A program made the translations under genes and the position numbers. Of a stretch of DNA of 63,123 nt, positions 1 through 63,123 are shown piece by piece; within the stretch, counting starts at the first letter, position 1, and each line of letters begins with the position of its first letter. This DNA comes from Thermoanaerobaculia bacterium. Its GTDB lineage: Bacteria > Acidobacteriota > Thermoanaerobaculia > Multivoradales > Multivoraceae. The notes under the pieces are model-generated. The model was not told the DNA's origin, did not search any database, and saw nothing but the letters and a program-made list of their open reading frames with translations. Where the stretch lies: assembly GCA_022826745.1 (NCBI GenBank), contig JAJDUI010000005.1:1-63123 (forward strand). The letters are read 5' to 3'.

Positions 1-1
1 C

Positions 2-1063
2 GGCCGCGTCGCCCACTTCGAGGCGCGAGGCCTCATGGACATCGAGGCGAACGCCCCGATGCGCAAGGACGCCATCTTCCCGATCGCCTCGATGACGAAG
101 CCGGTGACCGGCGTCGCCATCCTGATGCTCGTCGAAGAGGGGAAGATCCGCCTGGCGGATCCCGTGTCCCGCTTCGTTCCGGAGTTCAAGGAACCGAAGG
201 TCGCGATGCGGCGATCGGACTCCGCTGGCGAGGAAGGCGACATCTACACCGTGCCGGCGAAGCGCGAGGTCACGGTGCATGACCTGATCACCCACACATC
301 GGGGCTCGGCAGCGGCGGCGTGGCAAGCGAGGCGACGTCACGCATCGCGCCTCGAGACGAGACCGGCACGGTCGCGGACTGGGCGGCCGCGCTCGGAGCG
401 GCCCCCCTCGACTTCCAGCCTGGCACCCGCTGGGCGTACAGCGGGCTGGCGGGGATCGACACGCTGGGGCGCATCGTCGAGGTCGCCTCGGGGCTGACGT
501 TCGACGAATTCCTGCGACAGCGGATCTTCGAGCCCCTGGGGATGAAGGACACCGCCTTCAACGTGCCGGAGGACAAGAAGCAGCGCGTCGTGACGCTCTA
601 CCGCCGCACCCCCGACGGCCTCGAGCTCCGTGCGGTGCCGGCGTGGGTGGCCACGACGACGTTGCACGGAGGTGGCGGCGGTCTCTGGTCGACGGCCGAG
701 GACTACCTGCAGTTCGCCCAGATGCTGGTCAACGGCGGGGAGCTGAACGGCACGCGGCTGCTGGGCTCCCGGACCGTCGCTCTCATGGCGTCGAATCACG
801 TCGGTGACCTGTACGAGAAGGCGGGGAGGGTCGGCGGCAGCCCCGGGAAGGGCTTCGGACTGACCGTGGACGTCGTGCTCGACGGCGTCGCGGCGCGCGG
901 CGACCACCGCTCGACGGGCAGCTTCGGCTGGGGCGGCGCCTTCGGCACCACCTACTGGGTCGATCCCAAGGAGGACCTGACCGCGGTCCTGATGGTGCAG
1001 ACGCCCGGCGGTCCGCTCCGGGTCGACTTCCAGAACGCCGTGATGCAGGCGATCGTCGACTGA
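2..1063 (+). CDS. Serine hydrolase, beta-lactamase (class C / PBP-like) family, 5' end outside window
   Basis: The frame is open from base 2, so the N-terminus and any signal peptide lie upstream of the window. The protein shows an SxxK nucleophile motif (SMTK), a Tyr-Ser-Gly element (WAYSGLAG) where the family has YxN, and a C-terminal W-G-G-A-F-G stretch in the region of the third motif. The family includes esterases, D-aminopeptidases and penicillin-binding-protein relatives, so the substrate cannot be named. The stop overlaps a possible ATG of the next gene (TGATG), which suggests translational coupling with the PQQ-type protein. At least four further serine hydrolases of this broad fold lie in the window, so this is one of a local family expansion. 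Confidence 0.85.
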   Translation, partial: GRVAHFEARGLMDIEANAPMRKDAIFPIASMTKPVTGVAILMLVEEGKIRLADPVSRFVPEFKEPKVAMRRSDSAGEEGDIYTVPAKREVTVHDLITHTSGLGSGGVASEATSRIAPRDETGTVADWAAALGAAPLDFQPGTRWAYSGLAGIDTLGRIVEVASGLTFDEFLRQRIFEPLGMKDTAFNVPEDKKQRVVTLYRRTPDGLELRAVPAWVATTTLHGGGGGLWSTAEDYLQFAQMLVNGGELNGTRLLGSRTVALMASNHVGDLYEKAGRVGGSPGKGFGLTVDVVLDGVAARGDHRSTGSFGWGGAFGTTYWVDPKEDLTAVLMVQTPGGPLRVDFQNAVMQAIVD

Positions 1064-1119
1064 TGGGGGCCGCTCGGCGCGACCCGCATCGTGGACCAGC
1101 CTTGAGTACCCCGGATCGG

Positions 1120-3045
1120 ATGATCCGAACCCTGGTCGCTTCGGCCGGTGTCCTCGTGATGGCGTCCACCCTGGCGGCGCAGGAAGGCGAGTGGCCGTAC
1201 TTCGGCGGCGATCGCACCTTCAAGCGCTACTCGCCGCTCGACCGGGTCGACGCCGCGAACGTCGGCGATTTGCGCGTCGTGTGGCGGCGGCCGGGTCTGG
1301 AGCCGGAGCTCAAGGAGGAGTTCCCGGCGTTGCGTCCGGGCAACAACCTGCGATCGACGCCGATCATGGTCGATGGCCGCCTCTTTCTGACCAACCTCGT
1401 CGGCCTGCTGCGCGCCGTCGACCCGGCGACCGGCGAGACGTTGTGGTCCCAGGCGCCGTTCGAGCCGACGATCGAGGAGGCGCGCGGCTCGAACCCGCGA
1501 GGCGTTGACCTCTGGACCGACGGCGAGCAGAAACGACTTTTCCTCGCACGCGACAACTACCTGTACGCGGTCGACGCCTCGAGTGGCGAGCTCGACGGCG
1601 ACTTCGGCGACCAGGGGCGCGTCAGCATCCGCCTACCGGGACCGCTGGCCGGAGACTTCACCTGGACGGCCGGGCCGATCGTCGTGGGCGACGTCGTCGT
1701 GGTGGCCGGATACACCGGAGGCGCCGGCGACAGCGGCAGCAAGAAGGAGGCGACGCCGGAGGATGTGCGCGGCTACGACGTCCGCACGGGCCGCCGGCTG
1801 TGGACCTTCCACGTCGTGCCGCGGCCAGGCGAGCCGGGCAACGAGACCTGGGGCGACGGCTCGTGGGAGTACTCGGGTGACCTCGGTTCGTGGTGCTGCC
1901 TGTCGGCCGACGAGGAGCTGGGCCACGTCTACGTCCAGCTCTCTGCTCCGACCGCGGCGTACTACGGCGGCCACCGGCCCGGCGACAACCTGTACTCGAA
2001 CGCACTCGTCGCACTGAACGCCAGGACGGGCGAGCGGGTCTGGCACTTTCAGATGGTGCGCCACGACGTCTGGGAATGGGACACGGTCGGTCCGGCGACC
2101 CTCGGCGAGATCACGGTCGACGGGAAGCGGATCGACGCCGTCATGCAGCCCTCGAAGACCGGCTTCCTCTACGTCTTCGATCGCCGTACGGGCAAGCCGG
2201 TGTGGCCGATCGAAGAGAGGGCCGTGCCCGGCTCGCGGGTCCCAGGGGAGCAACTGTCGCCGACCCAGCCATTCCCGACGAAGCCGCCGGCCTTCGACCG
2301 CCAGGGATTCGTGGAGGACGACCTGATCGACTTCACGCCGGAGCTCCGGGCGCGGGCCCTGGAGCTAGTCAAGCCCTTCCGTCTCGGGCCGATCTTCACG
2401 CCGCCCGGCCTGATGGACGACGAGCAGGGCAAGATCGGCACGCTGACGAATCCGGGAGCGTGGGGAACGGGGAACTGGCACACCGGCGCCTTCGATCCCG
2501 AGACCGGCATCTACTACGCCGTGTCCCACACCTGGCCGGGCGTGTACTCCCTGACCCAGCCGGAAGCCGACGACGCGACGCTCAGCTACGTGATCGGCTA
2601 CGACAGTCCCGACGTGCCGACCATCGACGGACTCCCGATCGTGAAGCCACCCTATGGCCGGATCACCGCGATCGACATGCATCGCGGCGAGCACGTGTGG
2701 ATGGCGGCCAACGGCGACGGGCCTCGAGACCATCCCCTGCTCGAGGGCCTCGACGTGCCGCCCTTGGGAGTCGCCGGGCGGCCGGCGCCGCTGGTGACGA
2801 AGACACTGCTCTTCATCGGTGAAGGCAGCGACGCCATCCCCGGCATCGAGGGAGAGGAAGGCCTCTACTGGGGCAGGAAGTTCCGCGCCTACGACAAGGC
2901 CACGGGCGAGGTGGTGTGGGAGACGGAGCTGCCCTCCGGTACCACCGGTGCGCCGATAACCTACCTGCACGAGGGTCGCCAGTTCATCGTCGTCGCGATC
3001 GGCGGCAACGGGTCCCCGGCGGAGTTCGTGGCCTTCGGCCTGTAG
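1120..3045 (+). CDS. PQQ-dependent dehydrogenase-like beta-propeller protein, exported
   Basis: About 641 residues. From 1120 the protein begins with a clean signal peptide (MIRTLVASAGVLVMASTLAAQ) and then reads WPYFGGDRTFKRYSPL, typical of the first blade of quinoprotein alcohol/glucose dehydrogenases. Repeats of the type D-x-x-T-G-x-x-x-W (DPATGETLW, DVRTGRRLW, NARTGERVW, DRRTGKPVW, DKATGEVVW) mark the propeller blades. I see no CxxCH haem motif, so electrons would go to a separate acceptor. An alternative ATG at 1063 overlaps the previous stop and adds 19 arginine-rich residues; 1120 is preferred for the signal peptide, but no strong ribosome site supports either. A periplasmic alcohol, sugar or aldehyde dehydrogenase is likely; the substrate is unknown. 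Confidence 0.85.
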   Translation: MIRTLVASAGVLVMASTLAAQEGEWPYFGGDRTFKRYSPLDRVDAANVGDLRVVWRRPGLEPELKEEFPALRPGNNLRSTPIMVDGRLFLTNLVGLLRAVDPATGETLWSQAPFEPTIEEARGSNPRGVDLWTDGEQKRLFLARDNYLYAVDASSGELDGDFGDQGRVSIRLPGPLAGDFTWTAGPIVVGDVVVVAGYTGGAGDSGSKKEATPEDVRGYDVRTGRRLWTFHVVPRPGEPGNETWGDGSWEYSGDLGSWCCLSADEELGHVYVQLSAPTAAYYGGHRPGDNLYSNALVALNARTGERVWHFQMVRHDVWEWDTVGPATLGEITVDGKRIDAVMQPSKTGFLYVFDRRTGKPVWPIEERAVPGSRVPGEQLSPTQPFPTKPPAFDRQGFVEDDLIDFTPELRARALELVKPFRLGPIFTPPGLMDDEQGKIGTLTNPGAWGTGNWHTGAFDPETGIYYAVSHTWPGVYSLTQPEADDATLSYVIGYDSPDVPTIDGLPIVKPPYGRITAIDMHRGEHVWMAANGDGPRDHPLLEGLDVPPLGVAGRPAPLVTKTLLFIGEGSDAIPGIEGEEGLYWGRKFRAYDKATGEVVWETELPSGTTGAPITYLHEGRQFIVVAIGGNGSPAEFVAFGL

Positions 3046-3078
3046 CCAAACCGAATCCCGTCCACCCAGGAGACACCC

Positions 3079-3516
3079 ATGAAGAGAAGAGTCCTGATCG
3101 TCCTCTGTGCAACCGTTCTCGGGAGTTCCATGATGGCCGCAGGCGATGAAACCGTTCGACCGGCGAAGATCAGCAAGCCGGACCTCGGCGGCAAGATCTT
3201 CGAGCGCCCGGACGTGGTCGAACAGACCCACGCCGACGGGCACGTGACGCAGGCGGCCACGTCGCTGGTCTCCAGCGACAAGAGCTTCTCCTCCGGCATG
3301 TACAAGTCCGGGAAGACACGGATCGAGATCACCCGGCCGTACGGCGTCGACGAGTTCATGTACTTCCTCGAGGGCGGCGTCACCCTGACGTCCTCCGACG
3401 GAACGGAGCTCGTGATCGACGCCGGGGAGGCAGTGACGATCCCGAAGGAGTGGACCGGAGTCTTCGAAACGGACGGCTACACGAAGATCTGGGTCATCTA
3501 CTCGCCGCGGGAGTAG
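3079..3516 (+). CDS. Small exported cupin-domain protein
   Basis: 145 residues with an N-terminal signal peptide (MKRRVLIVLCATVLGSSMMAAG) preceded by an AGGAGA ribosome site. The mature part reads as a single cupin barrel: YGVDEFMYFLEGGVTLTSSDG followed by EAVTIPKEWTGVFE, the pattern of the DUF861 / ureidoglycine-aminohydrolase-like cupins. The usual metal-binding HxH...E of motif 1 is mostly absent (DEFMYFLEG retains the Glu), so metal binding is doubtful. It lies 33 bp after the PQQ-type gene and 41 bp before the ADP-ribosylglycohydrolase-like gene, in a same-strand run. Its function is unknown; a periplasmic small-molecule binding or isomerase role is possible. Confidence 0.8.
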   Translation: MKRRVLIVLCATVLGSSMMAAGDETVRPAKISKPDLGGKIFERPDVVEQTHADGHVTQAATSLVSSDKSFSSGMYKSGKTRIEITRPYGVDEFMYFLEGGVTLTSSDGTELVIDAGEAVTIPKEWTGVFETDGYTKIWVIYSPRE

Positions 3517-3557
3517 GCGGTCGCCGTATGCCGCCGCCAAACAGGGAGATAGAAGTC

Positions 3558-5120
3558 ATGCGCATTTCCAGGCTCGCTCCGTCGATCGCGCTGGCTGCGG
3601 CCTTCGCAATACATCCACCACTGGCCTATGGGCAATCGTCCGATGACGAGGCCTTCGTCGACCTGACGGCCGAGGTCGTGTGGGACAAGATCCGGGGCGG
3701 CCTGCTCGGCCAGATGCTCGGGAACCTGAACGGGATACCTCACGAGCATCGCTACATCAGCGAACCGGGAGCCGTATCGGAGTACACACCCGCGCTACCC
3801 GATGGCGCCAGGACTGACGACGACACCGATTTCGAGTGGGTCTACATCGATGCGATGCAGCGGGATGGAACGCTCTTCCTGCCGTCGGACACGATCGCCG
3901 AACTGTGGAAGACGCGGATCAACCGCAACATCTGGTGCTCGAACCAGTACGCCCGCGTGTTGATGGATCTCGACTTCGATCCGCCCATGACGGGCAACAT
4001 CGTGCTGAATCCCTGGGCCGAGTTCAACATCTCTGGACAGTTCCTCAGCGAAACGTTCGGCTTGATAGCGCCCGGAATGCCCCAGACCGCGGGACGGATC
4101 GGGCTCCACTACACCCACGTAGCCATTGACGGAGAGCCCGCGCAATCGACTCAACTCTTCACGGCCATGATCTCTACCGCGTTCCTGACGGACGACCTGT
4201 CCGCCATCCTGGATGCGGGAGTTGCGGCACTGGACCCGGAGAGCGTGTTCAACGAGATCATTCGCGACGTTCGGGGCTGGCACCGGCAACACCCGGACGA
4301 CTGGCGCGCCGCCCGCCTGAAGATCAAGGAGAAGTACAGTCGTCACGACGGGGCGATGCGCGACAGGAACGGCTACGAACTGAACGGCGCATCGACAATC
4401 GCCGCGTTGCTGTACGGCGACGGCGACTTCGCGGAGACCCTTCGATTCGCCTTCAACTTCGGTTGGGACGCCGACAACAATGCCGCCACGGCCGGGACGA
4501 TCGCCGGCGTCATGAAGGGGTATCGCTGGATGATGTCCCAGGAATGGGAGATTCGCGATCGCTACGCGAATACCACCCGCGATCTCATGCCCAGGGACGA
4601 GACCATCACCTCCTTTGCCGACAGATTGATCAGCCTCGCGGAGCACGTGATCACAGAAAACGGCGGCCAGCGAGTCGCCGATGCGCGCGGAGCGGTCTAT
4701 CGCGTTCCTGTCGAGAACCCGTCGAACGTGTCCCCCCTGCCTTCCCTCTCGGATGAAACGCAGCGACTGCAGGCGGAACTGGGGGATGCCGTCGAGACTT
4801 CCCTACTGTCCGGCCAGGACCGCAAGACGCGCGCCCGCGCGGCCTATCTGGCGATCGCGACAGGACTCGCGATCGACTTTCAGCAGACTCACCCGACCGA
4901 GTGGTCGCGGGCACTTGAAGACCTGAACGCCTATCCTCAGGTGGCACAGGTTCTCTACCATCATTCTCCGGTTCCCGCGGCCGAACTGATACGAGAGCAC
5001 GCAGGTCGCGTGGGGTTCACGGAGCCCGAGCGCCAGGGACAGGGCAGGTCGGCTCAGCAGTGGCTGTGGGAGAGCACGTACAGGCAGACCTTCGACGACA
5101 GCGAGGCAAGGAGAGACTGA
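3558..5120 (+). CDS. ADP-ribosylglycohydrolase-family protein, exported
   Basis: 520 residues from the ATG at 3558, which has AGGGAG 9-10 nt upstream and opens a signal peptide (MRISRLAPSIALAAAFAIHPPLAYG). Family markers: the N-terminal KIRGGLLGQMLGN helix, the Asp-rich metal cluster DDDTDFEW, and the C-terminal GWDADNNAATAG corresponding to the second metal-binding segment (usually GGDTDT). About 130 residues follow the catalytic core. Cytoplasmic members remove ADP-ribose from proteins or DNA. An exported version is more likely to act on a ribosyl or nucleoside-like substrate outside the cytoplasm; this is inference. Longer in-frame starts run upstream into the cupin gene and lack a signal peptide. 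Confidence 0.8.
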   Translation: MRISRLAPSIALAAAFAIHPPLAYGQSSDDEAFVDLTAEVVWDKIRGGLLGQMLGNLNGIPHEHRYISEPGAVSEYTPALPDGARTDDDTDFEWVYIDAMQRDGTLFLPSDTIAELWKTRINRNIWCSNQYARVLMDLDFDPPMTGNIVLNPWAEFNISGQFLSETFGLIAPGMPQTAGRIGLHYTHVAIDGEPAQSTQLFTAMISTAFLTDDLSAILDAGVAALDPESVFNEIIRDVRGWHRQHPDDWRAARLKIKEKYSRHDGAMRDRNGYELNGASTIAALLYGDGDFAETLRFAFNFGWDADNNAATAGTIAGVMKGYRWMMSQEWEIRDRYANTTRDLMPRDETITSFADRLISLAEHVITENGGQRVADARGAVYRVPVENPSNVSPLPSLSDETQRLQAELGDAVETSLLSGQDRKTRARAAYLAIATGLAIDFQQTHPTEWSRALEDLNAYPQVAQVLYHHSPVPAAELIREHAGRVGFTEPERQGQGRSAQQWLWESTYRQTFDDSEARRD

Positions 5121-5124
5121 CATC

Positions 5125-6012
5125 ATGGACATACAAGCCGCTTCCGAAACGCTCCCCGATGGAACGCCCACCGCGGTCTCCATCGGGATCCGACCTCTGA
5201 CCCCGCACATCGGCGCGGAGATCGAGGGAGTCGACCTGTCCCGGCCGCTCTCCCCGTCGCAGCAGGACGAGATCAGGCGAGCCTGGCTGGAGTGGCAGGT
5301 GCTGGTCTTCCGCGACCAGGAGCTCACTCGCGAGCAGCACAAGGACTTCGGCCGGTCCTTCGGCCCGCTGCACGTCCACCCGCTGCACACGAGCGCCGAG
5401 TACAAGGGCGGGCACGACCCGGAGATCCTCGTCATCAAGACCACCCAGAAGTCGAAGTACACGTCGGGCGACGGCTGGCACACCGACGTGTCCTGCGACG
5501 AGAAACCGCCGATGGCGTCCATGCTCTACATCAAGGAGATTCCCGAGTGCGGCTCGGGAGGCGACACGCTCTTCGCCGACATGTACCGTGCCTATGAGAC
5601 CCTCTCGGAGCGGATGCAACAGTTCCTCGAAGGGCTCGTGGCGGTCCACGACGGCGCACTGCCCTACATAGGAAAGTACGGCTACGCGGCCCCCGACGGA
5701 AAGCAGTACCCGAGGACCGAGCACCCCGTGGTCATCCGCCATCCCGAGACGGGCCGCAAGGCCCTGTTCGTCAACAGCGGCTTCACCTCACACATCCGCC
5801 ATATGCGTCGATGGGAGAGCCGGGGCCTTCTCGACATGCTCTTCAGGCACATCGCCACGACAGTCTCCCTGACCTGTCGCGTACGCTGGGAGCCCAACAC
5901 CCTCACCCTCTGGGACAACCGCTGCACCCAGCATCACGCGGTGTGGGACTACTACCCGCAGTCGCGCTTCGGCGAGCGGGTCTCGATCGTGGGTGACCGG
6001 CCGGTCGCCTAG
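5125..6012 (+). CDS. TauD/TfdA-family Fe(II)/2-oxoglutarate-dependent dioxygenase
   Basis: 295 residues, ATG at 5125 with AAGGAGAG upstream, only 4 bp after the previous stop. The facial triad is visible: HTDVSCDE supplies the first His and Asp, and TQHHAVWDYYPQ the distal His, followed by the 2-oxoglutarate-binding Arg in FGERVSIVGDRP. Length and motif spacing fit alpha-ketoglutarate-dependent taurine or 2,4-D dioxygenases. These hydroxylate sulfonates, phenoxyacetates, sulfate esters and other small molecules, and the substrate cannot be read from sequence. It closes the same-strand run that begins at the window start. Confidence 0.93.
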   Translation: MDIQAASETLPDGTPTAVSIGIRPLTPHIGAEIEGVDLSRPLSPSQQDEIRRAWLEWQVLVFRDQELTREQHKDFGRSFGPLHVHPLHTSAEYKGGHDPEILVIKTTQKSKYTSGDGWHTDVSCDEKPPMASMLYIKEIPECGSGGDTLFADMYRAYETLSERMQQFLEGLVAVHDGALPYIGKYGYAAPDGKQYPRTEHPVVIRHPETGRKALFVNSGFTSHIRHMRRWESRGLLDMLFRHIATTVSLTCRVRWEPNTLTLWDNRCTQHHAVWDYYPQSRFGERVSIVGDRPVA

Positions 6013-6016
6013 CAGG

Positions 6017-6030
6017 GCCGCCACGGCGGC
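6017..6030 (+). terminator. GC hairpin after the dioxygenase gene
   Basis: GCCGCC-ac-GGCGGC forms a perfect 6-bp stem 4 bases after the TauD-type stop codon. There is no U-run, so this is a candidate transcription-end hairpin only. Confidence 0.3.
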
Positions 6031-6112
6031 GGCCAGGGGCAATCTCCAGGCGCTCCGCCGCCTCCTGGCCCGCTCGCCCGCCGAGCTACTGCGACGGATA
6101 GCCTGACAGCGC

Positions 6113-6118
6113 TATACT
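6113..6118 (+). promoter_or_regulatory. Possible -10 box for the tRNA-Glu gene
   Basis: TATACT lies 46 bases before the mature tRNA start in an otherwise GC-rich intergenic stretch. It matches the sigma70 -10 consensus at five of six positions. No convincing -35 box is visible at 16-18 bp. Confidence 0.35.
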
Positions 6119-6164
6119 CCGCGGCTCGACAGCGGTCGGCACCGCAGCCACGGCCCGAATCCGC

Positions 6165-6241
6165 GTCCCCATCGTCTAGCCAGGTCAGGACTCCAGCCTT
6201 TCAAGCTGGCAACACGGGTTCGAATCCCGTTGGGGACGCCA
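6165..6241 (+). tRNA. tRNA-Glu (anticodon UUC), CCA encoded
   Basis: The 7-bp acceptor stem (GTCCCCA with TGGGGAC), the CCAGC/GCTGG anticodon stem enclosing loop CTTTCAA (anticodon TTC), and the T arm CGGGTTCGAATCCCG are all present. The 3' end reads G-CCA, so CCA is genomically encoded and the gene is 77 nt. The TTC anticodon decodes GAA/GAG. It stands alone between the plus-strand dioxygenase and a convergent minus-strand SDR. The downstream DNA repeats its last 17 bases once more. Confidence 0.95.
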
Positions 6242-6277
6242 TCGCGCCGAAGGCGCGAGGTCGGCCCCAGCGGGATT
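6223..6277 (+). repeat. Hairpin repeat unit 1, including the tRNA 3' end
   Basis: The arm AATCCCGTTGGGG (6223-6235), which is the tRNA T-arm and acceptor strand, can pair with CCCCAGCGGGATT (6265-6277) with one G-T mismatch. The loop contains CGCGCCgaaGGCGCG, itself a stem. A second copy of this unit follows at 6319. Confidence 0.7.
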
Positions 6278-6318
6278 CGGTCGTCGCTCCTCGCCTGCGG
6301 CTCGGTGCTCTGGAAGCA

Positions 6319-6373
6319 AATCCCGTTGGGGACGCATCTCTGTCGCCGGCGCGAGGGCGGCCCCAGCGGGATC
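6319..6373 (+). repeat. Hairpin repeat unit 2, duplicate of the tRNA 3' end
   Basis: The 17 bases AATCCCGTTGGGGACGC (6319-6335) are identical to the tRNA 3' region at 6223-6239, 96 bp away. They are again followed by GCGCGAGGGCGG and the inverted arm CCCCAGCGGGATC (6361-6373). The unit ends just before the convergent SDR stop, so it may serve as a bidirectional terminator or be an old attachment-site duplication. Confidence 0.7.
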
Positions 6374-6395
6374 CCGGCGGCGCGGTCTGCTCGCC

Positions 6396-7157
6396 TCAGT
6401 TCCACCAGGGCTTGTCGTTGTACGCGCGCACGTCCAGCTCGAAGGTCCAGGTGGATCGATGCTGCCGGACGAGATGGAGGTAGGTCTCCGCCACCTGCTC
6501 GGGCAGGATGAGGCCGTCTACCGCTCCCTTCGTGCTCCGGAGGGCCTCGTAGCGCTCCGGGCCGAGCATCTTGCCCAGCGTGTCCGGTGCGTCGACCGAG
6601 CCATCGACGAGCACATGCGCCACGTGGATTCCCTTTGCGGAGAACTCGGCGTTCAGGGTCTGGCAGAGCAAGCGTCGCCCGCCCATGGCGGCTGCGTGGG
6701 AGTGCTGCCCGGCGTTGCCGCGCGCCGCGGCCGTGGCGGAGGTCACGATGAGCGTTCCACGACCACGCTCGACCATGCGGGGCAAGAGCACGGAGGCCGT
6801 CCGGAAGAGGCCGAACGTCGCCATGCGCCAGCCGAGTTCGAAGGCCTTGTAGCTGGTATCGGTGAGCTCCCGATTGCCGATCTGGGCGCCGAGGTTGTAG
6901 ATCATCACCTCGATCGGGCCGATCTCCTCCTCCACCTGGACAATCTGATCCTCGATGACGTGGTCCTTGACAGCGTTCAGGAGAAAGCCGGACGCATCCC
7001 CGCCTTCCTCGCGAATGCCGCCGACCAACGCGTTCAGCCCGTCTTCGTCGCTCCGGCGACAGAGAACCGCGTGGTAGCCCTCGCGAGCGAACCTCCTGCC
7101 CGCGGTGCCCCCGATTCCGGCGCCGGCGCCCATGACAAAGCAAACTGGTTTCGTCAT
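6396..7157 (-). CDS. SDR-fold protein lacking the usual catalytic Tyr and Lys
   Basis: 253 residues from the ATG at 7157, preceded by GGGAGGAAGG. The Rossmann glycine motif is intact (GAGAGIG, residues 10-16), and IYNLGAQIGN replaces the usual NNAG. In the active-site region ITVTSATA-type Ser is kept, but the YxxxK position reads GQHSHAAAMGGRR with neither Tyr nor Lys. The C-terminal part (GIHVAHVLVDGSVD) is typical of a non-classical SDR subgroup. It may bind NAD(P) without classical dehydrogenase chemistry, or use other residues. It is last in the minus-strand run, 126 bp after the DUF1330-like gene. A longer ORF upstream lacks a ribosome site and is not used. Confidence 0.85.
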   Translation of the reverse strand: MTKPVCFVMGAGAGIGGTAGRRFAREGYHAVLCRRSDEDGLNALVGGIREEGGDASGFLLNAVKDHVIEDQIVQVEEEIGPIEVMIYNLGAQIGNRELTDTSYKAFELGWRMATFGLFRTASVLLPRMVERGRGTLIVTSATAAARGNAGQHSHAAAMGGRRLLCQTLNAEFSAKGIHVAHVLVDGSVDAPDTLGKMLGPERYEALRSTKGAVDGLILPEQVAETYLHLVRQHRSTWTFELDVRAYNDKPWWN

Positions 7158-7282
7158 CCTTCCTCCCTGCTTGGTCAGCGATTCCCAGCCTGAGCTTCGG
7201 CGAGAGGGTGTCGATCGTGGGCCACCTGCCGGTCGCCCAGCTTTCCTTCTCGACAGGCCTCTCGCGTTGGTCGATCCGGACG

Positions 7283-8191
7283 CTACTTCCCGCCGAGCCG
7301 GTTGATCAGCGGGCGCGCCTGGATCGCGTACGTGTCCTCGAGGGCCGCGGCCCGGTGACGCTGAGCTTCCGCCCGAACTTCGCTCTCCAGGTGTTTCGCC
7401 AGGGTTGCGTGGCTCGGGAAGTGGTTGATCCGCACCTCGTCCCACGGCCGACCGTCGCCGATGAAGACTCCTTCGATCCTGAACCACGCCGCGGGGTGGA
7501 CGCCCATCGGCCTGGCGACCGAGCCGGCGGCGCTACCGTACTTCTCCATAGCCTCGCGGCCGGACACCGCCGGCTCGGTGGAGCCCTCCTCGTACCGGGC
7601 CGTGTCGCGATAGCGAAGCACGTGGATCATCTCGAAGGGACGGTCGTCGGCGGTCGCCGGATACGCCGGTTCCGGCCGAGTGGAGCCTTCTGACGTCGGG
7701 AGATCGATGAGATGGGACACCATGACGATCGTCCTGCCGACGCCGGCGTCCTTGTGGATCGATCGGGCCTGAAAGTCCGGTCGCTGCGTCATCTGCAAGA
7801 ACGCCCGTCGACTCGGGTAGCGAACGATGGCCACCTGGTCCCACTTCGTGCCGTCGCCCAGCCGCATCTTCTCGACCTGGGCCATGAAGACAACCTCGGC
7901 GCCGATCTCCTCCAGGATGTCGATCGGGCTGTAGAGATTGTTGGCCTCCCGGCCGGTGAGGTCGGTCTCGCGCCCGTCGGGATAGACCGCCTTCTCCCGG
8001 AACTGGATCAGGTTGATCATGTAGAAGGGCCCGTCCTCGGCAGGATTCACCATCCGCGCCATCTGCGCCTGGTTGATCTGGCCGAAGCTCGGGCCCGCGT
8101 CGGCGCCGGGCTGAGCGTGTGCTCCGGTCAGGGAAATCGCGAGCGCCATGAATGCCGCTGCGGTCCAAGTGCTCGAATGCACTCCAGTCAT
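7283..8191 (-). CDS. Exported protein with two DUF1330-like (dimeric alpha/beta barrel) domains
   Basis: 302 residues from the second of two nearby ATGs, chosen because AAGGAG lies 7 nt before it; the first ATG at 8197 is too close. A signal peptide ends near AQPGADA. Two copies of one fold follow: FYMINLIQFREKAVYPDG...WDQVAIVRYPSRRAFLQM, and FEMIHVLRYRDTARYEEG...WDEVRINHFPSHATLAKH. Both share the Phe/Tyr-M-I-x-x-(Ile/Leu)-x-x-(Phe/Tyr)-R beta strand and the W-D-x-V strand of ferredoxin-like ABM domains. The internal duplication makes a one-chain version of a normally dimeric barrel. The function is unknown; relatives bind or oxidise small molecules. Confidence 0.7.
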   Translation of the reverse strand: MTGVHSSTWTAAAFMALAISLTGAHAQPGADAGPSFGQINQAQMARMVNPAEDGPFYMINLIQFREKAVYPDGRETDLTGREANNLYSPIDILEEIGAEVVFMAQVEKMRLGDGTKWDQVAIVRYPSRRAFLQMTQRPDFQARSIHKDAGVGRTIVMVSHLIDLPTSEGSTRPEPAYPATADDRPFEMIHVLRYRDTARYEEGSTEPAVSGREAMEKYGSAAGSVARPMGVHPAAWFRIEGVFIGDGRPWDEVRINHFPSHATLAKHLESEVRAEAQRHRAAALEDTYAIQARPLINRLGGK

Positions 8192-8236
8192 CGTCATGCT
8201 CCTTCGTGTGCGGGAACTTCGGGTTGAGTTCAGAGC

Positions 8237-8962
8237 CTACTTGCCGGAAGCGGTCTTTTTCAGCCGAAGGTCCCTGAACTCGACGCGCATCCCCGCATCG
8301 TGGATCTGCAGGCCGACCGCGCCCTTGTCGAAACGTTCTTCCTCCGCGTTGTCGGTGAACTCGGAAGCGAGCTTTCCGTTGATGAAGAACTGGTAGTGCC
8401 TTCCCCTGGCGACGACGCGGACGTTGTTCCAGCCCTGGCGGTTGATGTCGCTTTCCGTCACCGGATCCTCGACGTCGCTGGTGTGCGTCGTTCCGTCCGG
8501 ATCGATCACGAGACTGGTTCCGCGAAAGCAGGCGTACTCCTCCCGGTTGGCGAAGTGGAAGTCCCAGGCGCCGAGAACCTGCGGCCCGATCCCCAGGTGG
8601 CCGAGATCCGCGTGGTAGCCCACGAACGGACGCTTGCCGCTTGAGTCCTTCACGGCGTGGATCTGGATTCCGCTGTTGCCGCGGCCGGGAAAGCGGTAGC
8701 TCGCCTCCAGCTCGAAATCCGTCAACTCAACATCGTCGTAGACGAGGTAGACGAGGCGATCCACGCTGCCCCGTCCGACGATCATGCCGTCCTCGACGGA
8801 CCAGTCCGAGATGGAGTCGGCCGGCACCGCGTGCCAGCCATCCAGCGTCTCGCCGTCGAACATGGAGACGAACCCGGCGTCCTCCTCCTGCTGTGCCGCA
8901 GCCGCTGTCCACGCCGTGGCGGCTACGAGCGTGAGCACGGCAATGACGGACTTCCACATCAT
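8237..8962 (-). CDS. DUF1080 (3-keto-disaccharide hydrolase-type) exported protein
   Basis: 241 residues. The start at 8962 follows an AGGTGAAG ribosome site 14 bp after the stop of the large lipoprotein gene, indicating one transcript. A signal peptide (MWKSVIAVLTLVAATAWTAAAA) precedes the family signature FVSMFDGETLDGWHAVPADS and WSVEDGMIVGRGS. The jelly-roll strands ELEASYRFPGRGNSGIQIH and the final VGLQIHDAGMRVEFRDLRLKK complete the concanavalin-like domain. Characterised DUF1080 proteins cleave 3-keto-glycosides; others are carbohydrate-binding. Together with the large neighbour it suggests processing of a carbohydrate or glycoside in the periplasm or at the surface. Confidence 0.9.
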   Translation of the reverse strand: MMWKSVIAVLTLVAATAWTAAAAQQEEDAGFVSMFDGETLDGWHAVPADSISDWSVEDGMIVGRGSVDRLVYLVYDDVELTDFELEASYRFPGRGNSGIQIHAVKDSSGKRPFVGYHADLGHLGIGPQVLGAWDFHFANREEYACFRGTSLVIDPDGTTHTSDVEDPVTESDINRQGWNNVRVVARGRHYQFFINGKLASEFTDNAEEERFDKGAVGLQIHDAGMRVEFRDLRLKKTASGK

Positions 8963-8976
8963 CTTCTTCACCTCTG

Positions 8977-11900
8977 CTAGCTCCTGGCGCCCAGGGTCGT
9001 GACGTACTTGAAGAGGTCCAGGAGCTGGGCCTGTGACAGCAACGACGTCAGGCCCGTGGGCATCGGGCTTCCCGTCACACGGACGTCCTCGATGTTCTCC
9101 GCCTTGATCGTGACCAGCTCCCCGGTGGCGAGATCCTGAATCACGAGATGGCCGGCCTCCTCGCTTTCCCTCGTCCAGCGTTTGTACCCCTGGCGGATCA
9201 GGGAATCGCGGGTCGTGATCTCCAGCGCGGTGAATCCTTCCTTTATCGCGCGATTCGGCCACAGCGTCTCCTCGACGATCCGTTCGGCGGAGAGGGTCGT
9301 GCCGACTGCCGTCAGGCTCGGCCCGATGACGCCACCCCGGTCGCCGACCTGGTGACAGGAGTCGCAGCCGAGGTCGACGAAGAGCACCGCGCCCCGCGCG
9401 GCATCACCCTGCTCCGCAGCGACTTCGGCGAGGCTCTTCACGAAGCCGGCGTCGTAGTCGAGCTCAAGCGCATCCGCTCCACTCGCCGTACTGAGCGCGG
9501 CCAGGAGGACGTTGTCCGAACGACCGCTCGCGTAGAAGGAACGGAGCAGCGACTTCGCGGCATCGCGGCCGAGTCCGGCAGACTCGATCGCCGCGGTCAG
9601 AGCCGCCACGCCTCCTTCGTGGTTGAGGAACGCGACAAGCGCCCGGGTCGCCGTGGCGTCGTCCAGGCCGGGTTCCCCGAACAGCCTGACCGCCAGTTTC
9701 GCCGCCGCCCTGGAGTCGAGGCCGACGAGCGCTTCAATCGCCGAGACGCGCAGCGTGGGTGCGTGCGGTGCATCGGCATGGGCCGCGAGCAGCTCTCGCG
9801 CCCCCTCGGCCTCGAGGCTTGCGACGGCGCCGAAAGCGGCCGTCCGCGCGAACTCGGGCAACGACGCATCCCGGGCCATCGCGAGCAGACTCTCCTGGGC
9901 GTCATCGGCCTTCCAGACCCCGGCCAGGGTGGCGGCGTTGGCCCGAAGCTGGAGATTCGGGTGCGCCAGCATCTTCGCCAGACCCCAGGGGCGGGCGTAC
10001 GGCTCGAGGCTTCCGGAACGCGTGGCCTTCGCGGCCGCGGCCAGGATCCGCGCATGTGCGTCGGCGTCATACTTCCCGCCGCTCACATAGCGATCCGGCA
10101 TGAAGACGAACTCTTCGATCTCTTCCTTTCCGCCGACCGCCAGGAGATTCTCGATCGCGGTCAGACGCGTGTCTTCGTCGAGGTGGTAGGACAGGGCGGT
10201 CCGGCGCAGGTCCGCGATCCGTTCGCGCCCCCCGGCGCGGTTGAGGACTTCAGCGAGATGGGCCGGCTCGGCGAACTCGAGGTCGCCGCGTTCGTGCGCC
10301 GCTTCCCAGTGCGGCTTGAGGTGGTGGATCGCCTGCGAAAACACGTACTCCATCGAATCGTCCATGGGGCGGTCGACCGCGCGCGCGACCACGGTGACCG
10401 ACTCCGGTCGGGGGATCGCGGCAGCCGCGGCAACGGCCTCCATGCGCACCCGCGCGTCGTCGTCCTCCGCGCGCCTGGCGAGGAGCGCCAGCGGATCATC
10501 GAGGCGGTCGTGCCAGCGGCCCACGATGCGCGAAGCAAAGGCGCGTCCGCCCGGCTCCTTCGCTTCCAGCAGCTTCGCCAGGACCTCCGGGGCCGGAACC
10601 TCGATCGTCGCGTAGGCGCCGACCGCTTCGAAGAGGTGGCGCTCGTACGCCGCGTCGTCCGGGTCCAGGCGCGCGACCCACTCTCCGAGGGCCGCCACGA
10701 CCTGCTCCGTGTCCCGGCGGGTGAGTTCGCGCTTCGCCTGGTAGCGCGTCCAGCGCTCCGGCACTTCGAGGGCCGCAGCCACTTCCTGAAGCGGCGCATC
10801 CAGGAGCTTCGGAGGCCTAACCAGAGGCGCCGAGGAGGAGCTGATCCGCCAGATCCGGCCGTGCGCCTTGTCGCGCGTCGGATCGCGGTACTCGTCGTCC
10901 TGGTGGCAGATGATCGGGTTGTACCAGTCGACGACGTAGACCGCGCCGTCGGGACCGACCTTCACGTCCACCGGGCGGAAGTTCCGGTGGCTGGAGTGGA
11001 TGAGCGGCTCTTCCCACTTCAGGGCCGCCCCTGAACCGTCCGCGGTCACAGAGAACCGCTTCACGCGATTCGCCTGGTAATCGCCGATCGCGAACTGGCC
11101 CCGGTACTCCGGCGGCAAGTGACGACCGTCGAGATACGCGATGCCGGCGTATCCGCCGGGCGCCCCGATCGTGCCGAGGCGGCTCCGGTGAGTCGTCGGG
11201 ATCTGGCCGAGCGAAAGATGGGTCACGCCGCCGGCGCCGTCGACGCTGTAGATCTGGCCCCATTCACTGAACGCGACGCCCCAGGGATTCCCCGGGCCCA
11301 TGAAGTCGTCCAGCAGGGGATGCATCTGCAGCAGGCGCGGGCGCAACCGGAAGAACCCGGACTGATACAGATCGGCGGACCCCCAGGGGGTCTCGACGCG
11401 CGACTCGATCCCGTCGCCCTGCCCCATGTACAGCTCGCCGCCGGGACTCCAGGTGAAGGAACTGATCGTCTGGTGGCTATCGCCCGTTCCGAATCCACTG
11501 AGCAGAACGCGCCGGGTATCGGCTCGTCCATCGCCGTCCGTGTCCTTCAGAAACAGCAGCTCGCCATGGTGCCCGACGTAGACGCCGCCGTCGCCCAGCT
11601 CCATCGCCGTCGGAATGCTCAGCCCCTCCGCGAAGACGGTCGAACTCTCCGCGACACCGTCGAAGTCGGCATCCTCCAGCACGATGATCTTGTCGTTCGG
11701 GACATCCCCCGGGAAGACATGCGGATACGTCGTCGAGACGGTCACGTACGCACGGCCGGCCGTGTCCCAGCGAATCGCAATCGGGTTGGTGAGGCCGTCG
11801 ACCTCCGACGCAAAGAGACTGACCTCCATGCCGTCCGGCACGGTGAACGCAGCAAGCTCCGCCTCGATGTCCGCCGCCGGATGAGCGAAGAGTTCTTCCG

Positions 11901-12858
11901 GCTCGGGACGTTGATGCCCCGGGTCCGCACCGCCGTTGGCCACGGTCCAGACACGCTCTTCCGCGCTCTCGATCAGGCCGACAAGCTGTTGCCACTCCTC
12001 GCGAAAGGTGAGATAGCCGTGACTCGACTGGGTGAAGCGCCGCGTCGAGTCGTCGCCGAAGAGCAGCTTCCAGTTGGCGGGACGCCAGTAGTCGAACCAC
12101 AGGCGCTGCTTCTCGGCGACTGCCGCATGAAGCGCGGCCAACCGGTCCCAGGACGGGATCTCGAAGCCAAGCTTCTCGGCGATCCTCTCGGAGACGTGCC
12201 GTAGCGACTCCTGCTTGAGATGCATGCCGTTTTCCGTCAGACCCGGCTGCGCATCCGAAAAGAGGTCGACGAAGTGGAGGCCGCGCTCCGCGGCGATCTT
12301 CCTCGTTGCCCGGACGTATTGCGCAAGGGACCGGTTGTGGTGCGAAAGGTCAGGTAGAAACTCGCTCGCCGGCCTCTCGAAGGGCGTGGGAGACACGAGC
12401 ACGACCTGGTCGGCATGCTTCAGGAATCCGTCGATCAACGCGTCGTACGCCGACCTGAACGACTCGAGACCTTCGGCTCCCGTCATCGATTCGGCTTTGC
12501 CGTACTGCGCGATGACCACCGTCGCGCCGACCCGTTCGAGCTGAGCGTCCCAGTCGCCGAAGCCGTCCTCGCGCCAGCGTTCCAGCGAGGAGCCCTGCCG
12601 GAAGACCGTGTCCGCTTCCCAGGAAAGATCGCGGAAGGTGGGCCGAACGTCGGCGAACGCGTCCGTCAGGATCGTCTCGAGAAAGCCCGCCCGCTGCAGA
12701 TACACCATGTCGGTGCCGCCAGTGAGCACGACAACTTCGTCCTCCCCCAGGCCCAACGGAGGCGGCGCCTGCGTGCAACTCGCCAGGAACATTCCCGGCA
12801 GGAGCAAGGTCATGCAGAACCGGGCGCGGGAGGGTCTTGGCATCATTGGCGCAGCCAT
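8977..12858 (-). CDS. Giant PVC-type lipoprotein: SGNH-like, beta-propeller, HEAT-like and haem c domains
   Basis: About 1293 residues from ATG 12858 (12846 and 12843 are alternatives). A lipobox (GMFLASC) suggests outer-membrane anchoring. Domains in order: a GDSL/SGNH-like region beginning VVVLTGGTDMVYLQ with a later GMHLK; a sugar-dehydrogenase-like beta-propeller (VSLFASEVDGLTNPIAIRWD through VVDWYNPIICHQDDEYRD); alpha-helical HEAT-like repeats; and a C-terminal cytochrome-type domain with CDSCHQ followed by GPSLTAVGTTLSAERIVEETLWPN. The propeller-HEAT-haem order matches the PVC-type putative membrane-bound dehydrogenase family; the extra SGNH-like N-terminus is less usual. Redox action on a sugar derivative, coupled with the DUF1080 protein, is inferred. 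Confidence 0.85.
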   Translation of the reverse strand: MAAPMMPRPSRARFCMTLLLPGMFLASCTQAPPPLGLGEDEVVVLTGGTDMVYLQRAGFLETILTDAFADVRPTFRDLSWEADTVFRQGSSLERWREDGFGDWDAQLERVGATVVIAQYGKAESMTGAEGLESFRSAYDALIDGFLKHADQVVLVSPTPFERPASEFLPDLSHHNRSLAQYVRATRKIAAERGLHFVDLFSDAQPGLTENGMHLKQESLRHVSERIAEKLGFEIPSWDRLAALHAAVAEKQRLWFDYWRPANWKLLFGDDSTRRFTQSSHGYLTFREEWQQLVGLIESAEERVWTVANGGADPGHQRPEPEELFAHPAADIEAELAAFTVPDGMEVSLFASEVDGLTNPIAIRWDTAGRAYVTVSTTYPHVFPGDVPNDKIIVLEDADFDGVAESSTVFAEGLSIPTAMELGDGGVYVGHHGELLFLKDTDGDGRADTRRVLLSGFGTGDSHQTISSFTWSPGGELYMGQGDGIESRVETPWGSADLYQSGFFRLRPRLLQMHPLLDDFMGPGNPWGVAFSEWGQIYSVDGAGGVTHLSLGQIPTTHRSRLGTIGAPGGYAGIAYLDGRHLPPEYRGQFAIGDYQANRVKRFSVTADGSGAALKWEEPLIHSSHRNFRPVDVKVGPDGAVYVVDWYNPIICHQDDEYRDPTRDKAHGRIWRISSSSAPLVRPPKLLDAPLQEVAAALEVPERWTRYQAKRELTRRDTEQVVAALGEWVARLDPDDAAYERHLFEAVGAYATIEVPAPEVLAKLLEAKEPGGRAFASRIVGRWHDRLDDPLALLARRAEDDDARVRMEAVAAAAAIPRPESVTVVARAVDRPMDDSMEYVFSQAIHHLKPHWEAAHERGDLEFAEPAHLAEVLNRAGGRERIADLRRTALSYHLDEDTRLTAIENLLAVGGKEEIEEFVFMPDRYVSGGKYDADAHARILAAAAKATRSGSLEPYARPWGLAKMLAHPNLQLRANAATLAGVWKADDAQESLLAMARDASLPEFARTAAFGAVASLEAEGARELLAAHADAPHAPTLRVSAIEALVGLDSRAAAKLAVRLFGEPGLDDATATRALVAFLNHEGGVAALTAAIESAGLGRDAAKSLLRSFYASGRSDNVLLAALSTASGADALELDYDAGFVKSLAEVAAEQGDAARGAVLFVDLGCDSCHQVGDRGGVIGPSLTAVGTTLSAERIVEETLWPNRAIKEGFTALEITTRDSLIRQGYKRWTRESEEAGHLVIQDLATGELVTIKAENIEDVRVTGSPMPTGLTSLLSQAQLLDLFKYVTTLGARS

Positions 12859-12903
12859 CGACGCTATCAACGCGGCGCGGCCTCTCTGCGACAGGAGGAA
12901 CTC

Positions 12904-14085
12904 ATGCCCGTCTTTTCCCTCGAACACGCACAACGCCTTGCCGCGCCGGTTCTCCTCGCCTCGTGTCTTCTCGCGTTGGGCACCACCGCGGCGTGGGCCG
13001 CCGGTGACGAGGCGCATCAGGGAGACCTCGAGGACGTCGTCACCATCGACGTGCTCGACCCTGCAGGCCCCTACGACAAGATCTGGGAGCCCTTCATCGC
13101 GCGCTGGACGGACGAACACCTCATCGCCGCCTACGGCCTGCAGGTGCGCGGCAAGATGGACATGGGCGACATCGTCTGCTCGCTGAGCCTCGACGGCGGC
13201 AGGACCTGGAACGAACGGATCACGGTGTTCGACCACCGGGTGCGCAACGGCAGCGTGCAATACGCCTACAACAACTCCGTGCTGTTCAGGCCTCCCGGCC
13301 AGGACGTCGTCTGGCTCTTCGTCATGCGGGCGCCCATGCACTACCGGGACAGCGAGAACGCCGACCTGGTCGCGGCGTACACCGCCGACGGCGGCTACTC
13401 CTGGAACCACGTCGAGCTGGCGATGGGTTACCAGGGCTCGCTGATCATCGTTGCGGGAATCGAGACGGTCGAGCGCGACGGAGTCCGCCACTATCTGCTG
13501 CCAGCCCACCGCAACTCACGCCGCCACGATCCTCACGGCGACCGGCGCCAGTTCGTGCTCGAGAGCAAGAGCCTCCTGCATTGGAAGCTGGCCGGCTACG
13601 TCCCGTATCCGGACGACGATCCGGTGTTCCTGCACGAGGGGAAGATCGCTCCCGTCGGCGACGGCGCGCTCGAAATGGTGATGCGGACGGCCACGATGGA
13701 CCGCGAGCGGCCGCTCGATCCGCCCCTGGCCTACTCGACTCGCAGCGAGGACGGTGGTCGGACATGGTCGACGGCGCAGCCCGAGCCCGAACTGCCCAAC
13801 TACCGGGCCAAGAGCTTCTTCGGCCGGGACTCCTCCGGCCGCCACATCTACGTCTACGGCGACAGTGCGCTCCGGCAAGGTCTCTACTACAAGACGCGGG
13901 CGCCCGGAGGCGTCTGGTCGGCGCAGCGCACCTTCTACGACGGCGGCAACCTGAACAGCTACCCGACGCTGCTCGAGGACCGGTCCGACAACGAATCGGG
14001 TAGATGGCTCGCGGTCTGGGACAGCTCCGACAGCCCCGACCGGCGTCGCACCGTCATCCGTTTCGGACGGCTCTCGGTGGAGTGA
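12904..14085 (+). CDS. Exported sialidase/neuraminidase-fold protein
   Basis: 393 residues, ATG 12904 with AGGAGGA upstream; the overlapping upstream frame has no supported start. A signal peptide ends near AAWAAG. Three Asp-box (BNR) repeats of the form S/T-x-D-G-G-x-x-W are visible near residues 95, 159 and 280 (SLDGGRTW, TADGGYSW, SEDGGRTW), the hallmark of six-bladed sialidase propellers. Catalytic residues cannot be assigned with confidence, so it may be a sialidase, another glycosidase or a non-catalytic propeller. It is divergent from the giant lipoprotein gene across only 45 bp and 21 bp upstream of the GH16 gene, so a polysaccharide-use context is likely. Confidence 0.8.
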   Translation: MPVFSLEHAQRLAAPVLLASCLLALGTTAAWAAGDEAHQGDLEDVVTIDVLDPAGPYDKIWEPFIARWTDEHLIAAYGLQVRGKMDMGDIVCSLSLDGGRTWNERITVFDHRVRNGSVQYAYNNSVLFRPPGQDVVWLFVMRAPMHYRDSENADLVAAYTADGGYSWNHVELAMGYQGSLIIVAGIETVERDGVRHYLLPAHRNSRRHDPHGDRRQFVLESKSLLHWKLAGYVPYPDDDPVFLHEGKIAPVGDGALEMVMRTATMDRERPLDPPLAYSTRSEDGGRTWSTAQPEPELPNYRAKSFFGRDSSGRHIYVYGDSALRQGLYYKTRAPGGVWSAQRTFYDGGNLNSYPTLLEDRSDNESGRWLAVWDSSDSPDRRRTVIRFGRLSVE

Positions 14086-14106
14086 GGACCGTCGCGGCGC
14101 TCAACC

Positions 14107-15657
14107 GTGCGGCACCTGGCGATCACGTGCGTCCTGCTGGCCGCGCTGCCGCTCGTCGGCTGCGGCGGCGGCGAGTCCGGCGAGGATGGCAACGGGCCTA
14201 CCCGGACGGCCCCGTCCGAAGGCTGGGAACTCGTCTGGTTCGACGAATTCGACGGCGCGGCCCTGGATGCTTCCAGGTGGAACATCCAGACGGGCGACGG
14301 CACTGCCGAAGGCATACCCGGCTGGGGCAACAACGAACTCCAGAGCTACCAGGCCGCCAACATCTCCGTGTCAGGCGGAGTCCTCGTCATCACGGCCCGT
14401 GAGGAGGACGCCGGGGATGGGCATGCGTACACCTCAGGGCGCATCAACACCGCCGGCAAGCTCGATGTGACCTATGGCCGCATCGAGGCGAGCATCCAGG
14501 CCCCCGACGGCCAGGGTCTCTGGTCCGCCTTCTGGATGCTGCCCACCGACTCCGCGTATGGAGGCTGGGCCGCCGGCGGCGAGATCGACATCCTGGAGGT
14601 GTTCTCCCGCGATCCGGGTCCCTTCGCCCAGGGCGCGTTGCACTACGGGATGTCATGGCCGCTCAACACGTTCGACTACGCGAGGTACTCCGATGTCGAT
14701 CCCGCGGACGGTTTCCACGTCTACGCCGTCGAGTGGGACGAAGAGGAGATTCGCTGGTTCGTGGACGGCGCGCACTTCTACACGGTCCGACGCAACAGGT
14801 ACTGGAACTACTACCGGAACGTCGAGACGAACGCCTACGTTTCCGGCGGCGTTTCGGCGCCGTTCGACCGCCCGTTCCACCTGCTGCTGAACCTTGCGGT
14901 CGGCGGCAATCTGCCCGGCGCGCCGACGGCCGACGCGCTGCCTGGCGAACTCAGGGTCGACTACGTGCGAGTGTACGAATGCGGCATCAACCCCTCGACC
15001 GGCCTTGGATGCGCCGATCTTCTGGACCGAACTTCCGCCGACGCCACGCCGCCGGCGCCGGCCGACGTCTACCGGGCCGTCTACGACCTCTACGTAGACG
15101 AAGTGGGACCACTCCGCTTCCCGGGTGAAGAGGACGCCATGACGCTCGACCTCGCCGTCCACGACGCGGATGGAGCGCTCGCCATCGCGGAGGTCGCACA
15201 CGCCGACCGCGGGTCGGTGATCGATGTCGCCACCTCCGGCGGCGGCAGCTTCTCGATCCGCCCGGCCGACGGGGAGCGGCAGACGCTGTTCGGCATGGGC
15301 GGCGCCTCCGAACCCGGGGACTTCGCCGGCGAACTGCAGTTCGACCTGTACGTGTTCGGCGAAGGAACGGATCAGGCGGGCGGCCTGAAAGTCAAGCTCG
15401 ACAGCGGCTCTCTCGACGCCGGCGCCGTCGACCTACCGTTCGCAACGTTCACCCCGGAGGAGTGGTCCACCGTCACCGTTCAGATCGACGACATCGTCCG
15501 GAACCCCGCGCAGCCCAACGGACGCCCCGTCGACCTCGGTCGGGTACGGAGCCTGTTCGCACTCGAAGCGACAAGCTTCGCGCGCCTCCAGGTGGACAAC
15601 ATCCGTCTCATCTGCGGCCATGTAATGCAAGGCGGCTGCGGCATCCAGCCACCGTAG
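14107..15657 (+). CDS. GH16-family beta-glucanase-like lipoprotein
   Basis: 516 residues with a GTG start, 21 bp after the sialidase-like gene. The signal peptide ends in a lipobox (PLVGC). The GH16 core (about residues 35-295) opens with WELVWFDEFDGAALDASRWN and contains the catalytic EIDILE (residues 159-164: nucleophile E159, D161, acid/base E164), followed by HVYAVEWDEEEIRWFVDG and the last strand LRVDYVRVYE. The C-terminal ~200 residues form a further domain resembling a carbohydrate-binding beta-sandwich. Expected activity is endo-hydrolysis of beta-1,3/1,4-glucans such as laminarin or lichenan on the cell surface. Confidence 0.93.
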   Translation: MRHLAITCVLLAALPLVGCGGGESGEDGNGPTRTAPSEGWELVWFDEFDGAALDASRWNIQTGDGTAEGIPGWGNNELQSYQAANISVSGGVLVITAREEDAGDGHAYTSGRINTAGKLDVTYGRIEASIQAPDGQGLWSAFWMLPTDSAYGGWAAGGEIDILEVFSRDPGPFAQGALHYGMSWPLNTFDYARYSDVDPADGFHVYAVEWDEEEIRWFVDGAHFYTVRRNRYWNYYRNVETNAYVSGGVSAPFDRPFHLLLNLAVGGNLPGAPTADALPGELRVDYVRVYECGINPSTGLGCADLLDRTSADATPPAPADVYRAVYDLYVDEVGPLRFPGEEDAMTLDLAVHDADGALAIAEVAHADRGSVIDVATSGGGSFSIRPADGERQTLFGMGGASEPGDFAGELQFDLYVFGEGTDQAGGLKVKLDSGSLDAGAVDLPFATFTPEEWSTVTVQIDDIVRNPAQPNGRPVDLGRVRSLFALEATSFARLQVDNIRLICGHVMQGGCGIQPP

Positions 15658-15674
15658 CGCCGAACTCCCACGAT

Positions 15675-15693
15675 CCGGCCCGCCGACGGCCGG
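15675..15693. terminator. Candidate bidirectional hairpin between convergent genes
   Basis: CCGGCC and GGCCGG form a 6-bp stem around a 7-nt loop, in the 36-bp gap between the convergent GH16 and P450 stop codons. There is no T-run, so the call rests on position and stem only. Confidence 0.35.
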
Positions 15694-16917
15694 TCAGCAG
15701 CCTTCTCGACGCGCCACGAGGCGTCCGGGCTTGCGGAATTCGTGTCCGTAGGGCGGCGACGAGGACGCTCGGTCCAGCTCGACGCCGGGCCAGCACTCAA
15801 GCAGTGCCCGCAACGCCGACCTGGTCTCGGCGCGGGCGAGCTGCGCTCCGAGGCAGAAGTGGTTCCCGAGACCGAACGCCAGGTGCTTGCGGACGTTCGC
15901 CCGGCCGGGCTCGAAGCGATCGGGACGTTCGAAGACGGCCGGGTCGCGATTGGCGCCGCCGATCATGCACTGGACGGTTTGGCCTGCGGCGATCTCCGTG
16001 CCGGCGATGCGGACGGCCGACGTCGTGTGCCGGGTGAGCGTCTGAACCGCCGGGTCGTAGCGGAGCGACTCCTCCATCACATCCTCGACCGCGTCCAGGA
16101 AGGCCGCTTCACACTGGTTCCGCGAGTCGAGCGTGGCGGCCAGGAGGCCGGGCTCGCTCAGCAAGTAATGGAGAGCGTTGCCGATCATCGATTCGGTCGT
16201 TTCGATGCCGCCGAAGAGGACGATCAGGAGGTTCGCCAGCACTTCCGCCCGGGCGAGCGTTCCGCCGGGGCCGGACAGGACTTCGAGCAGCGTTCCGTCG
16301 CCAGTCTCGCCGGCTGGCTGCTGCCCGTCCAGCTTCTCCGCGAGGTACTCGCGCATCGCGGCTGCCGCCTCCTGGCCGGCGCGATGGACGTCGGTGTCTC
16401 CTTTGAAGTTCGCCAGGGACCGCGCGAGGACTTCGTACCAGGCGCGAACCCGCGCCAGGTCCTCTGACGGCAAACCGACGACGATGCCCATCGTCTCCAG
16501 GGCAATGGGCGCGGCATAGTCCGCCATCAGGTCGACCTCGACCGCGACGCTCGGAGCCGCCTCTTCGCGGGACCGCAGGAGTCCCGCGCAGAGCCGGTCG
16601 ACCCGCGGCTGCCAGACCTCGCGTGACGCCTTGCCGGTGAAGGGCGTCAGGCAGGCCTGCTTGTGGCGCTTCTGTTCCTCGCCCTCGACCGACAGCATCT
16701 GGCGGCCGAAAGTTGCCTGAATGAGGGACTTCGGCGAGTCGTTCGTGAACCGCTCCGGGTCGCGCAGCACGGACACCGCATCGTCGTAGCCGGCCACCAC
16801 CCACATGCCCAGGTTCGGCGCCCACACCGCGGCCCCCTGGGACCGCAGTTCCGCCAGGTGCGGGTAGGGATCGACCGCCAGGTCCTCGAGACGGAGCGCG
16901 GCGGCGACGGCGGACAT
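15694..16917 (-). CDS. Cytochrome P450, bacterial soluble type
   Basis: 407 residues from the ATG at 16917. The haem-ligand loop FGLGNHFCLGAQLAR carries the Cys ligand, the K-helix ESLR gives ExxR, and the I-helix GGIETTE provides the acid/alcohol pair used in oxygen activation. Length and lack of a membrane anchor fit class I bacterial P450s, which need a separate ferredoxin and reductase; none is seen nearby. The gene starts 7 bp after the stop of the exported serine hydrolase, so they form one operon opposite the TonB receptor gene. A role in oxidising an imported compound after ester or amide cleavage is inferred. Confidence 0.95.
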   Translation of the reverse strand: MSAVAAALRLEDLAVDPYPHLAELRSQGAAVWAPNLGMWVVAGYDDAVSVLRDPERFTNDSPKSLIQATFGRQMLSVEGEEQKRHKQACLTPFTGKASREVWQPRVDRLCAGLLRSREEAAPSVAVEVDLMADYAAPIALETMGIVVGLPSEDLARVRAWYEVLARSLANFKGDTDVHRAGQEAAAAMREYLAEKLDGQQPAGETGDGTLLEVLSGPGGTLARAEVLANLLIVLFGGIETTESMIGNALHYLLSEPGLLAATLDSRNQCEAAFLDAVEDVMEESLRYDPAVQTLTRHTTSAVRIAGTEIAAGQTVQCMIGGANRDPAVFERPDRFEPGRANVRKHLAFGLGNHFCLGAQLARAETRSALRALLECWPGVELDRASSSPPYGHEFRKPGRLVARREGC

Positions 16918-16924
16918 TCCCCGA

Positions 16925-18385
16925 TCACGCGCTGCGGCGCATGGCGAAGACACCGTTGAGATAGTGGGTCGCACGGCCGTTTCCGTCGTCGCCCCAGAAG
17001 GCCACGTCCCAGCCGCGGTTGCCCCCCATCGCGGGATCCCGAGGCAGGAACCGGTCGTCGCCCATGGGGATCAGCTCGGACTCCAGCGCGGCGCCGCCCT
17101 CCGACCGCGCGATCAGCCGGCCTTCTTCGACCGAGAACGAGAACCGGCTGCCGACGGCCTCGAACCGGCCGACGTAGCGCTCGAGGTCGACCTCGACGGG
17201 CGTCACCGAGTCCGGCTTCGGCGTCTCCGGCTTGTCGATGCCGAAGACTTCCGGGAACAGGGTGTCGAAGACCGTGTCGGCCAGCGGATACCCCTGGCTC
17301 GGCACGTTCGAGATCGTCGCGGCGGCGACGCCCCTGCTCGGACACCAGAGCAGCAGGGACGAGCCGCCCGTGTTCGTGCCGCTGTGGCCGTAGATCACCT
17401 CGCCGCCCCAGCGCTTCCAGTACGGTCCGGGGCACCACTTCTGCGCAATGACCACGGCCGGCATGTCGATCTCCGGCGTGTGCATCGCCTCGACGGCCTG
17501 CTCGGACAGCACCTGCCGGCCATCGGCCGACCGTCCATCGCGCAGGAAGAGCGCGGCGAAGCGAACCAGATCGCCGGCGCTGCAGCACAGGGTCGCGCCC
17601 GCCGGCGCCATGCTGCGCGGCAGCCCCCAGAACGGCACCCGCACGCCTTCGGGATTCGCCGGCGTCGCCGAGTAGCCGAGCGCCACCGGGTGGTAGAGCA
17701 GGTCCTCCGGGAAGTTCGCGGAGTGCTCAAGCCCGAGCGGCCTCAGGATGCGCCCGGCGAGCAGAGCCTCCCAGTTCCTGCCCATCACCCGCTGCGCCGC
17801 CAGCCCGGCGACGCAGGTGCCAGCGTTCGAGTAACCGTAGGCCGTCCCCGGCTCGAAGATCCCGGGAATCCCGGCAAGTGAAGCGACATACTGCCCGAGG
17901 GCGTCGTCGCCGCGACCGTGGTCGGTGTACGGCCCGTTGTCGAGCCCCGACGACATCGAGAGCAGTTGGCGCAGCGTCATGTCGACCGGCGGCTGGGCGC
18001 TGGTCAGCGACGCGCCGTCGAGGTAGGTGCCAACGGGTTCGTCGAGGTCGAGTCTTCCCTCGTCGACGAGCGCCATGACGACGGCCGCGTTGAACACCTT
18101 GGTCGTCGAGCCGATCTGGAAGAGCGTGTCGTGCGTCACCGCCTGCCGGCGCTCGCGGACCGCCAGACCGGTCGCGAACTCATGGACGGCCTCGCCGTCG
18201 AAGACCGCGAGCTGGGCGCCGACGATGCCGAGGCTTGCAGCCGACTTGTCGAGGAGCTGCTGGAGGTCCCGCGCATCGACCGCCACCTCCGGCGGAGCCG
18301 CGATCAGTGCAAGGCCGCGCCCCGGCGCAACCACCGGCAGCGCTGCCGCTGCCGCGCCCGCTTTCAGGAAGACACGTCGATTCAT
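16925..18385 (-). CDS. Tat-exported serine hydrolase, beta-lactamase family
   Basis: 486 residues from ATG 18385, preceded by GAAGGGGG. The N-terminus MNRRVFLKAGAAAAALP is a twin-arginine signal, so the enzyme is probably exported folded. Motifs are the SxxK nucleophile (STTK in LFQIGSTTKVFN), YSN (AYGYSNAG) and HSGTNTGG near the C-terminal third. A ~100-residue C-terminal beta domain (YVGRFEAVGSRFSFSVEEG) is typical of EstB/PBP-like esterases. It is upstream of and co-transcribed with the P450. Its promoter region is shared with the divergent TonB receptor and contains a perfect dyad. An esterase or amidase opening a substrate is likelier than antibiotic resistance. Confidence 0.9.
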   Translation of the reverse strand: MNRRVFLKAGAAAAALPVVAPGRGLALIAAPPEVAVDARDLQQLLDKSAASLGIVGAQLAVFDGEAVHEFATGLAVRERRQAVTHDTLFQIGSTTKVFNAAVVMALVDEGRLDLDEPVGTYLDGASLTSAQPPVDMTLRQLLSMSSGLDNGPYTDHGRGDDALGQYVASLAGIPGIFEPGTAYGYSNAGTCVAGLAAQRVMGRNWEALLAGRILRPLGLEHSANFPEDLLYHPVALGYSATPANPEGVRVPFWGLPRSMAPAGATLCCSAGDLVRFAALFLRDGRSADGRQVLSEQAVEAMHTPEIDMPAVVIAQKWCPGPYWKRWGGEVIYGHSGTNTGGSSLLLWCPSRGVAAATISNVPSQGYPLADTVFDTLFPEVFGIDKPETPKPDSVTPVEVDLERYVGRFEAVGSRFSFSVEEGRLIARSEGGAALESELIPMGDDRFLPRDPAMGGNRGWDVAFWGDDGNGRATHYLNGVFAMRRSA

Positions 18386-18452
18386 CGGAGACCCCCTTCT
18401 CGTGGCAGAGGAGTTCATCGGGCCAAACCCTGCTCCCCCGCACAATACGGTC

Positions 18453-18473
18453 GTATACGATACGATCGTATAC
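18453..18473. promoter_or_regulatory. Perfect 9-bp inverted repeat, TetR-type operator candidate
   Basis: GTATACGAT, a 3-nt spacer, and ATCGTATAC form an exact dyad in the 192-bp divergent region between the serine hydrolase/P450 operon (start 18385) and the TonB receptor (start 18578). The AT-rich half-sites stand out against the GC-rich surroundings. Size and symmetry fit a TetR-family dimer, and a TetR gene sits immediately after the receptor. Confidence 0.65.
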
Positions 18474-18577
18474 AGGCGCAGGCTCGACGACCGCAGCCTG
18501 TCGGTTCGCACGCCCCACGGACCCTCGAGAGCCCGTCGCTCGCCACCGGCTCGAAAGACCAACCAAGGAGGTTCACC

Positions 18578-20674
18578 ATGCGCAAGTTTGATCCCACGCT
18601 CGGCTGGCTCGTCGCCGTCCTCGGCGCTGCCCTCATGGCGCCACCGCTCGGCGCCCAGGAAGAAGAGGCGCCCGCGGATGAGGTGAGCGAGGTCATCGTC
18701 GTCACCGCACAGAAGCGCGAACAGGAACTGCAGGACGTTCCGATCTCCGTCCAGGCCTTCACCGGAGAGGCTCTCCAGGAGGCCAACATGCGGGATCTCA
18801 ACGAGGTCATCACCCTGGTGCCGGGAGCCTCCGAAGAACTGTCCAACAACATCGGTCTCCGTCGCTACCAGATCCGCGGAATCGGTCAGGCGTTGGGCGA
18901 TCCGACCGTAGGCTACTACTTCGATGACGCCGCGTTCTTCGTCTTCGGCCAGAACTTCGCCCCGATGGGGCGCTCGTTCGACATGGAGCGAATCGAAGTC
19001 CTCCGCGGCCCGCAGAGCACGCTCTACGGCAACGGCTCGATGGGCGGCACGATCCGCCTCATTACGCGCTCACCGGACTACGGCGGCTTCGGCGCCAGCC
19101 TGCGCGGCGGCTACTCCAGCACGGACGGCGGCGGCAACGGCAACTACATCGACGCCGCAGTCAACGTTCCCCTGGGCAGCAAGGCCGGTCTCCGGTTGGT
19201 CGCCAGCACCGAAGACACCGCCGGCTACCTGATGCTCCCGGCAACCGGCGACGACGAGTTCGGAGCGGGCGACGTGACGAACTACCGGGCCATCTTCGAC
19301 ACGACTCCGAACGACCGCTTCAACCTGCGGCTGATGTACGCGGGCAACGAAGCCGATCAGGAAGGCGGCACGCTGCTCTCCTCTCTCGATCCCCCGACGA
19401 CGACGTCCGCGTCCGCCGGCGACTACACGCTCGGCGAGTACGAACTCGCCACCGGGAGCTTCACGATCAGCTTCGGCGGGGCCTCGCTCACAAGTACCAC
19501 GACGCAGATCGACGCGGCCGACGAAGTGCAGGTCGGCCTGCCCTTTCCGCTGTCGCCGAGCGGATTCCTGGACATCTTCGGTCGAACCGGAGGCGACGCT
19601 CTCAACCACGAAACGCGACTCGTTTCGCAGAACGACTCCCGGTTCCAGTGGCTGGTCGGTGTCTACTACTCCGACACGGACGCTCAGAGCCTCTCGGCCG
19701 TGGAGCCGATGCTGTTTCCGGACAGCACGGTCGACTACAACTCGGAAGCGCTTTCGCTCTTCGGCGAGTTTTCGTACGCATTCATGGACGACCGGCTCGT
19801 GGCCCTGGTCGGACTGCGCTCCTTCGAGGATGAACGGGCGGTCATCAACAGCGCGCTCCCCATGCAACTGGATCCGGCGACCTTCGACAGCGTCAATCCC
19901 CGCTTCAACCTGGCCCTGGACGCCAGCGAAAGTGCGAACTACTACCTCAACGTGGCCAAGGGTTTCCGTAGCGGCAGATTCAATGGCCCCGGCACCTGCG
20001 CCCTGCACGCGCTGGGAGGGCTGCCTTGTTCGATCGAGGTCGACTCCGACGAACTGTGGAGCTACGAGGTGGGGGCGAAGTACACCCTGCACGGAGGACG
20101 CCTACTGATCGATGTCGCGCCCTACTTCCAGGACTGGCAGGACACGCGGCAGGCCGTTCCCTTCCTCGGGCTCTTCGGCGACTACCAGATCGGCGACTCC
20201 GAACTCTACGGAGCCGACCTTGCGCTCGCCTACCGCCCCGCGAACGTCTCGGGGCTGTCTTTCGAATTCTCCGGAAACTGGAACAAGTCGGAGTTCACGG
20301 ACATCCACCCGGCCTTCGCCGCGGCCTCGGAGGCGCGCAACGGCGACCGCCTTCCGTTCGTGCCACGTTGGACCGGCACTCTGGCGGCGAGCTACGCCTG
20401 GGCGTTGAACGACACGTGGGCTGGTCAGGCCTACGTCGGGCTGAGTCACCTCGAGGACCAGTTGGGTCAGTTCGGGCCGGGACTCTCCGGCGACACGCGC
20501 GACCTGATGCGGGCACGGTTCGGTTTCAGCAACGAGACCTTCGGCGTCTACCTGTTCGGCAACAACCTGCTGGGGGAGGACGGTGCAATCTATGCTCAGT
20601 CGGGACGGGGCACTCCCATCTACACGCAGGATCACCCCCGGCAGATCGGTGTCGAAATCTCGCTTGACTTCTGA
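18578..20674 (+). CDS. TonB-dependent outer-membrane receptor
   Basis: 698 residues, ATG 18578 with AAGGAGG 7 nt upstream. A signal peptide ends at LGAQ. The TonB box region VSEVIVVTAQKREQELQDVPIS and the plug segment IEVLRGPQSTLYGNGSMGGTIRLITRSP are textbook for this family. The rest is barrel strands ending in the C-terminal aromatic (VEISLDF). The AQKREQ...DVPISV form is characteristic of receptors for complex organic molecules rather than siderophores only. It starts 193 bp from the divergent hydrolase/P450 pair and is followed by overlapping TetR and hydrolase genes, so it probably imports the substrate of that pathway. Confidence 0.96.
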   Translation: MRKFDPTLGWLVAVLGAALMAPPLGAQEEEAPADEVSEVIVVTAQKREQELQDVPISVQAFTGEALQEANMRDLNEVITLVPGASEELSNNIGLRRYQIRGIGQALGDPTVGYYFDDAAFFVFGQNFAPMGRSFDMERIEVLRGPQSTLYGNGSMGGTIRLITRSPDYGGFGASLRGGYSSTDGGGNGNYIDAAVNVPLGSKAGLRLVASTEDTAGYLMLPATGDDEFGAGDVTNYRAIFDTTPNDRFNLRLMYAGNEADQEGGTLLSSLDPPTTTSASAGDYTLGEYELATGSFTISFGGASLTSTTTQIDAADEVQVGLPFPLSPSGFLDIFGRTGGDALNHETRLVSQNDSRFQWLVGVYYSDTDAQSLSAVEPMLFPDSTVDYNSEALSLFGEFSYAFMDDRLVALVGLRSFEDERAVINSALPMQLDPATFDSVNPRFNLALDASESANYYLNVAKGFRSGRFNGPGTCALHALGGLPCSIEVDSDELWSYEVGAKYTLHGGRLLIDVAPYFQDWQDTRQAVPFLGLFGDYQIGDSELYGADLALAYRPANVSGLSFEFSGNWNKSEFTDIHPAFAAASEARNGDRLPFVPRWTGTLAASYAWALNDTWAGQAYVGLSHLEDQLGQFGPGLSGDTRDLMRARFGFSNETFGVYLFGNNLLGEDGAIYAQSGRGTPIYTQDHPRQIGVEISLDF

Positions 20675-21278
20675 ACCGAAGAATCCTCCGCGAGCTCGCC
20701 GCGACGGGCGCCAGCGTCTCATCCTTGCAGGCCGCCGTCTCTTCGCCGAGAAGGGCTATTCGGCCACCGGCGTACGCGAGATCGCAGCACGGGCCGGCGT
20801 CTCGATCGGTCTGATCCGCACGCACTTCGGCTCCAAGGCCGGCCTGCGGGAGGAGATCGAGCGCCAGGTCATCGCCCAGATCGAGGAGCTCTGCTCGCGG
20901 GTCAGCGTGCATCTGGGCGCCGAGGCTCTGGAACACCTGGTGGAGGACGCCGTCGAGTGGGTAGAGCGTGAACGTGACGCTCTGCTCTACCTTCGTTCGG
21001 CGCTGATGGAAAAGACGCCCGGAAGCCAGGTGCTCCTTCGTCAACTGCTGGGGATCATGCGCCAGTTCGTCGAGATGAATCGCGAGCGCGGCTTTCTCCA
21101 GGACGACATCGACGAGGAGTGGGCGTCCATCTTTCTGCTCATCGACTTTCTCGGCCCGGCCGTGCTCGAACCGTTCTCGGAGGAAGAGTTCGGCAAGTCG
21201 ATGTACCACCGGGAGATGGTGAAGAGGCGCAGCGCCTTCATGAATCGGGTCGTGACCCGAGGATTCCTGAAGTCCTGA
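20649..21278 (+). CDS. TetR/AcrR-family transcriptional regulator
   Basis: About 209 residues if started at GTG 20649; a TTG at 20664 is possible, and the frame is open further upstream inside the receptor gene. The N-terminal DNA-binding domain is clear: RQRLILAGRRLFAEKGYSATGVREIAARAGVSIGLIRTHFGSKAGL. The C-terminal ligand domain is not assignable. The start overlaps the 3' end of the TonB gene by about 26 nt, so expression probably follows the receptor. It is the obvious candidate to bind the dyad at 18453-18473 and regulate both directions of the locus. Confidence 0.93.
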   Translation: MSKSRLTSEPKNPPRARRDGRQRLILAGRRLFAEKGYSATGVREIAARAGVSIGLIRTHFGSKAGLREEIERQVIAQIEELCSRVSVHLGAEALEHLVEDAVEWVERERDALLYLRSALMEKTPGSQVLLRQLLGIMRQFVEMNRERGFLQDDIDEEWASIFLLIDFLGPAVLEPFSEEEFGKSMYHREMVKRRSAFMNRVVTRGFLKS

Positions 21279-21300
21279 CACAACGTCTGAAGCTCACGCG

Positions 21301-22506
21301 ATGACAGGCCCGCGGCACGTTCTCCTCGCATTCCTGAGCCGTGACCTGGCCGGTCTCTGGACCGCGGCGAGCGTGCTGGCGATCGGGACGGCCGTAGCTG
21401 TTCGAAGCGAAGGTCCACTGAGAATTGGCGCCCTGGCGTTCGCGGCTCTCGGAGTTCTGCTCATGGCGGGGACGCTGCGCCATCTCTTCGGCCTGAGGAG
21501 AGCGCGGCTACTTCACTCCCCGCCGGGTGTGCTCGCCAAAGTCCGGGGCCGCCGGATCCACGTCCTGGCGGAAAGAGACGCCCGCGGCCGGCCAGCGGTC
21601 GTCTGGATGCCCGGCGGACACGCGGGTGGTCTGGCGCTCCACCACCTGCACCGCGCACTGCGCGAGGAGGCGCGCTCCATCCTGATCGATCGACCCGGGA
21701 CCGGCTGGAGCGATCCGGGTCCCTTTCCCCGCACGACCGACCGCGAAGCCGACGAAGTGCTCGCGGCGCTCGCGGCCGCGGGAGAGAAAGGCCCGTTCAT
21801 CCTCGCCGGCCACTCGTTCGGCGGCCTTCTCTTCGCGGCCGTGGCTCGCAAGAGCCCCCAAAGCGTCGCCGCCCTGATGCTGCTCGACGCCACGCCGCCG
21901 GACACGATCGTCTACGGACCGCCGATCCCCGGCCTCGCGCGCATGAAGTGGCGCCCCGTCTACCTGGGGGTGCTCCAACTGTTCGGCCTGGACGGTCTCG
22001 CCGAACGCCTCTTTCGGGAACAGCCGAATCCCGAGTACGAACGTCTCGAGCGGCTGATCCAGGAGGAACTGGGAGACGCCTGGCACACCGCGCGCGCTCT
22101 CGAGCGCGGTCCGCGAGCGGCCTGCGCCAGCGCCTCGATCTTCGATGAGCTGACGCCGCAGGGCATGAGCGCCATCGCCTGGACGACCCTCCCCTACGAG
22201 AGCGATCTCGACGGCATCCCGCTGCGGCTCGTAGCCCCCGGCGACATGCGGGACTTCGAGCAGGTCGCCGAGATGATCGAGGACGAAGCGCCGACACGAG
22301 AGCAGCTCGACGCGGCGCGGCTGCGGCGCTTCTACGCACGCAGCCGCGAGCGCTATCTCACCCTCTCAGACCTCTCCGAGCGCGTCACGGCGCCTCCCGG
22401 AACGGCGCACAACTTCGTCTACGAGGCGCCGGACTTCGTCATCGAAGCGGTACGCCGGACTCTGGAGGAGTCGACCGCGAACCCTCCCTCCGAGGGAGCA
22501 CCGTGA
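21301..22506 (+). CDS. Alpha/beta hydrolase with N-terminal membrane segments
   Basis: 401 residues starting at ATG 21301. Two hydrophobic helices (residues about 18-34 and 40-60) precede the hydrolase domain, so the enzyme is probably anchored in the inner membrane. The nucleophile elbow is GHSFGG (in FILAGHSFGGLLF), with the oxyanion strand VVWMPGGHAGG before it; the catalytic His is likely in the late GTAHNFV segment. The stop overlaps the next GTG start (GTGA). It is the first of three coupled genes (hydrolase, hydrolase, transporter) after the TetR gene. Confidence 0.88.
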   Translation: MTGPRHVLLAFLSRDLAGLWTAASVLAIGTAVAVRSEGPLRIGALAFAALGVLLMAGTLRHLFGLRRARLLHSPPGVLAKVRGRRIHVLAERDARGRPAVVWMPGGHAGGLALHHLHRALREEARSILIDRPGTGWSDPGPFPRTTDREADEVLAALAAAGEKGPFILAGHSFGGLLFAAVARKSPQSVAALMLLDATPPDTIVYGPPIPGLARMKWRPVYLGVLQLFGLDGLAERLFREQPNPEYERLERLIQEELGDAWHTARALERGPRAACASASIFDELTPQGMSAIAWTTLPYESDLDGIPLRLVAPGDMRDFEQVAEMIEDEAPTREQLDAARLRRFYARSRERYLTLSDLSERVTAPPGTAHNFVYEAPDFVIEAVRRTLEESTANPPSEGAP

Positions 22507-23306
22507 TCGACGAGCACGGCGACGTCGCGGTCGCCAGGGACGCCACGATCCACTACCGCTACGTGGGTCCAGCAAACGGGGTGCCCCTGATGCTCGGTCT
22601 GCCGCTCATGGCGTCCCACACCGACATCTTCGGACCCGAGAGCGTGACGACGATCGACGGCTACCTCGAGCGGTTGACCGACGCTTACCGGGTGCTGCTC
22701 GTCGACTATCCGAACATCGGCAAGAGCACGTCGCCGCCGCCGAACGAGATGACCGCCGAGCGCGTCTGTTCCGACCTGCTGGCGACGGCCGACGCCGCCG
22801 GCTTCGGGCACTTCGCTTACTGGGCCTACTCCTGGGGCGCCGCCGCCGGCCTTCAACTGGCTTCGCGCAGCGACCGCCTGTCGGCCCTGGCGATCGGCGG
22901 CTGGCCGCCCCTGGGAGGCCAGTACCGCGACATCCTCAACGCCGCGCGAAGCCAGGTCGACGATCCACCGGAGTCGGCCCGGGTCGTACTGCGCGAGCCG
23001 GCCCAGTACGCCCAGTGGGTGACCTTCTACGAAAGCGTGCTCGACTGGCCGGAAGAGCGCGCCGTGGCGAGTATCGACTGCCCCCGCATGGTGTTCTTCG
23101 GCGGGCAGGGCGACGTCGATCCGGGCGGCGAGGACATCCGCATCGCCGGCACGCTCCGAGAGCGACGTCGCGAACTCGAGCGGCTCGGCTGGAAGGTGCA
23201 CGAGATCCCGGAACGCGATCATTCCGTCTGCCTCGATCCGTCGGCGGTGGTGCCGCCGGTCCGCGCCTTCCTCGATGCCGTCCTTTCTCGGACCGCCGCC
23301 CGATGA
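22503..23306 (+). CDS. Alpha/beta hydrolase
   Basis: 267 residues, GTG start overlapping the previous stop. The nucleophile elbow reads YWAYSWGAAAG (A-Y-S-W-G), and the likely catalytic His is in RDHSVCLDP near the C-terminus. It has no signal peptide or membrane segment, so it is cytoplasmic. It overlaps the transporter gene by ATGA. The arrangement suggests it acts on a product delivered by the coupled GPH transporter or the TonB receptor. Confidence 0.88.
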   Translation: MIDEHGDVAVARDATIHYRYVGPANGVPLMLGLPLMASHTDIFGPESVTTIDGYLERLTDAYRVLLVDYPNIGKSTSPPPNEMTAERVCSDLLATADAAGFGHFAYWAYSWGAAAGLQLASRSDRLSALAIGGWPPLGGQYRDILNAARSQVDDPPESARVVLREPAQYAQWVTFYESVLDWPEERAVASIDCPRMVFFGGQGDVDPGGEDIRIAGTLRERRRELERLGWKVHEIPERDHSVCLDPSAVVPPVRAFLDAVLSRTAAR

Positions 23307-24709
23307 GCAGCGGGACGCTCGGCCGCGGCGTTCTCGGCGCCTACGGAGCGCCCTCCTTCGCCCAGGCGTTCATTCACGGCCCGGCGGTTTCCGTCCTGCA
23401 GGGGATCTACGCGAAGTTCTTCGGGCTCAGTCTCCAGGAGATCGCCTTCGTCATCCTGATCTCGCGCATCTTCGACGCGGTGAACGACCCCGTCGTCGGC
23501 TTCCTCTCCGATCGCTACCGGGCCCGCCACGGCACCCGCAAGCCCTGGCTGCTGGCCGGCTCCATGATCGCCGTTATCGCGTGCTGGTTTCTCTATGTGC
23601 CGAGCGGCGAGGTCACGATGTGGTCGTTCCTCTTCTGGTACCTGCTGGCCGATGTCGGCTGGACGGTCTCGGAAGTTCCCTACAGCGCCTGGCTGGCGGA
23701 GCTCTCGGACGACTACGAAGAGCGTGCGCGGATCACGACCTGGCGCTCGATGGGTCGCTTCCTCGGCCTTCTCTCCTTCTTCGGCCTGCCGCTCGCGCTG
23801 CAGTCCATCACCGGCTCCACCGAATTCACTCCGGAGACCCTGCGCTGGGCCGCGGGGCTGGCCGCGGTCGCCCTGCTCGGCACGGCCCTGGTCGCCGCTC
23901 TCGTCGTGCCCAACGGGCTCAGGCGCGAGCACCCGACCGGCGGCGAGTCAAGTTCCTCGCTGCTGGCAACCGGGCGCGCCGTCGCCGGCAACCGGCCGCT
24001 GCTGATCTTCACCGCGATGTTCGCCGTCGGCGGACTCGGCGCCGGCATCGGCTCGGGCCTGTCGTTCTTCTACATCGACGGCTACCTGCAGCTCGGCCAG
24101 CAGCTTGCCGCGGTCATGATCGTGAGTATTCCGATCAGCCTGGTCGCCACGCCGGTCTGGGGCACGCTCTGCCGCCGATTCGGCAAGCAACAGGCATGGG
24201 CGGCCGGCAACGTCGGCGCGGGCCTCGCCTCGCTGAGCTACTACTTCATCGGTCCGGGCGAGAACGCCGCGCTGCTGCTGGCCGCGTCGCTGATCGTCGT
24301 CAACGCCATGATCGTGGTGGAAGCTGTTGCGGCCCCCGCCGTGCTGGCTGACGTCGTCGACTACGGACGCCTGCGCTTCGGCGCCGACCACGCCGGCAGC
24401 TACTTCGCCTTCTACGCGATGGTGCAGAAGATCAACGTCGGCATCGGCGCGGCACTGGGTCTGCTGATCGCGGGGCTGTTCGGCTTCGACGCCACGGTCA
24501 CGACCCAGAGCGCGAGTGGGCGCTTCGGCCTGCTGCTCGCCTTCTCGCTGCTGCCCGCCGCCTTTCTCTGCCTCGCCGCCCTGTGGATCTGGCACTTCCC
24601 GATCGACCGAAGGCGGCACGCCGTGATCATCGCCGCGCTCGAGCGCCGGTCGGCGCGCAAGGCCCCCGGCGGAAGCGGGCGGACCCAATCGCCGGTCGCG
24701 CCGTCCTGA
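23303..24709 (+). CDS. GPH-family (glycoside-pentoside-hexuronide) MFS-type symporter
   Basis: 468 residues, ATG 23303 in an ATGA overlap. About 12 membrane spans are visible. The family loop between helices 2 and 3 reads DAVNDPVVGFLSDRYRARHGTRKPW, the MelB-type cation-binding and salt-bridge region. GPH members carry sugars, glycosides, glucuronides or other organic anions with Na+ or H+. A second member of the family lies at 37775. Coupling to two hydrolases suggests uptake of the molecule they hydrolyse. Confidence 0.93.
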   Translation: MSSGTLGRGVLGAYGAPSFAQAFIHGPAVSVLQGIYAKFFGLSLQEIAFVILISRIFDAVNDPVVGFLSDRYRARHGTRKPWLLAGSMIAVIACWFLYVPSGEVTMWSFLFWYLLADVGWTVSEVPYSAWLAELSDDYEERARITTWRSMGRFLGLLSFFGLPLALQSITGSTEFTPETLRWAAGLAAVALLGTALVAALVVPNGLRREHPTGGESSSSLLATGRAVAGNRPLLIFTAMFAVGGLGAGIGSGLSFFYIDGYLQLGQQLAAVMIVSIPISLVATPVWGTLCRRFGKQQAWAAGNVGAGLASLSYYFIGPGENAALLLAASLIVVNAMIVVEAVAAPAVLADVVDYGRLRFGADHAGSYFAFYAMVQKINVGIGAALGLLIAGLFGFDATVTTQSASGRFGLLLAFSLLPAAFLCLAALWIWHFPIDRRRHAVIIAALERRSARKAPGGSGRTQSPVAPS

Positions 24710-24746
24710 TCCGGGTCGATCCGCCTGAATCCGCGTCGAGCCCCAC

Positions 24747-26801
24747 GTGACCGCCAACCACGACATCGCCTCGCTGCTCGAGCCCTGGCCGGACCACGCC
24801 GGCGTCGGGCTCGGCCTGCCGCCGTTCGACCAGCTTGAGCCCGACCGCCTGGAACAGGCGATCGAGGCCGCGATCCGCCTGCGTCGCGAGGCGGTCGACG
24901 CGATCGCGAGCGAGCCGCAATCGCCGACGTTCGCGAACACGGTCGAAGCGCTCGAGGTCGGCGCTCTGCCGCTGGCACGCCTCGAGAGTCTCCTGCAGCA
25001 TCTGGCGAGTACCGGTTCGAGCGAGGAGATGGCGGGCCTCCACCAGAGGACGGCGCCGCGACTTGCCGCGCTCGAGGACGAGTTCGCCGGGCGGCGCGAA
25101 CTGCTCGAGCGAGTCGAAACCGTGCGGGAGCAAGGCGACCTGACCCCCGAGCAGCGGCGACTCGCGGAGTTGATCCGGAGGCGCTTCCGCCTCCGCGGCG
25201 CGGGCCTCGAACCGGAGGCCCGAGCGCGATGGACCCGAATCAACGCCCGGCTCGCCGAACAGCAGGTGCGTTTCATGCGCAACCTGACGGACGAACAGAA
25301 CACTCTCGTCCTGTGGCTCGCCGACGAGGACGATCTGGACGGCCTGACCGACGAGCAGCGCGCCGCCATGGCGGCGGTTGCCGAAGAACGCGGACGTCCC
25401 GGGCAGTGGGCTCTGCCGATCCAGCGTCCGGCGGTGTGGCCCTTTCTCACCCGCTCGCGAAATCGCGACCTGCGTGAGCGCGTCTGGAAGCTGTGGATGA
25501 GTCGCGGCGCCAACGACGGCGAGCACGACAACCGGCCGGTGATGGCCGAGATTCTCCGTCTTCGTGGAGAGAAGGCACGGCTGCTCGGCTACTCCAGCTA
25601 CGCCGACCTGGCGATGGCGACCCGCATGGCAGCCAACCCGCAGGCGGCGCTCGACCTCCTGCTCCAGGTCTGGCGCGCCGTGGATGGCACCACTCGGCGC
25701 CAGCTCGCCGAGTTGCAGGTTCTGGCCCGGGCGGACGGGTTGGAAGGGGAGCTGCAGGCGTGGGACCGCCTCTACTACGCGGAGAAGTACCGCCAGTCGC
25801 ACTTCGGGCTCGACGGCGACGCGGTACGCCCCTACCTGTCCCTCGACGCCGTCAAGTCGGCCCTCTTCCGGAGCGCGGAGCGCCTCCACGGTCTGCGCTT
25901 TCGCCGCCTCGACGAAGCGCCCGTCTACCATCCCGACGTCGAGGCCTTTCTCGTGTGCCGGGGAGACGAGGCGCTCGGCGTCCTTTGGCTCGACCTCTAC
26001 CAGCGGGAAGGCAAGTCGCCGGGCTCATGGCAGGCCCAGTTGCAAGCGCGCTGCCTTCATCCCGAGCCGAGCCCCGTTCATTCCGCCGTGGTCTCGAACC
26101 TGCCGCGGCCGCCGGACGGAGAACCCACGCTCCTCCTCTGGGAACTCGCCAACGTGCTCTTCCACGAGTTCGGTCACGCGCTGCACATGCTCCTCTGCCG
26201 CGCCAGCTACCCGTCGCTGGGAAGCCTCGCCGTCGAGTGGGATTTCATCGAGCTGCCCGCGCTGCTCAACGAGCGCTGGCTCCTGGACCGGGAGGTGCTG
26301 TCGCGTCACGCACGCCACGTCGAAACCGGCGATCCCATACCGGACGAACTCATCGACGCATTGGAGCAGGCGCTGCGCCACGACCGGATCTTCAGTCTCA
26401 CACTCGAGTATCTGGCAACCGCGATCGTCGACCTCAGGCTCCACCAGCTCGCGGACGGCAGTGAGATCGACGCCATGGCCGTCGAGGAAGAGGTCCTGTC
26501 GCAACTCGGCGTGCCGGCCGCGGTCGAGCCTCTGCTGCGGGTCCCCCACGCCATGCACACGTTCTCTGAAACGTACGCCGCCAGCGTCTACTCCTATCTC
26601 TGGGCCGATGTCCTGGCCGCCGAGGTCGGCCGCCTGTTCGAGCAGGCTCCCGGCGGGTTCCAGGATGCGAACGTGGCCAGGCGCTATCGCGAGGCGATCC
26701 TGGAAACTGGAAGCACGGCGCCGGCGGCCGAGCTGTTCCGCGCGCTCGTCGACCGGGAGCCCTCGCCGCGCGCGCTGCTCGACAGGTTCGGCCTTTGGTG
26801 A
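24747..26801 (+). CDS. M3-family oligopeptidase (thimet/oligopeptidase A type)
   Basis: 684 residues, GTG start at 24747. The zinc site HEFGHALH lies at about residues 473-480 (VLFHEFGHALHMLLCR), with the downstream Glu in the following helix (AVEWDFIELPALLNERWL). The length matches cytoplasmic oligopeptidase A and Dcp (about 680). There is no signal peptide. These enzymes cleave short peptides, including released signal peptides and imported oligopeptides. It is the first gene of a peptide-related block that continues with a POT transporter, a GGT-like protein and two peptidases. Confidence 0.95.
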   Translation: MTANHDIASLLEPWPDHAGVGLGLPPFDQLEPDRLEQAIEAAIRLRREAVDAIASEPQSPTFANTVEALEVGALPLARLESLLQHLASTGSSEEMAGLHQRTAPRLAALEDEFAGRRELLERVETVREQGDLTPEQRRLAELIRRRFRLRGAGLEPEARARWTRINARLAEQQVRFMRNLTDEQNTLVLWLADEDDLDGLTDEQRAAMAAVAEERGRPGQWALPIQRPAVWPFLTRSRNRDLRERVWKLWMSRGANDGEHDNRPVMAEILRLRGEKARLLGYSSYADLAMATRMAANPQAALDLLLQVWRAVDGTTRRQLAELQVLARADGLEGELQAWDRLYYAEKYRQSHFGLDGDAVRPYLSLDAVKSALFRSAERLHGLRFRRLDEAPVYHPDVEAFLVCRGDEALGVLWLDLYQREGKSPGSWQAQLQARCLHPEPSPVHSAVVSNLPRPPDGEPTLLLWELANVLFHEFGHALHMLLCRASYPSLGSLAVEWDFIELPALLNERWLLDREVLSRHARHVETGDPIPDELIDALEQALRHDRIFSLTLEYLATAIVDLRLHQLADGSEIDAMAVEEEVLSQLGVPAAVEPLLRVPHAMHTFSETYAASVYSYLWADVLAAEVGRLFEQAPGGFQDANVARRYREAILETGSTAPAAELFRALVDREPSPRALLDRFGLW

Positions 26802-26821
26802 AGCAACGTCTCGGTGAGTTG

Positions 26822-27571
26822 CTAACCCCGTCCCATGAACGGCATTTCGTTCGCCATCACGGTCAGGAACGGCACGTTCGCGTCGAGCGGGAGTGCGGCC
26901 ATGTAGCGCACCGCATCGACGACGGCGCGCACGTCGATGGTGGGTTCCGGCTTCGTGGAGCCGTCGGGTTGGGCCACTCCCTCGGACATCCGCGCGGTCA
27001 TTCGCGTGTAGGCGTTGCCGATGTCGATCTGTCCGCAAGCGATGTTGAACCCGCGGCCGTCCAGCGACGTCGACCGCGTAAGTCCGGTGATCGCGTGCTT
27101 CGTGGCGGTGTACGGGGCGGAGTTGGGGCGCGGCACATGCGCGGAGATGGAACCGTTGTTGATGATGCGTCCGCCCTGGGGATCCTGTTCCTTCATCAGC
27201 CTGACCGCCCGTTGCGTGCAGAGAAAGGCGCCGGTCAGGTTGACCCCGACCACCCGGTTCCACTGTTCGAGGGTCAGGTCCTCGATCGGCACGGGCGGCG
27301 CGCCGGTGCCGGCGTTGTTGAACAGCAGGTCCAGCCGGGGGAAGACGCTCGCCAGTCCGTCGAACACCGCATGAACGCCCTGCACGGTGCTGATGTCCGC
27401 GGCTACCACCGAGACCTTCCCGGGATCGCGCGCGCCGTTCTTCGTTTCAATCAGCCGCTCCTCGCGGCGGCCGGCGACGAGCACGTGGTAGCCGTCTTCG
27501 ACCAACCCGTGCGTGACCGCGCGGCCGATCCCGCTGCCGCCGCCGGTGACGATTGCCACTTTCTCCGACAA
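26822..27571 (-). CDS. Short-chain dehydrogenase/reductase, classical type
   Basis: 249 residues with a TTG start at 27571, chosen because AGGAG lies 7 nt before it and no ATG exists near the domain start. NAD(P)-binding [12 protein letters not shown], and the catalytic Ser (NNGSISAH) with YTATK are all present, so this should be an active oxidoreductase. It is convergent with the M3 peptidase gene and divergent from the POT transporter. The substrate is unknown. A much longer upstream reading frame is an artefact of GC-rich DNA. Confidence 0.92.
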
Positions 27572-27625
27572 GTCCGTGCTCCTCGAGTCCCATCCTAGAC
27601 TCGCGCACGTGAGGCTGCTTCGATC

Positions 27626-29185
27626 GTGAGCTTCTGGCGACGGATCCCGGTCTTCCGCGACCACCCGCCCGGCCTGGGCGTCTGCTTCCTGGTCGAGATG
27701 TGGGAGCGCTTCTCGTACTACGGCATGCGGGCGCTGCTCATCTTCTACCTGACGCAGCACTTCCTGTTCAGCGACAGCCGGGCCTTCGTGCTCTACGGCG
27801 CCTACGCGTCGATGGTCTACCTGCTGCCGGTGCTCGGCGGCGCGGTGGCGGACCGGTGGCTCGGCCCGCGCAAGGGGGTTACCTTCGGCGCGCTGCTGCT
27901 GGTCGCCGGCCACTTCCTGATGACGATCGAGGGGCCTGCGGCGGAAGAGGTCTCGACCACCGGAAGGCTCGTCGTCGAGCGCAGCGAGTTCCACCTGAGC
28001 CTCTTCTACCTGGCGCTGGCCCTGATCGCGACCGGCGTCGGATTCCTCAAGACGAACGCCTCCACCGTCGTCGGCGCTCTCTACGAGCAAGGCGATCCCC
28101 GAAGGGACTCCGGCTTCACCGTCTTCTACATGGGGATCAACCTGGGCGCGGCGGTCGCGCCCCTGCTCTGCGGCTGGCTCGGCCAGACCTACGGCTGGCG
28201 CTACGGATTCGGTCTCGCCGGCGTCGGCATGCTGGCCGGGCTGCTGCTCTACCTGAAGGGCCAGAAGTACCTCCGGGGCCACGCGGATCCGCCGCGGCCC
28301 GAGGAGCTGAGGGAGCGCCTCGTTCCCGGACTGTCGCGCGAGGGCGCCATCTACCTGGCGAGCCTGGGCCTGGTTGGCGGCGTCTGGTGGGTACTCCAGA
28401 ACCCACCGGTCGTCGGCGGGTTGCTGTCGGCGACCGGGGCCGCGCTCGGCCTGTTCGTTCTCTACTACGCGCTGCGCCGCTGCGACCGGACCGAGCGCGA
28501 CCAGCTTCTGGCCTGCGCCGTCCTGGTCGCCTTCACCATCGGCTTCTGGGCCTTCTACGAGCAGATGGGCAGTTCGCTCAACCTCTTCGCGGACCGCATG
28601 GTCGACCGCGGAGTCTTCGGGACGGAGATTCCGGCGTCCACGCTGCAGTCCCTGCCGGCGATCTACGTCATCGCCCTGGCGCCGCTCTTCAGTTGGCTGT
28701 GGATCGCGCTCGGCCGGCGCGGCCGGGAGCCTTCCACACCTGTCAAGTTCGTTCTCGCGATCGTGCAGATCAGCCTCGCCTTCCTGGTGCTGGTTCTCGG
28801 CAGCGCACTGCGGCCGGACGACGGCAAAGTGGCCCTGATCTGGTTCGCCCTCACCTTCCTGCTGATGGTGACCGGCGAGCTCTGCCTGGCCCCGGTCGGC
28901 ATGTCGATGGTGACGCGGCTGTCGCCGAAGAGGATCGTGTCGACGATGATGGGATCCTTCATGCTCGCCTACGCCGCCTCGAGCTACATCTCCGGCCTGA
29001 TCGCCCGGCTGACGAGCGCGACGACGGCGGGAGGCGACATCGTCGACTTCGATGCGGCGCTGTCCACCTACAGCAACGTCTACACGAGGATCGGGCTGCT
29101 GGCTCTGCTGGTCGCGGCGGTGCTCGGCGGGCTGACGCCTCTGCTCGTGCGATTGATGCGCGGCGCCGACTCGCGGCCGGCGTAA
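27626..29185 (+). CDS. POT/PTR2-family proton-dependent peptide transporter
   Basis: 519 residues, GTG start, 54 bp from the divergent SDR. The helix-1 signature ExxERFxYYGM is present ([13 protein letters not shown]), as is the second signature GFLKTNAS...[12 protein letters not shown]. It has about 14 membrane spans. POT transporters import di- and tripeptides with protons. It is flanked by an oligopeptidase on one side and a GGT-like protein, a dipeptidase and a dipeptidyl-peptidase on the other, which supports a peptide-scavenging role. Confidence 0.95.
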
Positions 29186-29219
29186 GCTCCCGATGCTCAG
29201 AGAACCCGAGGAGAAGAGG

Positions 29220-31004
29220 ATGAACAAGAGAAGACTCTTCAGTTTCTGCCTCGCTGCATGGCTCGTCCTGTCCGCCCCCGCCGCGTTCGCTGGCGCGGCC
29301 GACGAGACGACGATCGATCTCAGTCCGAAGAACTGGAGCGACCGCGAGGCGCTCGAGGAGCTGAACGCCTTCTTCGAGACGGACAAGCCGATGGCCGAGG
29401 GGGATCACGGCGTGATCAGCGGCACGACCGGGCCGCAGGCGGTCAGGGCCGGCCTCGAAGCCCTCCGCCAGGGCGGCACCGCAGCCGACGCGGTGATCGC
29501 CACCGCGCTCACCCAGATCTCCCTGGCCGGCGGCGCCTGGGTGAGCTACGCCGGGATCTTCAACCTCGTCTACTACGAGGCGGAGAGCGGCGAGGTCTTT
29601 AACATCAACGGCGCCTACGACACGGTCCGCGGCGAAACCGAGCCGTTGACCATCCCGACCTCGACGACGACCGGCGCCGAGCATCAGCCGAGCGGACGCA
29701 CCGCCCTGGTGCCGGGGTTCTTCGGCGGCCTCGGCGCTACGCACGGTCGTTTCGGGAAGCTGCCGTGGGCCAGTCTCTTCGAACCGGCGATCCACTACGC
29801 GGAGAACGGCGCCCTGCTCGGCGCCATTCACACGAGCATGATCGAGCGGCGCAAGGAGGCGCTCTCCCGCCTGCCCGCGACCCGTCGCATCTTCACGGAC
29901 GAGGACGGTGACTTCCTTGGCGAGGGAGACATGCTGCGGCAACCGGAACTCGCGGCGACGCTGCGCGCCGTCGCCGAGCAGGGAATCGACTACGTCTACC
30001 GCGGTCCCTGGGCCGAGCGGCTGGTCGAGGCGGTCCAGCGCGACGGCGGCAAGCTCTCGATGGAAGACATGCGGAGCTACGAGGCCCTCGTCGCGGAGCC
30101 GGTGCACTCCACCTACAACGGCTTCGACGTCTACGGACACGGCCTGCCCGCTCAGGGCGGCGTCCACGTGGCCGAGGTGCTCAACCTCGCCGAAGCGGCC
30201 GGGCTGCGAGAGATGGGCCACTACGCGAAATCGCCGGAGGCCTTCTTCTGGGTCAACCAGATGACGAACCTGATGGGAATCGTCTTCCTGCCCGAGCCGA
30301 TGCGCCGCGCACTGTACGGCGACCTCGACGCGACCCTGGCGGGTCGGACCGGCAAGGAGAACGCCGAAGGTCTCTGGGCCAGGATGCAGTCGGGCATCGC
30401 TCCCCTGACCAAAGTCCCCACCCCGGTCGATCCGAAGCACTCGGACGCCATCGTCGCCATCGACGCCTACGGCAACGTCGCCGCGGTCGTCCACACGATC
30501 AACACGTCGGCCTGGGGCGACACGGCGATCTTCGTCGACGGCATCTCCATCCCCGACTCGGCGTCCTTTCAGCAGGCGCTGATCGCCGAGGCCGGCCCCG
30601 GCAAGCGGCTGCCGGACCCGACCGAGCCGATGATCGTCCTGCGCGACGGCAAGCCGGTTGCCGCTCTCGCCTCCATCGGCTCCGGCCTGCACCAGAAGAC
30701 CGTCAGCGTCCTCCTGAACCTCCTCGACTGGGACATGGACATCAAGGAAGCGATCGACGCTCCCTCGCCCCACCTGCCGGCCTTTGGCCCCCTGGGATCT
30801 CCTTCCGCGCAGGTCATCGAAGGCGACTTCTCTCCCGAGTTGCTCGAGGCCGCACGCGGGCTCGGGCTCGAGATCAACGTGGTTCCGGCCGGCATCGAGT
30901 CGCGGGCGCCGCGCGGCTACGTCGTCGGCGCGACGATCGGCGCCGACGGCAAACGACGCGCCGCGGCGACGACCCTGCTCAGCGGCCTGGCCCTGTCGCA
31001 CTGA
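29220..31004 (+). CDS. Gamma-glutamyltransferase-like exported Ntn hydrolase
   Basis: 594 residues from ATG 29220, with GAGGAGAAGAGG just upstream. A signal peptide ends at AAFAG. Large-subunit motifs [16 protein letters not shown] and [11 protein letters not shown] match GGT. The self-processing site usually reads T-T-H-x-S-V-V-D; here it aligns as S-D-A-I-V-A-I-D (Ser408), followed by [16 protein letters not shown], so the Thr nucleophile is replaced by Ser. Such divergent GGT relatives may process themselves and act as glutamyl-peptide hydrolases, or may be inactive. It is 15 bp upstream of the M19 dipeptidase and probably in the same transcript. Confidence 0.88.
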
Positions 31005-31018
31005 GCGGGAGAAGTCAC

Positions 31019-32122
31019 TTGGACGTCTCCGACAGGGCGGCAGCCCTTCACCGCGAGTCGATCGTCATCGACGGTCACTGCGACATCCTCATTCCCGTCA
31101 GCGACGGCAAGATGAAGCTCGACCAGCACGTCGAGCTCCCCGACCCCTCGAGCTGGCAGCCGCCACTCGGCTTCGACATCGGCCCCTTCGCCCAGTTCGG
31201 GATGTCGGCGCACACCATCTGGTTCGGCTGCATGGGCCAGTACGACCTGCAGCGGTGGCGGGAAGGCGGCATCACCTCCACGCTCTGCGCGGTCTACCTC
31301 GACGACGAGCAGCTCAACAGCCCGCTGCACCGCGGCCTCGAGATGACCTGGAACCTGCACAACGAGGTCGAGCGGCTCGACGATCTCGTGCTTGCGACGT
31401 CGGTGGCCGAGATCCGCCAGGCCAAGCAGGACGGCCGCGTGGCTCTCGTCTTCTCCTTCGAGGGCTGCGAGGCGCTGGGCGCCGACCCGCGCTTCCTCGA
31501 TCTCTACTACAAGCTCGGCCTGCGGGTGGCCAGCCTGACCCACACCCGCCGCAACATCTACGCCGACGGCTGCTGGGCAGCCGACGACCAGGGCGGGCTG
31601 ACCGCCGCCGGCAAGGCCTTGATCGACCGCATGGTGGAACTGAACATGGTCGTCGACCTGGTCCACATCGGCGAGCGCGGCTTCTGGGAGATCCTCGACC
31701 GGGTCGACCGCCCCGTCATCCTCTCCCACTCGACGCCCACCATGTTTCCCAACAGCGATCCCGAGTCTCGCCTCGGAGGAGGCGTCCTGCCTCGTACCCG
31801 TCTCGAACTGCCCCGCGACGGGAAGATGCTCGAAGCGATCGCGGAGAACGGCGGCGTCCTGGGGCTGATTCACATCACCCACCGCAACCTGTCCGAGGTC
31901 GTCGATGACATCGAGACCGCCCTCGACGTGATGGGCCCGGACCACATCGGCATGGGCAGCGACCACTACGGCCTCGAACTCGCGCCGGACGGCCTCGATC
32001 ACATCGGCAAGGTGCCGGCGATCACCGAGGAGCTGGTCCGCCGCGGCCACAGCGACGAGACGATCCGCAAGTTCCTCGGCGAGAACTACCTCCGCGTCTT
32101 CGAGGAGGTCTGGGGACAGTAG
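31019..32122 (+). CDS. M19 membrane-dipeptidase-family (renal dipeptidase-like) zinc dipeptidase
   Basis: 367 residues with a TTG start; GGGAGAAG lies about 6 nt upstream and no ATG exists near. Metal-binding elements in order: DGHCDI (HxD), FEGCEALG (Glu), LVHIGERG (His) and LSHSTPTMF (His), with GSDHYG near the end. No signal peptide is visible, so unlike renal dipeptidase it is probably cytoplasmic. It likely hydrolyses dipeptides or D-amino-acid-containing dipeptides such as products of the neighbouring GGT-like enzyme. Confidence 0.93.
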   Translation: MDVSDRAAALHRESIVIDGHCDILIPVSDGKMKLDQHVELPDPSSWQPPLGFDIGPFAQFGMSAHTIWFGCMGQYDLQRWREGGITSTLCAVYLDDEQLNSPLHRGLEMTWNLHNEVERLDDLVLATSVAEIRQAKQDGRVALVFSFEGCEALGADPRFLDLYYKLGLRVASLTHTRRNIYADGCWAADDQGGLTAAGKALIDRMVELNMVVDLVHIGERGFWEILDRVDRPVILSHSTPTMFPNSDPESRLGGGVLPRTRLELPRDGKMLEAIAENGGVLGLIHITHRNLSEVVDDIETALDVMGPDHIGMGSDHYGLELAPDGLDHIGKVPAITEELVRRGHSDETIRKFLGENYLRVFEEVWGQ

Positions 32123-32149
32123 CGCCGGCCTCCCGCCCGCGGACGAGCC

Positions 32150-34534
32150 TCAGGAGCCGGGCGGCGCGAGCGAATAGTCCGCAGGAGGCTCCTTGCCCGC
32201 GAGGTGTCGCACGAAGTAGTCCCAACTGCGGCGAAGGAAGTAGGTGTCGGACAGGAAACCGTGGTTGCCGGACGGCAGGACGATCAGGTCGTAGTCCCTG
32301 TTCGCCTTCGTCAAGGCCTCGATGACCTGCAGCGTCAGCGCAGGCGGCACGTTGTCGTCCAGGGCGCCGTAGGCGAGCAGCAGCTTGCCTTCGAGTTGGT
32401 GGGCGATCGAGGAGTTCGCCTGCTCCTCGTAGCTCACCGTCTCCGGGTCGCCATGGTAGGACTCGCCCCAGAGCTGGATGTAGCCCCGCTGGTCGTGGTT
32501 GCCCGCCGACGACACCGCCACCTTGTAGAACTCCGGGTAGGCGAAGATAGCGCGCGCCGACGCGAAACCGCCCCCGGAATGACCGTAGACGCCGACCCGG
32601 TCGAGGTCCATCTGCGGATACCGAACGGCGAGTTGGCGGATGGCGGCCAGGTGGTCGGGGAGACCGCCGGCCTCCTGCAGGTTCCCTTCGGAACGCGCAT
32701 GAAAGGCCTTCGAGCGCAGTGGCGTGCCGAAGCCGTCGACCGTGACCACGATGAAGCCGAGTTGCGCCAGCGCCAGATCGTAGCTCAGGAAAAGCGTCGG
32801 GTCGTGCCAGTTCTTGGTCACCCGATGCACCTGCGGCCCGGGATAGATGCCGTCGATCACCGGGTAGCTGGCGCCAGCGTCCTCCGGGTCGAAGCCGGGC
32901 GGGAAGAACACGTTGCCGTAGATGTCCGTCTTGCCGTCCCGCGCCTTGACGGTGAAGGGCACCGGCAGCGCAGTGAGCTCGACGAGCGACTCGAAGTCCG
33001 CGACCTCCAGTTCCACCGCCACGCGGCCGTCCGGCAGCAGGACCCGCGACCGAGGCGGCTGGTCGATGCGCGACCACTGGTCGACGAACGACTTGCCGCC
33101 CGGCGAGGCGGTCACCGTGTGGTCGCCGGGCTCGGGCGTGAGGATCTCGGGGCTGGAGGTCGTCCGGTCAAGCGAAGCGCGGGCGAAGGTGCGGAGGTAC
33201 GGGTCGACGGCGGGGTCCAGGCCCGCGGCGGTGAAGTAGACCGTGCGCGATGCCTCGTCGACATGCACGAGGTCACGGACCACCCAGGCGCCCCGGGTGA
33301 CCCGGCGGACCATACCGCCGTCGCTGCCGTACAGGTAGATGTGCGCCCAACCGTCGCGCTGCGAGTACCAGAGCACCTGGCCGCTCTCCAGCACCCTGAC
33401 GTTGGGCGTGCCCGTGCCGATCAGGAGCGTCGGCTCTACGTGGTGTCTGGACGTCTCGGCCACCAGCGTGCGAGCTGCGCCGGTCGAAGCGTCGATCTCC
33501 TCGAGTTGCATCGAGCGCGCGCCGCGCGGACGGCGCAGCAGGTACGCCTTCGAACCGTCGTCGTTCCACCACAGCTGACCCAGGTCGGCCAGCGCCATGA
33601 AGGGCGTGTGGACGCGCTCGGTGTCGACCGGCCTCACCGTGCCGCTCTCGGCGTCGACCAGCAGCAGTTCGCTCCACGGCACACCGTCGTCACCGGGAAT
33701 CGGCATGCGGAAGGTGTGCAGGACAGGCCGGGCGCTGTCGCCGAGATCGGTCGTCTGCAGGACGTGCATCTCGCCTACCTCGCGCTGGTCCAGGCGCACG
33801 GTGAGCAGCGTCCTGCCGTCGGGCGACCACAGTGCCGAGGGCGGGAGCACGATGCCCGCGCGCTTCTCGGTGACCGTCGAGAGGCGCGCCTCAGGATGCG
33901 AGGCGTAGTCGTAGTGGGGCACGCCGTCGTCGGTCAGCCGGCGCTCCTCACCGCTCTCGGTCGTGACGAGATAGAGGTCGTGATCCCGGACGAGGAGGCT
34001 GTAGGCCCCGTCGGGAGACGGCAAGGGCGGCGTCTCGTCCTTCTTCTCGTCCTTCTCGTCAGCCGGGGCGGCCGGCGTCTCGACGCGCGAGCACTCGGCC
34101 CCGTCCAGGGTGCACCGGAACGACTCGGGCCCCTTCTCGCCGGCGATCTGGAACGACACGTGGCCCTCGCCCGACAGGTCGATGCTCTCGAACGGCAGCG
34201 CCAACGGATCCGCCGGCTCGTCCCGAAGCGCGCTCAGGGACGCCGCCAGCCGGGCATGGTCAAAGGCCGGACGCCTCCGCTCAGCGCTCGCCAGCGGCTC
34301 GACGCGCCAGAAACGGTGGCCGTCGCGGTCGTCGCTGCGGTACCAGAACGCCTCGCCGTCGCCGATCCAGTGCGGCGTCACCGTCTCGTTGAAGATCAGC
34401 GACGCAACGCCGAGCATCTTCGCCGCGCGGTCGTAGGCCGAGGCGGACACCTCGTCGTGCGCCGCAAGGGCAACTGCCGGCCCCGCCAGCACGATGAGCA
34501 TCGCCGCCGGCCGGACGGAGCCTCGCATCCTCAT
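32150..34534 (-). CDS. S9-family prolyl dipeptidyl-peptidase (DPP IV-like), exported
   Basis: About 794 residues from ATG 34534, chosen because GGGAGGA lies 9 nt before it (34567 and 34543 are alternatives). A signal sequence (MLIVLAGPAVALAA) leads a beta-propeller domain. The C-terminal hydrolase has the nucleophile VYGHSGGGFAS (S9 members usually have GxSYGG), Asp in AYGALDDNVPP, and His in PSGNHGFL. It should remove Xaa-Pro or Xaa-Ala dipeptides in the periplasm. It is convergent with the dipeptidase gene and divergent from the beta-lactamase-like gene. Confidence 0.93.
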   Translation of the reverse strand: MRMRGSVRPAAMLIVLAGPAVALAAHDEVSASAYDRAAKMLGVASLIFNETVTPHWIGDGEAFWYRSDDRDGHRFWRVEPLASAERRRPAFDHARLAASLSALRDEPADPLALPFESIDLSGEGHVSFQIAGEKGPESFRCTLDGAECSRVETPAAPADEKDEKKDETPPLPSPDGAYSLLVRDHDLYLVTTESGEERRLTDDGVPHYDYASHPEARLSTVTEKRAGIVLPPSALWSPDGRTLLTVRLDQREVGEMHVLQTTDLGDSARPVLHTFRMPIPGDDGVPWSELLLVDAESGTVRPVDTERVHTPFMALADLGQLWWNDDGSKAYLLRRPRGARSMQLEEIDASTGAARTLVAETSRHHVEPTLLIGTGTPNVRVLESGQVLWYSQRDGWAHIYLYGSDGGMVRRVTRGAWVVRDLVHVDEASRTVYFTAAGLDPAVDPYLRTFARASLDRTTSSPEILTPEPGDHTVTASPGGKSFVDQWSRIDQPPRSRVLLPDGRVAVELEVADFESLVELTALPVPFTVKARDGKTDIYGNVFFPPGFDPEDAGASYPVIDGIYPGPQVHRVTKNWHDPTLFLSYDLALAQLGFIVVTVDGFGTPLRSKAFHARSEGNLQEAGGLPDHLAAIRQLAVRYPQMDLDRVGVYGHSGGGFASARAIFAYPEFYKVAVSSAGNHDQRGYIQLWGESYHGDPETVSYEEQANSSIAHQLEGKLLLAYGALDDNVPPALTLQVIEALTKANRDYDLIVLPSGNHGFLSDTYFLRRSWDYFVRHLAGKEPPADYSLAPPGS

Positions 34535-34658
34535 TCCCGTCATTCCTCCCAAGGTACCTGGACTCATCTGCGGCCGGCTCGCGCTCCACGCCCCGGCCCG
34601 TTTCTCGTTTGGTTACAGTCGTATACCAGTTTCACCGACCAGGAGTGCAACGGAACCG

Positions 34659-35741
34659 ATGTCTGAACTACCCCTCTCCCGTCCCCGCCCGCTCGTCTCC
34701 CTGCGCGCGTTCCTGCTCGTCGCCACGATTCTCGCCCTGGCGGCCGCACCGGCTTCAGCCTCCGACCGTCTCGAGATCCTCGGTGACGATCCCGGCCTGA
34801 AGCACCTGGGCGCCGAGATCGAACGTCTCGCCGAAGCCAGCCTCGGCACGGTGGGAGTCGCCGCGATCCACCTCGAGTCCGGTCGCGGCGTGCTGCTCAA
34901 CGGCGGCGAGCGGTTCCCGATGGCGAGCACCTACAAGGTGCCGATCGCCGTCGAGATCCTCGCCCAGGTCGACGAGGGCAAGCGGTCGCTCGACGACCTC
35001 ATCACGATGCAGACCAGCGATCACGTGGTCACCCACGGCGCCCTCAGCGACTTCTTCGACACGCCGGGCTCCCGCCTGACAATCCAGAACGTCCTCGGCC
35101 TGATGCTGCGGATCAGCGACAACATCGCCACCGACCTGCTGTTTCGCGAGGCCGGCGGCGCCGAAGCCATCACCGCGCGGATGAGAGCTTTCGGCGCCGA
35201 GGGAATCCGCGTCGACCGGACGACCCGCGCTTACATCGCGAACTGGCTCGGCCGCGACGACGCCACGGTCGACAGCCCGATGCCGCCGGCCGAGTACAAC
35301 CGTCTGGTCACCGTCGACAATTCGAGTCAAGTGGACGAGCGCCGACTGGCCGAGTTAAAGCAGACGTTCAACGCCGACCCACGCGACACCGCGACACCCC
35401 GGGCGATGGCCGCTCTTCTGGGGAAGATCTGGAAACGGGAGATCCTCAGCGAGAAGAGCTCGGCCCTGCTGATCGACATCATGGCCCGCTGCGAGACTGG
35501 CGAGAACCGGATTCCGGGAGCGCTGCCGCCGGGTACGCCGGTCGCCCACAAGACCGGCACGATCGGCGAGTCGACGAACGACGTGGGCGTCATCACCCTG
35601 CCGGGCGACGCCGGGCACGTGATCTCGGTCGTCTTCGTCAAGGAGTCCAAGCTGCCTTCCAACGCGGCGATGGAACCGGTGATCGCGGAGATCGCGCGGG
35701 CCTCGCACGACTACTTCGTGTTCAACCGCGGCACGTCTTGA
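34659..35741 (+). CDS. Class A beta-lactamase-like serine hydrolase, exported
   Basis: 360 residues from ATG 34659 (AGGAG 13 nt upstream) with a signal peptide ending ASAS. Class A motifs: STYK (residues 90-93), SDN (153-155) and KTG (298-300). The SDN-to-KTG distance is ~145 residues, about 40 more than in TEM-type enzymes, owing to extra sequence around the omega loop. RDTATP (242-247) aligns with the conserved RDTTTP, but I cannot place a canonical ExxxN carrying Glu166. It may be a divergent beta-lactamase or a related peptidase. The stop overlaps the ATG of a TetR gene (TGATG), so both are co-expressed. Confidence 0.88.
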   Translation: MSELPLSRPRPLVSLRAFLLVATILALAAAPASASDRLEILGDDPGLKHLGAEIERLAEASLGTVGVAAIHLESGRGVLLNGGERFPMASTYKVPIAVEILAQVDEGKRSLDDLITMQTSDHVVTHGALSDFFDTPGSRLTIQNVLGLMLRISDNIATDLLFREAGGAEAITARMRAFGAEGIRVDRTTRAYIANWLGRDDATVDSPMPPAEYNRLVTVDNSSQVDERRLAELKQTFNADPRDTATPRAMAALLGKIWKREILSEKSSALLIDIMARCETGENRIPGALPPGTPVAHKTGTIGESTNDVGVITLPGDAGHVISVVFVKESKLPSNAAMEPVIAEIARASHDYFVFNRGTS

Positions 35742-36490
35742 TGCCCGAGGCCAAGGCCTCCACCCGTCTGCGGATCGCGGGCAGGCCGCGGCGACCGGCC
35801 GCCTTCCATGAGGCGCTGGCGGCCGAGGAGGGCCTCCGTAAGGCCAAGGGCGAGCGGACGCGGGTTCGCCTGATGGCGTCCGGCTGCGAGCTGCTGCAGA
35901 CGACCACCGTCGACTCGCTGATGATCAGCCGGGTCAGCAGCCAGGCAGGAGTGGCGAAGGGCGCCTTCTACATCTACTTCGACAGCAGGAGCGCCTTTCT
36001 CGAGGAGCTGTGCCGGGAGTACGTCGCCTACGAGATGTCGACGTTCCCGGAGCTCGACCTCGACATGGACGCCTACAACATGGTGCGCACGATCGTCGCC
36101 TGGTACGCGGACGTCTTCCGGAAGAACTCCGGGATGATCCGCTGCCTGGTGCGCATGACCGATGTCGAGGAGACGTTCGCGGAGATCTGGAACCGCCGGA
36201 ACCGCGAGATCGCCGACCGGATCGTGTCGTTCCTGTGCTCGTTTCTCGACATTCGCCCGAACAGTGCGGGGCCTTTGCGGGAACTGGTGAACGCGCTCGG
36301 CGACGGCATGGACCAGGCGCTGTTCGCGCGACACCGCATCGACGACGCCTGGCACCACACGCCGGCAAAGCGGCGCTCGTTCGTCGACCTGCACAGCCTG
36401 ATCATCTACCGGGCCGCGTTCGGAGGTGACCCCGAGCTGCCGAAGTCGTCCAGGTTCCGGCGGCTGGTGGAGCAGACGGGCCGGCGCTAG
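35741..36490 (+). CDS. TetR-family transcriptional regulator
   Basis: 249 residues; ATG 35741 overlaps the beta-lactamase-like stop by one base. The HTH region is VDSLMISRVSSQAGVAKGAFYIYFDSRSAFLEELC, preceded by ~45 basic residues, a long N-terminal arm for this family. The ligand domain is unassigned. It converges with the enolase-superfamily gene, whose stop overlaps. The likely targets are its own operon or the adjacent racemase/transporter region. Confidence 0.92.
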   Translation: MPEAKASTRLRIAGRPRRPAAFHEALAAEEGLRKAKGERTRVRLMASGCELLQTTTVDSLMISRVSSQAGVAKGAFYIYFDSRSAFLEELCREYVAYEMSTFPELDLDMDAYNMVRTIVAWYADVFRKNSGMIRCLVRMTDVEETFAEIWNRRNREIADRIVSFLCSFLDIRPNSAGPLRELVNALGDGMDQALFARHRIDDAWHHTPAKRRSFVDLHSLIIYRAAFGGDPELPKSSRFRRLVEQTGRR

Positions 36491-37692
36491 AAGTCCAGCG
36501 ACCGGCCGTCGAGCGTCGTGTACGGCGGAATCGGGTCGGTGGCGTGGAAGCCGAAGATCATGTCGCCGTGGTTCCCGTCCGGGATCGCCGTCACGTCGGG
36601 CAGCCGGTGCTCCTCGACGAAGTCGGGGTCGAGCTCGATGCCGAGACCGGGGCGGCGTCCCAGGTCCAGCAGGCCGTCCTCGACGGTCAGCGGCTCGCCC
36701 AGCAGGCCTTCGATGAAGCGGTTGCCGGTCCGGTCGACCTCGACGGTCAGCCCGTGCCGGTGGGCCGCGACGACGTGGCCGTTGGCGATGACGGCCACCG
36801 GATCGCACCAACTGTGCGGAGCGAACTGGAGCCCCGCGTTCTTCGTCATCTGCGCGATCCGGTTCAGCTCGCTGATGCCGCCGCAGCGGCTGGCGTCGGC
36901 TTGCAGAATGTCCGCGGCGCCGCAGCGGATCAGCTCGCGAAAGCCCTCGACGCCGAACTCGCACTCTCCCACCGCGATCGGCAGGCCGGCGACCTGCCGC
37001 AGCGCCACCAGGTCGTCGATCTCGAGCGGCTGGAAGGGCTCCTCGAACCAGAAGATCCGGTGCTCCACCAGGTGCCGCGCCAGGGAGGTCGCCATCTCGA
37101 GGTTGTAGCGCCGGGTTCCGTCGGCCATCAGGTCGATCTTCGGGCCGACGGCGGCCCGGGTCAGGCGGACGGTCTCGCGGTCGTACTGTTCGTCGACGCC
37201 GGTGCGGAACTTGACCCGCCGGAAGCCCTTCTCGACCATGCGGACCGCCGTGTCGGCGACGGTCTCCGGTGAGCTGTAGAGCAGGCCGCTGGCGTAGGCC
37301 GGAACGCGGGAATCCTCGCCGCCGAGCAGCTCCCAGACCGGCTTGCCCTGGTCTTGTCCCAGGAGATCCCAGAACGCCTGGTCGAGGCCGCCCATCGTCG
37401 TCAGCGCGACGCCCTTGCGGCCGTACCAGTTGGTGCGGAAGAACAGCCGCCACCACAGGCGCTCGATCTGGAGCGGATCGAGACCGATGAGGAACGGGCG
37501 CAGGTGCTTGACCGTCACCTCCACCAGCTCGGGGTGGGAGTAGGCGGAGCCGGTCCCGACACGGCCGTCGTCGGTGTGCACCCGGATCAGCGAGGCGAGG
37601 CGGCCCTTGACCCTGCCCCAGGGCCCAACCCAGCCCTTCCCCTCCGGGTACTCGAAGTAGAGATGGATGGTCTCGACGCGGTCGATTCGCAT
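36487..37692 (-). CDS. Mandelate racemase/muconate-lactonizing-type enolase-superfamily enzyme
   Basis: 401 residues from ATG 37692 (GGAGG 5 nt upstream). Catalytic elements: KFRTGV (KxR on strand 2), metal ligands in LMADGTRRY (Asp), WFEEPFQP (Glu) and GECEFG (Glu), and the late His in FAPHSWCDP. The K-x-R and late-His pattern is typical of the mandelate racemase subgroup, which includes sugar-acid dehydratases and racemases. The gene is divergent from a GPH transporter across 82 bp, consistent with joint use of an imported organic acid. Exact activity cannot be named. Confidence 0.93.
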   Translation of the reverse strand: MRIDRVETIHLYFEYPEGKGWVGPWGRVKGRLASLIRVHTDDGRVGTGSAYSHPELVEVTVKHLRPFLIGLDPLQIERLWWRLFFRTNWYGRKGVALTTMGGLDQAFWDLLGQDQGKPVWELLGGEDSRVPAYASGLLYSSPETVADTAVRMVEKGFRRVKFRTGVDEQYDRETVRLTRAAVGPKIDLMADGTRRYNLEMATSLARHLVEHRIFWFEEPFQPLEIDDLVALRQVAGLPIAVGECEFGVEGFRELIRCGAADILQADASRCGGISELNRIAQMTKNAGLQFAPHSWCDPVAVIANGHVVAAHRHGLTVEVDRTGNRFIEGLLGEPLTVEDGLLDLGRRPGLGIELDPDFVEEHRLPDVTAIPDGNHGDMIFGFHATDPIPPYTTLDGRSLDF

Positions 37693-37715
37693 GGCGCCTC
37701 CGCGAAGATGGAAAC

Positions 37716-37744
37716 ATGACTCGCGGGTCACTTCTGACTATACT
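37716..37744 (+). promoter_or_regulatory. Sigma70-like promoter for the second GPH transporter gene
   Basis: ATGACT (37716-37721) and TATACT (37739-37744) are separated by 17 bp, matching the -35 consensus at four and the -10 at five of six positions. The AAGGAG ribosome site and TTG start follow at 37761 and 37775. The short repeat GGGTCA...TGAACC around the -10 could be an operator. Confidence 0.5.
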
Positions 37745-37774
37745 GAACCCCGATCACGGCAAGGAGAACGACGC

Positions 37775-39157
37775 TTGACCAGGCGGGTCCCGCTGCGACA
37801 TCTGCTGTTCTACGCCAGCCCGGGGATCCCGCTGGCGCTGTTCATCCCGCCGATGCCGGCGATCCTGGCCGCCTTCTACGCCCAGCACACCGCGGCGACC
37901 ACCGCCGGCATCGGCACGGCGATGCTCGTCGCACGGGTGGCGGACGCCCTGACCGATCCGCCGATGGGCTACCTGTCGGACGCGACCCGGAGTCGCTGGG
38001 GCCGCCGCAAGCCGTGGCTCCTGGTGGGGGCTCTGCTCGGCATGGTCGCGATGTGGGTCTTCTTCATGCCCCCGGCCGGCGCCGGCAACTGGTACTTCCT
38101 CCTGGGGCTGCTCATCTACTACGTCGCGATGACGGTCATGAACATCCCGCTCCGGGCTTGGTCGAGCGAACTCTCCGACGACTACAGCGAGCGCTCGCGA
38201 CTGTCGCTCTACCTGACGACCGCGCTGCTCGTCGGGGGTCTCCTCTTCTTCATCCTGCCGCCGCTCCTTGCCCACGAATCCGTCGGACTCCTGGCCTCCG
38301 CCGAGTTCGACCTCGAGACGATGGCCCTGTTCGGCTGGATCGGCATCGCGCTGCTCCCGCTCCTGCTCGGGGCGGCCTGCGCCGGCACGCCGGTCGGTCG
38401 CAGCGCCGGCGAATCCCAGACGTCGATCATCGAGTCGTTCAAGGCCGTCCGCGGCAACGGGCCGTTCTGGTCGCTGATGACCGCGGAGTCGCTGAACTAC
38501 ATCGCGTCCGGCGTCTCGTACTCGGTGCTCATCCTCGCCCTGTCGAACTACTGGGGCTTCGGCGACCGCGTAGCCATCTTCCTGCTCATCGTCGTCGTGA
38601 TCCAGGTCATCGCGATGCCGCCGACCGGCTGGCTGGCGGTCAGGCTCGGCAAGCACCGGACCTGGGGGTTCGGCGTCCTCGGCCAGGCCCTCGTCTTCCC
38701 CCTGGTCTTCTTCATGCCGCCCGGCGCTACGCCGTTCTTCGTCATCGCGCTGTTCGGCGCTGCGATCTCCATCTTCCAGGCCCCGCACATGATGATGCCG
38801 ATGGCCATGCTCACGGACACCGCCGACTACGACCTGATGAAGAGCGGCAAGCAGCGCACCGGCAACTACTTCGCCCTCCAGCACCTGATCTACAAGGGCA
38901 TGAACGCGGTCGGCTACTCGCTGGGCTACTTCCTGCTCGCCTTGGTCGGGTACGACCCGGCGATCTCCGGGAACACGGCGTCGGCGAACGTCGGCCTCCA
39001 GGTCATCGTCGGCGTGGTCGCGCCGGTGTTCCTGCTGGCCTGCGGCGTCGTCCTGTTCCGCTATCCGCTGACCGCGGAGCGCCACGCCGTCATCCAGCGC
39101 TTCATCCGCCGCCGCGAAGCCCGGCTGGCGATCACGGACTCGCCGGTGCCCCAATGA
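37775..39157 (+). CDS. GPH-family MFS-type symporter (second copy)
   Basis: 460 residues with a TTG start at 37775, which has AAGGAG 8 nt upstream; the longer frame upstream overlaps the divergent gene. The MelB-type loop DALTDPPMGYLSDATRSRWGRRKPW is present, with about 12 membrane spans. It overlaps the next gene by ATGA. It sits between an enolase-superfamily enzyme and a serine hydrolase, so the cargo may be a glycoside or sugar acid. It is clearly related to, but not a recent copy of, the transporter at 23303. Confidence 0.92.
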   Translation: MTRRVPLRHLLFYASPGIPLALFIPPMPAILAAFYAQHTAATTAGIGTAMLVARVADALTDPPMGYLSDATRSRWGRRKPWLLVGALLGMVAMWVFFMPPAGAGNWYFLLGLLIYYVAMTVMNIPLRAWSSELSDDYSERSRLSLYLTTALLVGGLLFFILPPLLAHESVGLLASAEFDLETMALFGWIGIALLPLLLGAACAGTPVGRSAGESQTSIIESFKAVRGNGPFWSLMTAESLNYIASGVSYSVLILALSNYWGFGDRVAIFLLIVVVIQVIAMPPTGWLAVRLGKHRTWGFGVLGQALVFPLVFFMPPGATPFFVIALFGAAISIFQAPHMMMPMAMLTDTADYDLMKSGKQRTGNYFALQHLIYKGMNAVGYSLGYFLLALVGYDPAISGNTASANVGLQVIVGVVAPVFLLACGVVLFRYPLTAERHAVIQRFIRRREARLAITDSPVPQ

Positions 39158-40347
39158 CGCAGCCCGCGCAACCCGCGAACGCCGCCACGAGCATCGACCG
39201 CGAGCTCGACTCGCTGCTCGAAGGCCAATTGGCGTCCGGCGCCAGGAACGCGGTGGCCCGAATCGAGGCGCCGGCGGCGGGTTTCGCCTGGGAGCACGCC
39301 GCCGGCGTCGCGCGCGAGGACACCGGCCAGGCGATGACGCCGAACCACCGCTTTCACACCGCGAGCGTCAGCAAGTCGATGACCGCGCTCCTCGTCGTCC
39401 AACTCGCCGACGAGGGCGCTCTCGGCCCCGAGGGCGTGGACGCGCGGTACGTCGAGTTCGGGGTCTTCCCGGACGAGATCCAGGAGCGCCTCCTCACCCG
39501 TGGCGGACAGCCCGCCCTGGCCGCCGTCACGCTCCGCCACATGCTGTCGCACACATCGGGCTTCCGGGACGCCTTCGTCGACGACGGTTCCCGGACCTCG
39601 AAGGAAACCGGACGGCCGGCGCCGGGGTCGATCATCGGCAACGACGCGACCCGTAACTTCACCGCCGCGTGGTCGCCCTGGCTGCCGGAGGGCGACTCGG
39701 CGGAAGAACGCGGCGTCATCAACTACTACCTGTCGCAACCCGGCATGAGCGAGGCCCTGTCCGAGCCCGGAACCGCGTTTCACTACAGCGACACCGCCTT
39801 CGTTCTGCTCGCGCTGCTGGTCGAACGGGTGACGGGCAAGAGCTACCACGCCAATCTGCGGGACCGGATCCTCACGCCCTGCGATCTGCGGGACAGCTAC
39901 CTGGCCTACCGGGACGATCCGCCGCTGGGGCCTCGCCGCCAGCCCGAGTCCGACGTCCATGCCTACGGCATACCGATGTTGAGTTCAGGCAAGAACCTGT
40001 CCTTCGACTGGGGCGGCGGCGGACTGGTGACGACCGCCGGGGACTTGGTCCGGTTTCAACGGGCCCTGGCCGAGCACCGGCTGCCCGGCTCGAGTCGGAT
40101 CCTGCCCCGGACGACCGCCTGGACCCGGCCCGCCGGCCTGGCCGGGCTGCGAACGGGCGTCGGCCTCGGCCTGTTCCGCACCCGCTACCCCGGCGGCGAG
40201 CTGTGGGGCCACTCCGGCGCCTGGGGCGCCAAGATGGATTGCGAGCAGGCTGCCGGCATCTACTTCGCCGGCACCGTCAACCAGGCGAACGCAGCCGCCG
40301 GCTGGCATCACCCGTTGATCGCCCGGGTCGCCGAGCACATCCAATGA
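39154..40347 (+). CDS. Serine hydrolase, beta-lactamase/PBP-like family, cytoplasmic
   Basis: 397 residues, ATG 39154 overlapping the transporter stop. Motifs: SVSK (SxxK in FHTASVSKSMTA), YSD in AFHYSDTAF, and HSGAWGAKMD. No signal peptide is visible, unlike the other family members in the window. Coupling to a GPH transporter suggests that it hydrolyses an imported ester, lactone or amide. Confidence 0.9.
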   Translation: MTQPAQPANAATSIDRELDSLLEGQLASGARNAVARIEAPAAGFAWEHAAGVAREDTGQAMTPNHRFHTASVSKSMTALLVVQLADEGALGPEGVDARYVEFGVFPDEIQERLLTRGGQPALAAVTLRHMLSHTSGFRDAFVDDGSRTSKETGRPAPGSIIGNDATRNFTAAWSPWLPEGDSAEERGVINYYLSQPGMSEALSEPGTAFHYSDTAFVLLALLVERVTGKSYHANLRDRILTPCDLRDSYLAYRDDPPLGPRRQPESDVHAYGIPMLSSGKNLSFDWGGGGLVTTAGDLVRFQRALAEHRLPGSSRILPRTTAWTRPAGLAGLRTGVGLGLFRTRYPGGELWGHSGAWGAKMDCEQAAGIYFAGTVNQANAAAGWHHPLIARVAEHIQ

Positions 40348-40363
40348 GGAAGGAGTAGAGACC

Positions 40364-41431
40364 ATGCGCCAGTTCATCCAACGACATCCCTTCTGGAGCT
40401 TCTACGCGGCCGCCTTCCTGATCGGCCTGCTGGCCTGGATCTACCTGATGACGGTGGAGCTCGTCCTGCAGGGCGAGCGCGGCCCCGACTACAGCGCCTA
40501 CGGCGAGTTCGTGGGCTACCGGGACGCGACCCGGGCGGCGCACCCGATCCTCCACCACCACGGCGACAGCGTCCTGCTGTACATGCAGGCCGCCGCCAGC
40601 AAGATGCCGATCCTGCTGCCGATGTTCTCCTTCCCCTTCGCGCCGACGCTGGCCGCGCTGCTGATCGTGGGGATCGGCTGGAAACGGCTCGGGCTGCGGG
40701 CGCTGCTCGGCCTCTACCGGCCGATCCGGGGCAACGTGAGCGCGCGGGAAGGAGCGCAGCTCTACGCCATCCTGGTCGGCTTCCTGGTCACGTTCGTGAG
40801 CAGCCTGCTCATCTTCGAGCAACTCTTCGGCGACCCGGCGAAGGTACAGAACGCGGTCGCGCACATCGGCCTGCTCGACTGGCAGACCTTCGTCGCGACC
40901 CTGCTGGTCGCGGGCTTCCTCAACCAGGGCGCGCTGCTCGAGGAACTCGGCTGGCGCGGCTACGCCCTGCCGCTCCTCGTCCGCAAGTGGAGCAACCCGC
41001 TGCTCGCCTGCGTCGTGCTCGGCGTCCTCTGGGCGCTGTGGCACTTCCCGCGCGAGATCCCGGGGATCCTGTCCGGCCAGAGTCTTGCCGCCCTGGTGCA
41101 GTGGCACCTGATCTTCTTCCTGTCGACCATCGGCATGACGATCGTCGCGTTCTACTTCGTCAATGCCGCGGGCGGCAGCGTCATCCCGGCAATCCTGATC
41201 CACGGCGTCCTCAACCACGTCGGCAACATGTTCGGCGCGGAGCAACTGGTCGGCCGGTCCTACGGCGGGATGATCGGGCCGGTCGGCTGGGCGATCGCCG
41301 GCGTCGTGGTCATCGCACTCGTCGGACCGGACCTCGGCTGGAAGCGCCGGGTCGAGGCCCTGGGCGACTCCGACCCGAGCCTGATCTGGGCCGGTTCCGG
41401 CGAGGCCGCGCCCTCGCCGTCAAAGGCCTGA
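40364..41431 (+). CDS. CPBP-family intramembrane metalloprotease (CAAX protease/Abi)
   Basis: 355 residues with about eight membrane helices. Family motifs in order: EELGWRGYALPLL (EExxxR), VLWALWHFP (FxxxH-type) and ILIHGVLNHVGNMF (HxxxN). These place a Glu/His metal site within the membrane. CPBP proteins process prenylated or membrane peptides, or act in bacteriocin immunity; some neighbour peptide-secretion systems, which are not seen here. It is 16 bp after the serine hydrolase and 13 bp before the Rieske dioxygenase gene, so it lies inside a long plus-strand transcript. Confidence 0.93.
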   Translation: MRQFIQRHPFWSFYAAAFLIGLLAWIYLMTVELVLQGERGPDYSAYGEFVGYRDATRAAHPILHHHGDSVLLYMQAAASKMPILLPMFSFPFAPTLAALLIVGIGWKRLGLRALLGLYRPIRGNVSAREGAQLYAILVGFLVTFVSSLLIFEQLFGDPAKVQNAVAHIGLLDWQTFVATLLVAGFLNQGALLEELGWRGYALPLLVRKWSNPLLACVVLGVLWALWHFPREIPGILSGQSLAALVQWHLIFFLSTIGMTIVAFYFVNAAGGSVIPAILIHGVLNHVGNMFGAEQLVGRSYGGMIGPVGWAIAGVVVIALVGPDLGWKRRVEALGDSDPSLIWAGSGEAAPSPSKA

Positions 41432-41444
41432 AGGGAGGCGAACG

Positions 41445-42713
41445 ATGGATGCCCGTCACGACCTGATCGAACGTAGCGTCGCACCGGACGCCTCCTGGAT
41501 CCGGCCCGACATCTTCTCTGACGAGGCGCTCTACCGCCTGGAGCAGGAGAGGATCTTCGGCCGCTGCTGGCTGCTCCTCGGACACGAGAGCCAGTTGCCG
41601 GAGCCTGGCTCGTTCTTCCGTACCCACATGGGCGAGGAGCCCGTTCTCGTCACCCGCACGCTCGAGGGCGAGGTCCGCGCCTTCCTCAACGTCTGCCGGC
41701 ACCGGGGCGCCCAACTCTGCCACGAGGACCGCGGCGTGGCGAAGTCGTTCAACTGCCGCTATCACGGCTGGGCCTACGCCTGCGACGGCAAGCTGCTGGC
41801 GGCGCCCGGGGAAAAGCAGCTCTACTACGGCGAGCTGGACAGGGAGGAGTGGGGCCTCATCCGGGTGGCGCAGGTCGAGAGCTACAAGGGCCTCGTCTTC
41901 GGCAACTTCGACCCGGACGCCCCGCCGCTCGCCGACTACCTGGGCAACATGGCCTGGTACCTCGACATCCTGCTCGACCGCCGCGCCGGTGGTACCGAGC
42001 TGCTCGGCGTGCAGCGCTGGCGGATCCCCGCGAACTGGAAGATCGTCGCCGAGAACCACGTGGGCGACGAGTACCACGTCGGCTTCACCCACGGGTCGCA
42101 ACTGACGCGGCCCATCGAGAGTCGCGCGGCGCCGGCTCCGCTGGCCCGCGAGATCCGCCCCGAACTCGGCCACGGCATCGGCGTCGACATCATCCCCGAG
42201 GATCTCTCCCCCGGCGAGCGCGGAGGCTTCGACGAAGAGGTCAACGAGTACCTGCGGTCGATCGCCGGCGAGATGACGGAGCGCCTGGGCGAGATGAGGC
42301 CGCGGCTGTTCCCGATCCACGGACTCGTCTTCCCCACCCTGGGCATGGTCCCGATCCTCAACTCGATCCGCGTGATCCACCCGAAAGGCCCCAACGAAAT
42401 CGAACTCTGGTCCTACTGCATGGTCGACCGGGACGCCCCGAAACGGGTCAAGGAGATCCTGGTCCAGCGGTCGGTCTCGGCGTTCGGTCCGGCCGGCTCC
42501 TTCGAGCAGGACGATTCCGCCAACTGGACCGGCGTGACCCGAAACACCGCCGGCCACCAGGCCCGGAAACACCGCCTCAACCTGTCGATGGGATTGGGGC
42601 ACGAAGGGGAGGTCGACGGACTGCGGGGCGAGGTGGGACTGACCGCGAGCGACATCAACCAGCGGGGCTTCTACCTGCGCTGGGTCCAGGAGATGACCGG
42701 GGGCCAGGCATGA
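41445..42713 (+). CDS. Rieske non-haem iron ring-hydroxylating dioxygenase, large (alpha) subunit
   Basis: 422 residues, ATG 41445 preceded by AGGGAGG. The Rieske cluster ligands are C84-x-H86 and C104-x2-H107 (CRHRGAQLC...NCRYHGW). The mononuclear iron site is D208-x2-H211-x4-H216 (GDEYHVGFTH). The length fits alpha subunits of aromatic dioxygenases of the biphenyl/benzoate type. It overlaps the small-subunit gene by ATGA. No ferredoxin or reductase gene is adjacent, so electrons must come from elsewhere. With the SDR following, it should form and oxidise a cis-dihydrodiol or hydroxylated ring. Confidence 0.96.
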   Translation: MDARHDLIERSVAPDASWIRPDIFSDEALYRLEQERIFGRCWLLLGHESQLPEPGSFFRTHMGEEPVLVTRTLEGEVRAFLNVCRHRGAQLCHEDRGVAKSFNCRYHGWAYACDGKLLAAPGEKQLYYGELDREEWGLIRVAQVESYKGLVFGNFDPDAPPLADYLGNMAWYLDILLDRRAGGTELLGVQRWRIPANWKIVAENHVGDEYHVGFTHGSQLTRPIESRAAPAPLAREIRPELGHGIGVDIIPEDLSPGERGGFDEEVNEYLRSIAGEMTERLGEMRPRLFPIHGLVFPTLGMVPILNSIRVIHPKGPNEIELWSYCMVDRDAPKRVKEILVQRSVSAFGPAGSFEQDDSANWTGVTRNTAGHQARKHRLNLSMGLGHEGEVDGLRGEVGLTASDINQRGFYLRWVQEMTGGQA

Positions 42714-43249
42714 CCCTCGTCGACGCGCAACTGCTGGCCGACCTGCACTTCTGGTACGCGCGCGAGGCCCGCCTGCTCGACGAGCGGCGCTACGACCTCT
42801 GGCTCGAGACGGTGGACGATGCGATCCGCTACCAGGTCCCGACCCGCTACCTCACCGCCCAGGCCGACATCACCGACTTCGGCGCCTGGACGGTCGACCG
42901 GGAACTCGCCCAGGCTTCCGACGTTCTGCTCATCGACGACGACCACGCCGGGATCAGCAAGCGGATCGAGCGGCTGCAGTCGGGCATGGCCTGGGCCGAG
43001 ATGCCGCCGTCCATCACCCGCCGGATCGTCTCGAACATCGAGCCGGGCGAGGCGCAGGAAGACGGCGGCATCGAGGTCTTCTCCGCGCTGCTGGCGTTCA
43101 AGAGCCGCGGTCCGGACGAGCGGAGCTTCCTCACCGCCCAGCGCCGCGATCTCCTGCTGCCCGCCGACGGCGACTTTCGCCTGCGGCGCCGCCTGGTGAT
43201 CATCGACGATACGGTGCTCATGGGCGAGAATCTTTCCATCGTCCTCTGA
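42710..43249 (+). CDS. Ring-hydroxylating dioxygenase small (beta) subunit
   Basis: 179 residues, coupled by ATGA to the alpha subunit. The sequence LHFWYAREARLLDERRYDLWLETVDDAIRYQVP and the late RRRLVIIDDTVLMGENLSIVL match the cystatin-like beta subunit that packs in alpha3beta3 dioxygenases. It has no cofactor. It is the expected partner of the upstream alpha subunit. Confidence 0.95.
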   Translation: MTLVDAQLLADLHFWYAREARLLDERRYDLWLETVDDAIRYQVPTRYLTAQADITDFGAWTVDRELAQASDVLLIDDDHAGISKRIERLQSGMAWAEMPPSITRRIVSNIEPGEAQEDGGIEVFSALLAFKSRGPDERSFLTAQRRDLLLPADGDFRLRRRLVIIDDTVLMGENLSIVL

Positions 43250-43262
43250 GGAGAAAGCTGTC

Positions 43263-44033
43263 GTGTCCAGGTTCGACCAGAAGATCTGCCTCGTCACCGG
43301 TGGCGCGTCCGGCATCGGCAGGGCCACCTGCGAGGCGCTTGGCGCCCGGGGTGCCCATGTCGTCGTCACGGACATCGACGAAGCCGCGGGATGCGACGCC
43401 GCCGCCGCGGTCGGCGGCGAGTTCGCGCATCTCGACGTTAGCGACCGGGACGCCTGGAGGAGCGTCGTGCAGGGAATTGTCGCGGCGCACGGCGGCCTCG
43501 ATCTCGTCCATCTCAACGCCGGCGTAACGACCTATCCAGCGGCCGGGGGCGGCTTTCCCGCCGTCGACATCGCCGCCATCCCGGCGGACGTCTACCGCCG
43601 GACCATGAGCGTCAACGTCGACGGAGTCGTCTTCGGCGTGGGCGCGACCGTGCAGGCGCTGGAGAACCGGGGCGGCGGAGCGATCGTCGTGACGGCCTCG
43701 GTTGCCGGGCTCGGCACGTGGGAAGTGGACCCCCTCTACACGATGACCAAGCACGCCGTGGTCGGCCTGGTGCGCTCGCTCGCACCGTCCCTCGCACAGC
43801 GGGGGATCACGCTCAACGCGATCTGTCCGGCCGCCGTCGACACGAAGATCTTCGGCCCCGAGGCCGAGGACTTCGTGAGGGAAACCGGCCTCCGACTCAT
43901 GCCGCCTTCCCAGGTTGCTGATGCCGTCATCGAGGCAGCGGCCGGCGGCGAGACCGGCCAGTGCTGGGTCTGCTACGACGGCCACGATCCGAAGCTCTAC
44001 ATACCGGCCCCGCTTCCGGGGCTGGACGACTAG
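43263..44033 (+). CDS. SDR dehydrogenase, probable dihydrodiol or alcohol dehydrogenase of the dioxygenase operon
   Basis: 256 residues, GTG start 13 bp after the beta subunit with GAGGAGAAAG upstream. NAD-binding TGGASGIG, HLNAG, active-site Ser in TASVAGLG and Tyr-Lys in YTMTK are all present. The position directly after the two dioxygenase subunits suggests oxidation of the dihydrodiol product. The C-terminal QCWVCYDGHDPKLY is unusual and rich in aromatic residues. Confidence 0.92.
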   Translation: MSRFDQKICLVTGGASGIGRATCEALGARGAHVVVTDIDEAAGCDAAAAVGGEFAHLDVSDRDAWRSVVQGIVAAHGGLDLVHLNAGVTTYPAAGGGFPAVDIAAIPADVYRRTMSVNVDGVVFGVGATVQALENRGGGAIVVTASVAGLGTWEVDPLYTMTKHAVVGLVRSLAPSLAQRGITLNAICPAAVDTKIFGPEAEDFVRETGLRLMPPSQVADAVIEAAAGGETGQCWVCYDGHDPKLYIPAPLPGLDD

Positions 44034-44070
44034 GCGTCAGTGCCGCGTCCTGCGGCCGGCGCGAAGTACC

Positions 44071-45714
44071 CTAGTTCTCTTCGGCGCCAGCGGTTGCAGC
44101 CGGGAACAGCACGCTGGCGACGCCCGGGAAGCGGCCGCCCAGTTCCTGCAGGATCCGCGTCGCCTCCTCTTCGGTCACCTTGCACAGCTCCGAGGCCCAG
44201 AAGCCGGTGACCGCCGCGTAGCCGAAGCCGGCGCGCCGGATGTCGGCGACGCCCTGGCGGAACGCCTCGACATCCCAGTCGTTCCGCGCCCCTTCGAGAA
44301 CACGCGTCGACTCGAGGGCCTGGTCGAGTTCGGCCTGCGGCATCTCGCCAGGCACGCCCACGTACATCCTGAACATCGCGGCGTAGACGACGCCGCGCAC
44401 GTACGAGACCTTCCACGTCCAGTCCTCGGAAGTCGGTGAAACGTCGAAGTCCGGTCCGGTCCACAGCATCCAGTTCTCGATGAACGGCGGAATCAGGGAG
44501 ACGTCGGCCGCGCTGTCGGGCAGGCTCCACTGGTTCGACGCGACCATCAAGGAGACGTCCAGGTCGGGCCAGCCCCAGCCGTCGGTGCGCCAGCCGAACA
44601 TGTGGCCGCCGGCGTGGCTGAAGGACATCGTCGCCTGGCCGTGGTCCCGGAGCAGCCAGACCAGACCCAGGTCGAGGCCGGGCCCAAGCTCCTCGTGCTG
44701 GGGGGTGAGCATCTGTTCGACGGTTTCCGGCTGGAGGACCTGATAGTCGTTGTAACTCCCGCTCGCGAGCATGGCCATCAGCAGTCGCAGATGATCGGCG
44801 GGCTTCGCCAGCACGCCGCCGGCGGGATAGTGGCTGAAGTAGAGCGGAATCGTGGGAATGAGCGCCCCGCCCATCCGCGCGTAGCCGGTGCTCATCTGCT
44901 CCCAGATCTCGGGGCGCACGTAGTCCCGGTGCTGCGCGGGCGGGTACTGGGACGACTCAATGCCCAGCGGGTCCATGACGTGCTTCTGCACGTAGTCGGC
45001 GAACGAGAGTCCTTCCGGGTTCGCCGTCTCGACGATCAGGCCGAGCGTGGCCAGGCCCGGGTTGGAGTAGTTGTAGCGCTCGCCGACCGGCGCGACCCAG
45101 AATGGCGCGACGCCGCCGCCGACCGGGCTCGTGGTCGAGTCGAAACTCTCCTTGAGCGCCTGAGCAAGCGGGACCGGCTTGTGCCAGACGCCGCTGGCGC
45201 CGCCGGTCGAGATCCCCGAGCGATGCGTCAGCAGGTCGTGCACCGTGATGTCGCGCGCACCCAGCGGATTGTGCACCTCGAAGGGCAGGTGGTCGTTGAT
45301 CGGATCGTCCAGCGACAGCACGCCGCGATCCACAAGCTGCATGACGGCGGTGGCGGTGTAGGTCTTGCCCAGGGAACCGGAGTGGTACACCGTCTCCGGG
45401 GTCATCGGCCTGCCGCTCGCAACGTCGGCGTAGCCGAAGCCCGCCTCCCAGATGAGCCTCCCCTTGTAGCCCAGGGCGAGATTGAGTCCGGGCGTGCCCT
45501 GGGCGCGCAGGACGTGCGGTACGAAGTCCCGCAGGGCGTCGATCAGCCGGAGCTCGAAAGCGCGGTCCGTGTGCACCGTCTCGGTCATCGGGACCGTCCG
45601 TTCGGTCTGGGCCCCCGCAGCCATCGTCAGGGCCGAGCTCAGGAGAAGCGTCCCCACAAGGACACGGCAGGGGAGCTTCCCCGCAGTGGATCGGATGTTG
45701 CAGCGGGCATGCAT
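44071..45714 (-). CDS. Serine hydrolase, beta-lactamase family, exported
   Basis: 547 residues from ATG 45714 (AAGGAG 8 nt upstream). A signal peptide ends near AAGAQ. Motifs: SLGK (SxxK in VYHSGSLGKTYTA), YSN (RYNYSNPG) and HAGGH (SFSHAGGHMFGW). A C-terminal ~120-residue extension with GFWASEL...RILQELGGRFPG follows the catalytic domain. It starts 2 bp after the CapA-like stop, so both are co-transcribed. A decayed paralogue of this gene lies at about 60.8-61.4 kb. Confidence 0.92.
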   Translation of the reverse strand: MHARCNIRSTAGKLPCRVLVGTLLLSSALTMAAGAQTERTVPMTETVHTDRAFELRLIDALRDFVPHVLRAQGTPGLNLALGYKGRLIWEAGFGYADVASGRPMTPETVYHSGSLGKTYTATAVMQLVDRGVLSLDDPINDHLPFEVHNPLGARDITVHDLLTHRSGISTGGASGVWHKPVPLAQALKESFDSTTSPVGGGVAPFWVAPVGERYNYSNPGLATLGLIVETANPEGLSFADYVQKHVMDPLGIESSQYPPAQHRDYVRPEIWEQMSTGYARMGGALIPTIPLYFSHYPAGGVLAKPADHLRLLMAMLASGSYNDYQVLQPETVEQMLTPQHEELGPGLDLGLVWLLRDHGQATMSFSHAGGHMFGWRTDGWGWPDLDVSLMVASNQWSLPDSAADVSLIPPFIENWMLWTGPDFDVSPTSEDWTWKVSYVRGVVYAAMFRMYVGVPGEMPQAELDQALESTRVLEGARNDWDVEAFRQGVADIRRAGFGYAAVTGFWASELCKVTEEEATRILQELGGRFPGVASVLFPAATAGAEEN

Positions 45715-45716
45715 GC

Positions 45717-46970
45717 TCAGACTCCTTCCTCCGCCGGCAGAATCCGCACTCCGCGGTGCGCCGCGAGGTCGACGTAGCTCGACGTGTCGACCCGGCCGTT
45801 GAGGTTCTGGCTCACGCAGCCGTGCTCGACGTAGTCGACGACTTGCCTGCCCTCGGGCGTCTCCGGATCGACCGCGCGCACCGCCCCCTCCGGATTCAGG
45901 CGGCAGGGCACGAAGCCGAACTCGGCCGGTTTGCCGCCGGCGAGCCTGACGAAGCCCAGCACAGTCATCCGCGCCTCCGGGTGAAGCGGCATCAGCGGCC
46001 AGCCCTTGCGCGGCGCCACGGCGTAGGTGTCCGCGCTGTCGTCGAGCAAAGGCATGGCGGCGACCACCTCCGGCGGCCACTTGTCGACCCGCACGTCGAA
46101 GACGAAGTGGCCGAGCCCGTAGAAGACCGGCCGGCCGCGGTACCACTCCATGCCGCGCAGCACATGCTGGTGATGGCCCACGACGATGTCGACGCCCTCG
46201 TCGATGCACAGCCTGGCCGTGCGCAGCTCGTGGTCGGTCAGGTGGTGGGCCTTGAAGTGATCGCCCCAGTGGAAGCTGGCGACCACCAGGTCCGCCTGCT
46301 CCTTCGCGGCGGCGATGTCGGCCACCAGGTTGTCGTGGTCGGCCTTGTCCGGCACGGTGGAGACCCGAGGGTCGGCGCCCGGCGTGTAGGCATCGTCGAT
46401 CAGGTCCTGGTAGAAGTTGTGCGCCCTGAGCGGCGCCAGCCCGGCCAGGCTGCCGCGAGCCTCGTAGCCCTTGGGAAAGACCGACGCGTAGGCCAGGAAG
46501 GCGACCTTCAGGCCGCCCGCCTCGAGGACGGCTGGAGCCCGGGCCTCAGCCAGACTGCCGCCGGCGCCGCAGGTGGCGACACCCTGCTCGTTGAGGCGCC
46601 GCCGAGTCTCGAGCATCGCATCGCGGCCGCCGTCGAGAATGTGGTTGTTGGCCAGCGACAGCACGTCGAAGCCCACGCGGCTGAAGACATCGAGGTTGTG
46701 CGCCGGCGGCACCAGGGCCAGTCCGGCGCTGGGCACGGACTGCGGATGGTCGGAGTACGGCCCCTCCAGGTTGCCGAACAGCACGTCCGGAGCAGCGAGC
46801 AGATCGCGCACCGGCGCGTACGCATCGTCCGGGCGGTCGCGGTCGGTCAGCAGGTCGCCGACGAAGCCGAGGAGGGCGTCGCCGTCGGCGGCTCGAGTCG
46901 GAGACGGACTGCCAAGCAGGCCGAGGACGCCGGCCGCCGCAGCCGACTTGAGGAGTTGCCGTCGATTCAT
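45717..46970 (-). CDS. CapA-family (poly-gamma-glutamate biosynthesis type) metallophosphatase, Tat-exported
   Basis: 417 residues beginning MNRRQLLKSAAAAGVLGLLG, a twin-arginine signal. The PGA_cap domain carries FVGDLLTDRD, FGNLEGPYSD, SLANNHILDGG, ASFHWGDH and VVGHHQHVLRG, metal-binding positions of the calcineurin-like fold. CapA/PgsA proteins take part in polyglutamate export or retention; many stand-alone members have unknown roles. There are no other capsule genes here. It is upstream of and coupled to the serine hydrolase. Confidence 0.92.
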   Translation of the reverse strand: MNRRQLLKSAAAAGVLGLLGSPSPTRAADGDALLGFVGDLLTDRDRPDDAYAPVRDLLAAPDVLFGNLEGPYSDHPQSVPSAGLALVPPAHNLDVFSRVGFDVLSLANNHILDGGRDAMLETRRRLNEQGVATCGAGGSLAEARAPAVLEAGGLKVAFLAYASVFPKGYEARGSLAGLAPLRAHNFYQDLIDDAYTPGADPRVSTVPDKADHDNLVADIAAAKEQADLVVASFHWGDHFKAHHLTDHELRTARLCIDEGVDIVVGHHQHVLRGMEWYRGRPVFYGLGHFVFDVRVDKWPPEVVAAMPLLDDSADTYAVAPRKGWPLMPLHPEARMTVLGFVRLAGGKPAEFGFVPCRLNPEGAVRAVDPETPEGRQVVDYVEHGCVSQNLNGRVDTSSYVDLAAHRGVRILPAEEGV

Positions 46971-47024
46971 AGTCTTCGCCTCCCGGATCCTCGTCTGTCA
47001 GTCTTCTCCGTGCCTGCGTGCCAG

Positions 47025-48173
47025 TCAGCGTCCGATCCAGTCGCCGCAGATCGCCACCGCTTCGGCGAGCTTGTCCGCCTGGCCGATGTAGTAGTGGGTG
47101 GCGCCCTCGATCTCGTGGAACTCCCTGTCGTCGTGGGACACGGCGGCGTAGAGCCGCCGCGCGTGGCTCGGCGTGCACGCATCGTCGGCGCCGTTGTTGA
47201 CCACCAGGACCGGAACGCTGATGTCCGCGGCGCACGCGAGGCCGTCCGCGTTCGACTTCTCGAGGCTCCACTGCGACAGCCAGCTCCGCAGAGTCGTGAA
47301 GCGGGCGAGACCCGTCGGGCCGTGGTTCACGGTCTCCGGGTCGCCGAGATAGCACGAGCGCGGCTGGCGGTCGTTCGGATCGACCCTCGGATCGAGCCAG
47401 CGCGGGTCGGCCATCGTGCCCTGGACGACGAAGCAGTGCTCCTTCCCGGGGCCACCTCGGCGCCTGAGGTGCTCGAGCTGGTCGACCGCCCAGGCCGTGA
47501 TCCGCTCGTTGCGCGCGACCTGAGCACGCCGGTAGCCCTCGAGAAACTCGCTCGAGTACGGCGGCTGGTTGGGGTTGTCCGGGTCGTAGAGATCGAGTAT
47601 CGGGTCCTTCCGGTGCGGTTCCCGCTCGTCGAGGATCGAGGCGTCCATCCACTCGGTGAGGGTTCCGGCGCGGCTGATGTGCGCGGCCAGCAGCATCACG
47701 CCGTCGGCGGGAAGCAGCTCCGCCGCCGTCAGGTCGTAGGGGTCGCCCGCCGGCGTGTGGGTCACCGTCGGCCGCTCGGCCTGCTGCTGGTAGTAGAGCG
47801 ACAGCGAGCCGCCGCCGCTCCACCCCCCGAGCAGGACGCGCTCGTAACCGAGCTTCTCCTTCGCGTAGCGGATCGTTCGGCCGAGATCGACCACGCACTT
47901 CTCCATGATCAACGCCGTGTCGTTGCCGCGGTACCGCCCGTTGGCGTAGATCACATGGTGGCCGGCCGCCGCCAGCGCCCGGACCAGCGGCAGCCAGGCG
48001 CCGCCGCCGATGGGGTGGTTGAAGACGACGACCGTCTTCGAGGCGCGCTCCCGCGGCCGAAGCAGGTGGCCGTCGAAGAAGACGAAACCGCCCGGCCCGC
48101 CGTAGACATCGCCGAAGTCCGCGTCCTCCCGGAAGAACACGGGAAAGGGAATCCGATCGTAGGGCTCGATCAT
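47025..48173 (-). CDS. Alpha/beta hydrolase, cytoplasmic
   Basis: 382 residues from ATG 48173, 14 bp after the VOC gene stop; no strong ribosome site is seen. The nucleophile elbow is GGWSGGGSLS, the likely acid lies in VNNGADDACTP and the His in EGATHYYIG. Its size and the long insert between the nucleophile and acid resemble bacterial carboxylic-ester hydrolases acting on ring-cleavage or lactone products. Co-transcription with a ring-cleavage-type VOC protein supports a catabolic role. Confidence 0.88.
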   Translation of the reverse strand: MIEPYDRIPFPVFFREDADFGDVYGGPGGFVFFDGHLLRPRERASKTVVVFNHPIGGGAWLPLVRALAAAGHHVIYANGRYRGNDTALIMEKCVVDLGRTIRYAKEKLGYERVLLGGWSGGGSLSLYYQQQAERPTVTHTPAGDPYDLTAAELLPADGVMLLAAHISRAGTLTEWMDASILDEREPHRKDPILDLYDPDNPNQPPYSSEFLEGYRRAQVARNERITAWAVDQLEHLRRRGGPGKEHCFVVQGTMADPRWLDPRVDPNDRQPRSCYLGDPETVNHGPTGLARFTTLRSWLSQWSLEKSNADGLACAADISVPVLVVNNGADDACTPSHARRLYAAVSHDDREFHEIEGATHYYIGQADKLAEAVAICGDWIGR

Positions 48174-48187
48174 CGTCGCGCGTCCGG

Positions 48188-49147
48188 TCAGAACTCGACT
48201 GCGGGAAGCGCCGCCTCGATCGCCGTCCGGTGCGCCTCCAGGTGCTTCGGCAGCGAGAGGATCCGCCCCAGAGAGTCGATCTCCTCGTCCACCGTCCAGC
48301 CCGGATCGAGATTGGACAGCTCCATGTTGATGCCGCCGGGGACGGTGAAGTACGTCGAGTGAAACCAGCCGCGGTCCCGGGCCCCGGTGACGATCAGGCC
48401 CGCGCCGGCGAGGATTCGCGTCCACTTCTCCATGTCCCCGACGCTGTCGACCGTCAGCGCGATGTGGTGCAGGCCGCCGAGACCGTGCCGGCCCCAAGGC
48501 CCGTCGCGCCGCTCGACGACGTCGATCAGCTTGCCGGGTTCGTTGCCGCCGACCGCGAGACGGGTCCGGCTTCCCTCGGTGGCGACCACTTCGAAACCGA
48601 GGACGCCGACGAGGAACTGGACGGTCAGCTCGGGAATGCGTGGCGCGAGCGTGGCATGGTGGAAGCCACGGATCTGGTGCTCGTCGGGAAGATCGGCCAG
48701 CTCGGGCATCCGGGTGTCTTCGCACCCGACGAGTTCCGACGAGATGCCGTCGAAGTCGCGGAAATGCAGCACCGGATCGCCGAACCGCGCCGGACGATCG
48801 GAGCAGGCGCAGCCCGCCGCGGTCAACCGTTCGCGCCAGTAGTCGAGGCTCCCGGGCGAGACGGAGTAGCTCACGTCGGTGATCGAGCCCCGGCCCTCGA
48901 CCGTCTTCGGCATCGGGACGCCCTCGAGGATGATGTTCGTCATGATCGTCCCCGGACTGCCGAGGCGGTCGCCGAAGAAAAAGTGCCAGCCGGAGGTGGG
49001 GTTCTCCTGGTTGCAGGTCTTCTTGATCAGCCGCAGGCCGAGCACGTCGCGGTAGAACCGGAGGTCGTTGGCGGCGGAGCCGACCAGCCCGGTGATGTGG
49101 TGAATGCCCCGGATTGGTGACGGACCGCGTCTCCTGACTTCAGCCAT
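48188..49147 (-). CDS. Two-domain VOC-family ring-cleaving dioxygenase-like protein
   Basis: 319 residues, ATG 49147 with AAGGAGG upstream. Two glyoxalase/VOC modules begin at GIHHITGLVGSAANDLRFYRD and GFHHATLAPRIPELTVQFL, with a further metal His in GGLHHIALTVD and Glu in GGINMELSN. The pattern resembles hydroquinone-type or extradiol ring-cleaving dioxygenases (the LinE/MhqO type). It is divergent from the plus-strand catabolic genes across 49 bp, so the two directions probably share a control region. Confidence 0.9.
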   Translation of the reverse strand: MAEVRRRGPSPIRGIHHITGLVGSAANDLRFYRDVLGLRLIKKTCNQENPTSGWHFFFGDRLGSPGTIMTNIILEGVPMPKTVEGRGSITDVSYSVSPGSLDYWRERLTAAGCACSDRPARFGDPVLHFRDFDGISSELVGCEDTRMPELADLPDEHQIRGFHHATLAPRIPELTVQFLVGVLGFEVVATEGSRTRLAVGGNEPGKLIDVVERRDGPWGRHGLGGLHHIALTVDSVGDMEKWTRILAGAGLIVTGARDRGWFHSTYFTVPGGINMELSNLDPGWTVDEEIDSLGRILSLPKHLEAHRTAIEAALPAVEF

Positions 49148-49196
49148 GCAACCTCCTTCTCAACGTGCGGCAGACGGATGTTACGTTCCCGACCGA

Positions 49197-50078
49197 ATGA
49201 GCAGTTCCTCTCCGGCGACGCGACTCCGTACCCTGCTCGACGCCCCCGGCCTTCGGGTCATGCCCTGCTGCTTCGACGCGCTCTCCGCGCGGCTGATCGA
49301 GCAGGCCGGCTTCGAGTTGACCTTCATGAGCGGCTTCGCGGTGTCCGCCAGCCGGCTCGGCATGCCGGACACCGGGTTGATCTCCTTCGGCGAGATGCTC
49401 GACCAGGGCCGCAACATTTGCGCGGCCACCCGGCTGCCGGTCATCGGCGACGGCGACACCGGCTACGGCAATGCGCTGAACGTCAAGCGCACGGTGCGGA
49501 GCTACGCGGCCGCCGGCTTCGCGGGCGTGATGATCGAGGACCAGGAAGCGCCCAAGCGCTGCGGGCACACACGGGGCAAACGGGTCGTCTCCCGCGCGGA
49601 GGCCCTGTCACGGGTGCGCGCCGCGGTGGACGCGCGGGACGAAGGCGCCGACACTCTGATCCTGGCGCGCACCGACGCCCGGGCCACCGACGGCCTGGAC
49701 GAAGCGATCGCCCGCTGCCAGGCGTTCGCCGGCATCGGCGCGGACATCCTCTTCCTCGAGGCCCCGCGGTCGGAGAGCGAGATGGCCGCGTTCTGCGAGG
49801 CGGTCCCCGGCCCGAAGCTGGCAAACCTCGTCGAGGGAGGCGACACGCCACTGCTGCCGCCGGCCCGGCTCGAGGAGATCGGCTACAAGATCGCGGCCTA
49901 CCCGCTGACGCTCCTGTCCGCCGCCACCGCGGCGATGCTCGATGCTCTTCGAACTCTGGGAAACAGCGAACGGCCTGGCCAGGTCCTGGACTTCGAACGC
50001 CTGCGCGACATCCTCGGCTTCGACGACTACGATGCCGAGGCCCAGCGGTACCGCATCGACGACGAGGGCGAACGATGA
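49197..50078 (+). CDS. Isocitrate lyase/PEP mutase-superfamily lyase
   Basis: 293 residues from ATG 49197. Superfamily motifs: MPCCFDALSARLIEQAGF at the N-terminus, the Mg-binding GDGDTGYGN, and EDQEAPKRCGH (the KKCGH-type catalytic loop). The family includes 2-methylisocitrate lyase, oxaloacetate decarboxylase and carboxyPEP mutase. The context suggests splitting a branched or dicarboxylic product of ring degradation to pyruvate or oxaloacetate. It overlaps the next gene by ATGA. Confidence 0.93.
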   Translation: MSSSSPATRLRTLLDAPGLRVMPCCFDALSARLIEQAGFELTFMSGFAVSASRLGMPDTGLISFGEMLDQGRNICAATRLPVIGDGDTGYGNALNVKRTVRSYAAAGFAGVMIEDQEAPKRCGHTRGKRVVSRAEALSRVRAAVDARDEGADTLILARTDARATDGLDEAIARCQAFAGIGADILFLEAPRSESEMAAFCEAVPGPKLANLVEGGDTPLLPPARLEEIGYKIAAYPLTLLSAATAAMLDALRTLGNSERPGQVLDFERLRDILGFDDYDAEAQRYRIDDEGER

Positions 50079-51799
50079 CTCGACACAGGAACGACGTCGA
50101 CGTGCTGATCGTCGGGGCCGGCCCGGTCGGCCTCTGCTGTTCCCTGCTCCTCAGCAGGCTCGGCGTGTCCAACCGGGTGCTGGAGCGCCGGCCCGGCCTC
50201 CACACGGCGCCGCAGGCGCACGTCGTCTCGTCGAGGACCCTCGAGGTCTTCCGGGCCGCGGGCATCGACGCCGGGAAGCTGGTCGCGGCCGCCACGCGGC
50301 GGGAGGACCAGGGCGCGGTCCTCTGGGTCCACACGCTGGCCGGCCCGGTGCTCGGCCGTCTCGCTCTGGGCACGCCCGAGCGCATCATGAAGACGCTGTC
50401 GTCGACGCCGGCGCCCACCCTGAACATCCCCCAGCATCGCCTGGAGCCGATCCTCTTCGAGGCGGCCCGCGACGCAGGAGCAGCGGTCGACTTCGAGGTC
50501 GAGTGGCTCGGCGCGACGCAGACCGAAGCCGCCGTCGTCTCGGAAGCCCGGAACCACGCGAGCGGCGAGACCCTGGAGATCCGCAGCCGCTACCTGCTCG
50601 GCTGCGATGGCGCCGGGAGCCCGGTACGCCACGCGCTCGGCATCGGGATGGAGGGACCGGCCCACGTGCAGAGCTACCTCTCCGTCTTCGTCGAGGCCGA
50701 TCTCCGCCATGTCGTGAAGGAGCATCCCGGCCTTCTCTTCTGGCACCTCGATCCGCTCGAGCCCGCCGTCTTCATCGCCCACGACCTCGACTCGACCTGG
50801 ATCTACATGCATCCCTACGATCCGGAACGCGTAAAGCCCGAGTCCTTCACGCCCCAGCGTTGCCGCCAGCTCGTGGCGAACGCGATCGGCGTCGCCGCCG
50901 ACTTCGAGGTCCGCGAGACCGGCTTCTGGCAGATGACCTGCCAGGTGGCCGACCAGTATCGCGACCGGAGGATCTTCCTGGTGGGCGATGCCGCGCACCG
51001 TTTCCCGCCGACGGGAGGCATGGGCATGAACACCGGCATGGCCGACGCCTTCAACCTCGCCTGGAAGATCGCGGCGGTCTGCGCGGGACGCGCCGGCGAG
51101 CCGCTGCTGGCCACCTACGACCCGGAGCGGCGACCCGTGGCAGCGGCCGCCGCTCGACAGAGCCTGGAGAACCACCTGAAGATGCTCGAGGTCGTCGAGG
51201 CCCTGCGGATCGAGCCCGGCCTGTCGCCCGAAGAGGCGCGCTCCGAGATACGGCGCCTGCCGGAGCAGGAGGACCGCCGGCGCGCGGTCCAGGCCGCCAT
51301 CGACGCGCAGGGGGAGCACTTCGACATGATGGGACTCGATCTCGGCCATCACTACGAGGACGGCGCGGTGCTTCCCGACGGAACACCACCACCGCCCCCC
51401 GCGATGCGTGCTCTCGACTTCGTTCCCTCCACCCGGCCGGGATGCCGCATGCCTCACGCGTGGGTGGAGTTCGAAGGCCGAAGAGTCTCCACCCTCGACC
51501 TCGTCGATCCGACCGGACCGACCGTCATCTGCGGCGCCGCAGGTGCGCGCTGGATGGAGGCGGCCGAGCCGCTCGGGCTGCGAGCCCACGCCATCGGCGA
51601 GGGTGCTGCGGTGGAAGATTCGGCCGGCGAGTGGGAGGCAGTCAGCGGTATCGGCCCGGAGGGCGTCCTCCTCGTGCGGCCGGACGGGCACGTGGCCTGG
51701 AGAGATGCTGAAGGGAGCAACGAGCCGGATCACGCGCTCAATGCCGCGCTAGCAGCCGTCTACTGCACCGCCGGCGACGGCCAGGCGGAGGAACCATGA
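50075..51799 (+). CDS. FAD-dependent aromatic monooxygenase (PHBH/PheA-type)
   Basis: 574 residues, ATG 50075 in an ATGA overlap. FAD-binding GAGPVGLCC (about residue 15), the DG motif in LLGCDGAGSPVR and the second FAD motif GDAAHRFPPTGGMGMNTG with ADAFNLAWK are textbook group A flavin hydroxylase. A C-terminal thioredoxin-like part (from about residue 450) fits the phenol-hydroxylase/resorcinol-type length. It should hydroxylate an aromatic acid or phenol using NAD(P)H and O2. It is coupled on both sides. Confidence 0.96.
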   Translation: MTRHRNDVDVLIVGAGPVGLCCSLLLSRLGVSNRVLERRPGLHTAPQAHVVSSRTLEVFRAAGIDAGKLVAAATRREDQGAVLWVHTLAGPVLGRLALGTPERIMKTLSSTPAPTLNIPQHRLEPILFEAARDAGAAVDFEVEWLGATQTEAAVVSEARNHASGETLEIRSRYLLGCDGAGSPVRHALGIGMEGPAHVQSYLSVFVEADLRHVVKEHPGLLFWHLDPLEPAVFIAHDLDSTWIYMHPYDPERVKPESFTPQRCRQLVANAIGVAADFEVRETGFWQMTCQVADQYRDRRIFLVGDAAHRFPPTGGMGMNTGMADAFNLAWKIAAVCAGRAGEPLLATYDPERRPVAAAAARQSLENHLKMLEVVEALRIEPGLSPEEARSEIRRLPEQEDRRRAVQAAIDAQGEHFDMMGLDLGHHYEDGAVLPDGTPPPPPAMRALDFVPSTRPGCRMPHAWVEFEGRRVSTLDLVDPTGPTVICGAAGARWMEAAEPLGLRAHAIGEGAAVEDSAGEWEAVSGIGPEGVLLVRPDGHVAWRDAEGSNEPDHALNAALAAVYCTAGDGQAEEP

Positions 51800-52653
51800 A
51801 GCTGTTCACGACCACGGACGGAATCGCCCGCGAGACGGCCGGAGGCGAACTCGAGATTCTCGACCTCCCCTACGCGGACATCGGCGAGGCGCTTCGAACG
51901 GACCCGGAACTCTCGACCGTGCGCGACGCCCAGGCGAAGCGGCGCTGCGCGCCAAGCGACGTGAACCTGCGCGCACCGGTCCTCCGCCCCGGCAAGGTGA
52001 TCGGCATGGGCATCAACTTCCACAGCCACGTCGAGGAGACCCGCGAGTTCCTCAAGGCCCGGGGCATCGAGCCGCCGTCCGAGCCGGTGTTCTTCCTGGC
52101 GCCCGGCAGCGCGGTCGTCGGCCCCGGCGAGGAGATCGTGCTGCCGGCGGTCGCGCCCGACCAGGTCGACTACGAGATCGAGCTGGCGGCCGTCATCGGC
52201 GTCGGCGGCGCCTCCATCGACGAGGACGACGCGCTGCGGCACGTGGCGGGCTACACGCTCGCCAACGACGTCTCGGCCCGCGACCTCCAGCGCAAGTCCT
52301 TCGAGGGCCCCGAGTACTCCCTCAGTCATGCCAAGGGCCTCGACACGTTCAAGCCGATGGGGCCGGCCCTGGTCACGACCGACGAGTTCGCCGAGCCGCT
52401 GGACATCCGCCTCCAGGCCCGGGTCAACGGCGAAGTCCGCCAGGACGAGCGGACCACGGACTTCGTTCACTCGGTGGCCCGCTGCGTGGCGCACGTCTCA
52501 CGCTTCATGCAACTCGAACCGGGCGACGTGATGCTCACCGGCTCGCCGGCCGGCGTCGGCGTGTTCCAGGGCAAGTTCCTCCGCGCCGGCGATGTCGTCG
52601 AGCTCGAGGCCGACCGGATCGGCGTGCTGCGCAACGTCGTGACGGGAGCCTGA
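51796..52653 (+). CDS. Fumarylacetoacetate hydrolase-family protein
   Basis: 285 residues, ATG 51796 overlapping the monooxygenase stop. The FAH fold is shown by KVIGMGINFHSH, metal-binding Glu/Asp in VDYEIELAAVIG, GYTLANDVSARDLQ, KGLDTFKPMGP and the final LTGSPAGVGVF. These enzymes hydrolyse acylpyruvates or decarboxylate ring-fission products, which places it after ring cleavage in the local pathway. Confidence 0.95.
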   Translation: MKLFTTTDGIARETAGGELEILDLPYADIGEALRTDPELSTVRDAQAKRRCAPSDVNLRAPVLRPGKVIGMGINFHSHVEETREFLKARGIEPPSEPVFFLAPGSAVVGPGEEIVLPAVAPDQVDYEIELAAVIGVGGASIDEDDALRHVAGYTLANDVSARDLQRKSFEGPEYSLSHAKGLDTFKPMGPALVTTDEFAEPLDIRLQARVNGEVRQDERTTDFVHSVARCVAHVSRFMQLEPGDVMLTGSPAGVGVFQGKFLRAGDVVELEADRIGVLRNVVTGA

Positions 52654-52707
52654 ACCGGCGGGCCGCGAACTTCCCCATCCGCAACCGTGACCAGCAAGGA
52701 GTCCACC

Positions 52708-53352
52708 GTGTCGAACTCCCCCATCCGCCCCGCCTACATCCACCACATCTTCCTGCGGACGAAGCGATTCGACGCGATGCGCGCGTTCTACAAGCTGGTT
52801 CTCGGCTGTGAGGCCTTCTTCGAGAACGAGATGTTCAGTTGGCTCAGCTTCGACCAGGAGCACCACCGGATCGCCATCGCGAACATGCCCCAGTCACAGG
52901 ACCAGGCGCCAACCCAGGAGGGCCTCGACCACGTCGGCTACCAGTACGCGGGACCCGAAGACCTCTTCGCCACCTACGAGCGCCTCCGCGACCTGGGGAT
53001 CACGCCCTACTGGTGCACCGACCACGGCGGCACGACATCCTTCTACTACAAGGACCCCGACGGCAACGGCCTCGAACTCCAGTACGACAACTACCCGAAC
53101 AGGGACGCGCTCCTGGAGTGGATGAAAGGCGGCGACTTCGCGCGGAACCCCATCGGCGTTGACGTGGACCCCGAGCGCCTGATCGAAGCGTTCCGCACCG
53201 GACTCGACCGGATGGAGCTGCACCAGCGCTCCCGGCGAGGCGACTTCCTGCCGAAGGGGATGTCGATGGCCGCACCCGCGGCGCCTTTCCCGAAGGACCC
53301 CGGCGCGTACATGGTGTCGATCCGGCGAGCTGTCGGCGCGGGGCCGAACTAG
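52708..53352 (+). CDS. VOC-family protein, catechol 2,3-dioxygenase-like
   Basis: 214 residues from GTG 52708, chosen because AAGGAG lies 6 nt before it (another GTG at 52687 adds seven residues). A single VOC module: YIHHIFLRTKRFDAMRAFY, then EGLDHVGYQYAGPEDL (metal His) and DPDGNGLELQYDNY (metal Glu), followed by a ~60-residue tail containing DFARNPIGVDVDPERLI. The metal triad His-His-Glu is intact, so extradiol cleavage or isomerisation is feasible. A decayed copy of the tail lies at 54820 on the far side of the ATPase gene. Confidence 0.9.
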   Translation: MSNSPIRPAYIHHIFLRTKRFDAMRAFYKLVLGCEAFFENEMFSWLSFDQEHHRIAIANMPQSQDQAPTQEGLDHVGYQYAGPEDLFATYERLRDLGITPYWCTDHGGTTSFYYKDPDGNGLELQYDNYPNRDALLEWMKGGDFARNPIGVDVDPERLIEAFRTGLDRMELHQRSRRGDFLPKGMSMAAPAAPFPKDPGAYMVSIRRAVGAGPN

Positions 53353-53395
53353 GACGCGCTCCCCCGATAAACACTCCTCACGCCCGAGTCTCCAC

Positions 53396-53432
53396 ACGGG
53401 AAAATCAATAGTGTGACTTTCGATTTTCCCGT
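53396..53432. promoter_or_regulatory. Perfect 11-bp inverted repeat overlapping the ATPase promoter
   Basis: ACGGGAAAATC (53396-53406) and GATTTTCCCGT (53422-53432) are exact inverted copies separated by 15 nt. The right arm ends where TATAGACT begins, so a dimeric protein bound here would block the adjacent start. The AT-rich stretch contrasts strongly with both flanks. Confidence 0.65.
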
Positions 53433-53439
53433 ATAGACT
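53432..53439 (+). promoter_or_regulatory. Possible -10 box of a leaderless transcript
   Basis: TATAGACT lies 8 nt before the GTG of the ATPase gene. No ribosome site precedes that GTG, so transcription may begin at or next to the start codon. No good -35 box is seen at standard spacing; the inverted repeat occupies that region. Confidence 0.4.
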
Positions 53440-53445
53440 CTCTTC

Positions 53446-54600
53446 GTGATCCCCCGTCCCCATCACGAAGATCGTCTACGCGACCTTCTCCGACAGTTCC
53501 CCGTGGTCGGCCTCGTAGGCGCGCGGCAGGTCGGCAAGACCACGCTGGCCCGGACTCTCTCCGCTCACGTGGACGGTCCGGTCACGTTCTTCGATCTGGA
53601 GGATCCTACCGACGCGACACGCTTCGAGGACCCGAAGCTGGCTCTCGAACACCTGGAGGGGCTGGTCGTCATCGACGAGGTCCAGCACAGCGAGGAGCTC
53701 TTCCGCCTCCTGCGCGTACTCGTGGACCGGCCCGCCAACCCCACACGCTTCCTGGTGCTGGGCAGCGCGGGACCAGGACTGCTGCGGCAGTCGTCCGAGT
53801 CGCTGGCGGGACGCATCGCGTACCACGAGCTGACTCCGTTCTCCATCGCCGAGACGGGTACCGACTCCATCGACCGGCTGTGGTTGCGGGGCGGATTCCC
53901 CTCCTCGTTCCTGGCGCGCGACGAGGCCGACAGTGCGACCTGGCGCACCGCCTTCGTCCGCAGCTTCCTGGAGCGCGACCTGCCTCAACTGGGCATCAAC
54001 GTCCCGGCGTCCACCATGCGGCGCTTCTGGACCATGCTGGCGCACGTTCATGGCAACCGATGGAACGGCGCGGAGCTTTCCCGTTCGCTGGGAGTCACCG
54101 CTCCGACGATCAACGCCTGGCGCGACGCTCTCGTGGATGCGCTTGTCGTTCGGACGCTTCCCCCCTGGTTCGAGAACCTGAAGAAGCGCCAGGTGAAGGC
54201 ACCCAAGATCTACCTGGCCGACACCGGCCTCCTGCACACCCTGCTCCGAATCCCGAGCGGTTCCGAGCTTCTCGGCCACTCGAAGTGCGGCGCGTCCTGG
54301 GAAGGCTTCGCCATGCAGGAAGCCATTCGAATCCTCTCCGCCGACTGGGAGGACTGCCACTACTGGGCGACCCACCGCGGCGCCGAGATCGACCTGTTGA
54401 TCTTCGACGGAAGTCGCCGCCTGGGTCTGGAGTTCAAGAGAACCAGCACTCCTAAGATGACCCGTTCGATGCACTCGGCGCTCTCCGATCTCAAGCTGGA
54501 CCAGATCCTCGTGGTCTTTCCCGGCGACACCCGCTTTCGACTCCACGACCGGGTGGAAGCGGTTGGCTTGGCGCTGGCGTGTACCGACGGGTTGCCGTGA
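53446..54600 (+). CDS. AAA ATPase with DUF4143 C-terminal domain
   Basis: 384 residues, GTG start without a visible ribosome site. Walker A is GARQVGKTTLART (about residues 24-36) and Walker B is LVVIDEVQHSE. The C-terminal DUF4143 part carries TGLLHTLLRI and the nuclease-like HRGAEIDLLIFDGSRRLGLEFKRTSTP, in which the D/E-x-K core recalls PD-(D/E)xK folds. The family is widespread, mobile and of unknown function. The gene is flanked by an intact VOC gene and by a decayed copy of that VOC tail, as expected if it arrived in an insertion or duplication event. Confidence 0.93.
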   Translation: MIPRPHHEDRLRDLLRQFPVVGLVGARQVGKTTLARTLSAHVDGPVTFFDLEDPTDATRFEDPKLALEHLEGLVVIDEVQHSEELFRLLRVLVDRPANPTRFLVLGSAGPGLLRQSSESLAGRIAYHELTPFSIAETGTDSIDRLWLRGGFPSSFLARDEADSATWRTAFVRSFLERDLPQLGINVPASTMRRFWTMLAHVHGNRWNGAELSRSLGVTAPTINAWRDALVDALVVRTLPPWFENLKKRQVKAPKIYLADTGLLHTLLRIPSGSELLGHSKCGASWEGFAMQEAIRILSADWEDCHYWATHRGAEIDLLIFDGSRRLGLEFKRTSTPKMTRSMHSALSDLKLDQILVVFPGDTRFRLHDRVEAVGLALACTDGLP

Positions 54601-54819
54601 TTCGCAGCACAACGTTCAGGTGGCCCGACAGCCACAGTCCGTCGGTCCACCTCCCGGCGCGCCTTCGAGAAGGTGGAGCGGCTACGTTTCTCTATCGTGC
54701 AGCGCATCACTTCCGGGCCTCAGCGCCGGACAAACCATCTCCGAGAACCTTCGAACCGACCGAAGGGCACCTGCCACTTACTCACCAACTCAGCCAACGG
54801 GCCGAGACGAAGCGCTGCG
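54601..54819. other. Intergenic remnant sequence
   Basis: Most of the 341 bp between the ATPase stop and the Rad50-like stop. I see no complete gene, RNA or clear hairpin here. The frame FEKVERLR near 54667-54690 recalls the ATYERLRDLG segment of the VOC gene, but the match is short. The clear VOC match begins at 54820. Confidence 0.4.
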
Positions 54820-54921
54820 ATGAAGGGCGACGACTTCGCCACAAACCCAATCGGAGTCGACGTCGACAGCGACCGCCTCATCGGGGCGGACGTTGTGACG
54901 ACCCTCTGGAAGTCCGGTTGA
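54820..54921 (+). pseudogene. Fragment of a VOC-family gene (C-terminal tail)
   Basis: The frame reads MKGDDFATNPIGVDVD followed by SDRLIGA; the intact VOC protein at 52708-53352 reads MKGGDFARNPIGVDVD followed by PERLIEA. Eighteen of 23 positions agree. The rest of the domain is missing or unrecognisable and the frame ends at 54921. It is a decayed duplicate lying on the other side of the DUF4143 ATPase gene. Confidence 0.75.
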
Positions 54922-54941
54922 CTCCAACCCCGTTGCCTTGT

Positions 54942-56759
54942 CTAGCCGTCCCCATCGCTGTCGGCGCTCACATGGGACAGAGACGCGCCAGACTCCCGTA
55001 TCGCGATGATCCCAGCACCATCCGTGTCGTCAGCCAACTGCTGCGCGATGCCGTGTTCGTAGGTGGTCACCAACAGCTGGCGTGGAGAGCCTCCACGCGT
55101 GGCCGTTGCCAGCGTCGCCGCGACAGCATGACGAAGTTGGGGATCGAGATGCTCGAGTGGTTCGTCGAACCACGCAAAAGGCAGAGATGTCGTCGTACCC
55201 ATGACGATTAGGTGGGTGACTATTCGGGCCCAGGTCCGTTCACCGCCGCTGAGCGAATCCCATTTCAACTCTTCCCCTTCCCGAGATCTCGTGATCGATC
55301 CGTCCGGCCTGAACACGAGGCCATTGTTACTGAACAGATGCTTCCACCGGCTTCGCAGTTCGCTTGCCATCGGCTCGATTCGAGACTTGATTACACGGTC
55401 GGCCGCCGCCCGCAGCACCTTCTCACCCGCAAGAGCGGCGGCTTCCCGCCGGTACGCCAGCCGTAGCCTCCGATCCTCCTGCTGAACTTCATCATCCGAC
55501 TCAACTTGAGCCTTCAGCGCCTTGAGCTGCGACTGCATTCCGCCAAGGCGCCGGTTGTGCTCGTCGAGATCGGCACTTGCCTGGCGATAGCGGGCTTCAG
55601 CTTCATCCCTCGTGGGAACATCCGCGCCCTCAACCTGAAGGCTAGGAGGCCGCAGCGCCTCCAACCGCGCCAAGAGCTGGGAAACCTCTCGTCCTCGCGT
55701 CTGCCTAGCGCTACGATCCCGCTCAAGGCGATTGACTTCCGCCTCCGCCCCCTCCCGTCTTGTCCTGTGGACAGAAATCGCCGAGGCGCGCTCGCGGTGA
55801 GGCAGAGGGCGCATACAGGTCGGGCAGATGGCATCCTCTCCGCTAAGGAGCGTAACTGCCTGCTCGGCGGCAGAAACGACAGAGCGTGCCGTCACAGCGC
55901 GTTCAGTTGCTTCGATAATCTCGCTTTCCGACGTTTCCAGCTCCGAGCGCAGTTCTAAGGCGGCTCCTTGGCTACTACCTGAAGAAACCGGCCGGCCAAG
56001 CGCACCTTCGATCTCCGCCATGAGCCTGGAACGCTGCTGTTCGTATCTCTCCGACTCCCCTGCCAGTGCCAAGTGCCGTTCGACTACAGATCTCTGAGCG
56101 GCAGCGGCGTCCCGAACTCGCTCAAGGTCGAGACTGCGCCGGTTTAGGCGGACGATCTCATCGGCGAGTATGGCGATCTCCTGCTCTAATGCCGCGCGGT
56201 TCTCTAGCCGTCGCCTCGTTGTCGAACGGAGTAACTCCCTTGCTTTCCGTGCCTCCCTGGCAACCGACAGCGCAGTTTCGGCCGCGCCAAGAAGATGCGC
56301 AACGCCGAAGGCCTGATGGAGATGGCTCTCGAGGTTTAGGGCATCACTCGCAGCAATGTGACCGCCACCCAGCATCATTGACAAACGACCCGCAGCTTGA
56401 ATCTCCAACCCGAACGCCTGCTCGATCTCGGCAAGAGCCGAACTCTCGGTCAGCCGGCTACCATCCATCTGATACGTGGCCTTGGGCGCACCTCGCCGCT
56501 TTGCGGTTCGACTGATGCTGAGTCTGCGTCCGTCGGGAAAGGCGATGTCGAGCTCGACTTCCGCACTTTCGGCACCGGCTCGGATACAGGCCTTCGGTTC
56601 CACACGACTATGCTGGCCAAAAACGCCCCAAGCGAGGCCGTAGACGAGCGATGTCTTCCCGACCCCGTTAGGGGCAACCACAAACGTCGTCCCGGGTTCC
56701 AGACGCAACCGAAGGTCCTCGTAGGATCTCCAGTTGCGGAGACGGAGCCTTCGGATCAT
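54942..56759 (-). CDS. Rad50/SbcC-like ABC ATPase with zinc hook
   Basis: 605 residues. N-terminal Walker A is APNGVGKTS (residues 29-37) in an SMC-type start (IRRLRLRNWRSYEDLRLRL). Two coiled-coil arms of about 130 and 110 residues flank a central CPTC zinc hook (312-315). The ABC signature LSGGE (503-507) and Walker B FAWFDEPLEHLD (from about 528) follow. At ~605 residues it is much shorter than SbcC or Rad50, with short arms. Such small hook ATPases occur in DNA repair and phage defence, usually with a nuclease partner; no Mre11/SbcD gene is seen. It is coupled by ATGA to the 300-residue protein. Confidence 0.93.
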   Translation of the reverse strand: MIRRLRLRNWRSYEDLRLRLEPGTTFVVAPNGVGKTSLVYGLAWGVFGQHSRVEPKACIRAGAESAEVELDIAFPDGRRLSISRTAKRRGAPKATYQMDGSRLTESSALAEIEQAFGLEIQAAGRLSMMLGGGHIAASDALNLESHLHQAFGVAHLLGAAETALSVAREARKARELLRSTTRRRLENRAALEQEIAILADEIVRLNRRSLDLERVRDAAAAQRSVVERHLALAGESERYEQQRSRLMAEIEGALGRPVSSGSSQGAALELRSELETSESEIIEATERAVTARSVVSAAEQAVTLLSGEDAICPTCMRPLPHRERASAISVHRTRREGAEAEVNRLERDRSARQTRGREVSQLLARLEALRPPSLQVEGADVPTRDEAEARYRQASADLDEHNRRLGGMQSQLKALKAQVESDDEVQQEDRRLRLAYRREAAALAGEKVLRAAADRVIKSRIEPMASELRSRWKHLFSNNGLVFRPDGSITRSREGEELKWDSLSGGERTWARIVTHLIVMGTTTSLPFAWFDEPLEHLDPQLRHAVAATLATATRGGSPRQLLVTTYEHGIAQQLADDTDGAGIIAIRESGASLSHVSADSDGDG

Positions 56760-57658
56760 GCCGCTATCTCGGCTAGCTTGTCCACATGGGCTCTGTAGAC
56801 GGCTTCCGGTAGTGGTTCATCCTGAGCCGCCTCTACGATCACAGCTAGCAGCTGCGCCTCCTGAACTCCGAAGGCTCCCCAGCTGTCTCGCTTGGCCTCT
56901 ATCCTGGCTCGCGAGCCCGCGGTCGACACTTCCCGCACGACCTCGGTCGCCAGGTGGAGCGGATCTAGGACCGGCTCGACCGTAGTTGGAAGTTGGACTT
57001 CAGGAGCACTCGCGGGCTCAAGGTCCGGAATCATGCCGATGAACCACTCTTCGCATGCAGTTGCAGCGTCCACGACGGTTCGACGCAACCTGGGTGCCCG
57101 CCTCTCACCAGACGGGGTCTCTATGGCATTGCTGACGTCTCCTCGATCCACAACCGCGCCTAGAGGCCTCTCACCGATAGTGGCGTAGAGAACTGCATGA
57201 GAGTCGGGAAAGGCACTGAACACTTGAGCGATATCTTCAGCCCTATTGGCAATCGTGTAGCTAAGCTCCGACGATTCCGCCTCCGGCACGATGCGGAGGC
57301 GCATCCCACGAGCCTGAATCACCCAGGCAGAAGCGAGTCCGGCCGCAGTCGCGGCGACATCAGGAGTGACCAATGTCCTGGAGTCAACGGCTGTCCGCAG
57401 ATGGTCTCGAAGCATGTCGGCCAAGTCGCCTACGCGATCGTCTGTTTGCCTTGGCCGAGCCAAGAGTTGTTCGATCGACGGTCTAGAAGCGTACGGGTCC
57501 ACGCCGCGCGCTGCCGTAATCGACTCTATGAACGCTCTGGCTGCTCCGCGCTGCGCCGCTGGCAGATCCTCGACTACGGGGGGCTCGTTGCGTGCGCCCT
57601 CCAAGTAGTCCAAGTAGGCGGACCTGAAGCTACGGAGGCTGTCATGTCTGCTCGTCAT
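56756..57658 (-). CDS. Unrecognised 300-residue protein coupled to the Rad50-like ATPase
   Basis: I do not recognise a family. The protein is soluble, mixed alpha/beta, with no signal peptide, membrane helix or cysteine cluster; the only Cys lies near VVDAATACEEWFIG. The N-terminal third (HDSLRSFRSAYLDYLEGARNEPP) is helical. The middle has strands such as MRLRIVPEAE and HAVLYATIGERPLGAVVD, and the end is again helical. ATGA overlaps at both ends couple it tightly to the sigma factor and to the ATPase, so its product is probably made in step with them. An adaptor or non-catalytic partner of the ATPase is possible. Confidence 0.8.
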   Translation of the reverse strand: MTSRHDSLRSFRSAYLDYLEGARNEPPVVEDLPAAQRGAARAFIESITAARGVDPYASRPSIEQLLARPRQTDDRVGDLADMLRDHLRTAVDSRTLVTPDVAATAAGLASAWVIQARGMRLRIVPEAESSELSYTIANRAEDIAQVFSAFPDSHAVLYATIGERPLGAVVDRGDVSNAIETPSGERRAPRLRRTVVDAATACEEWFIGMIPDLEPASAPEVQLPTTVEPVLDPLHLATEVVREVSTAGSRARIEAKRDSWGAFGVQEAQLLAVIVEAAQDEPLPEAVYRAHVDKLAEIAA

Positions 57659-58383
57659 CGGTTCCTCCTGGTTGCTGGACGTTCAACTCTCGAGGCCGGC
57701 TTGAACGGGTAGTCAGGGTGGGCTTCGAGTGTCTGAAGAGACTTGCTGTAGATTTGGCCTATCCGCTGGCTAGTCAAACCAAGTCGCTGGCCGACCTCCC
57801 TGCGACTGTAGCCATGGAAGTGAACCGCAAAGAAGATCTCCTGATCCCGGTCGTTAAGAGCCTCTCGGGCCAAGTCGCGCAACTTGAGCACGTCCTGTAG
57901 TACTAGGAACTCGGCCTCTGGATCACCCCAGTCGCTTCGTATCGATTCGAAGACGCCCGGCTGTCTCTCACCGCCTGGGCCCTCTCTCTCCGCGTCGCCC
58001 GACACCAAGCGTAGTGCAGGCCGATGGTCAGTGCCGCGAAGGCCCTTCCCCGAGGCTCGCAAGGCGTCGACTGCCTTGTTCCGCGCGATTCTGACTGCCA
58101 ATGCCTCCCATTCGCCCTCAAGGCGATCGGGCCGGAACTGCAGGAGCGCCCGAGCCGCCTCGGCGAGCGCGTCCTCTGTGCTGACCCCCGTTCCCTCGAG
58201 AACTGGCTCTGCGACGCCTTGAAGATCCGACTGGCCCGTCACAGGACCTCGAACTCCTCCACGGCGCCGGGGGAACAGCGTCTTCTGTATTGTGGCGAAC
58301 ATGACGTCGAGGATGCGGTCGAGGCGCTTCCGGTCGGTCAGGAGCGGGTGCTCGGGGTCGAATGGCGGTGAGCTGAGGCCCAT
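57655..58383 (-). CDS. ECF-like RNA polymerase sigma factor
   Basis: 242 residues. Region 2 is recognisable (EDALAEAARALLQF...WEALAVRIARNKAVDALRA), and region 4 has a clear helix-turn-helix: LNDRDQEIFFAVHFHGYSRREVGQRLGLTSQRIGQIYSKSLQTLE. The N-terminal ~60 residues and the Gly/Glu-rich linker (SGDAEREGPGGERQ) are variable. It is the first gene of the sigma / unknown / ATPase operon and is coupled to the second by ATGA. No anti-sigma factor is adjacent. It may drive its own operon, the ubiquitin-like set upstream, or both. Confidence 0.87.
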   Translation of the reverse strand: MGLSSPPFDPEHPLLTDRKRLDRILDVMFATIQKTLFPRRRGGVRGPVTGQSDLQGVAEPVLEGTGVSTEDALAEAARALLQFRPDRLEGEWEALAVRIARNKAVDALRASGKGLRGTDHRPALRLVSGDAEREGPGGERQPGVFESIRSDWGDPEAEFLVLQDVLKLRDLAREALNDRDQEIFFAVHFHGYSRREVGQRLGLTSQRIGQIYSKSLQTLEAHPDYPFKPASRVERPATRRNR

Positions 58384-58421
58384 CTCAACCTAACTGTCGC
58401 AAACCACGCCGAGAGTGAAAG

Positions 58422-58442
58422 CCGCGCTGGCCGCCAGCGCGG
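58422..58442. terminator. Perfect 9-bp hairpin between the Ubl operon and the sigma operon
   Basis: CCGCGCTGG and CCAGCGCGG pair exactly around a CCG loop, and GGCCGGCCGCCGGCC follows as a second GC-rich fold. It lies 102 bp after the E1-JAB stop (minus-strand direction) and 39 bp before the sigma-factor ATG. It may terminate the Ubl transcript or act as a control site for the sigma operon. It has no U-run. Confidence 0.5.
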
Positions 58443-58543
58443 AGCAAGGCCGGCCGCCGGCCCCCTGACGCGGTACGCGCGATACCTTGACCTGCATTCA
58501 GCGTGTCACCACCGGAAGCAAAGTGTACGAGGATCCGCAGACG

Positions 58544-60049
58544 TCAGTCTGCGACCCGGTCTAGCCATGTCCCGAGGGCGCCCGTAAGGTCATCGACCCA
58601 GCGAAGAAAGCGGACGCGCGCACAGACCGACTTCGATAGTCCTCGTTGTCGGTCCGCTTCCTCGTGAACGCCCGTCAGGCAGGCACGCTGGTCGCCAGCG
58701 CCCTCCGCAGCTTCAGAGGCACAGTGAGGCCTCGTGACGTCATCTCGGATCTGCAGTCCGTGCGTACTGAACGCGTACTGTAGAGGACCGGGATCTCCAA
58801 AGCCGGCAGGAGAGACACTAAAGCTCACGTATTGCGCAAGAACGCTCGCTGCGACGTTCACAGAAAGTGGCGCCACGTTCGGGCTGATTGGCAAACGACG
58901 CGTGTTTGCGCCCTGAATGTACAGAGGATCATCGAGCAGTCCTTGTCGGTCGAGGGCAACTTCACCGAGATCGAGTTGACCGTTGCAACTCAAGCACGGT
59001 CGCCCAGGCCTGACTACGTGGGAACGCCACGTGGCATTGCGCATCTCTCCACTCTCGAACGTATCTATAGCAATGCCGCCATCGACAACCGGGATTAGGT
59101 CCGAGTATGCCACGGAGTTCAGCACGGCGCGTGGCCAAGGGCGGTCAACGCAGGAGAAGATCAGATCGTGATCCAATGCCAACCGTAGTCCTTCCGGCTC
59201 ACAAATGGACCGATCCGAGACCTCGACGCGGTACCTGTCCGCAGTGGCTGCGGCCGTTGCCTCACGGTAGGCAACGTGGATCTTGGGACGTCGCAGGTGG
59301 GCATCGCGGCGTGACGCGCCGATCAGGCGGTCCAGATTCGCACCTTGAACGACGTCAAAATCCATGACCGTCAAACGGAGCAGTCCGGATGCGGCGAGAC
59401 GAACGAAGACATCCAGTCCAACACTGCCGGCCCCAACTACGAGGACCTTCCGCCGGACGAGGTCGGCTTGGCATCGTGCGCCCCAAGCACTCAGGGTCCT
59501 TGACTGCCTATCGCTGAGACTCGGAGGTGGTAACACTTCGTTGTTCCAAGACACTCGCAAGCTGTCCCCTACGACCCGGACGTTCGTGCAGTGAGTGCAG
59601 TCGACCGCTCGACCGAAACCACTGTCCCAGTGGCGAGCCGACCAAGTGCGATTCTGCGAAGCAAGGGTCATGCCGACCAGAGGAAGCCCGGTGAGCTCAC
59701 GGACGAGGTTGGCGTAGCTGGCTTCGCACTCACGGTCCGGACCACTCATCGGCTGCCACCCGCTAGCGCCGGGATGGCTGTGAAGTAGGGCCACACCACA
59801 ATCATCCTGCTGAGCTGTCTCAGCCGCGCGCAGAACATAGTCGCCTGTAACAGTGGCGTTTCCGTGAACCTGCCGATCTCCAGGCTCCGGCGAAACAACT
59901 TCACGAATCAGGGCGCTTCGACGGCTGAGGCCAGTGGAAGGGCGGTAGATAGCGAGACAGAGGTCCTCTTGGCCGTCGTCTCGAACGAGCCGGCTGACGA
60001 GTGCCTGTTCCATCGCCGCGGTCATAGCCACCGAGGTCCGGTATGTCAC
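58544..60049 (-). CDS. JAB (JAMM) peptidase fused to an E1-like ThiF adenylyltransferase
   Basis: 501 residues. The N-terminal JAB domain has the metal motif H90-S-H92-P with S102-x-x-D105 (HSHPGASGWQPMSGPD), with two more residues than usual between His and Ser. A DCTHC pair (residues 150-154) marks the linker. The ThiF/E1 domain has VLVVGAGSVG (202-211), the ATP-ribose acid in TVMDFD (D230), NLDR and a CLSC pair (352-355); further Cys at 443 and 457 could complete a zinc site or serve as acceptor. JAB-E1 fusions are known in bacterial ubiquitin-like operons: the E1 activates the Ubl and JAB removes it. It overlaps the E2-like gene by ATGA. Confidence 0.92.
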   Translation of the reverse strand: MTYRTSVAMTAAMEQALVSRLVRDDGQEDLCLAIYRPSTGLSRRSALIREVVSPEPGDRQVHGNATVTGDYVLRAAETAQQDDCGVALLHSHPGASGWQPMSGPDRECEASYANLVRELTGLPLVGMTLASQNRTWSARHWDSGFGRAVDCTHCTNVRVVGDSLRVSWNNEVLPPPSLSDRQSRTLSAWGARCQADLVRRKVLVVGAGSVGLDVFVRLAASGLLRLTVMDFDVVQGANLDRLIGASRRDAHLRRPKIHVAYREATAAATADRYRVEVSDRSICEPEGLRLALDHDLIFSCVDRPWPRAVLNSVAYSDLIPVVDGGIAIDTFESGEMRNATWRSHVVRPGRPCLSCNGQLDLGEVALDRQGLLDDPLYIQGANTRRLPISPNVAPLSVNVAASVLAQYVSFSVSPAGFGDPGPLQYAFSTHGLQIRDDVTRPHCASEAAEGAGDQRACLTGVHEEADRQRGLSKSVCARVRFLRWVDDLTGALGTWLDRVAD

Positions 60050-60393
60050 GGAACCGCCTCACTAAGAACGGCTCGCACATGGCCCGCCCACGCGACCCCA
60101 GCTGGGGCATCACCCCACCCCGCTATCTGACGGCTGTGCATCGACCATCCGGATTTTTTGGAGGAGGTGCTGTTGGTGCTCGAGAACCTCAAGCTCGCAG
60201 GGAAATGAAGCCAGTGCGGCGGTACTTGGGGCCACGCCTCGAGTTCTCCGATCCCCACACCAGTCTCTATCGCTACACCAGCGTACGCACCGTCTACAGG
60301 CACGACGCTGTAGATGACGAGATCGGCCTCAGACTTCACCGCGAAGCCGAGTTCGACCATTTCTTGAATGAACGCTTCTACGCCTGTCTGCAC
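60046..60393 (-). CDS. E2 (UBC)-like protein without a cysteine
   Basis: 115 residues, GTG start overlapping the Ubl stop by one base (TAGTG). The middle and end show an E2-like pattern: VIYSVVPVDGAYAGVAIE, then EAWPQVPPHWLHFPASL (compare YPxxPP of E2 folds), then GWSMHSRQIAGWG and a final helix WAGHVRAVLSEAV. This is typical of the divergent E2-like proteins encoded beside bacterial multiubiquitin-type Ubls. There is no cysteine anywhere, so it cannot form a normal E2 thioester. It may be a scaffold or non-catalytic UEV-type partner. The family call is from memory of the pattern. Confidence 0.75.
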   Translation of the reverse strand: MQTGVEAFIQEMVELGFAVKSEADLVIYSVVPVDGAYAGVAIETGVGIGELEAWPQVPPHWLHFPASLRFSSTNSTSSKKSGWSMHSRQIAGWGDAPAGVAWAGHVRAVLSEAVP

Positions 60394-60653
60394 TACGCGA
60401 CTGGCGCTTTCTGGCGGATCGAGACGAACCGCGCGTCCTTCTCGATGGAGACGATTTCGTCGTCCTTGAAGCGCCGAGTCTGCGGGTGGTCCTTTCCCTT
60501 CAGCTCTCCAAGGTCGAAGATGGCTGGATCCAGCCCAGCCAAGCGAAGTAGCGCCGAGGCACGCTGACTGAGGTCATCTGTCGAGAACGGTTGGCCGTCA
60601 ATCGTGAACGGGATGCGGCGTCGGAACTTGTCGATGTTGGAAGGTCCGGTCAC
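60393..60653 (-). CDS. Small ubiquitin-like protein (multiubiquitin-type beta-grasp domain)
   Basis: 86 residues from GTG 60653, which has AAAGGAG 6 nt upstream; the longer frame is not supported. After ~15 residues (VTGPSNIDKFRRRI) comes one beta-grasp unit: PFTIDGQPFSTDD, helix SQRASALLRLAGL, FDLGELKGKDHP, then DDEIVSIEKDARFVSIRQ. This closely follows the bacterial multiubiquitin domain, but here only one unit is present. The C-terminus is KAPVA with no Gly in the last 20 residues, so activation cannot use a terminal Gly-Gly. It leads the Ubl/E2/JAB-E1 operon. Confidence 0.85.
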   Translation of the reverse strand: MTGPSNIDKFRRRIPFTIDGQPFSTDDLSQRASALLRLAGLDPAIFDLGELKGKDHPQTRRFKDDEIVSIEKDARFVSIRQKAPVA

Positions 60654-60764
60654 TGGTGACTCCTTTCTTGGACGTTGGCTACTAGGTGTGTCGCAATTCC
60701 CCGGCGCCCCGAAAACCTCGGATGGAGAGTCGTGAGTTCTCCGGGAGAAGAACCGGTGTCGGCG

Positions 60765-61372
60765 AGAGCGTTCAGGGGCAACACCCTCGCGGCGCCTAGG
60801 AAGCGGCCGTCCAGCTCCCGCAGAATCCGGCCGGTTCCAGCTTCCGCCATCCTGCGCAGCTCCGATGACCAGACGCCAGTCGCGACGATGTGGTCGAAGC
60901 CAGCGCAACGGATAGCGGCTTGGCGGAATGCACCGACGTTCCAGGCGTCCGGCGTTCATCGCGACCCAGAACGACCCACGCGTCGGTTGAGTTCAGCCTG
61001 AGCGCCCCACCCGGTACCCTCGCACACGTCGCAAACAGAGGGAGGTGGACGATGCCTCGCGGGAATGGGACCTTCTACACCCGCTCCTCGAAATCTGTCG
61101 GCGCGATGCAGTCGAACTCGGTGCGCAAGAGGCGGTTCTCGATGAACAGCTGAATCAGCGGTATGTCGAGCGGCTGGTCCGGCAGTGCATCTGTGCGAAG
61201 CGACCGTGACGGAGGCATCGAGGGTTTGGCAATCCCCCTAGCCGTCTGTGCGCAAGCCAAGCGCGCCGCCGGAGCGGCCAGAGTAGAGAGGGACCGTAGG
61301 GATCAGAGTGCTGGCTGTCCGCGCGCAACCGGCCTTCGTCTGCTCCCAGATCTCAGGTCCTTTGCCCCTATC
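60765..61372 (-). pseudogene. Decayed exported serine hydrolase gene, paralogue of 44071-45714
   Basis: Translated pieces match the intact protein in order: GPEIWEQTKAGCARTASTLIPTVPLY (intact: RPEIWEQMSTGYARMGGALIPTIPLY), then LPDQPLDIPLIQLFIENRLL (LPDSAADVSLIPPFIENWML), then AFRQAAIRCAGFDHIVATGVW and RILRELDGRFLGAARVL (RILQELGGRFPGVASVL). About 90 residues containing the third active-site motif are deleted between the first two pieces. The N-terminal half with SxxK is absent, frames shift, and a TGA interrupts the C-terminal part at 60956-60958. It lies in the 724-bp gap between the Ubl gene and the metallopeptidase gene and is not functional. Confidence 0.85.
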
Positions 61373-61377
61373 TGTGC

Positions 61378-62121
61378 CTACACCAGGCTCGCGAGGTTCA
61401 CCGTGAGTTCTGCGTGATGACGGCTTAGCCACTGTTTGGCCCGCTCCATCTCTGGACAGAGGCTCTGCACGGTCAACCAGAACTTTGCCGAATGGTCCGG
61501 GACAACCAAGTGCACAACCTCGTGCGCAACGAGATAGCGGAGGACCTGATCCGGCGCAAGGATAAGGCGCCAGTTAAAGGACAGGTTCCGGCGGGACGAG
61601 CAGTTGCCCCACTTCGTACGCTGTCCCATCACGTAGACGCGCTCGGGCTCCCGCCCAATGCGCGCAGTAACTTCGGGCAGGTAGGCCGCGATGGCCGAGC
61701 GGGCCTGTTTTCTGAACCAGCTCTCGAGACCGCGCGCCGCTGGAGTCTGAGTCTGTGGCCCGCGGCGAACGACGATCTCACCGTCGGTCCACGCCACGCG
61801 GTTTCCACGCGCCCTGGTGTCGACATACTCGACGCGCACAGGAGTCGATTCGCCACGGTACAGGATCTCGGCAGACTGCCCCCGAACTGGTCGCCTCAAG
61901 GAACGGAGACTCTCCACGCGATCGAGTTGGGCGAGCAACCAACTCTCGTTCCGGCGCAGAAACGCCGGTACCTCCCCCTGATTCGCGCCCGACGGCTGCA
62001 CGACCTCGACGCCACCTGGACCGACCCGAATGCGACTCTGTCGCGCACCCTTGGAGACGACAACGTCGTAGTCCAACCTCCGACCGCTCAGCACTATCCA
62101 CTCTTGAGTTGCAGCCTTCAT
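61378..62121 (-). CDS. YgjP-like M48-type metallopeptidase (DUF45), type I R-M-associated
   Basis: 247 residues. The zinc site HEVVH (200-204) with H210 (VPDHSAKFW) and the preceding RTKWGNCSSRRNLSFNWRLILAP are the DUF45/YgjP signature. The N-terminal half is the usual beta-rich part. It is cytoplasmic. YgjP-like genes very often follow hsdR in type I restriction-modification loci, and here it overlaps the HsdR-like gene by ATGA. Its molecular role in those loci is not settled. Confidence 0.93.
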   Translation of the reverse strand: MKAATQEWIVLSGRRLDYDVVVSKGARQSRIRVGPGGVEVVQPSGANQGEVPAFLRRNESWLLAQLDRVESLRSLRRPVRGQSAEILYRGESTPVRVEYVDTRARGNRVAWTDGEIVVRRGPQTQTPAARGLESWFRKQARSAIAAYLPEVTARIGREPERVYVMGQRTKWGNCSSRRNLSFNWRLILAPDQVLRYLVAHEVVHLVVPDHSAKFWLTVQSLCPEMERAKQWLSRHHAELTVNLASLV

Positions 62122-63035
62122 CCGTCAGAGACCCCGTCCGACTTGGCCAACTCCTCGACTGCGGGCTTCAAGAACGGGGGATCCTCGGCATCGAGGCCCA
62201 GCCCTTCGTACGGCGGATTCCAGGACTCCGTCAACAACGACCGCTCTACGCTCATACGGCCGCTGACCGAGTGGCTCCACCCCGTCACGAGAAGGCTGTG
62301 CTTCCGCAGGTGGGCGACCATGTTCCGTGCGCTCTCCGCGATGTACGTCTCGTCAGTGGCGGACGTGTATGCGCGCAAGATCGTAAACAGCTCATACTCA
62401 CCGGGCTGCGTGAGGCCCAGCCGTTCCGGCTCCAGCCTCACGTCGGCAACCTCGCCCGCGAGGGCTTCCAACTCCCGGAGGCGCTTCGCGGTGGCTTCGT
62501 CGTCGGTTTCCTGCCGTTCCTTGATCCTTTGAAGCCTCTCCCCGAGCAGTCGATAAAGGAAGCCCGGATCGCCCTCCGTCAGTTCGGCGGTCAGCATCGC
62601 CTCAAGGGCAGCCGCCTTGTCGGCAGGCGTCGGAAGTTCTTCCAGTCTTCCCGCGTAGTCACGATCGATCTTGAGGACCGGCAGTGACTGTGCCATCTCG
62701 ACGAAGGTCGTGTTTGCTTCTATCAGTTCCTTCGTCTTCGCGGACAACTCTCCATAGGTGTTCGTGCTCCCGCGTTGCCGCCGTCGATACGCGACGTAGA
62801 TGCCGCACAACCAGTTGTACCGGAAACGGTGCGGGTACAGACACGGGTCGGGCGAAACGGCTTCCCAGAGCCGCTCGAGGCTCTTGAAGTTCTGCTCGAA
62901 GTTCTTCGCCGTCTCGGAGTCACGGAGCCTCCGTAGGGCAGACAGGAGACACTCCCGCGTATCCGCGATGGTGATACCTTCAAGGGAGCCTCTCAGAATT
63001 GCCGTCGGCCCGCTCATTTGAGAAGATCCATTCAT
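62118..63035 (-). CDS. C-terminal part of a type I restriction enzyme HsdR subunit
   Basis: 305 residues if started at ATG 63035. The segment NFEQNFKSLERLWEAVSPDP, then YNWLCGIYVAYRRRQ, GELSAKTKELIEANT and LYRLLGERLQRIKERQETDD follows the C-terminal helical region of HsdR motor subunits. A full HsdR is roughly 1000 residues; its nuclease and helicase motor are absent, and a transposase gene begins 25 bp beyond the ATG on the opposite strand. The first ~20 residues may derive from insertion-sequence end DNA. It is therefore a truncated remnant, although in frame and coupled to the metallopeptidase gene. Confidence 0.75.
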   Translation of the reverse strand: MNGSSQMSGPTAILRGSLEGITIADTRECLLSALRRLRDSETAKNFEQNFKSLERLWEAVSPDPCLYPHRFRYNWLCGIYVAYRRRQRGSTNTYGELSAKTKELIEANTTFVEMAQSLPVLKIDRDYAGRLEELPTPADKAAALEAMLTAELTEGDPGFLYRLLGERLQRIKERQETDDEATAKRLRELEALAGEVADVRLEPERLGLTQPGEYELFTILRAYTSATDETYIAESARNMVAHLRKHSLLVTGWSHSVSGRMSVERSLLTESWNPPYEGLGLDAEDPPFLKPAVEELAKSDGVSDG

Positions 63036-63060
63036 CAGGTTGACCGAGGGAGGATGAGCG

Positions 63061-63123
63061 ATGCCGCAGCCGGGTTTCTTCGATCTGGACGAGACATACG
63101 CGAAGCTGGACGGTTTGGGCGAT
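63061..63123 (+). mobile_element. IS5-type transposase, 5' end only
   Basis: ATG 63061 follows a GGGAGG ribosome site 6-9 nt upstream. The 21 visible residues begin MPQPGFFDLDETYAKLDGL, closely resembling the N-terminus of IS5-family DDE transposases (MxQPGFFDxDxRxxxL). The coding region runs out of the window. The left end of the element should lie between about 62985 and 63060, but I cannot fix its terminal inverted repeat without the other end. Confidence 0.8.

What the first reader, a model, noticed from the sequence alone, without database searches (positions are those of the whole stretch)
54942..60653. Candidate composite system: sigma factor, unknown protein and Rad50-like ATPase beside the Ubl operon
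Six minus-strand genes form two tightly coupled sets 160 bp apart: Ubl/E2-like/JAB-E1, then sigma/unknown/hook ATPase. The two flanking gene remnants (VOC tail on one side, serine hydrolase on the other) bound exactly this block, so it may have moved as a unit. A sigma factor with a DNA-end-sensing type ATPase and a protein modifier would make a plausible damage or phage-sensing system. I know of no described system with this gene set.
Basis: inference. Interest (0 to 1): 0.85.

Follow-up and report, generated by a model that had tools for sequence, protein, structure and literature searches.

The report
Sigma–Rad50 switch for bacterial ubiquitin operon
A bacterial ubiquitin-like tagging operon and a neighbouring trio of genes (a sigma factor, an unknown protein and a Rad50-like ATPase) recur together in other genomes and carry the same rare promoter motif, so the trio likely switches the tagging operon on, probably when DNA is broken or invaded.

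Summary
The Ubl/E2/JAB-E1 half is a Bub-type operon: its JAB-E1 protein matches solved Citrobacter BubCD, and its cysteine-free E2 folds most like BubB. The other half is an ECF sigma factor, an unnamed 300-residue protein (MID) and a Rad50-like hook ATPase. All six genes lie together in 7 other fetched loci (two indistinguishable), there always as two divergent operons 105-115 bp apart; in the window the Bub half lies the other way round. Both window operons carry TTTC-N14-TTGCGACA just upstream; the 4.39 Mb genome holds exactly two copies, both here (0.12 expected). Variants precede the sigma gene in 13 of 15 trios and the Ubl gene in 7 of 9. Two related operons carry CapH/CapP-type genes in the divergent slot, and other Bub operons are published as run by DNA-damage controllers. 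The trio also occurs without Bub genes, twice beside Ku. Most likely the trio is a new, sigma-based controller of Bub, probably sensing DNA breaks. Sigma-driven control rests on sequence; the DNA-damage input, the anti-sigma role of MID and phage protection are inferred. My paper searches found no such controller.

The parts
60393..60653 (-). Ubl gene (BubA-like), single ubiquitin-like domain, ends in ...VA rather than Gly-Gly
   Evidence: Orthologues in all seven full loci; family only weakly tied to Multi_ubiq (L008 0.0097, L003 0.072)
60046..60393 (-). E2-like gene (BubB-like), no conserved cysteine
58544..60049 (-). JAB-E1 fusion (BubCD-like)
   Evidence: Profile matches Citrobacter BubCD, E 4.8e-20; ThiF 5.9e-22; JAB motif HSHPGASGWQPMSGPD
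57655..58383 (-). ECF-type sigma factor (SIG)
   Evidence: TIGR02937 45.8 bits, over cut-off; Sigma70_r4 5.5e-7
56756..57658 (-). MID, unnamed 300-residue protein; core 69-211 modelled as PD-(D/E)XK-like fold
   Evidence: 270 homologues; no Pfam, PADLOC, NCBIfam or PDB sequence match; model pLDDT 75.3 and fold comparison
54942..56759 (-). Rad50/SMC-like ATPase with zinc-hook motif
   Evidence: SMC_N 3e-16; Rad50 structures 4.8e-8; CPTC, LSGGE
58395..58420 (-). Promoter-like motif TTTC-N14-TTGCGACA, ends 11 bases before SIG
   Evidence: One of only two exact copies in the genome
60689..60714 (-). Same motif, ends 35 bases before Ubl
   Evidence: The other of the two copies in the genome
54819..54883 (+). 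65-nt remnant of the VOC gene at the block's edge
   Evidence: 78% identity, E 6e-12

Best explanation
This is a Bub (bacterial ubiquitination-like) operon paired with its own sigma-factor switch: the sigma factor likely transcribes both its own operon and the Bub operon from one shared promoter motif, and the Rad50-like ATPase and the MID protein are predicted to hold it back until broken or foreign DNA ends appear. Shown by calls: the six genes form a conserved block; the two operons share a motif whose exact form occurs nowhere else in the genome; the Ubl half has BubB- and BubCD-like parts. Inferred, strong: sigma recognises the motif and is autoregulated. Inferred, moderate: MID is the anti-sigma factor or adaptor and the ATPase the sensor. 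Inferred, weaker: the input is DNA breaks (phage DNA, restriction cuts, damage), and the output is Ubl conjugation to targets, reversed by the JAB domain.
For: Six-gene block in 7 other loci. Exact motif twice in 4.39 Mb, both at these two operons, reversed control 0, 0.12 expected. Relaxed motif before SIG in 13 of 15 trios and before Ubl in 7 of 9, against 0.034 and 0.025 expected; in L040 both promoters carry the same altered box at the same spacing. BubCD and BubB matches. CapH/CapP-type genes divergent from the related operons in L065 and L066, and CapW, CapH+CapP, CapK+CapS are published DNA-damage controllers of Bub operons (PMC13373217). A distant trio also sits with a different Ubl module, DUF6791-ThiF plus DUF6527 (L022). 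Ku next to the trio in L041 and L043. Defence neighbours in L003, L005 and L008.
Against: No expression, binding or damage data exist. The relaxed motif was chosen after seeing several of the sequences it was counted on. The motif is missing in strict form before SIG in L040 and L046 and before Ubl in L008 and L040, and extra copies with no gene I could assign lie in G397 and G399. Six of nine Actinomycetota trios have no Bub genes nearby, so Bub is not the trio's only partner. The MID model is modest (pLDDT 75.3, pTM 0.48) and its anti-sigma role rests on position plus sub-threshold zinc-finger hints in distant relatives (zf-HC2 0.0041 in L064; no Pfam match in L022). Flanks of L002, L004 and L040 showed no defence gene to the eye; their ORFs were not scanned.
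Confidence: 0.6

Rival explanations
1. One effector complex rather than a switch: the ATPase works like LmuB or Mad3, as a DNA-end sensor inside a defence complex; sigma and MID are structural adaptors, and Ubl conjugation is the effector arm or modifies the ATPase.
For: The ATPase matches PADLOC mad3 (4.2e-20) and LmuB (8.3e-12); sets L003, L005 and L008 lie near known or candidate defence genes.
Against: SIG is a real ECF-family sigma and motif-marked promoters precede both operons, which a structural adaptor would not need. The trio exists without Bub.
Confidence: 0.18
2. The trio is a DNA-repair regulator (for example of Ku-type repair) and Bub merely sits beside it because defence genes cluster.
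For: Trio without Bub genes in 6 of 9 Actinomycetota genomes with MID, Ku beside it in two.
Against: The Ubl promoter itself carries the sigma motif in 7 of 9 loci, and the six-gene layout is kept in loci whose flanks differ.
Confidence: 0.12
3. MID is an active PD-(D/E)XK nuclease and the trio is a DNA-cutting machine (MID plus ATPase), sigma being only its own regulator.
Confidence: 0.08

Closest known systems
Bub operon; operon type 6e of Iyer et al. 2006 (PMC1779556)
   Same: Ubl, then a cysteine-free E2/RWD-like protein, then JAB fused to the N-terminus of E1, in that order; BubCD and BubB are the nearest solved structures.
   Different: Comes with the sigma/MID/hook-ATPase trio. The metal-binding protein that Iyer et al. 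also saw in this operon type is not among the six genes.
[quoted passage not shown]
   Same: Small regulatory gene sets beside Bub operons; in L065 and L066 CapH/CapP-type genes take the divergent position that the trio has elsewhere.
   Different: No WYL, M78-peptidase, STAS or GHKL domain in the trio; a sigma factor (activator) instead of a repressor; an SMC-type ATPase.
ECF sigma / anti-sigma operons
   Same: Sigma gene followed by an overlapping partner gene; two-block promoter motif with fixed spacing before the sigma gene itself.
   Different: The partner has a PD-(D/E)XK-like core and is coupled to an SMC-type ATPase gene.
MADS (Mad3) and Lamassu (LmuB)
   Same: The ATPase matches these profiles.
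   Different: SIG and MID match no MADS or Lamassu protein in PADLOC.

Membership tests
Bub operon (type 6e) | JAB domain fused to the N-terminus of an E1 (BubCD) | tested here: met
   BubCD E 4.8e-20 over profile positions 8-354; ThiF; JAB motif
Bub operon (type 6e) | E2/RWD-fold protein without catalytic cysteine, encoded between Ubl and JAB-E1 | tested here: met
Bub operon (type 6e) | Protein of one to three ubiquitin-like domains | tested here: inconclusive
   No Pfam match for the window's Ubl; orthologues match Multi_ubiq below cut-off; position fits
CapW / CapH+CapP / CapK+CapS controllers | WYL, HTH plus M78 peptidase, or GHKL kinase plus STAS domains | tested here: not met
   None of these in SIG, MID or ATPase; so not a member, though it may work like one
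CapW / CapH+CapP / CapK+CapS controllers | Induction of the adjacent operon by DNA damage | not testable with these tools
   Needs an experiment
ECF sigma factor | Sigma regions 2 and 4 | tested here: met
   TIGR02937 over its cut-off, residues 70-220; Sigma70_r4 over its cut-off, Sigma70_r2 only 0.031
Rad50/SMC-type ATPase | ABC head halves around a coiled coil with a CxxC hook | tested here: met
   SMC_N over its cut-off; CPTC, LSGGE, WFDEP. Hook dimerisation not tested
Anti-sigma factor (MID) | Anti-sigma domain that binds sigma | tested here: inconclusive
   No match for MID; zf-HC2 0.0041, below cut-off, in the L064 partner and none in L022
PD-(D/E)XK nuclease (MID core) | Conserved catalytic (D/E)xK | tested here: inconclusive
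MADS or Lamassu | Partner proteins of the system beside the ATPase | tested here: not met
   SIG and MID have no PADLOC match up to E 1

The most novel reading that the evidence does not exclude
A sigma-based class of controller for bacterial ubiquitin-like immunity: a Rad50-like DNA-end sensor directly gates a dedicated sigma factor through a dead-nuclease-like adaptor (MID), firing a two-promoter regulon (itself and Bub). The same cassette, beside Ku, would run end-joining repair in other bacteria: a general DNA-break-to-sigma signalling device independent of RecA/LexA.
Probability: 0.4. Interest if true: 0.88.

Novelty: new variant of a known kind. Interest (0 to 1): 0.8.

Why it matters
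Hundreds of Bub operons are known, but PMC13373217 (passages) says they have not been shown to protect against phage, so what triggers them matters. A dedicated sigma switch with an apparently two-site regulon gives a clean, testable trigger. If a Rad50-like ATPase really gates a sigma factor, it would be a direct wire from DNA ends to transcription. The MID family (270 homologues found, no Pfam model matched) deserves a name and a structure.

Tried and rejected
Mobile carriage: no MID relative was confirmed in the viral contig scan, in 72,556 plasmid records or in 50,697 phage records. Own phylum: MID in 1 of 396 genomes, the window's own (at most 5 candidates scored per genome). Class of G398: 2 of 396, the centre G398 included.

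MADS and Lamassu were set aside because no partner gene matches. E2 against Prok-E2_E by profile comparison was inconclusive (only 4 Prok-E2_E sequences). The E1 of L022 aligned with the window's E1 family only over a 52-residue nucleotide-binding segment, probability 7.9.

A larger regulon was sought: the extra motif copies in G397 and G399 are not followed by a gene I could assign. L010 and L022 (distant trios whose first protein matches no sigma model) showed no motif by eye and were left out of the counts; L009 was left out because it gives the same tblastn result as L008, and L007 because its contig lacks SIG. Of the 8 JAB-E1 genomes, G840 and G1087 (weakest matches) were not examined.

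Literature searches: (one search failed). Several lists were capped (20 of 134, 20 of 1,167, 20 of 34, 15 of 386 shown). No listed title or passage seen describes a sigma/SMC/Ubl system. They cover only openly licensed PMC papers. Read: PMC13373217 (abstract passage, other passages, all of section 7), PMC1779556 (passages and all of section 14). All other papers: search listing only. Gong et al. 2025, cited there for defining Bub, is not held and was not seen; nor was Ye et al. 2026.
Full report
1. What is there. Six minus-strand genes lie at 54942-60653, as two overlapping three-gene sets separated by 160 bp. The window is one whole contig, C26, of a 4.39 Mb draft genome, G000. The block is poorer in G+C (61.7%) than window 1-52600 (68.2%), and MID was found in only 1 of 396 genomes sampled from its phylum, its own. 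That fits horizontal gain (inference).

4. The two halves belong together. A scan of genome contigs (one genome for each of 84,980 species, per the tool) with two short MID peptide patterns gave 9 confirmed loci. Six hold all six genes: L002, L003, L004, L005, L008 and L009, the last two giving identical tblastn results. L006 holds five and its contig ends there. L007 starts just before MID. L010 is a distant relative with MID and ATPase only. One further full set is L040. In these seven and in L006 the Bub genes are divergent from the trio; start codons are 105-115 bp apart (coordinates). In the window the Bub half lies the other way round, apparently inverted with its own promoter (inference from the motif positions). 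Within 4 kb outside the block, only matches of 40-46 nt and one 43-residue match were found between seven loci. Independently, 13 contig lengths are shared between the best 120 MID and best 120 E2 homologues of the protein search (lists).

5. The promoter. TTTC-N14-TTGCGACA ends 11 bases before SIG and 35 bases before Ubl in the window. In the whole 4.39 Mb genome these are the only two exact matches; the reversed control pattern gives none, and base composition predicts 0.12. In the six related genomes of the same call: G397 has three copies, two being its own divergent promoters; G396 has one, its SIG promoter; G399 has one, elsewhere; G398, G400 and G401 have none. The promoters of G398, G399 and G400 carry base changes, and the G401 contig starts after SIG. 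A relaxed form, TTTC-N16-NCGA[CT][AG], lies within 100 bases (120 for the L041 Ubl gene) of the SIG start in 13 of 15 trios and of the Ubl start in 7 of 9, against 0.034 and 0.025 expected from shuffles. The relaxed form was chosen after seeing several of these sequences, so these two counts are descriptive; the genome-wide test is the stronger one. The misses are SIG in L040 and L046 and Ubl in L008 and L040. In L040 both promoters carry the same altered box, GCAACG, at the same spacing, as expected if one sigma reads both.

6. The trio without Bub. A profile reaching distant relatives found MID in 9 of 396 Actinomycetota genomes, the centre G402 (home of L008) included (at most 4 candidates scored per genome). 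The ATPase follows MID in all nine. SIG precedes it in all nine: eight by tblastn, L043 by an ORF above sigma cut-offs. Two have all six genes, one (L041) has the trio with a Ubl gene only, and six have no Bub genes detected in the stretch fetched. In L041 the ATPase gene is followed directly by Ku, and in L043 Ku is divergent from SIG (PF02735 3.6e-47 and 1.5e-49). So the cassette is an independent module that was joined to Bub, and it sometimes keeps company with DNA-end repair.

7. Other controllers in the same slot. JAB-E1 homologues (E <= 1e-20) occur in 8 of 396 Actinomycetota genomes, centre included; I examined six. Two have the trio. In L063 the gene upstream of Ubl-E2-JAB-E1 is a hook ATPase of the L022 type, the contig ending inside it. 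In L064 a sigma-region-4 protein (1.1e-6) and a zf-HC2-like partner (0.0041, below cut-off) lie in the divergent gene run, about 2.5 kb from the Ubl gene, with other genes between. In L065 a fused CapH/CapP-type protein is divergent from JAB-E1 (Ubl and E2 were not identified there), and in L066 separate CapH and CapP genes are divergent from Ubl (PADLOC capP 8.2e-16 and 2e-12, capH 7.1e-9 and 2.1e-8). In L022, in the genome that also holds L009, a distant trio is co-directional with a different Ubl module: a 93-residue Ubl-like ORF, DUF6791-ThiF E1 (2.3e-57) and DUF6527 (1.1e-24); its first protein matches no sigma model but finds the L064 sigma protein by tblastn (3.4e-6). [quoted passage not shown] The trio therefore sits where such controllers sit.

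8. Neighbourhood. Three of the seven full sets have known or candidate defence genes nearby among the ORFs I scanned: L003 (CBASS cyclase 8.3e-106 starting about 60 bp after the ATPase; PDC-S11 2.4e-11), L005 (type I restriction enzyme 3.9e-232), L008 (PDC-S39 2.3e-17; L009 is its twin and was not scanned); also L007 (mREase_IV 2.8e-15) and L022 (HmaA, E 0). I saw no such gene in the ORF lists of L002, L004 and L040, but did not scan them. In the window: a type I restriction-like C-terminus (below cut-off), a YgjP peptidase, and an AAA_14/DUF4143 gene matching PDC-S01 (4e-80).

9. Mechanism. Best reading: SIG is kept inactive by MID; the hook ATPase engages DNA ends and relieves this; SIG then fires its own promoter and the Bub promoter; Ubl conjugation follows and JAB reverses it. 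Shown: block, motif and its specificity, protein classes. Strongly inferred: SIG reads the motif. Moderately: MID as anti-sigma or adaptor, ATPase as sensor. Weakly: the DNA-break input and the antiviral outcome.

10. Novelty. The Bub half is known. A sigma/MID/Rad50-like controller of it did not turn up in the literature searches listed in Tried and rejected, which cover openly licensed papers only and were partly capped; the paper that defined Bub could not be read. I rate it a new variant of a known kind, with a categorically new signalling device as the bold case.

Noticed in passing
L022 (G403:C219) 3703-9814: A distant sigma-like/MID-like/hook-ATPase trio in one co-directional run with a Ubl-like ORF, a DUF6791-ThiF E1 and a DUF6527 gene, in a genome that also holds the six-gene system on another contig (L009).
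   Followed up: partly
L041 6644-7465 and L043 3449-4312: Ku genes directly beside the sigma/MID/ATPase trio, suggesting a link to DNA end joining.
   Followed up: partly
L066 8646-12778: The JAB-E1 homologue is split into two pieces about 2.7 kb apart; the ORFs between look like an IstA/IstB-type insertion sequence (by eye, not scanned).
   Followed up: no
window 61378-63035 (-): YgjP-type peptidase gene behind a type I restriction-like C-terminal fragment at the contig's end; the rest of that operon is not on the contig.
   Followed up: no
window 53386-53442: Two 27-nt arms, 78% complementary with 3 nt between, just before the AAA_14/DUF4143 gene.
   Followed up: no
L045 and L047, upstream of SIG: By eye a second, oppositely directed copy of the TTTC-N14 motif with a TCTCGATT box, though no divergent gene was seen there: these promoters may be bidirectional too.
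   Followed up: no
L051 1112-3220 (G117, same genus as the window genome): A different Ubl / Prok-E2_E / JAB-E1 operon in a relative of the host; its JAB-E1 is 28% identical to the window's.
   Followed up: partly
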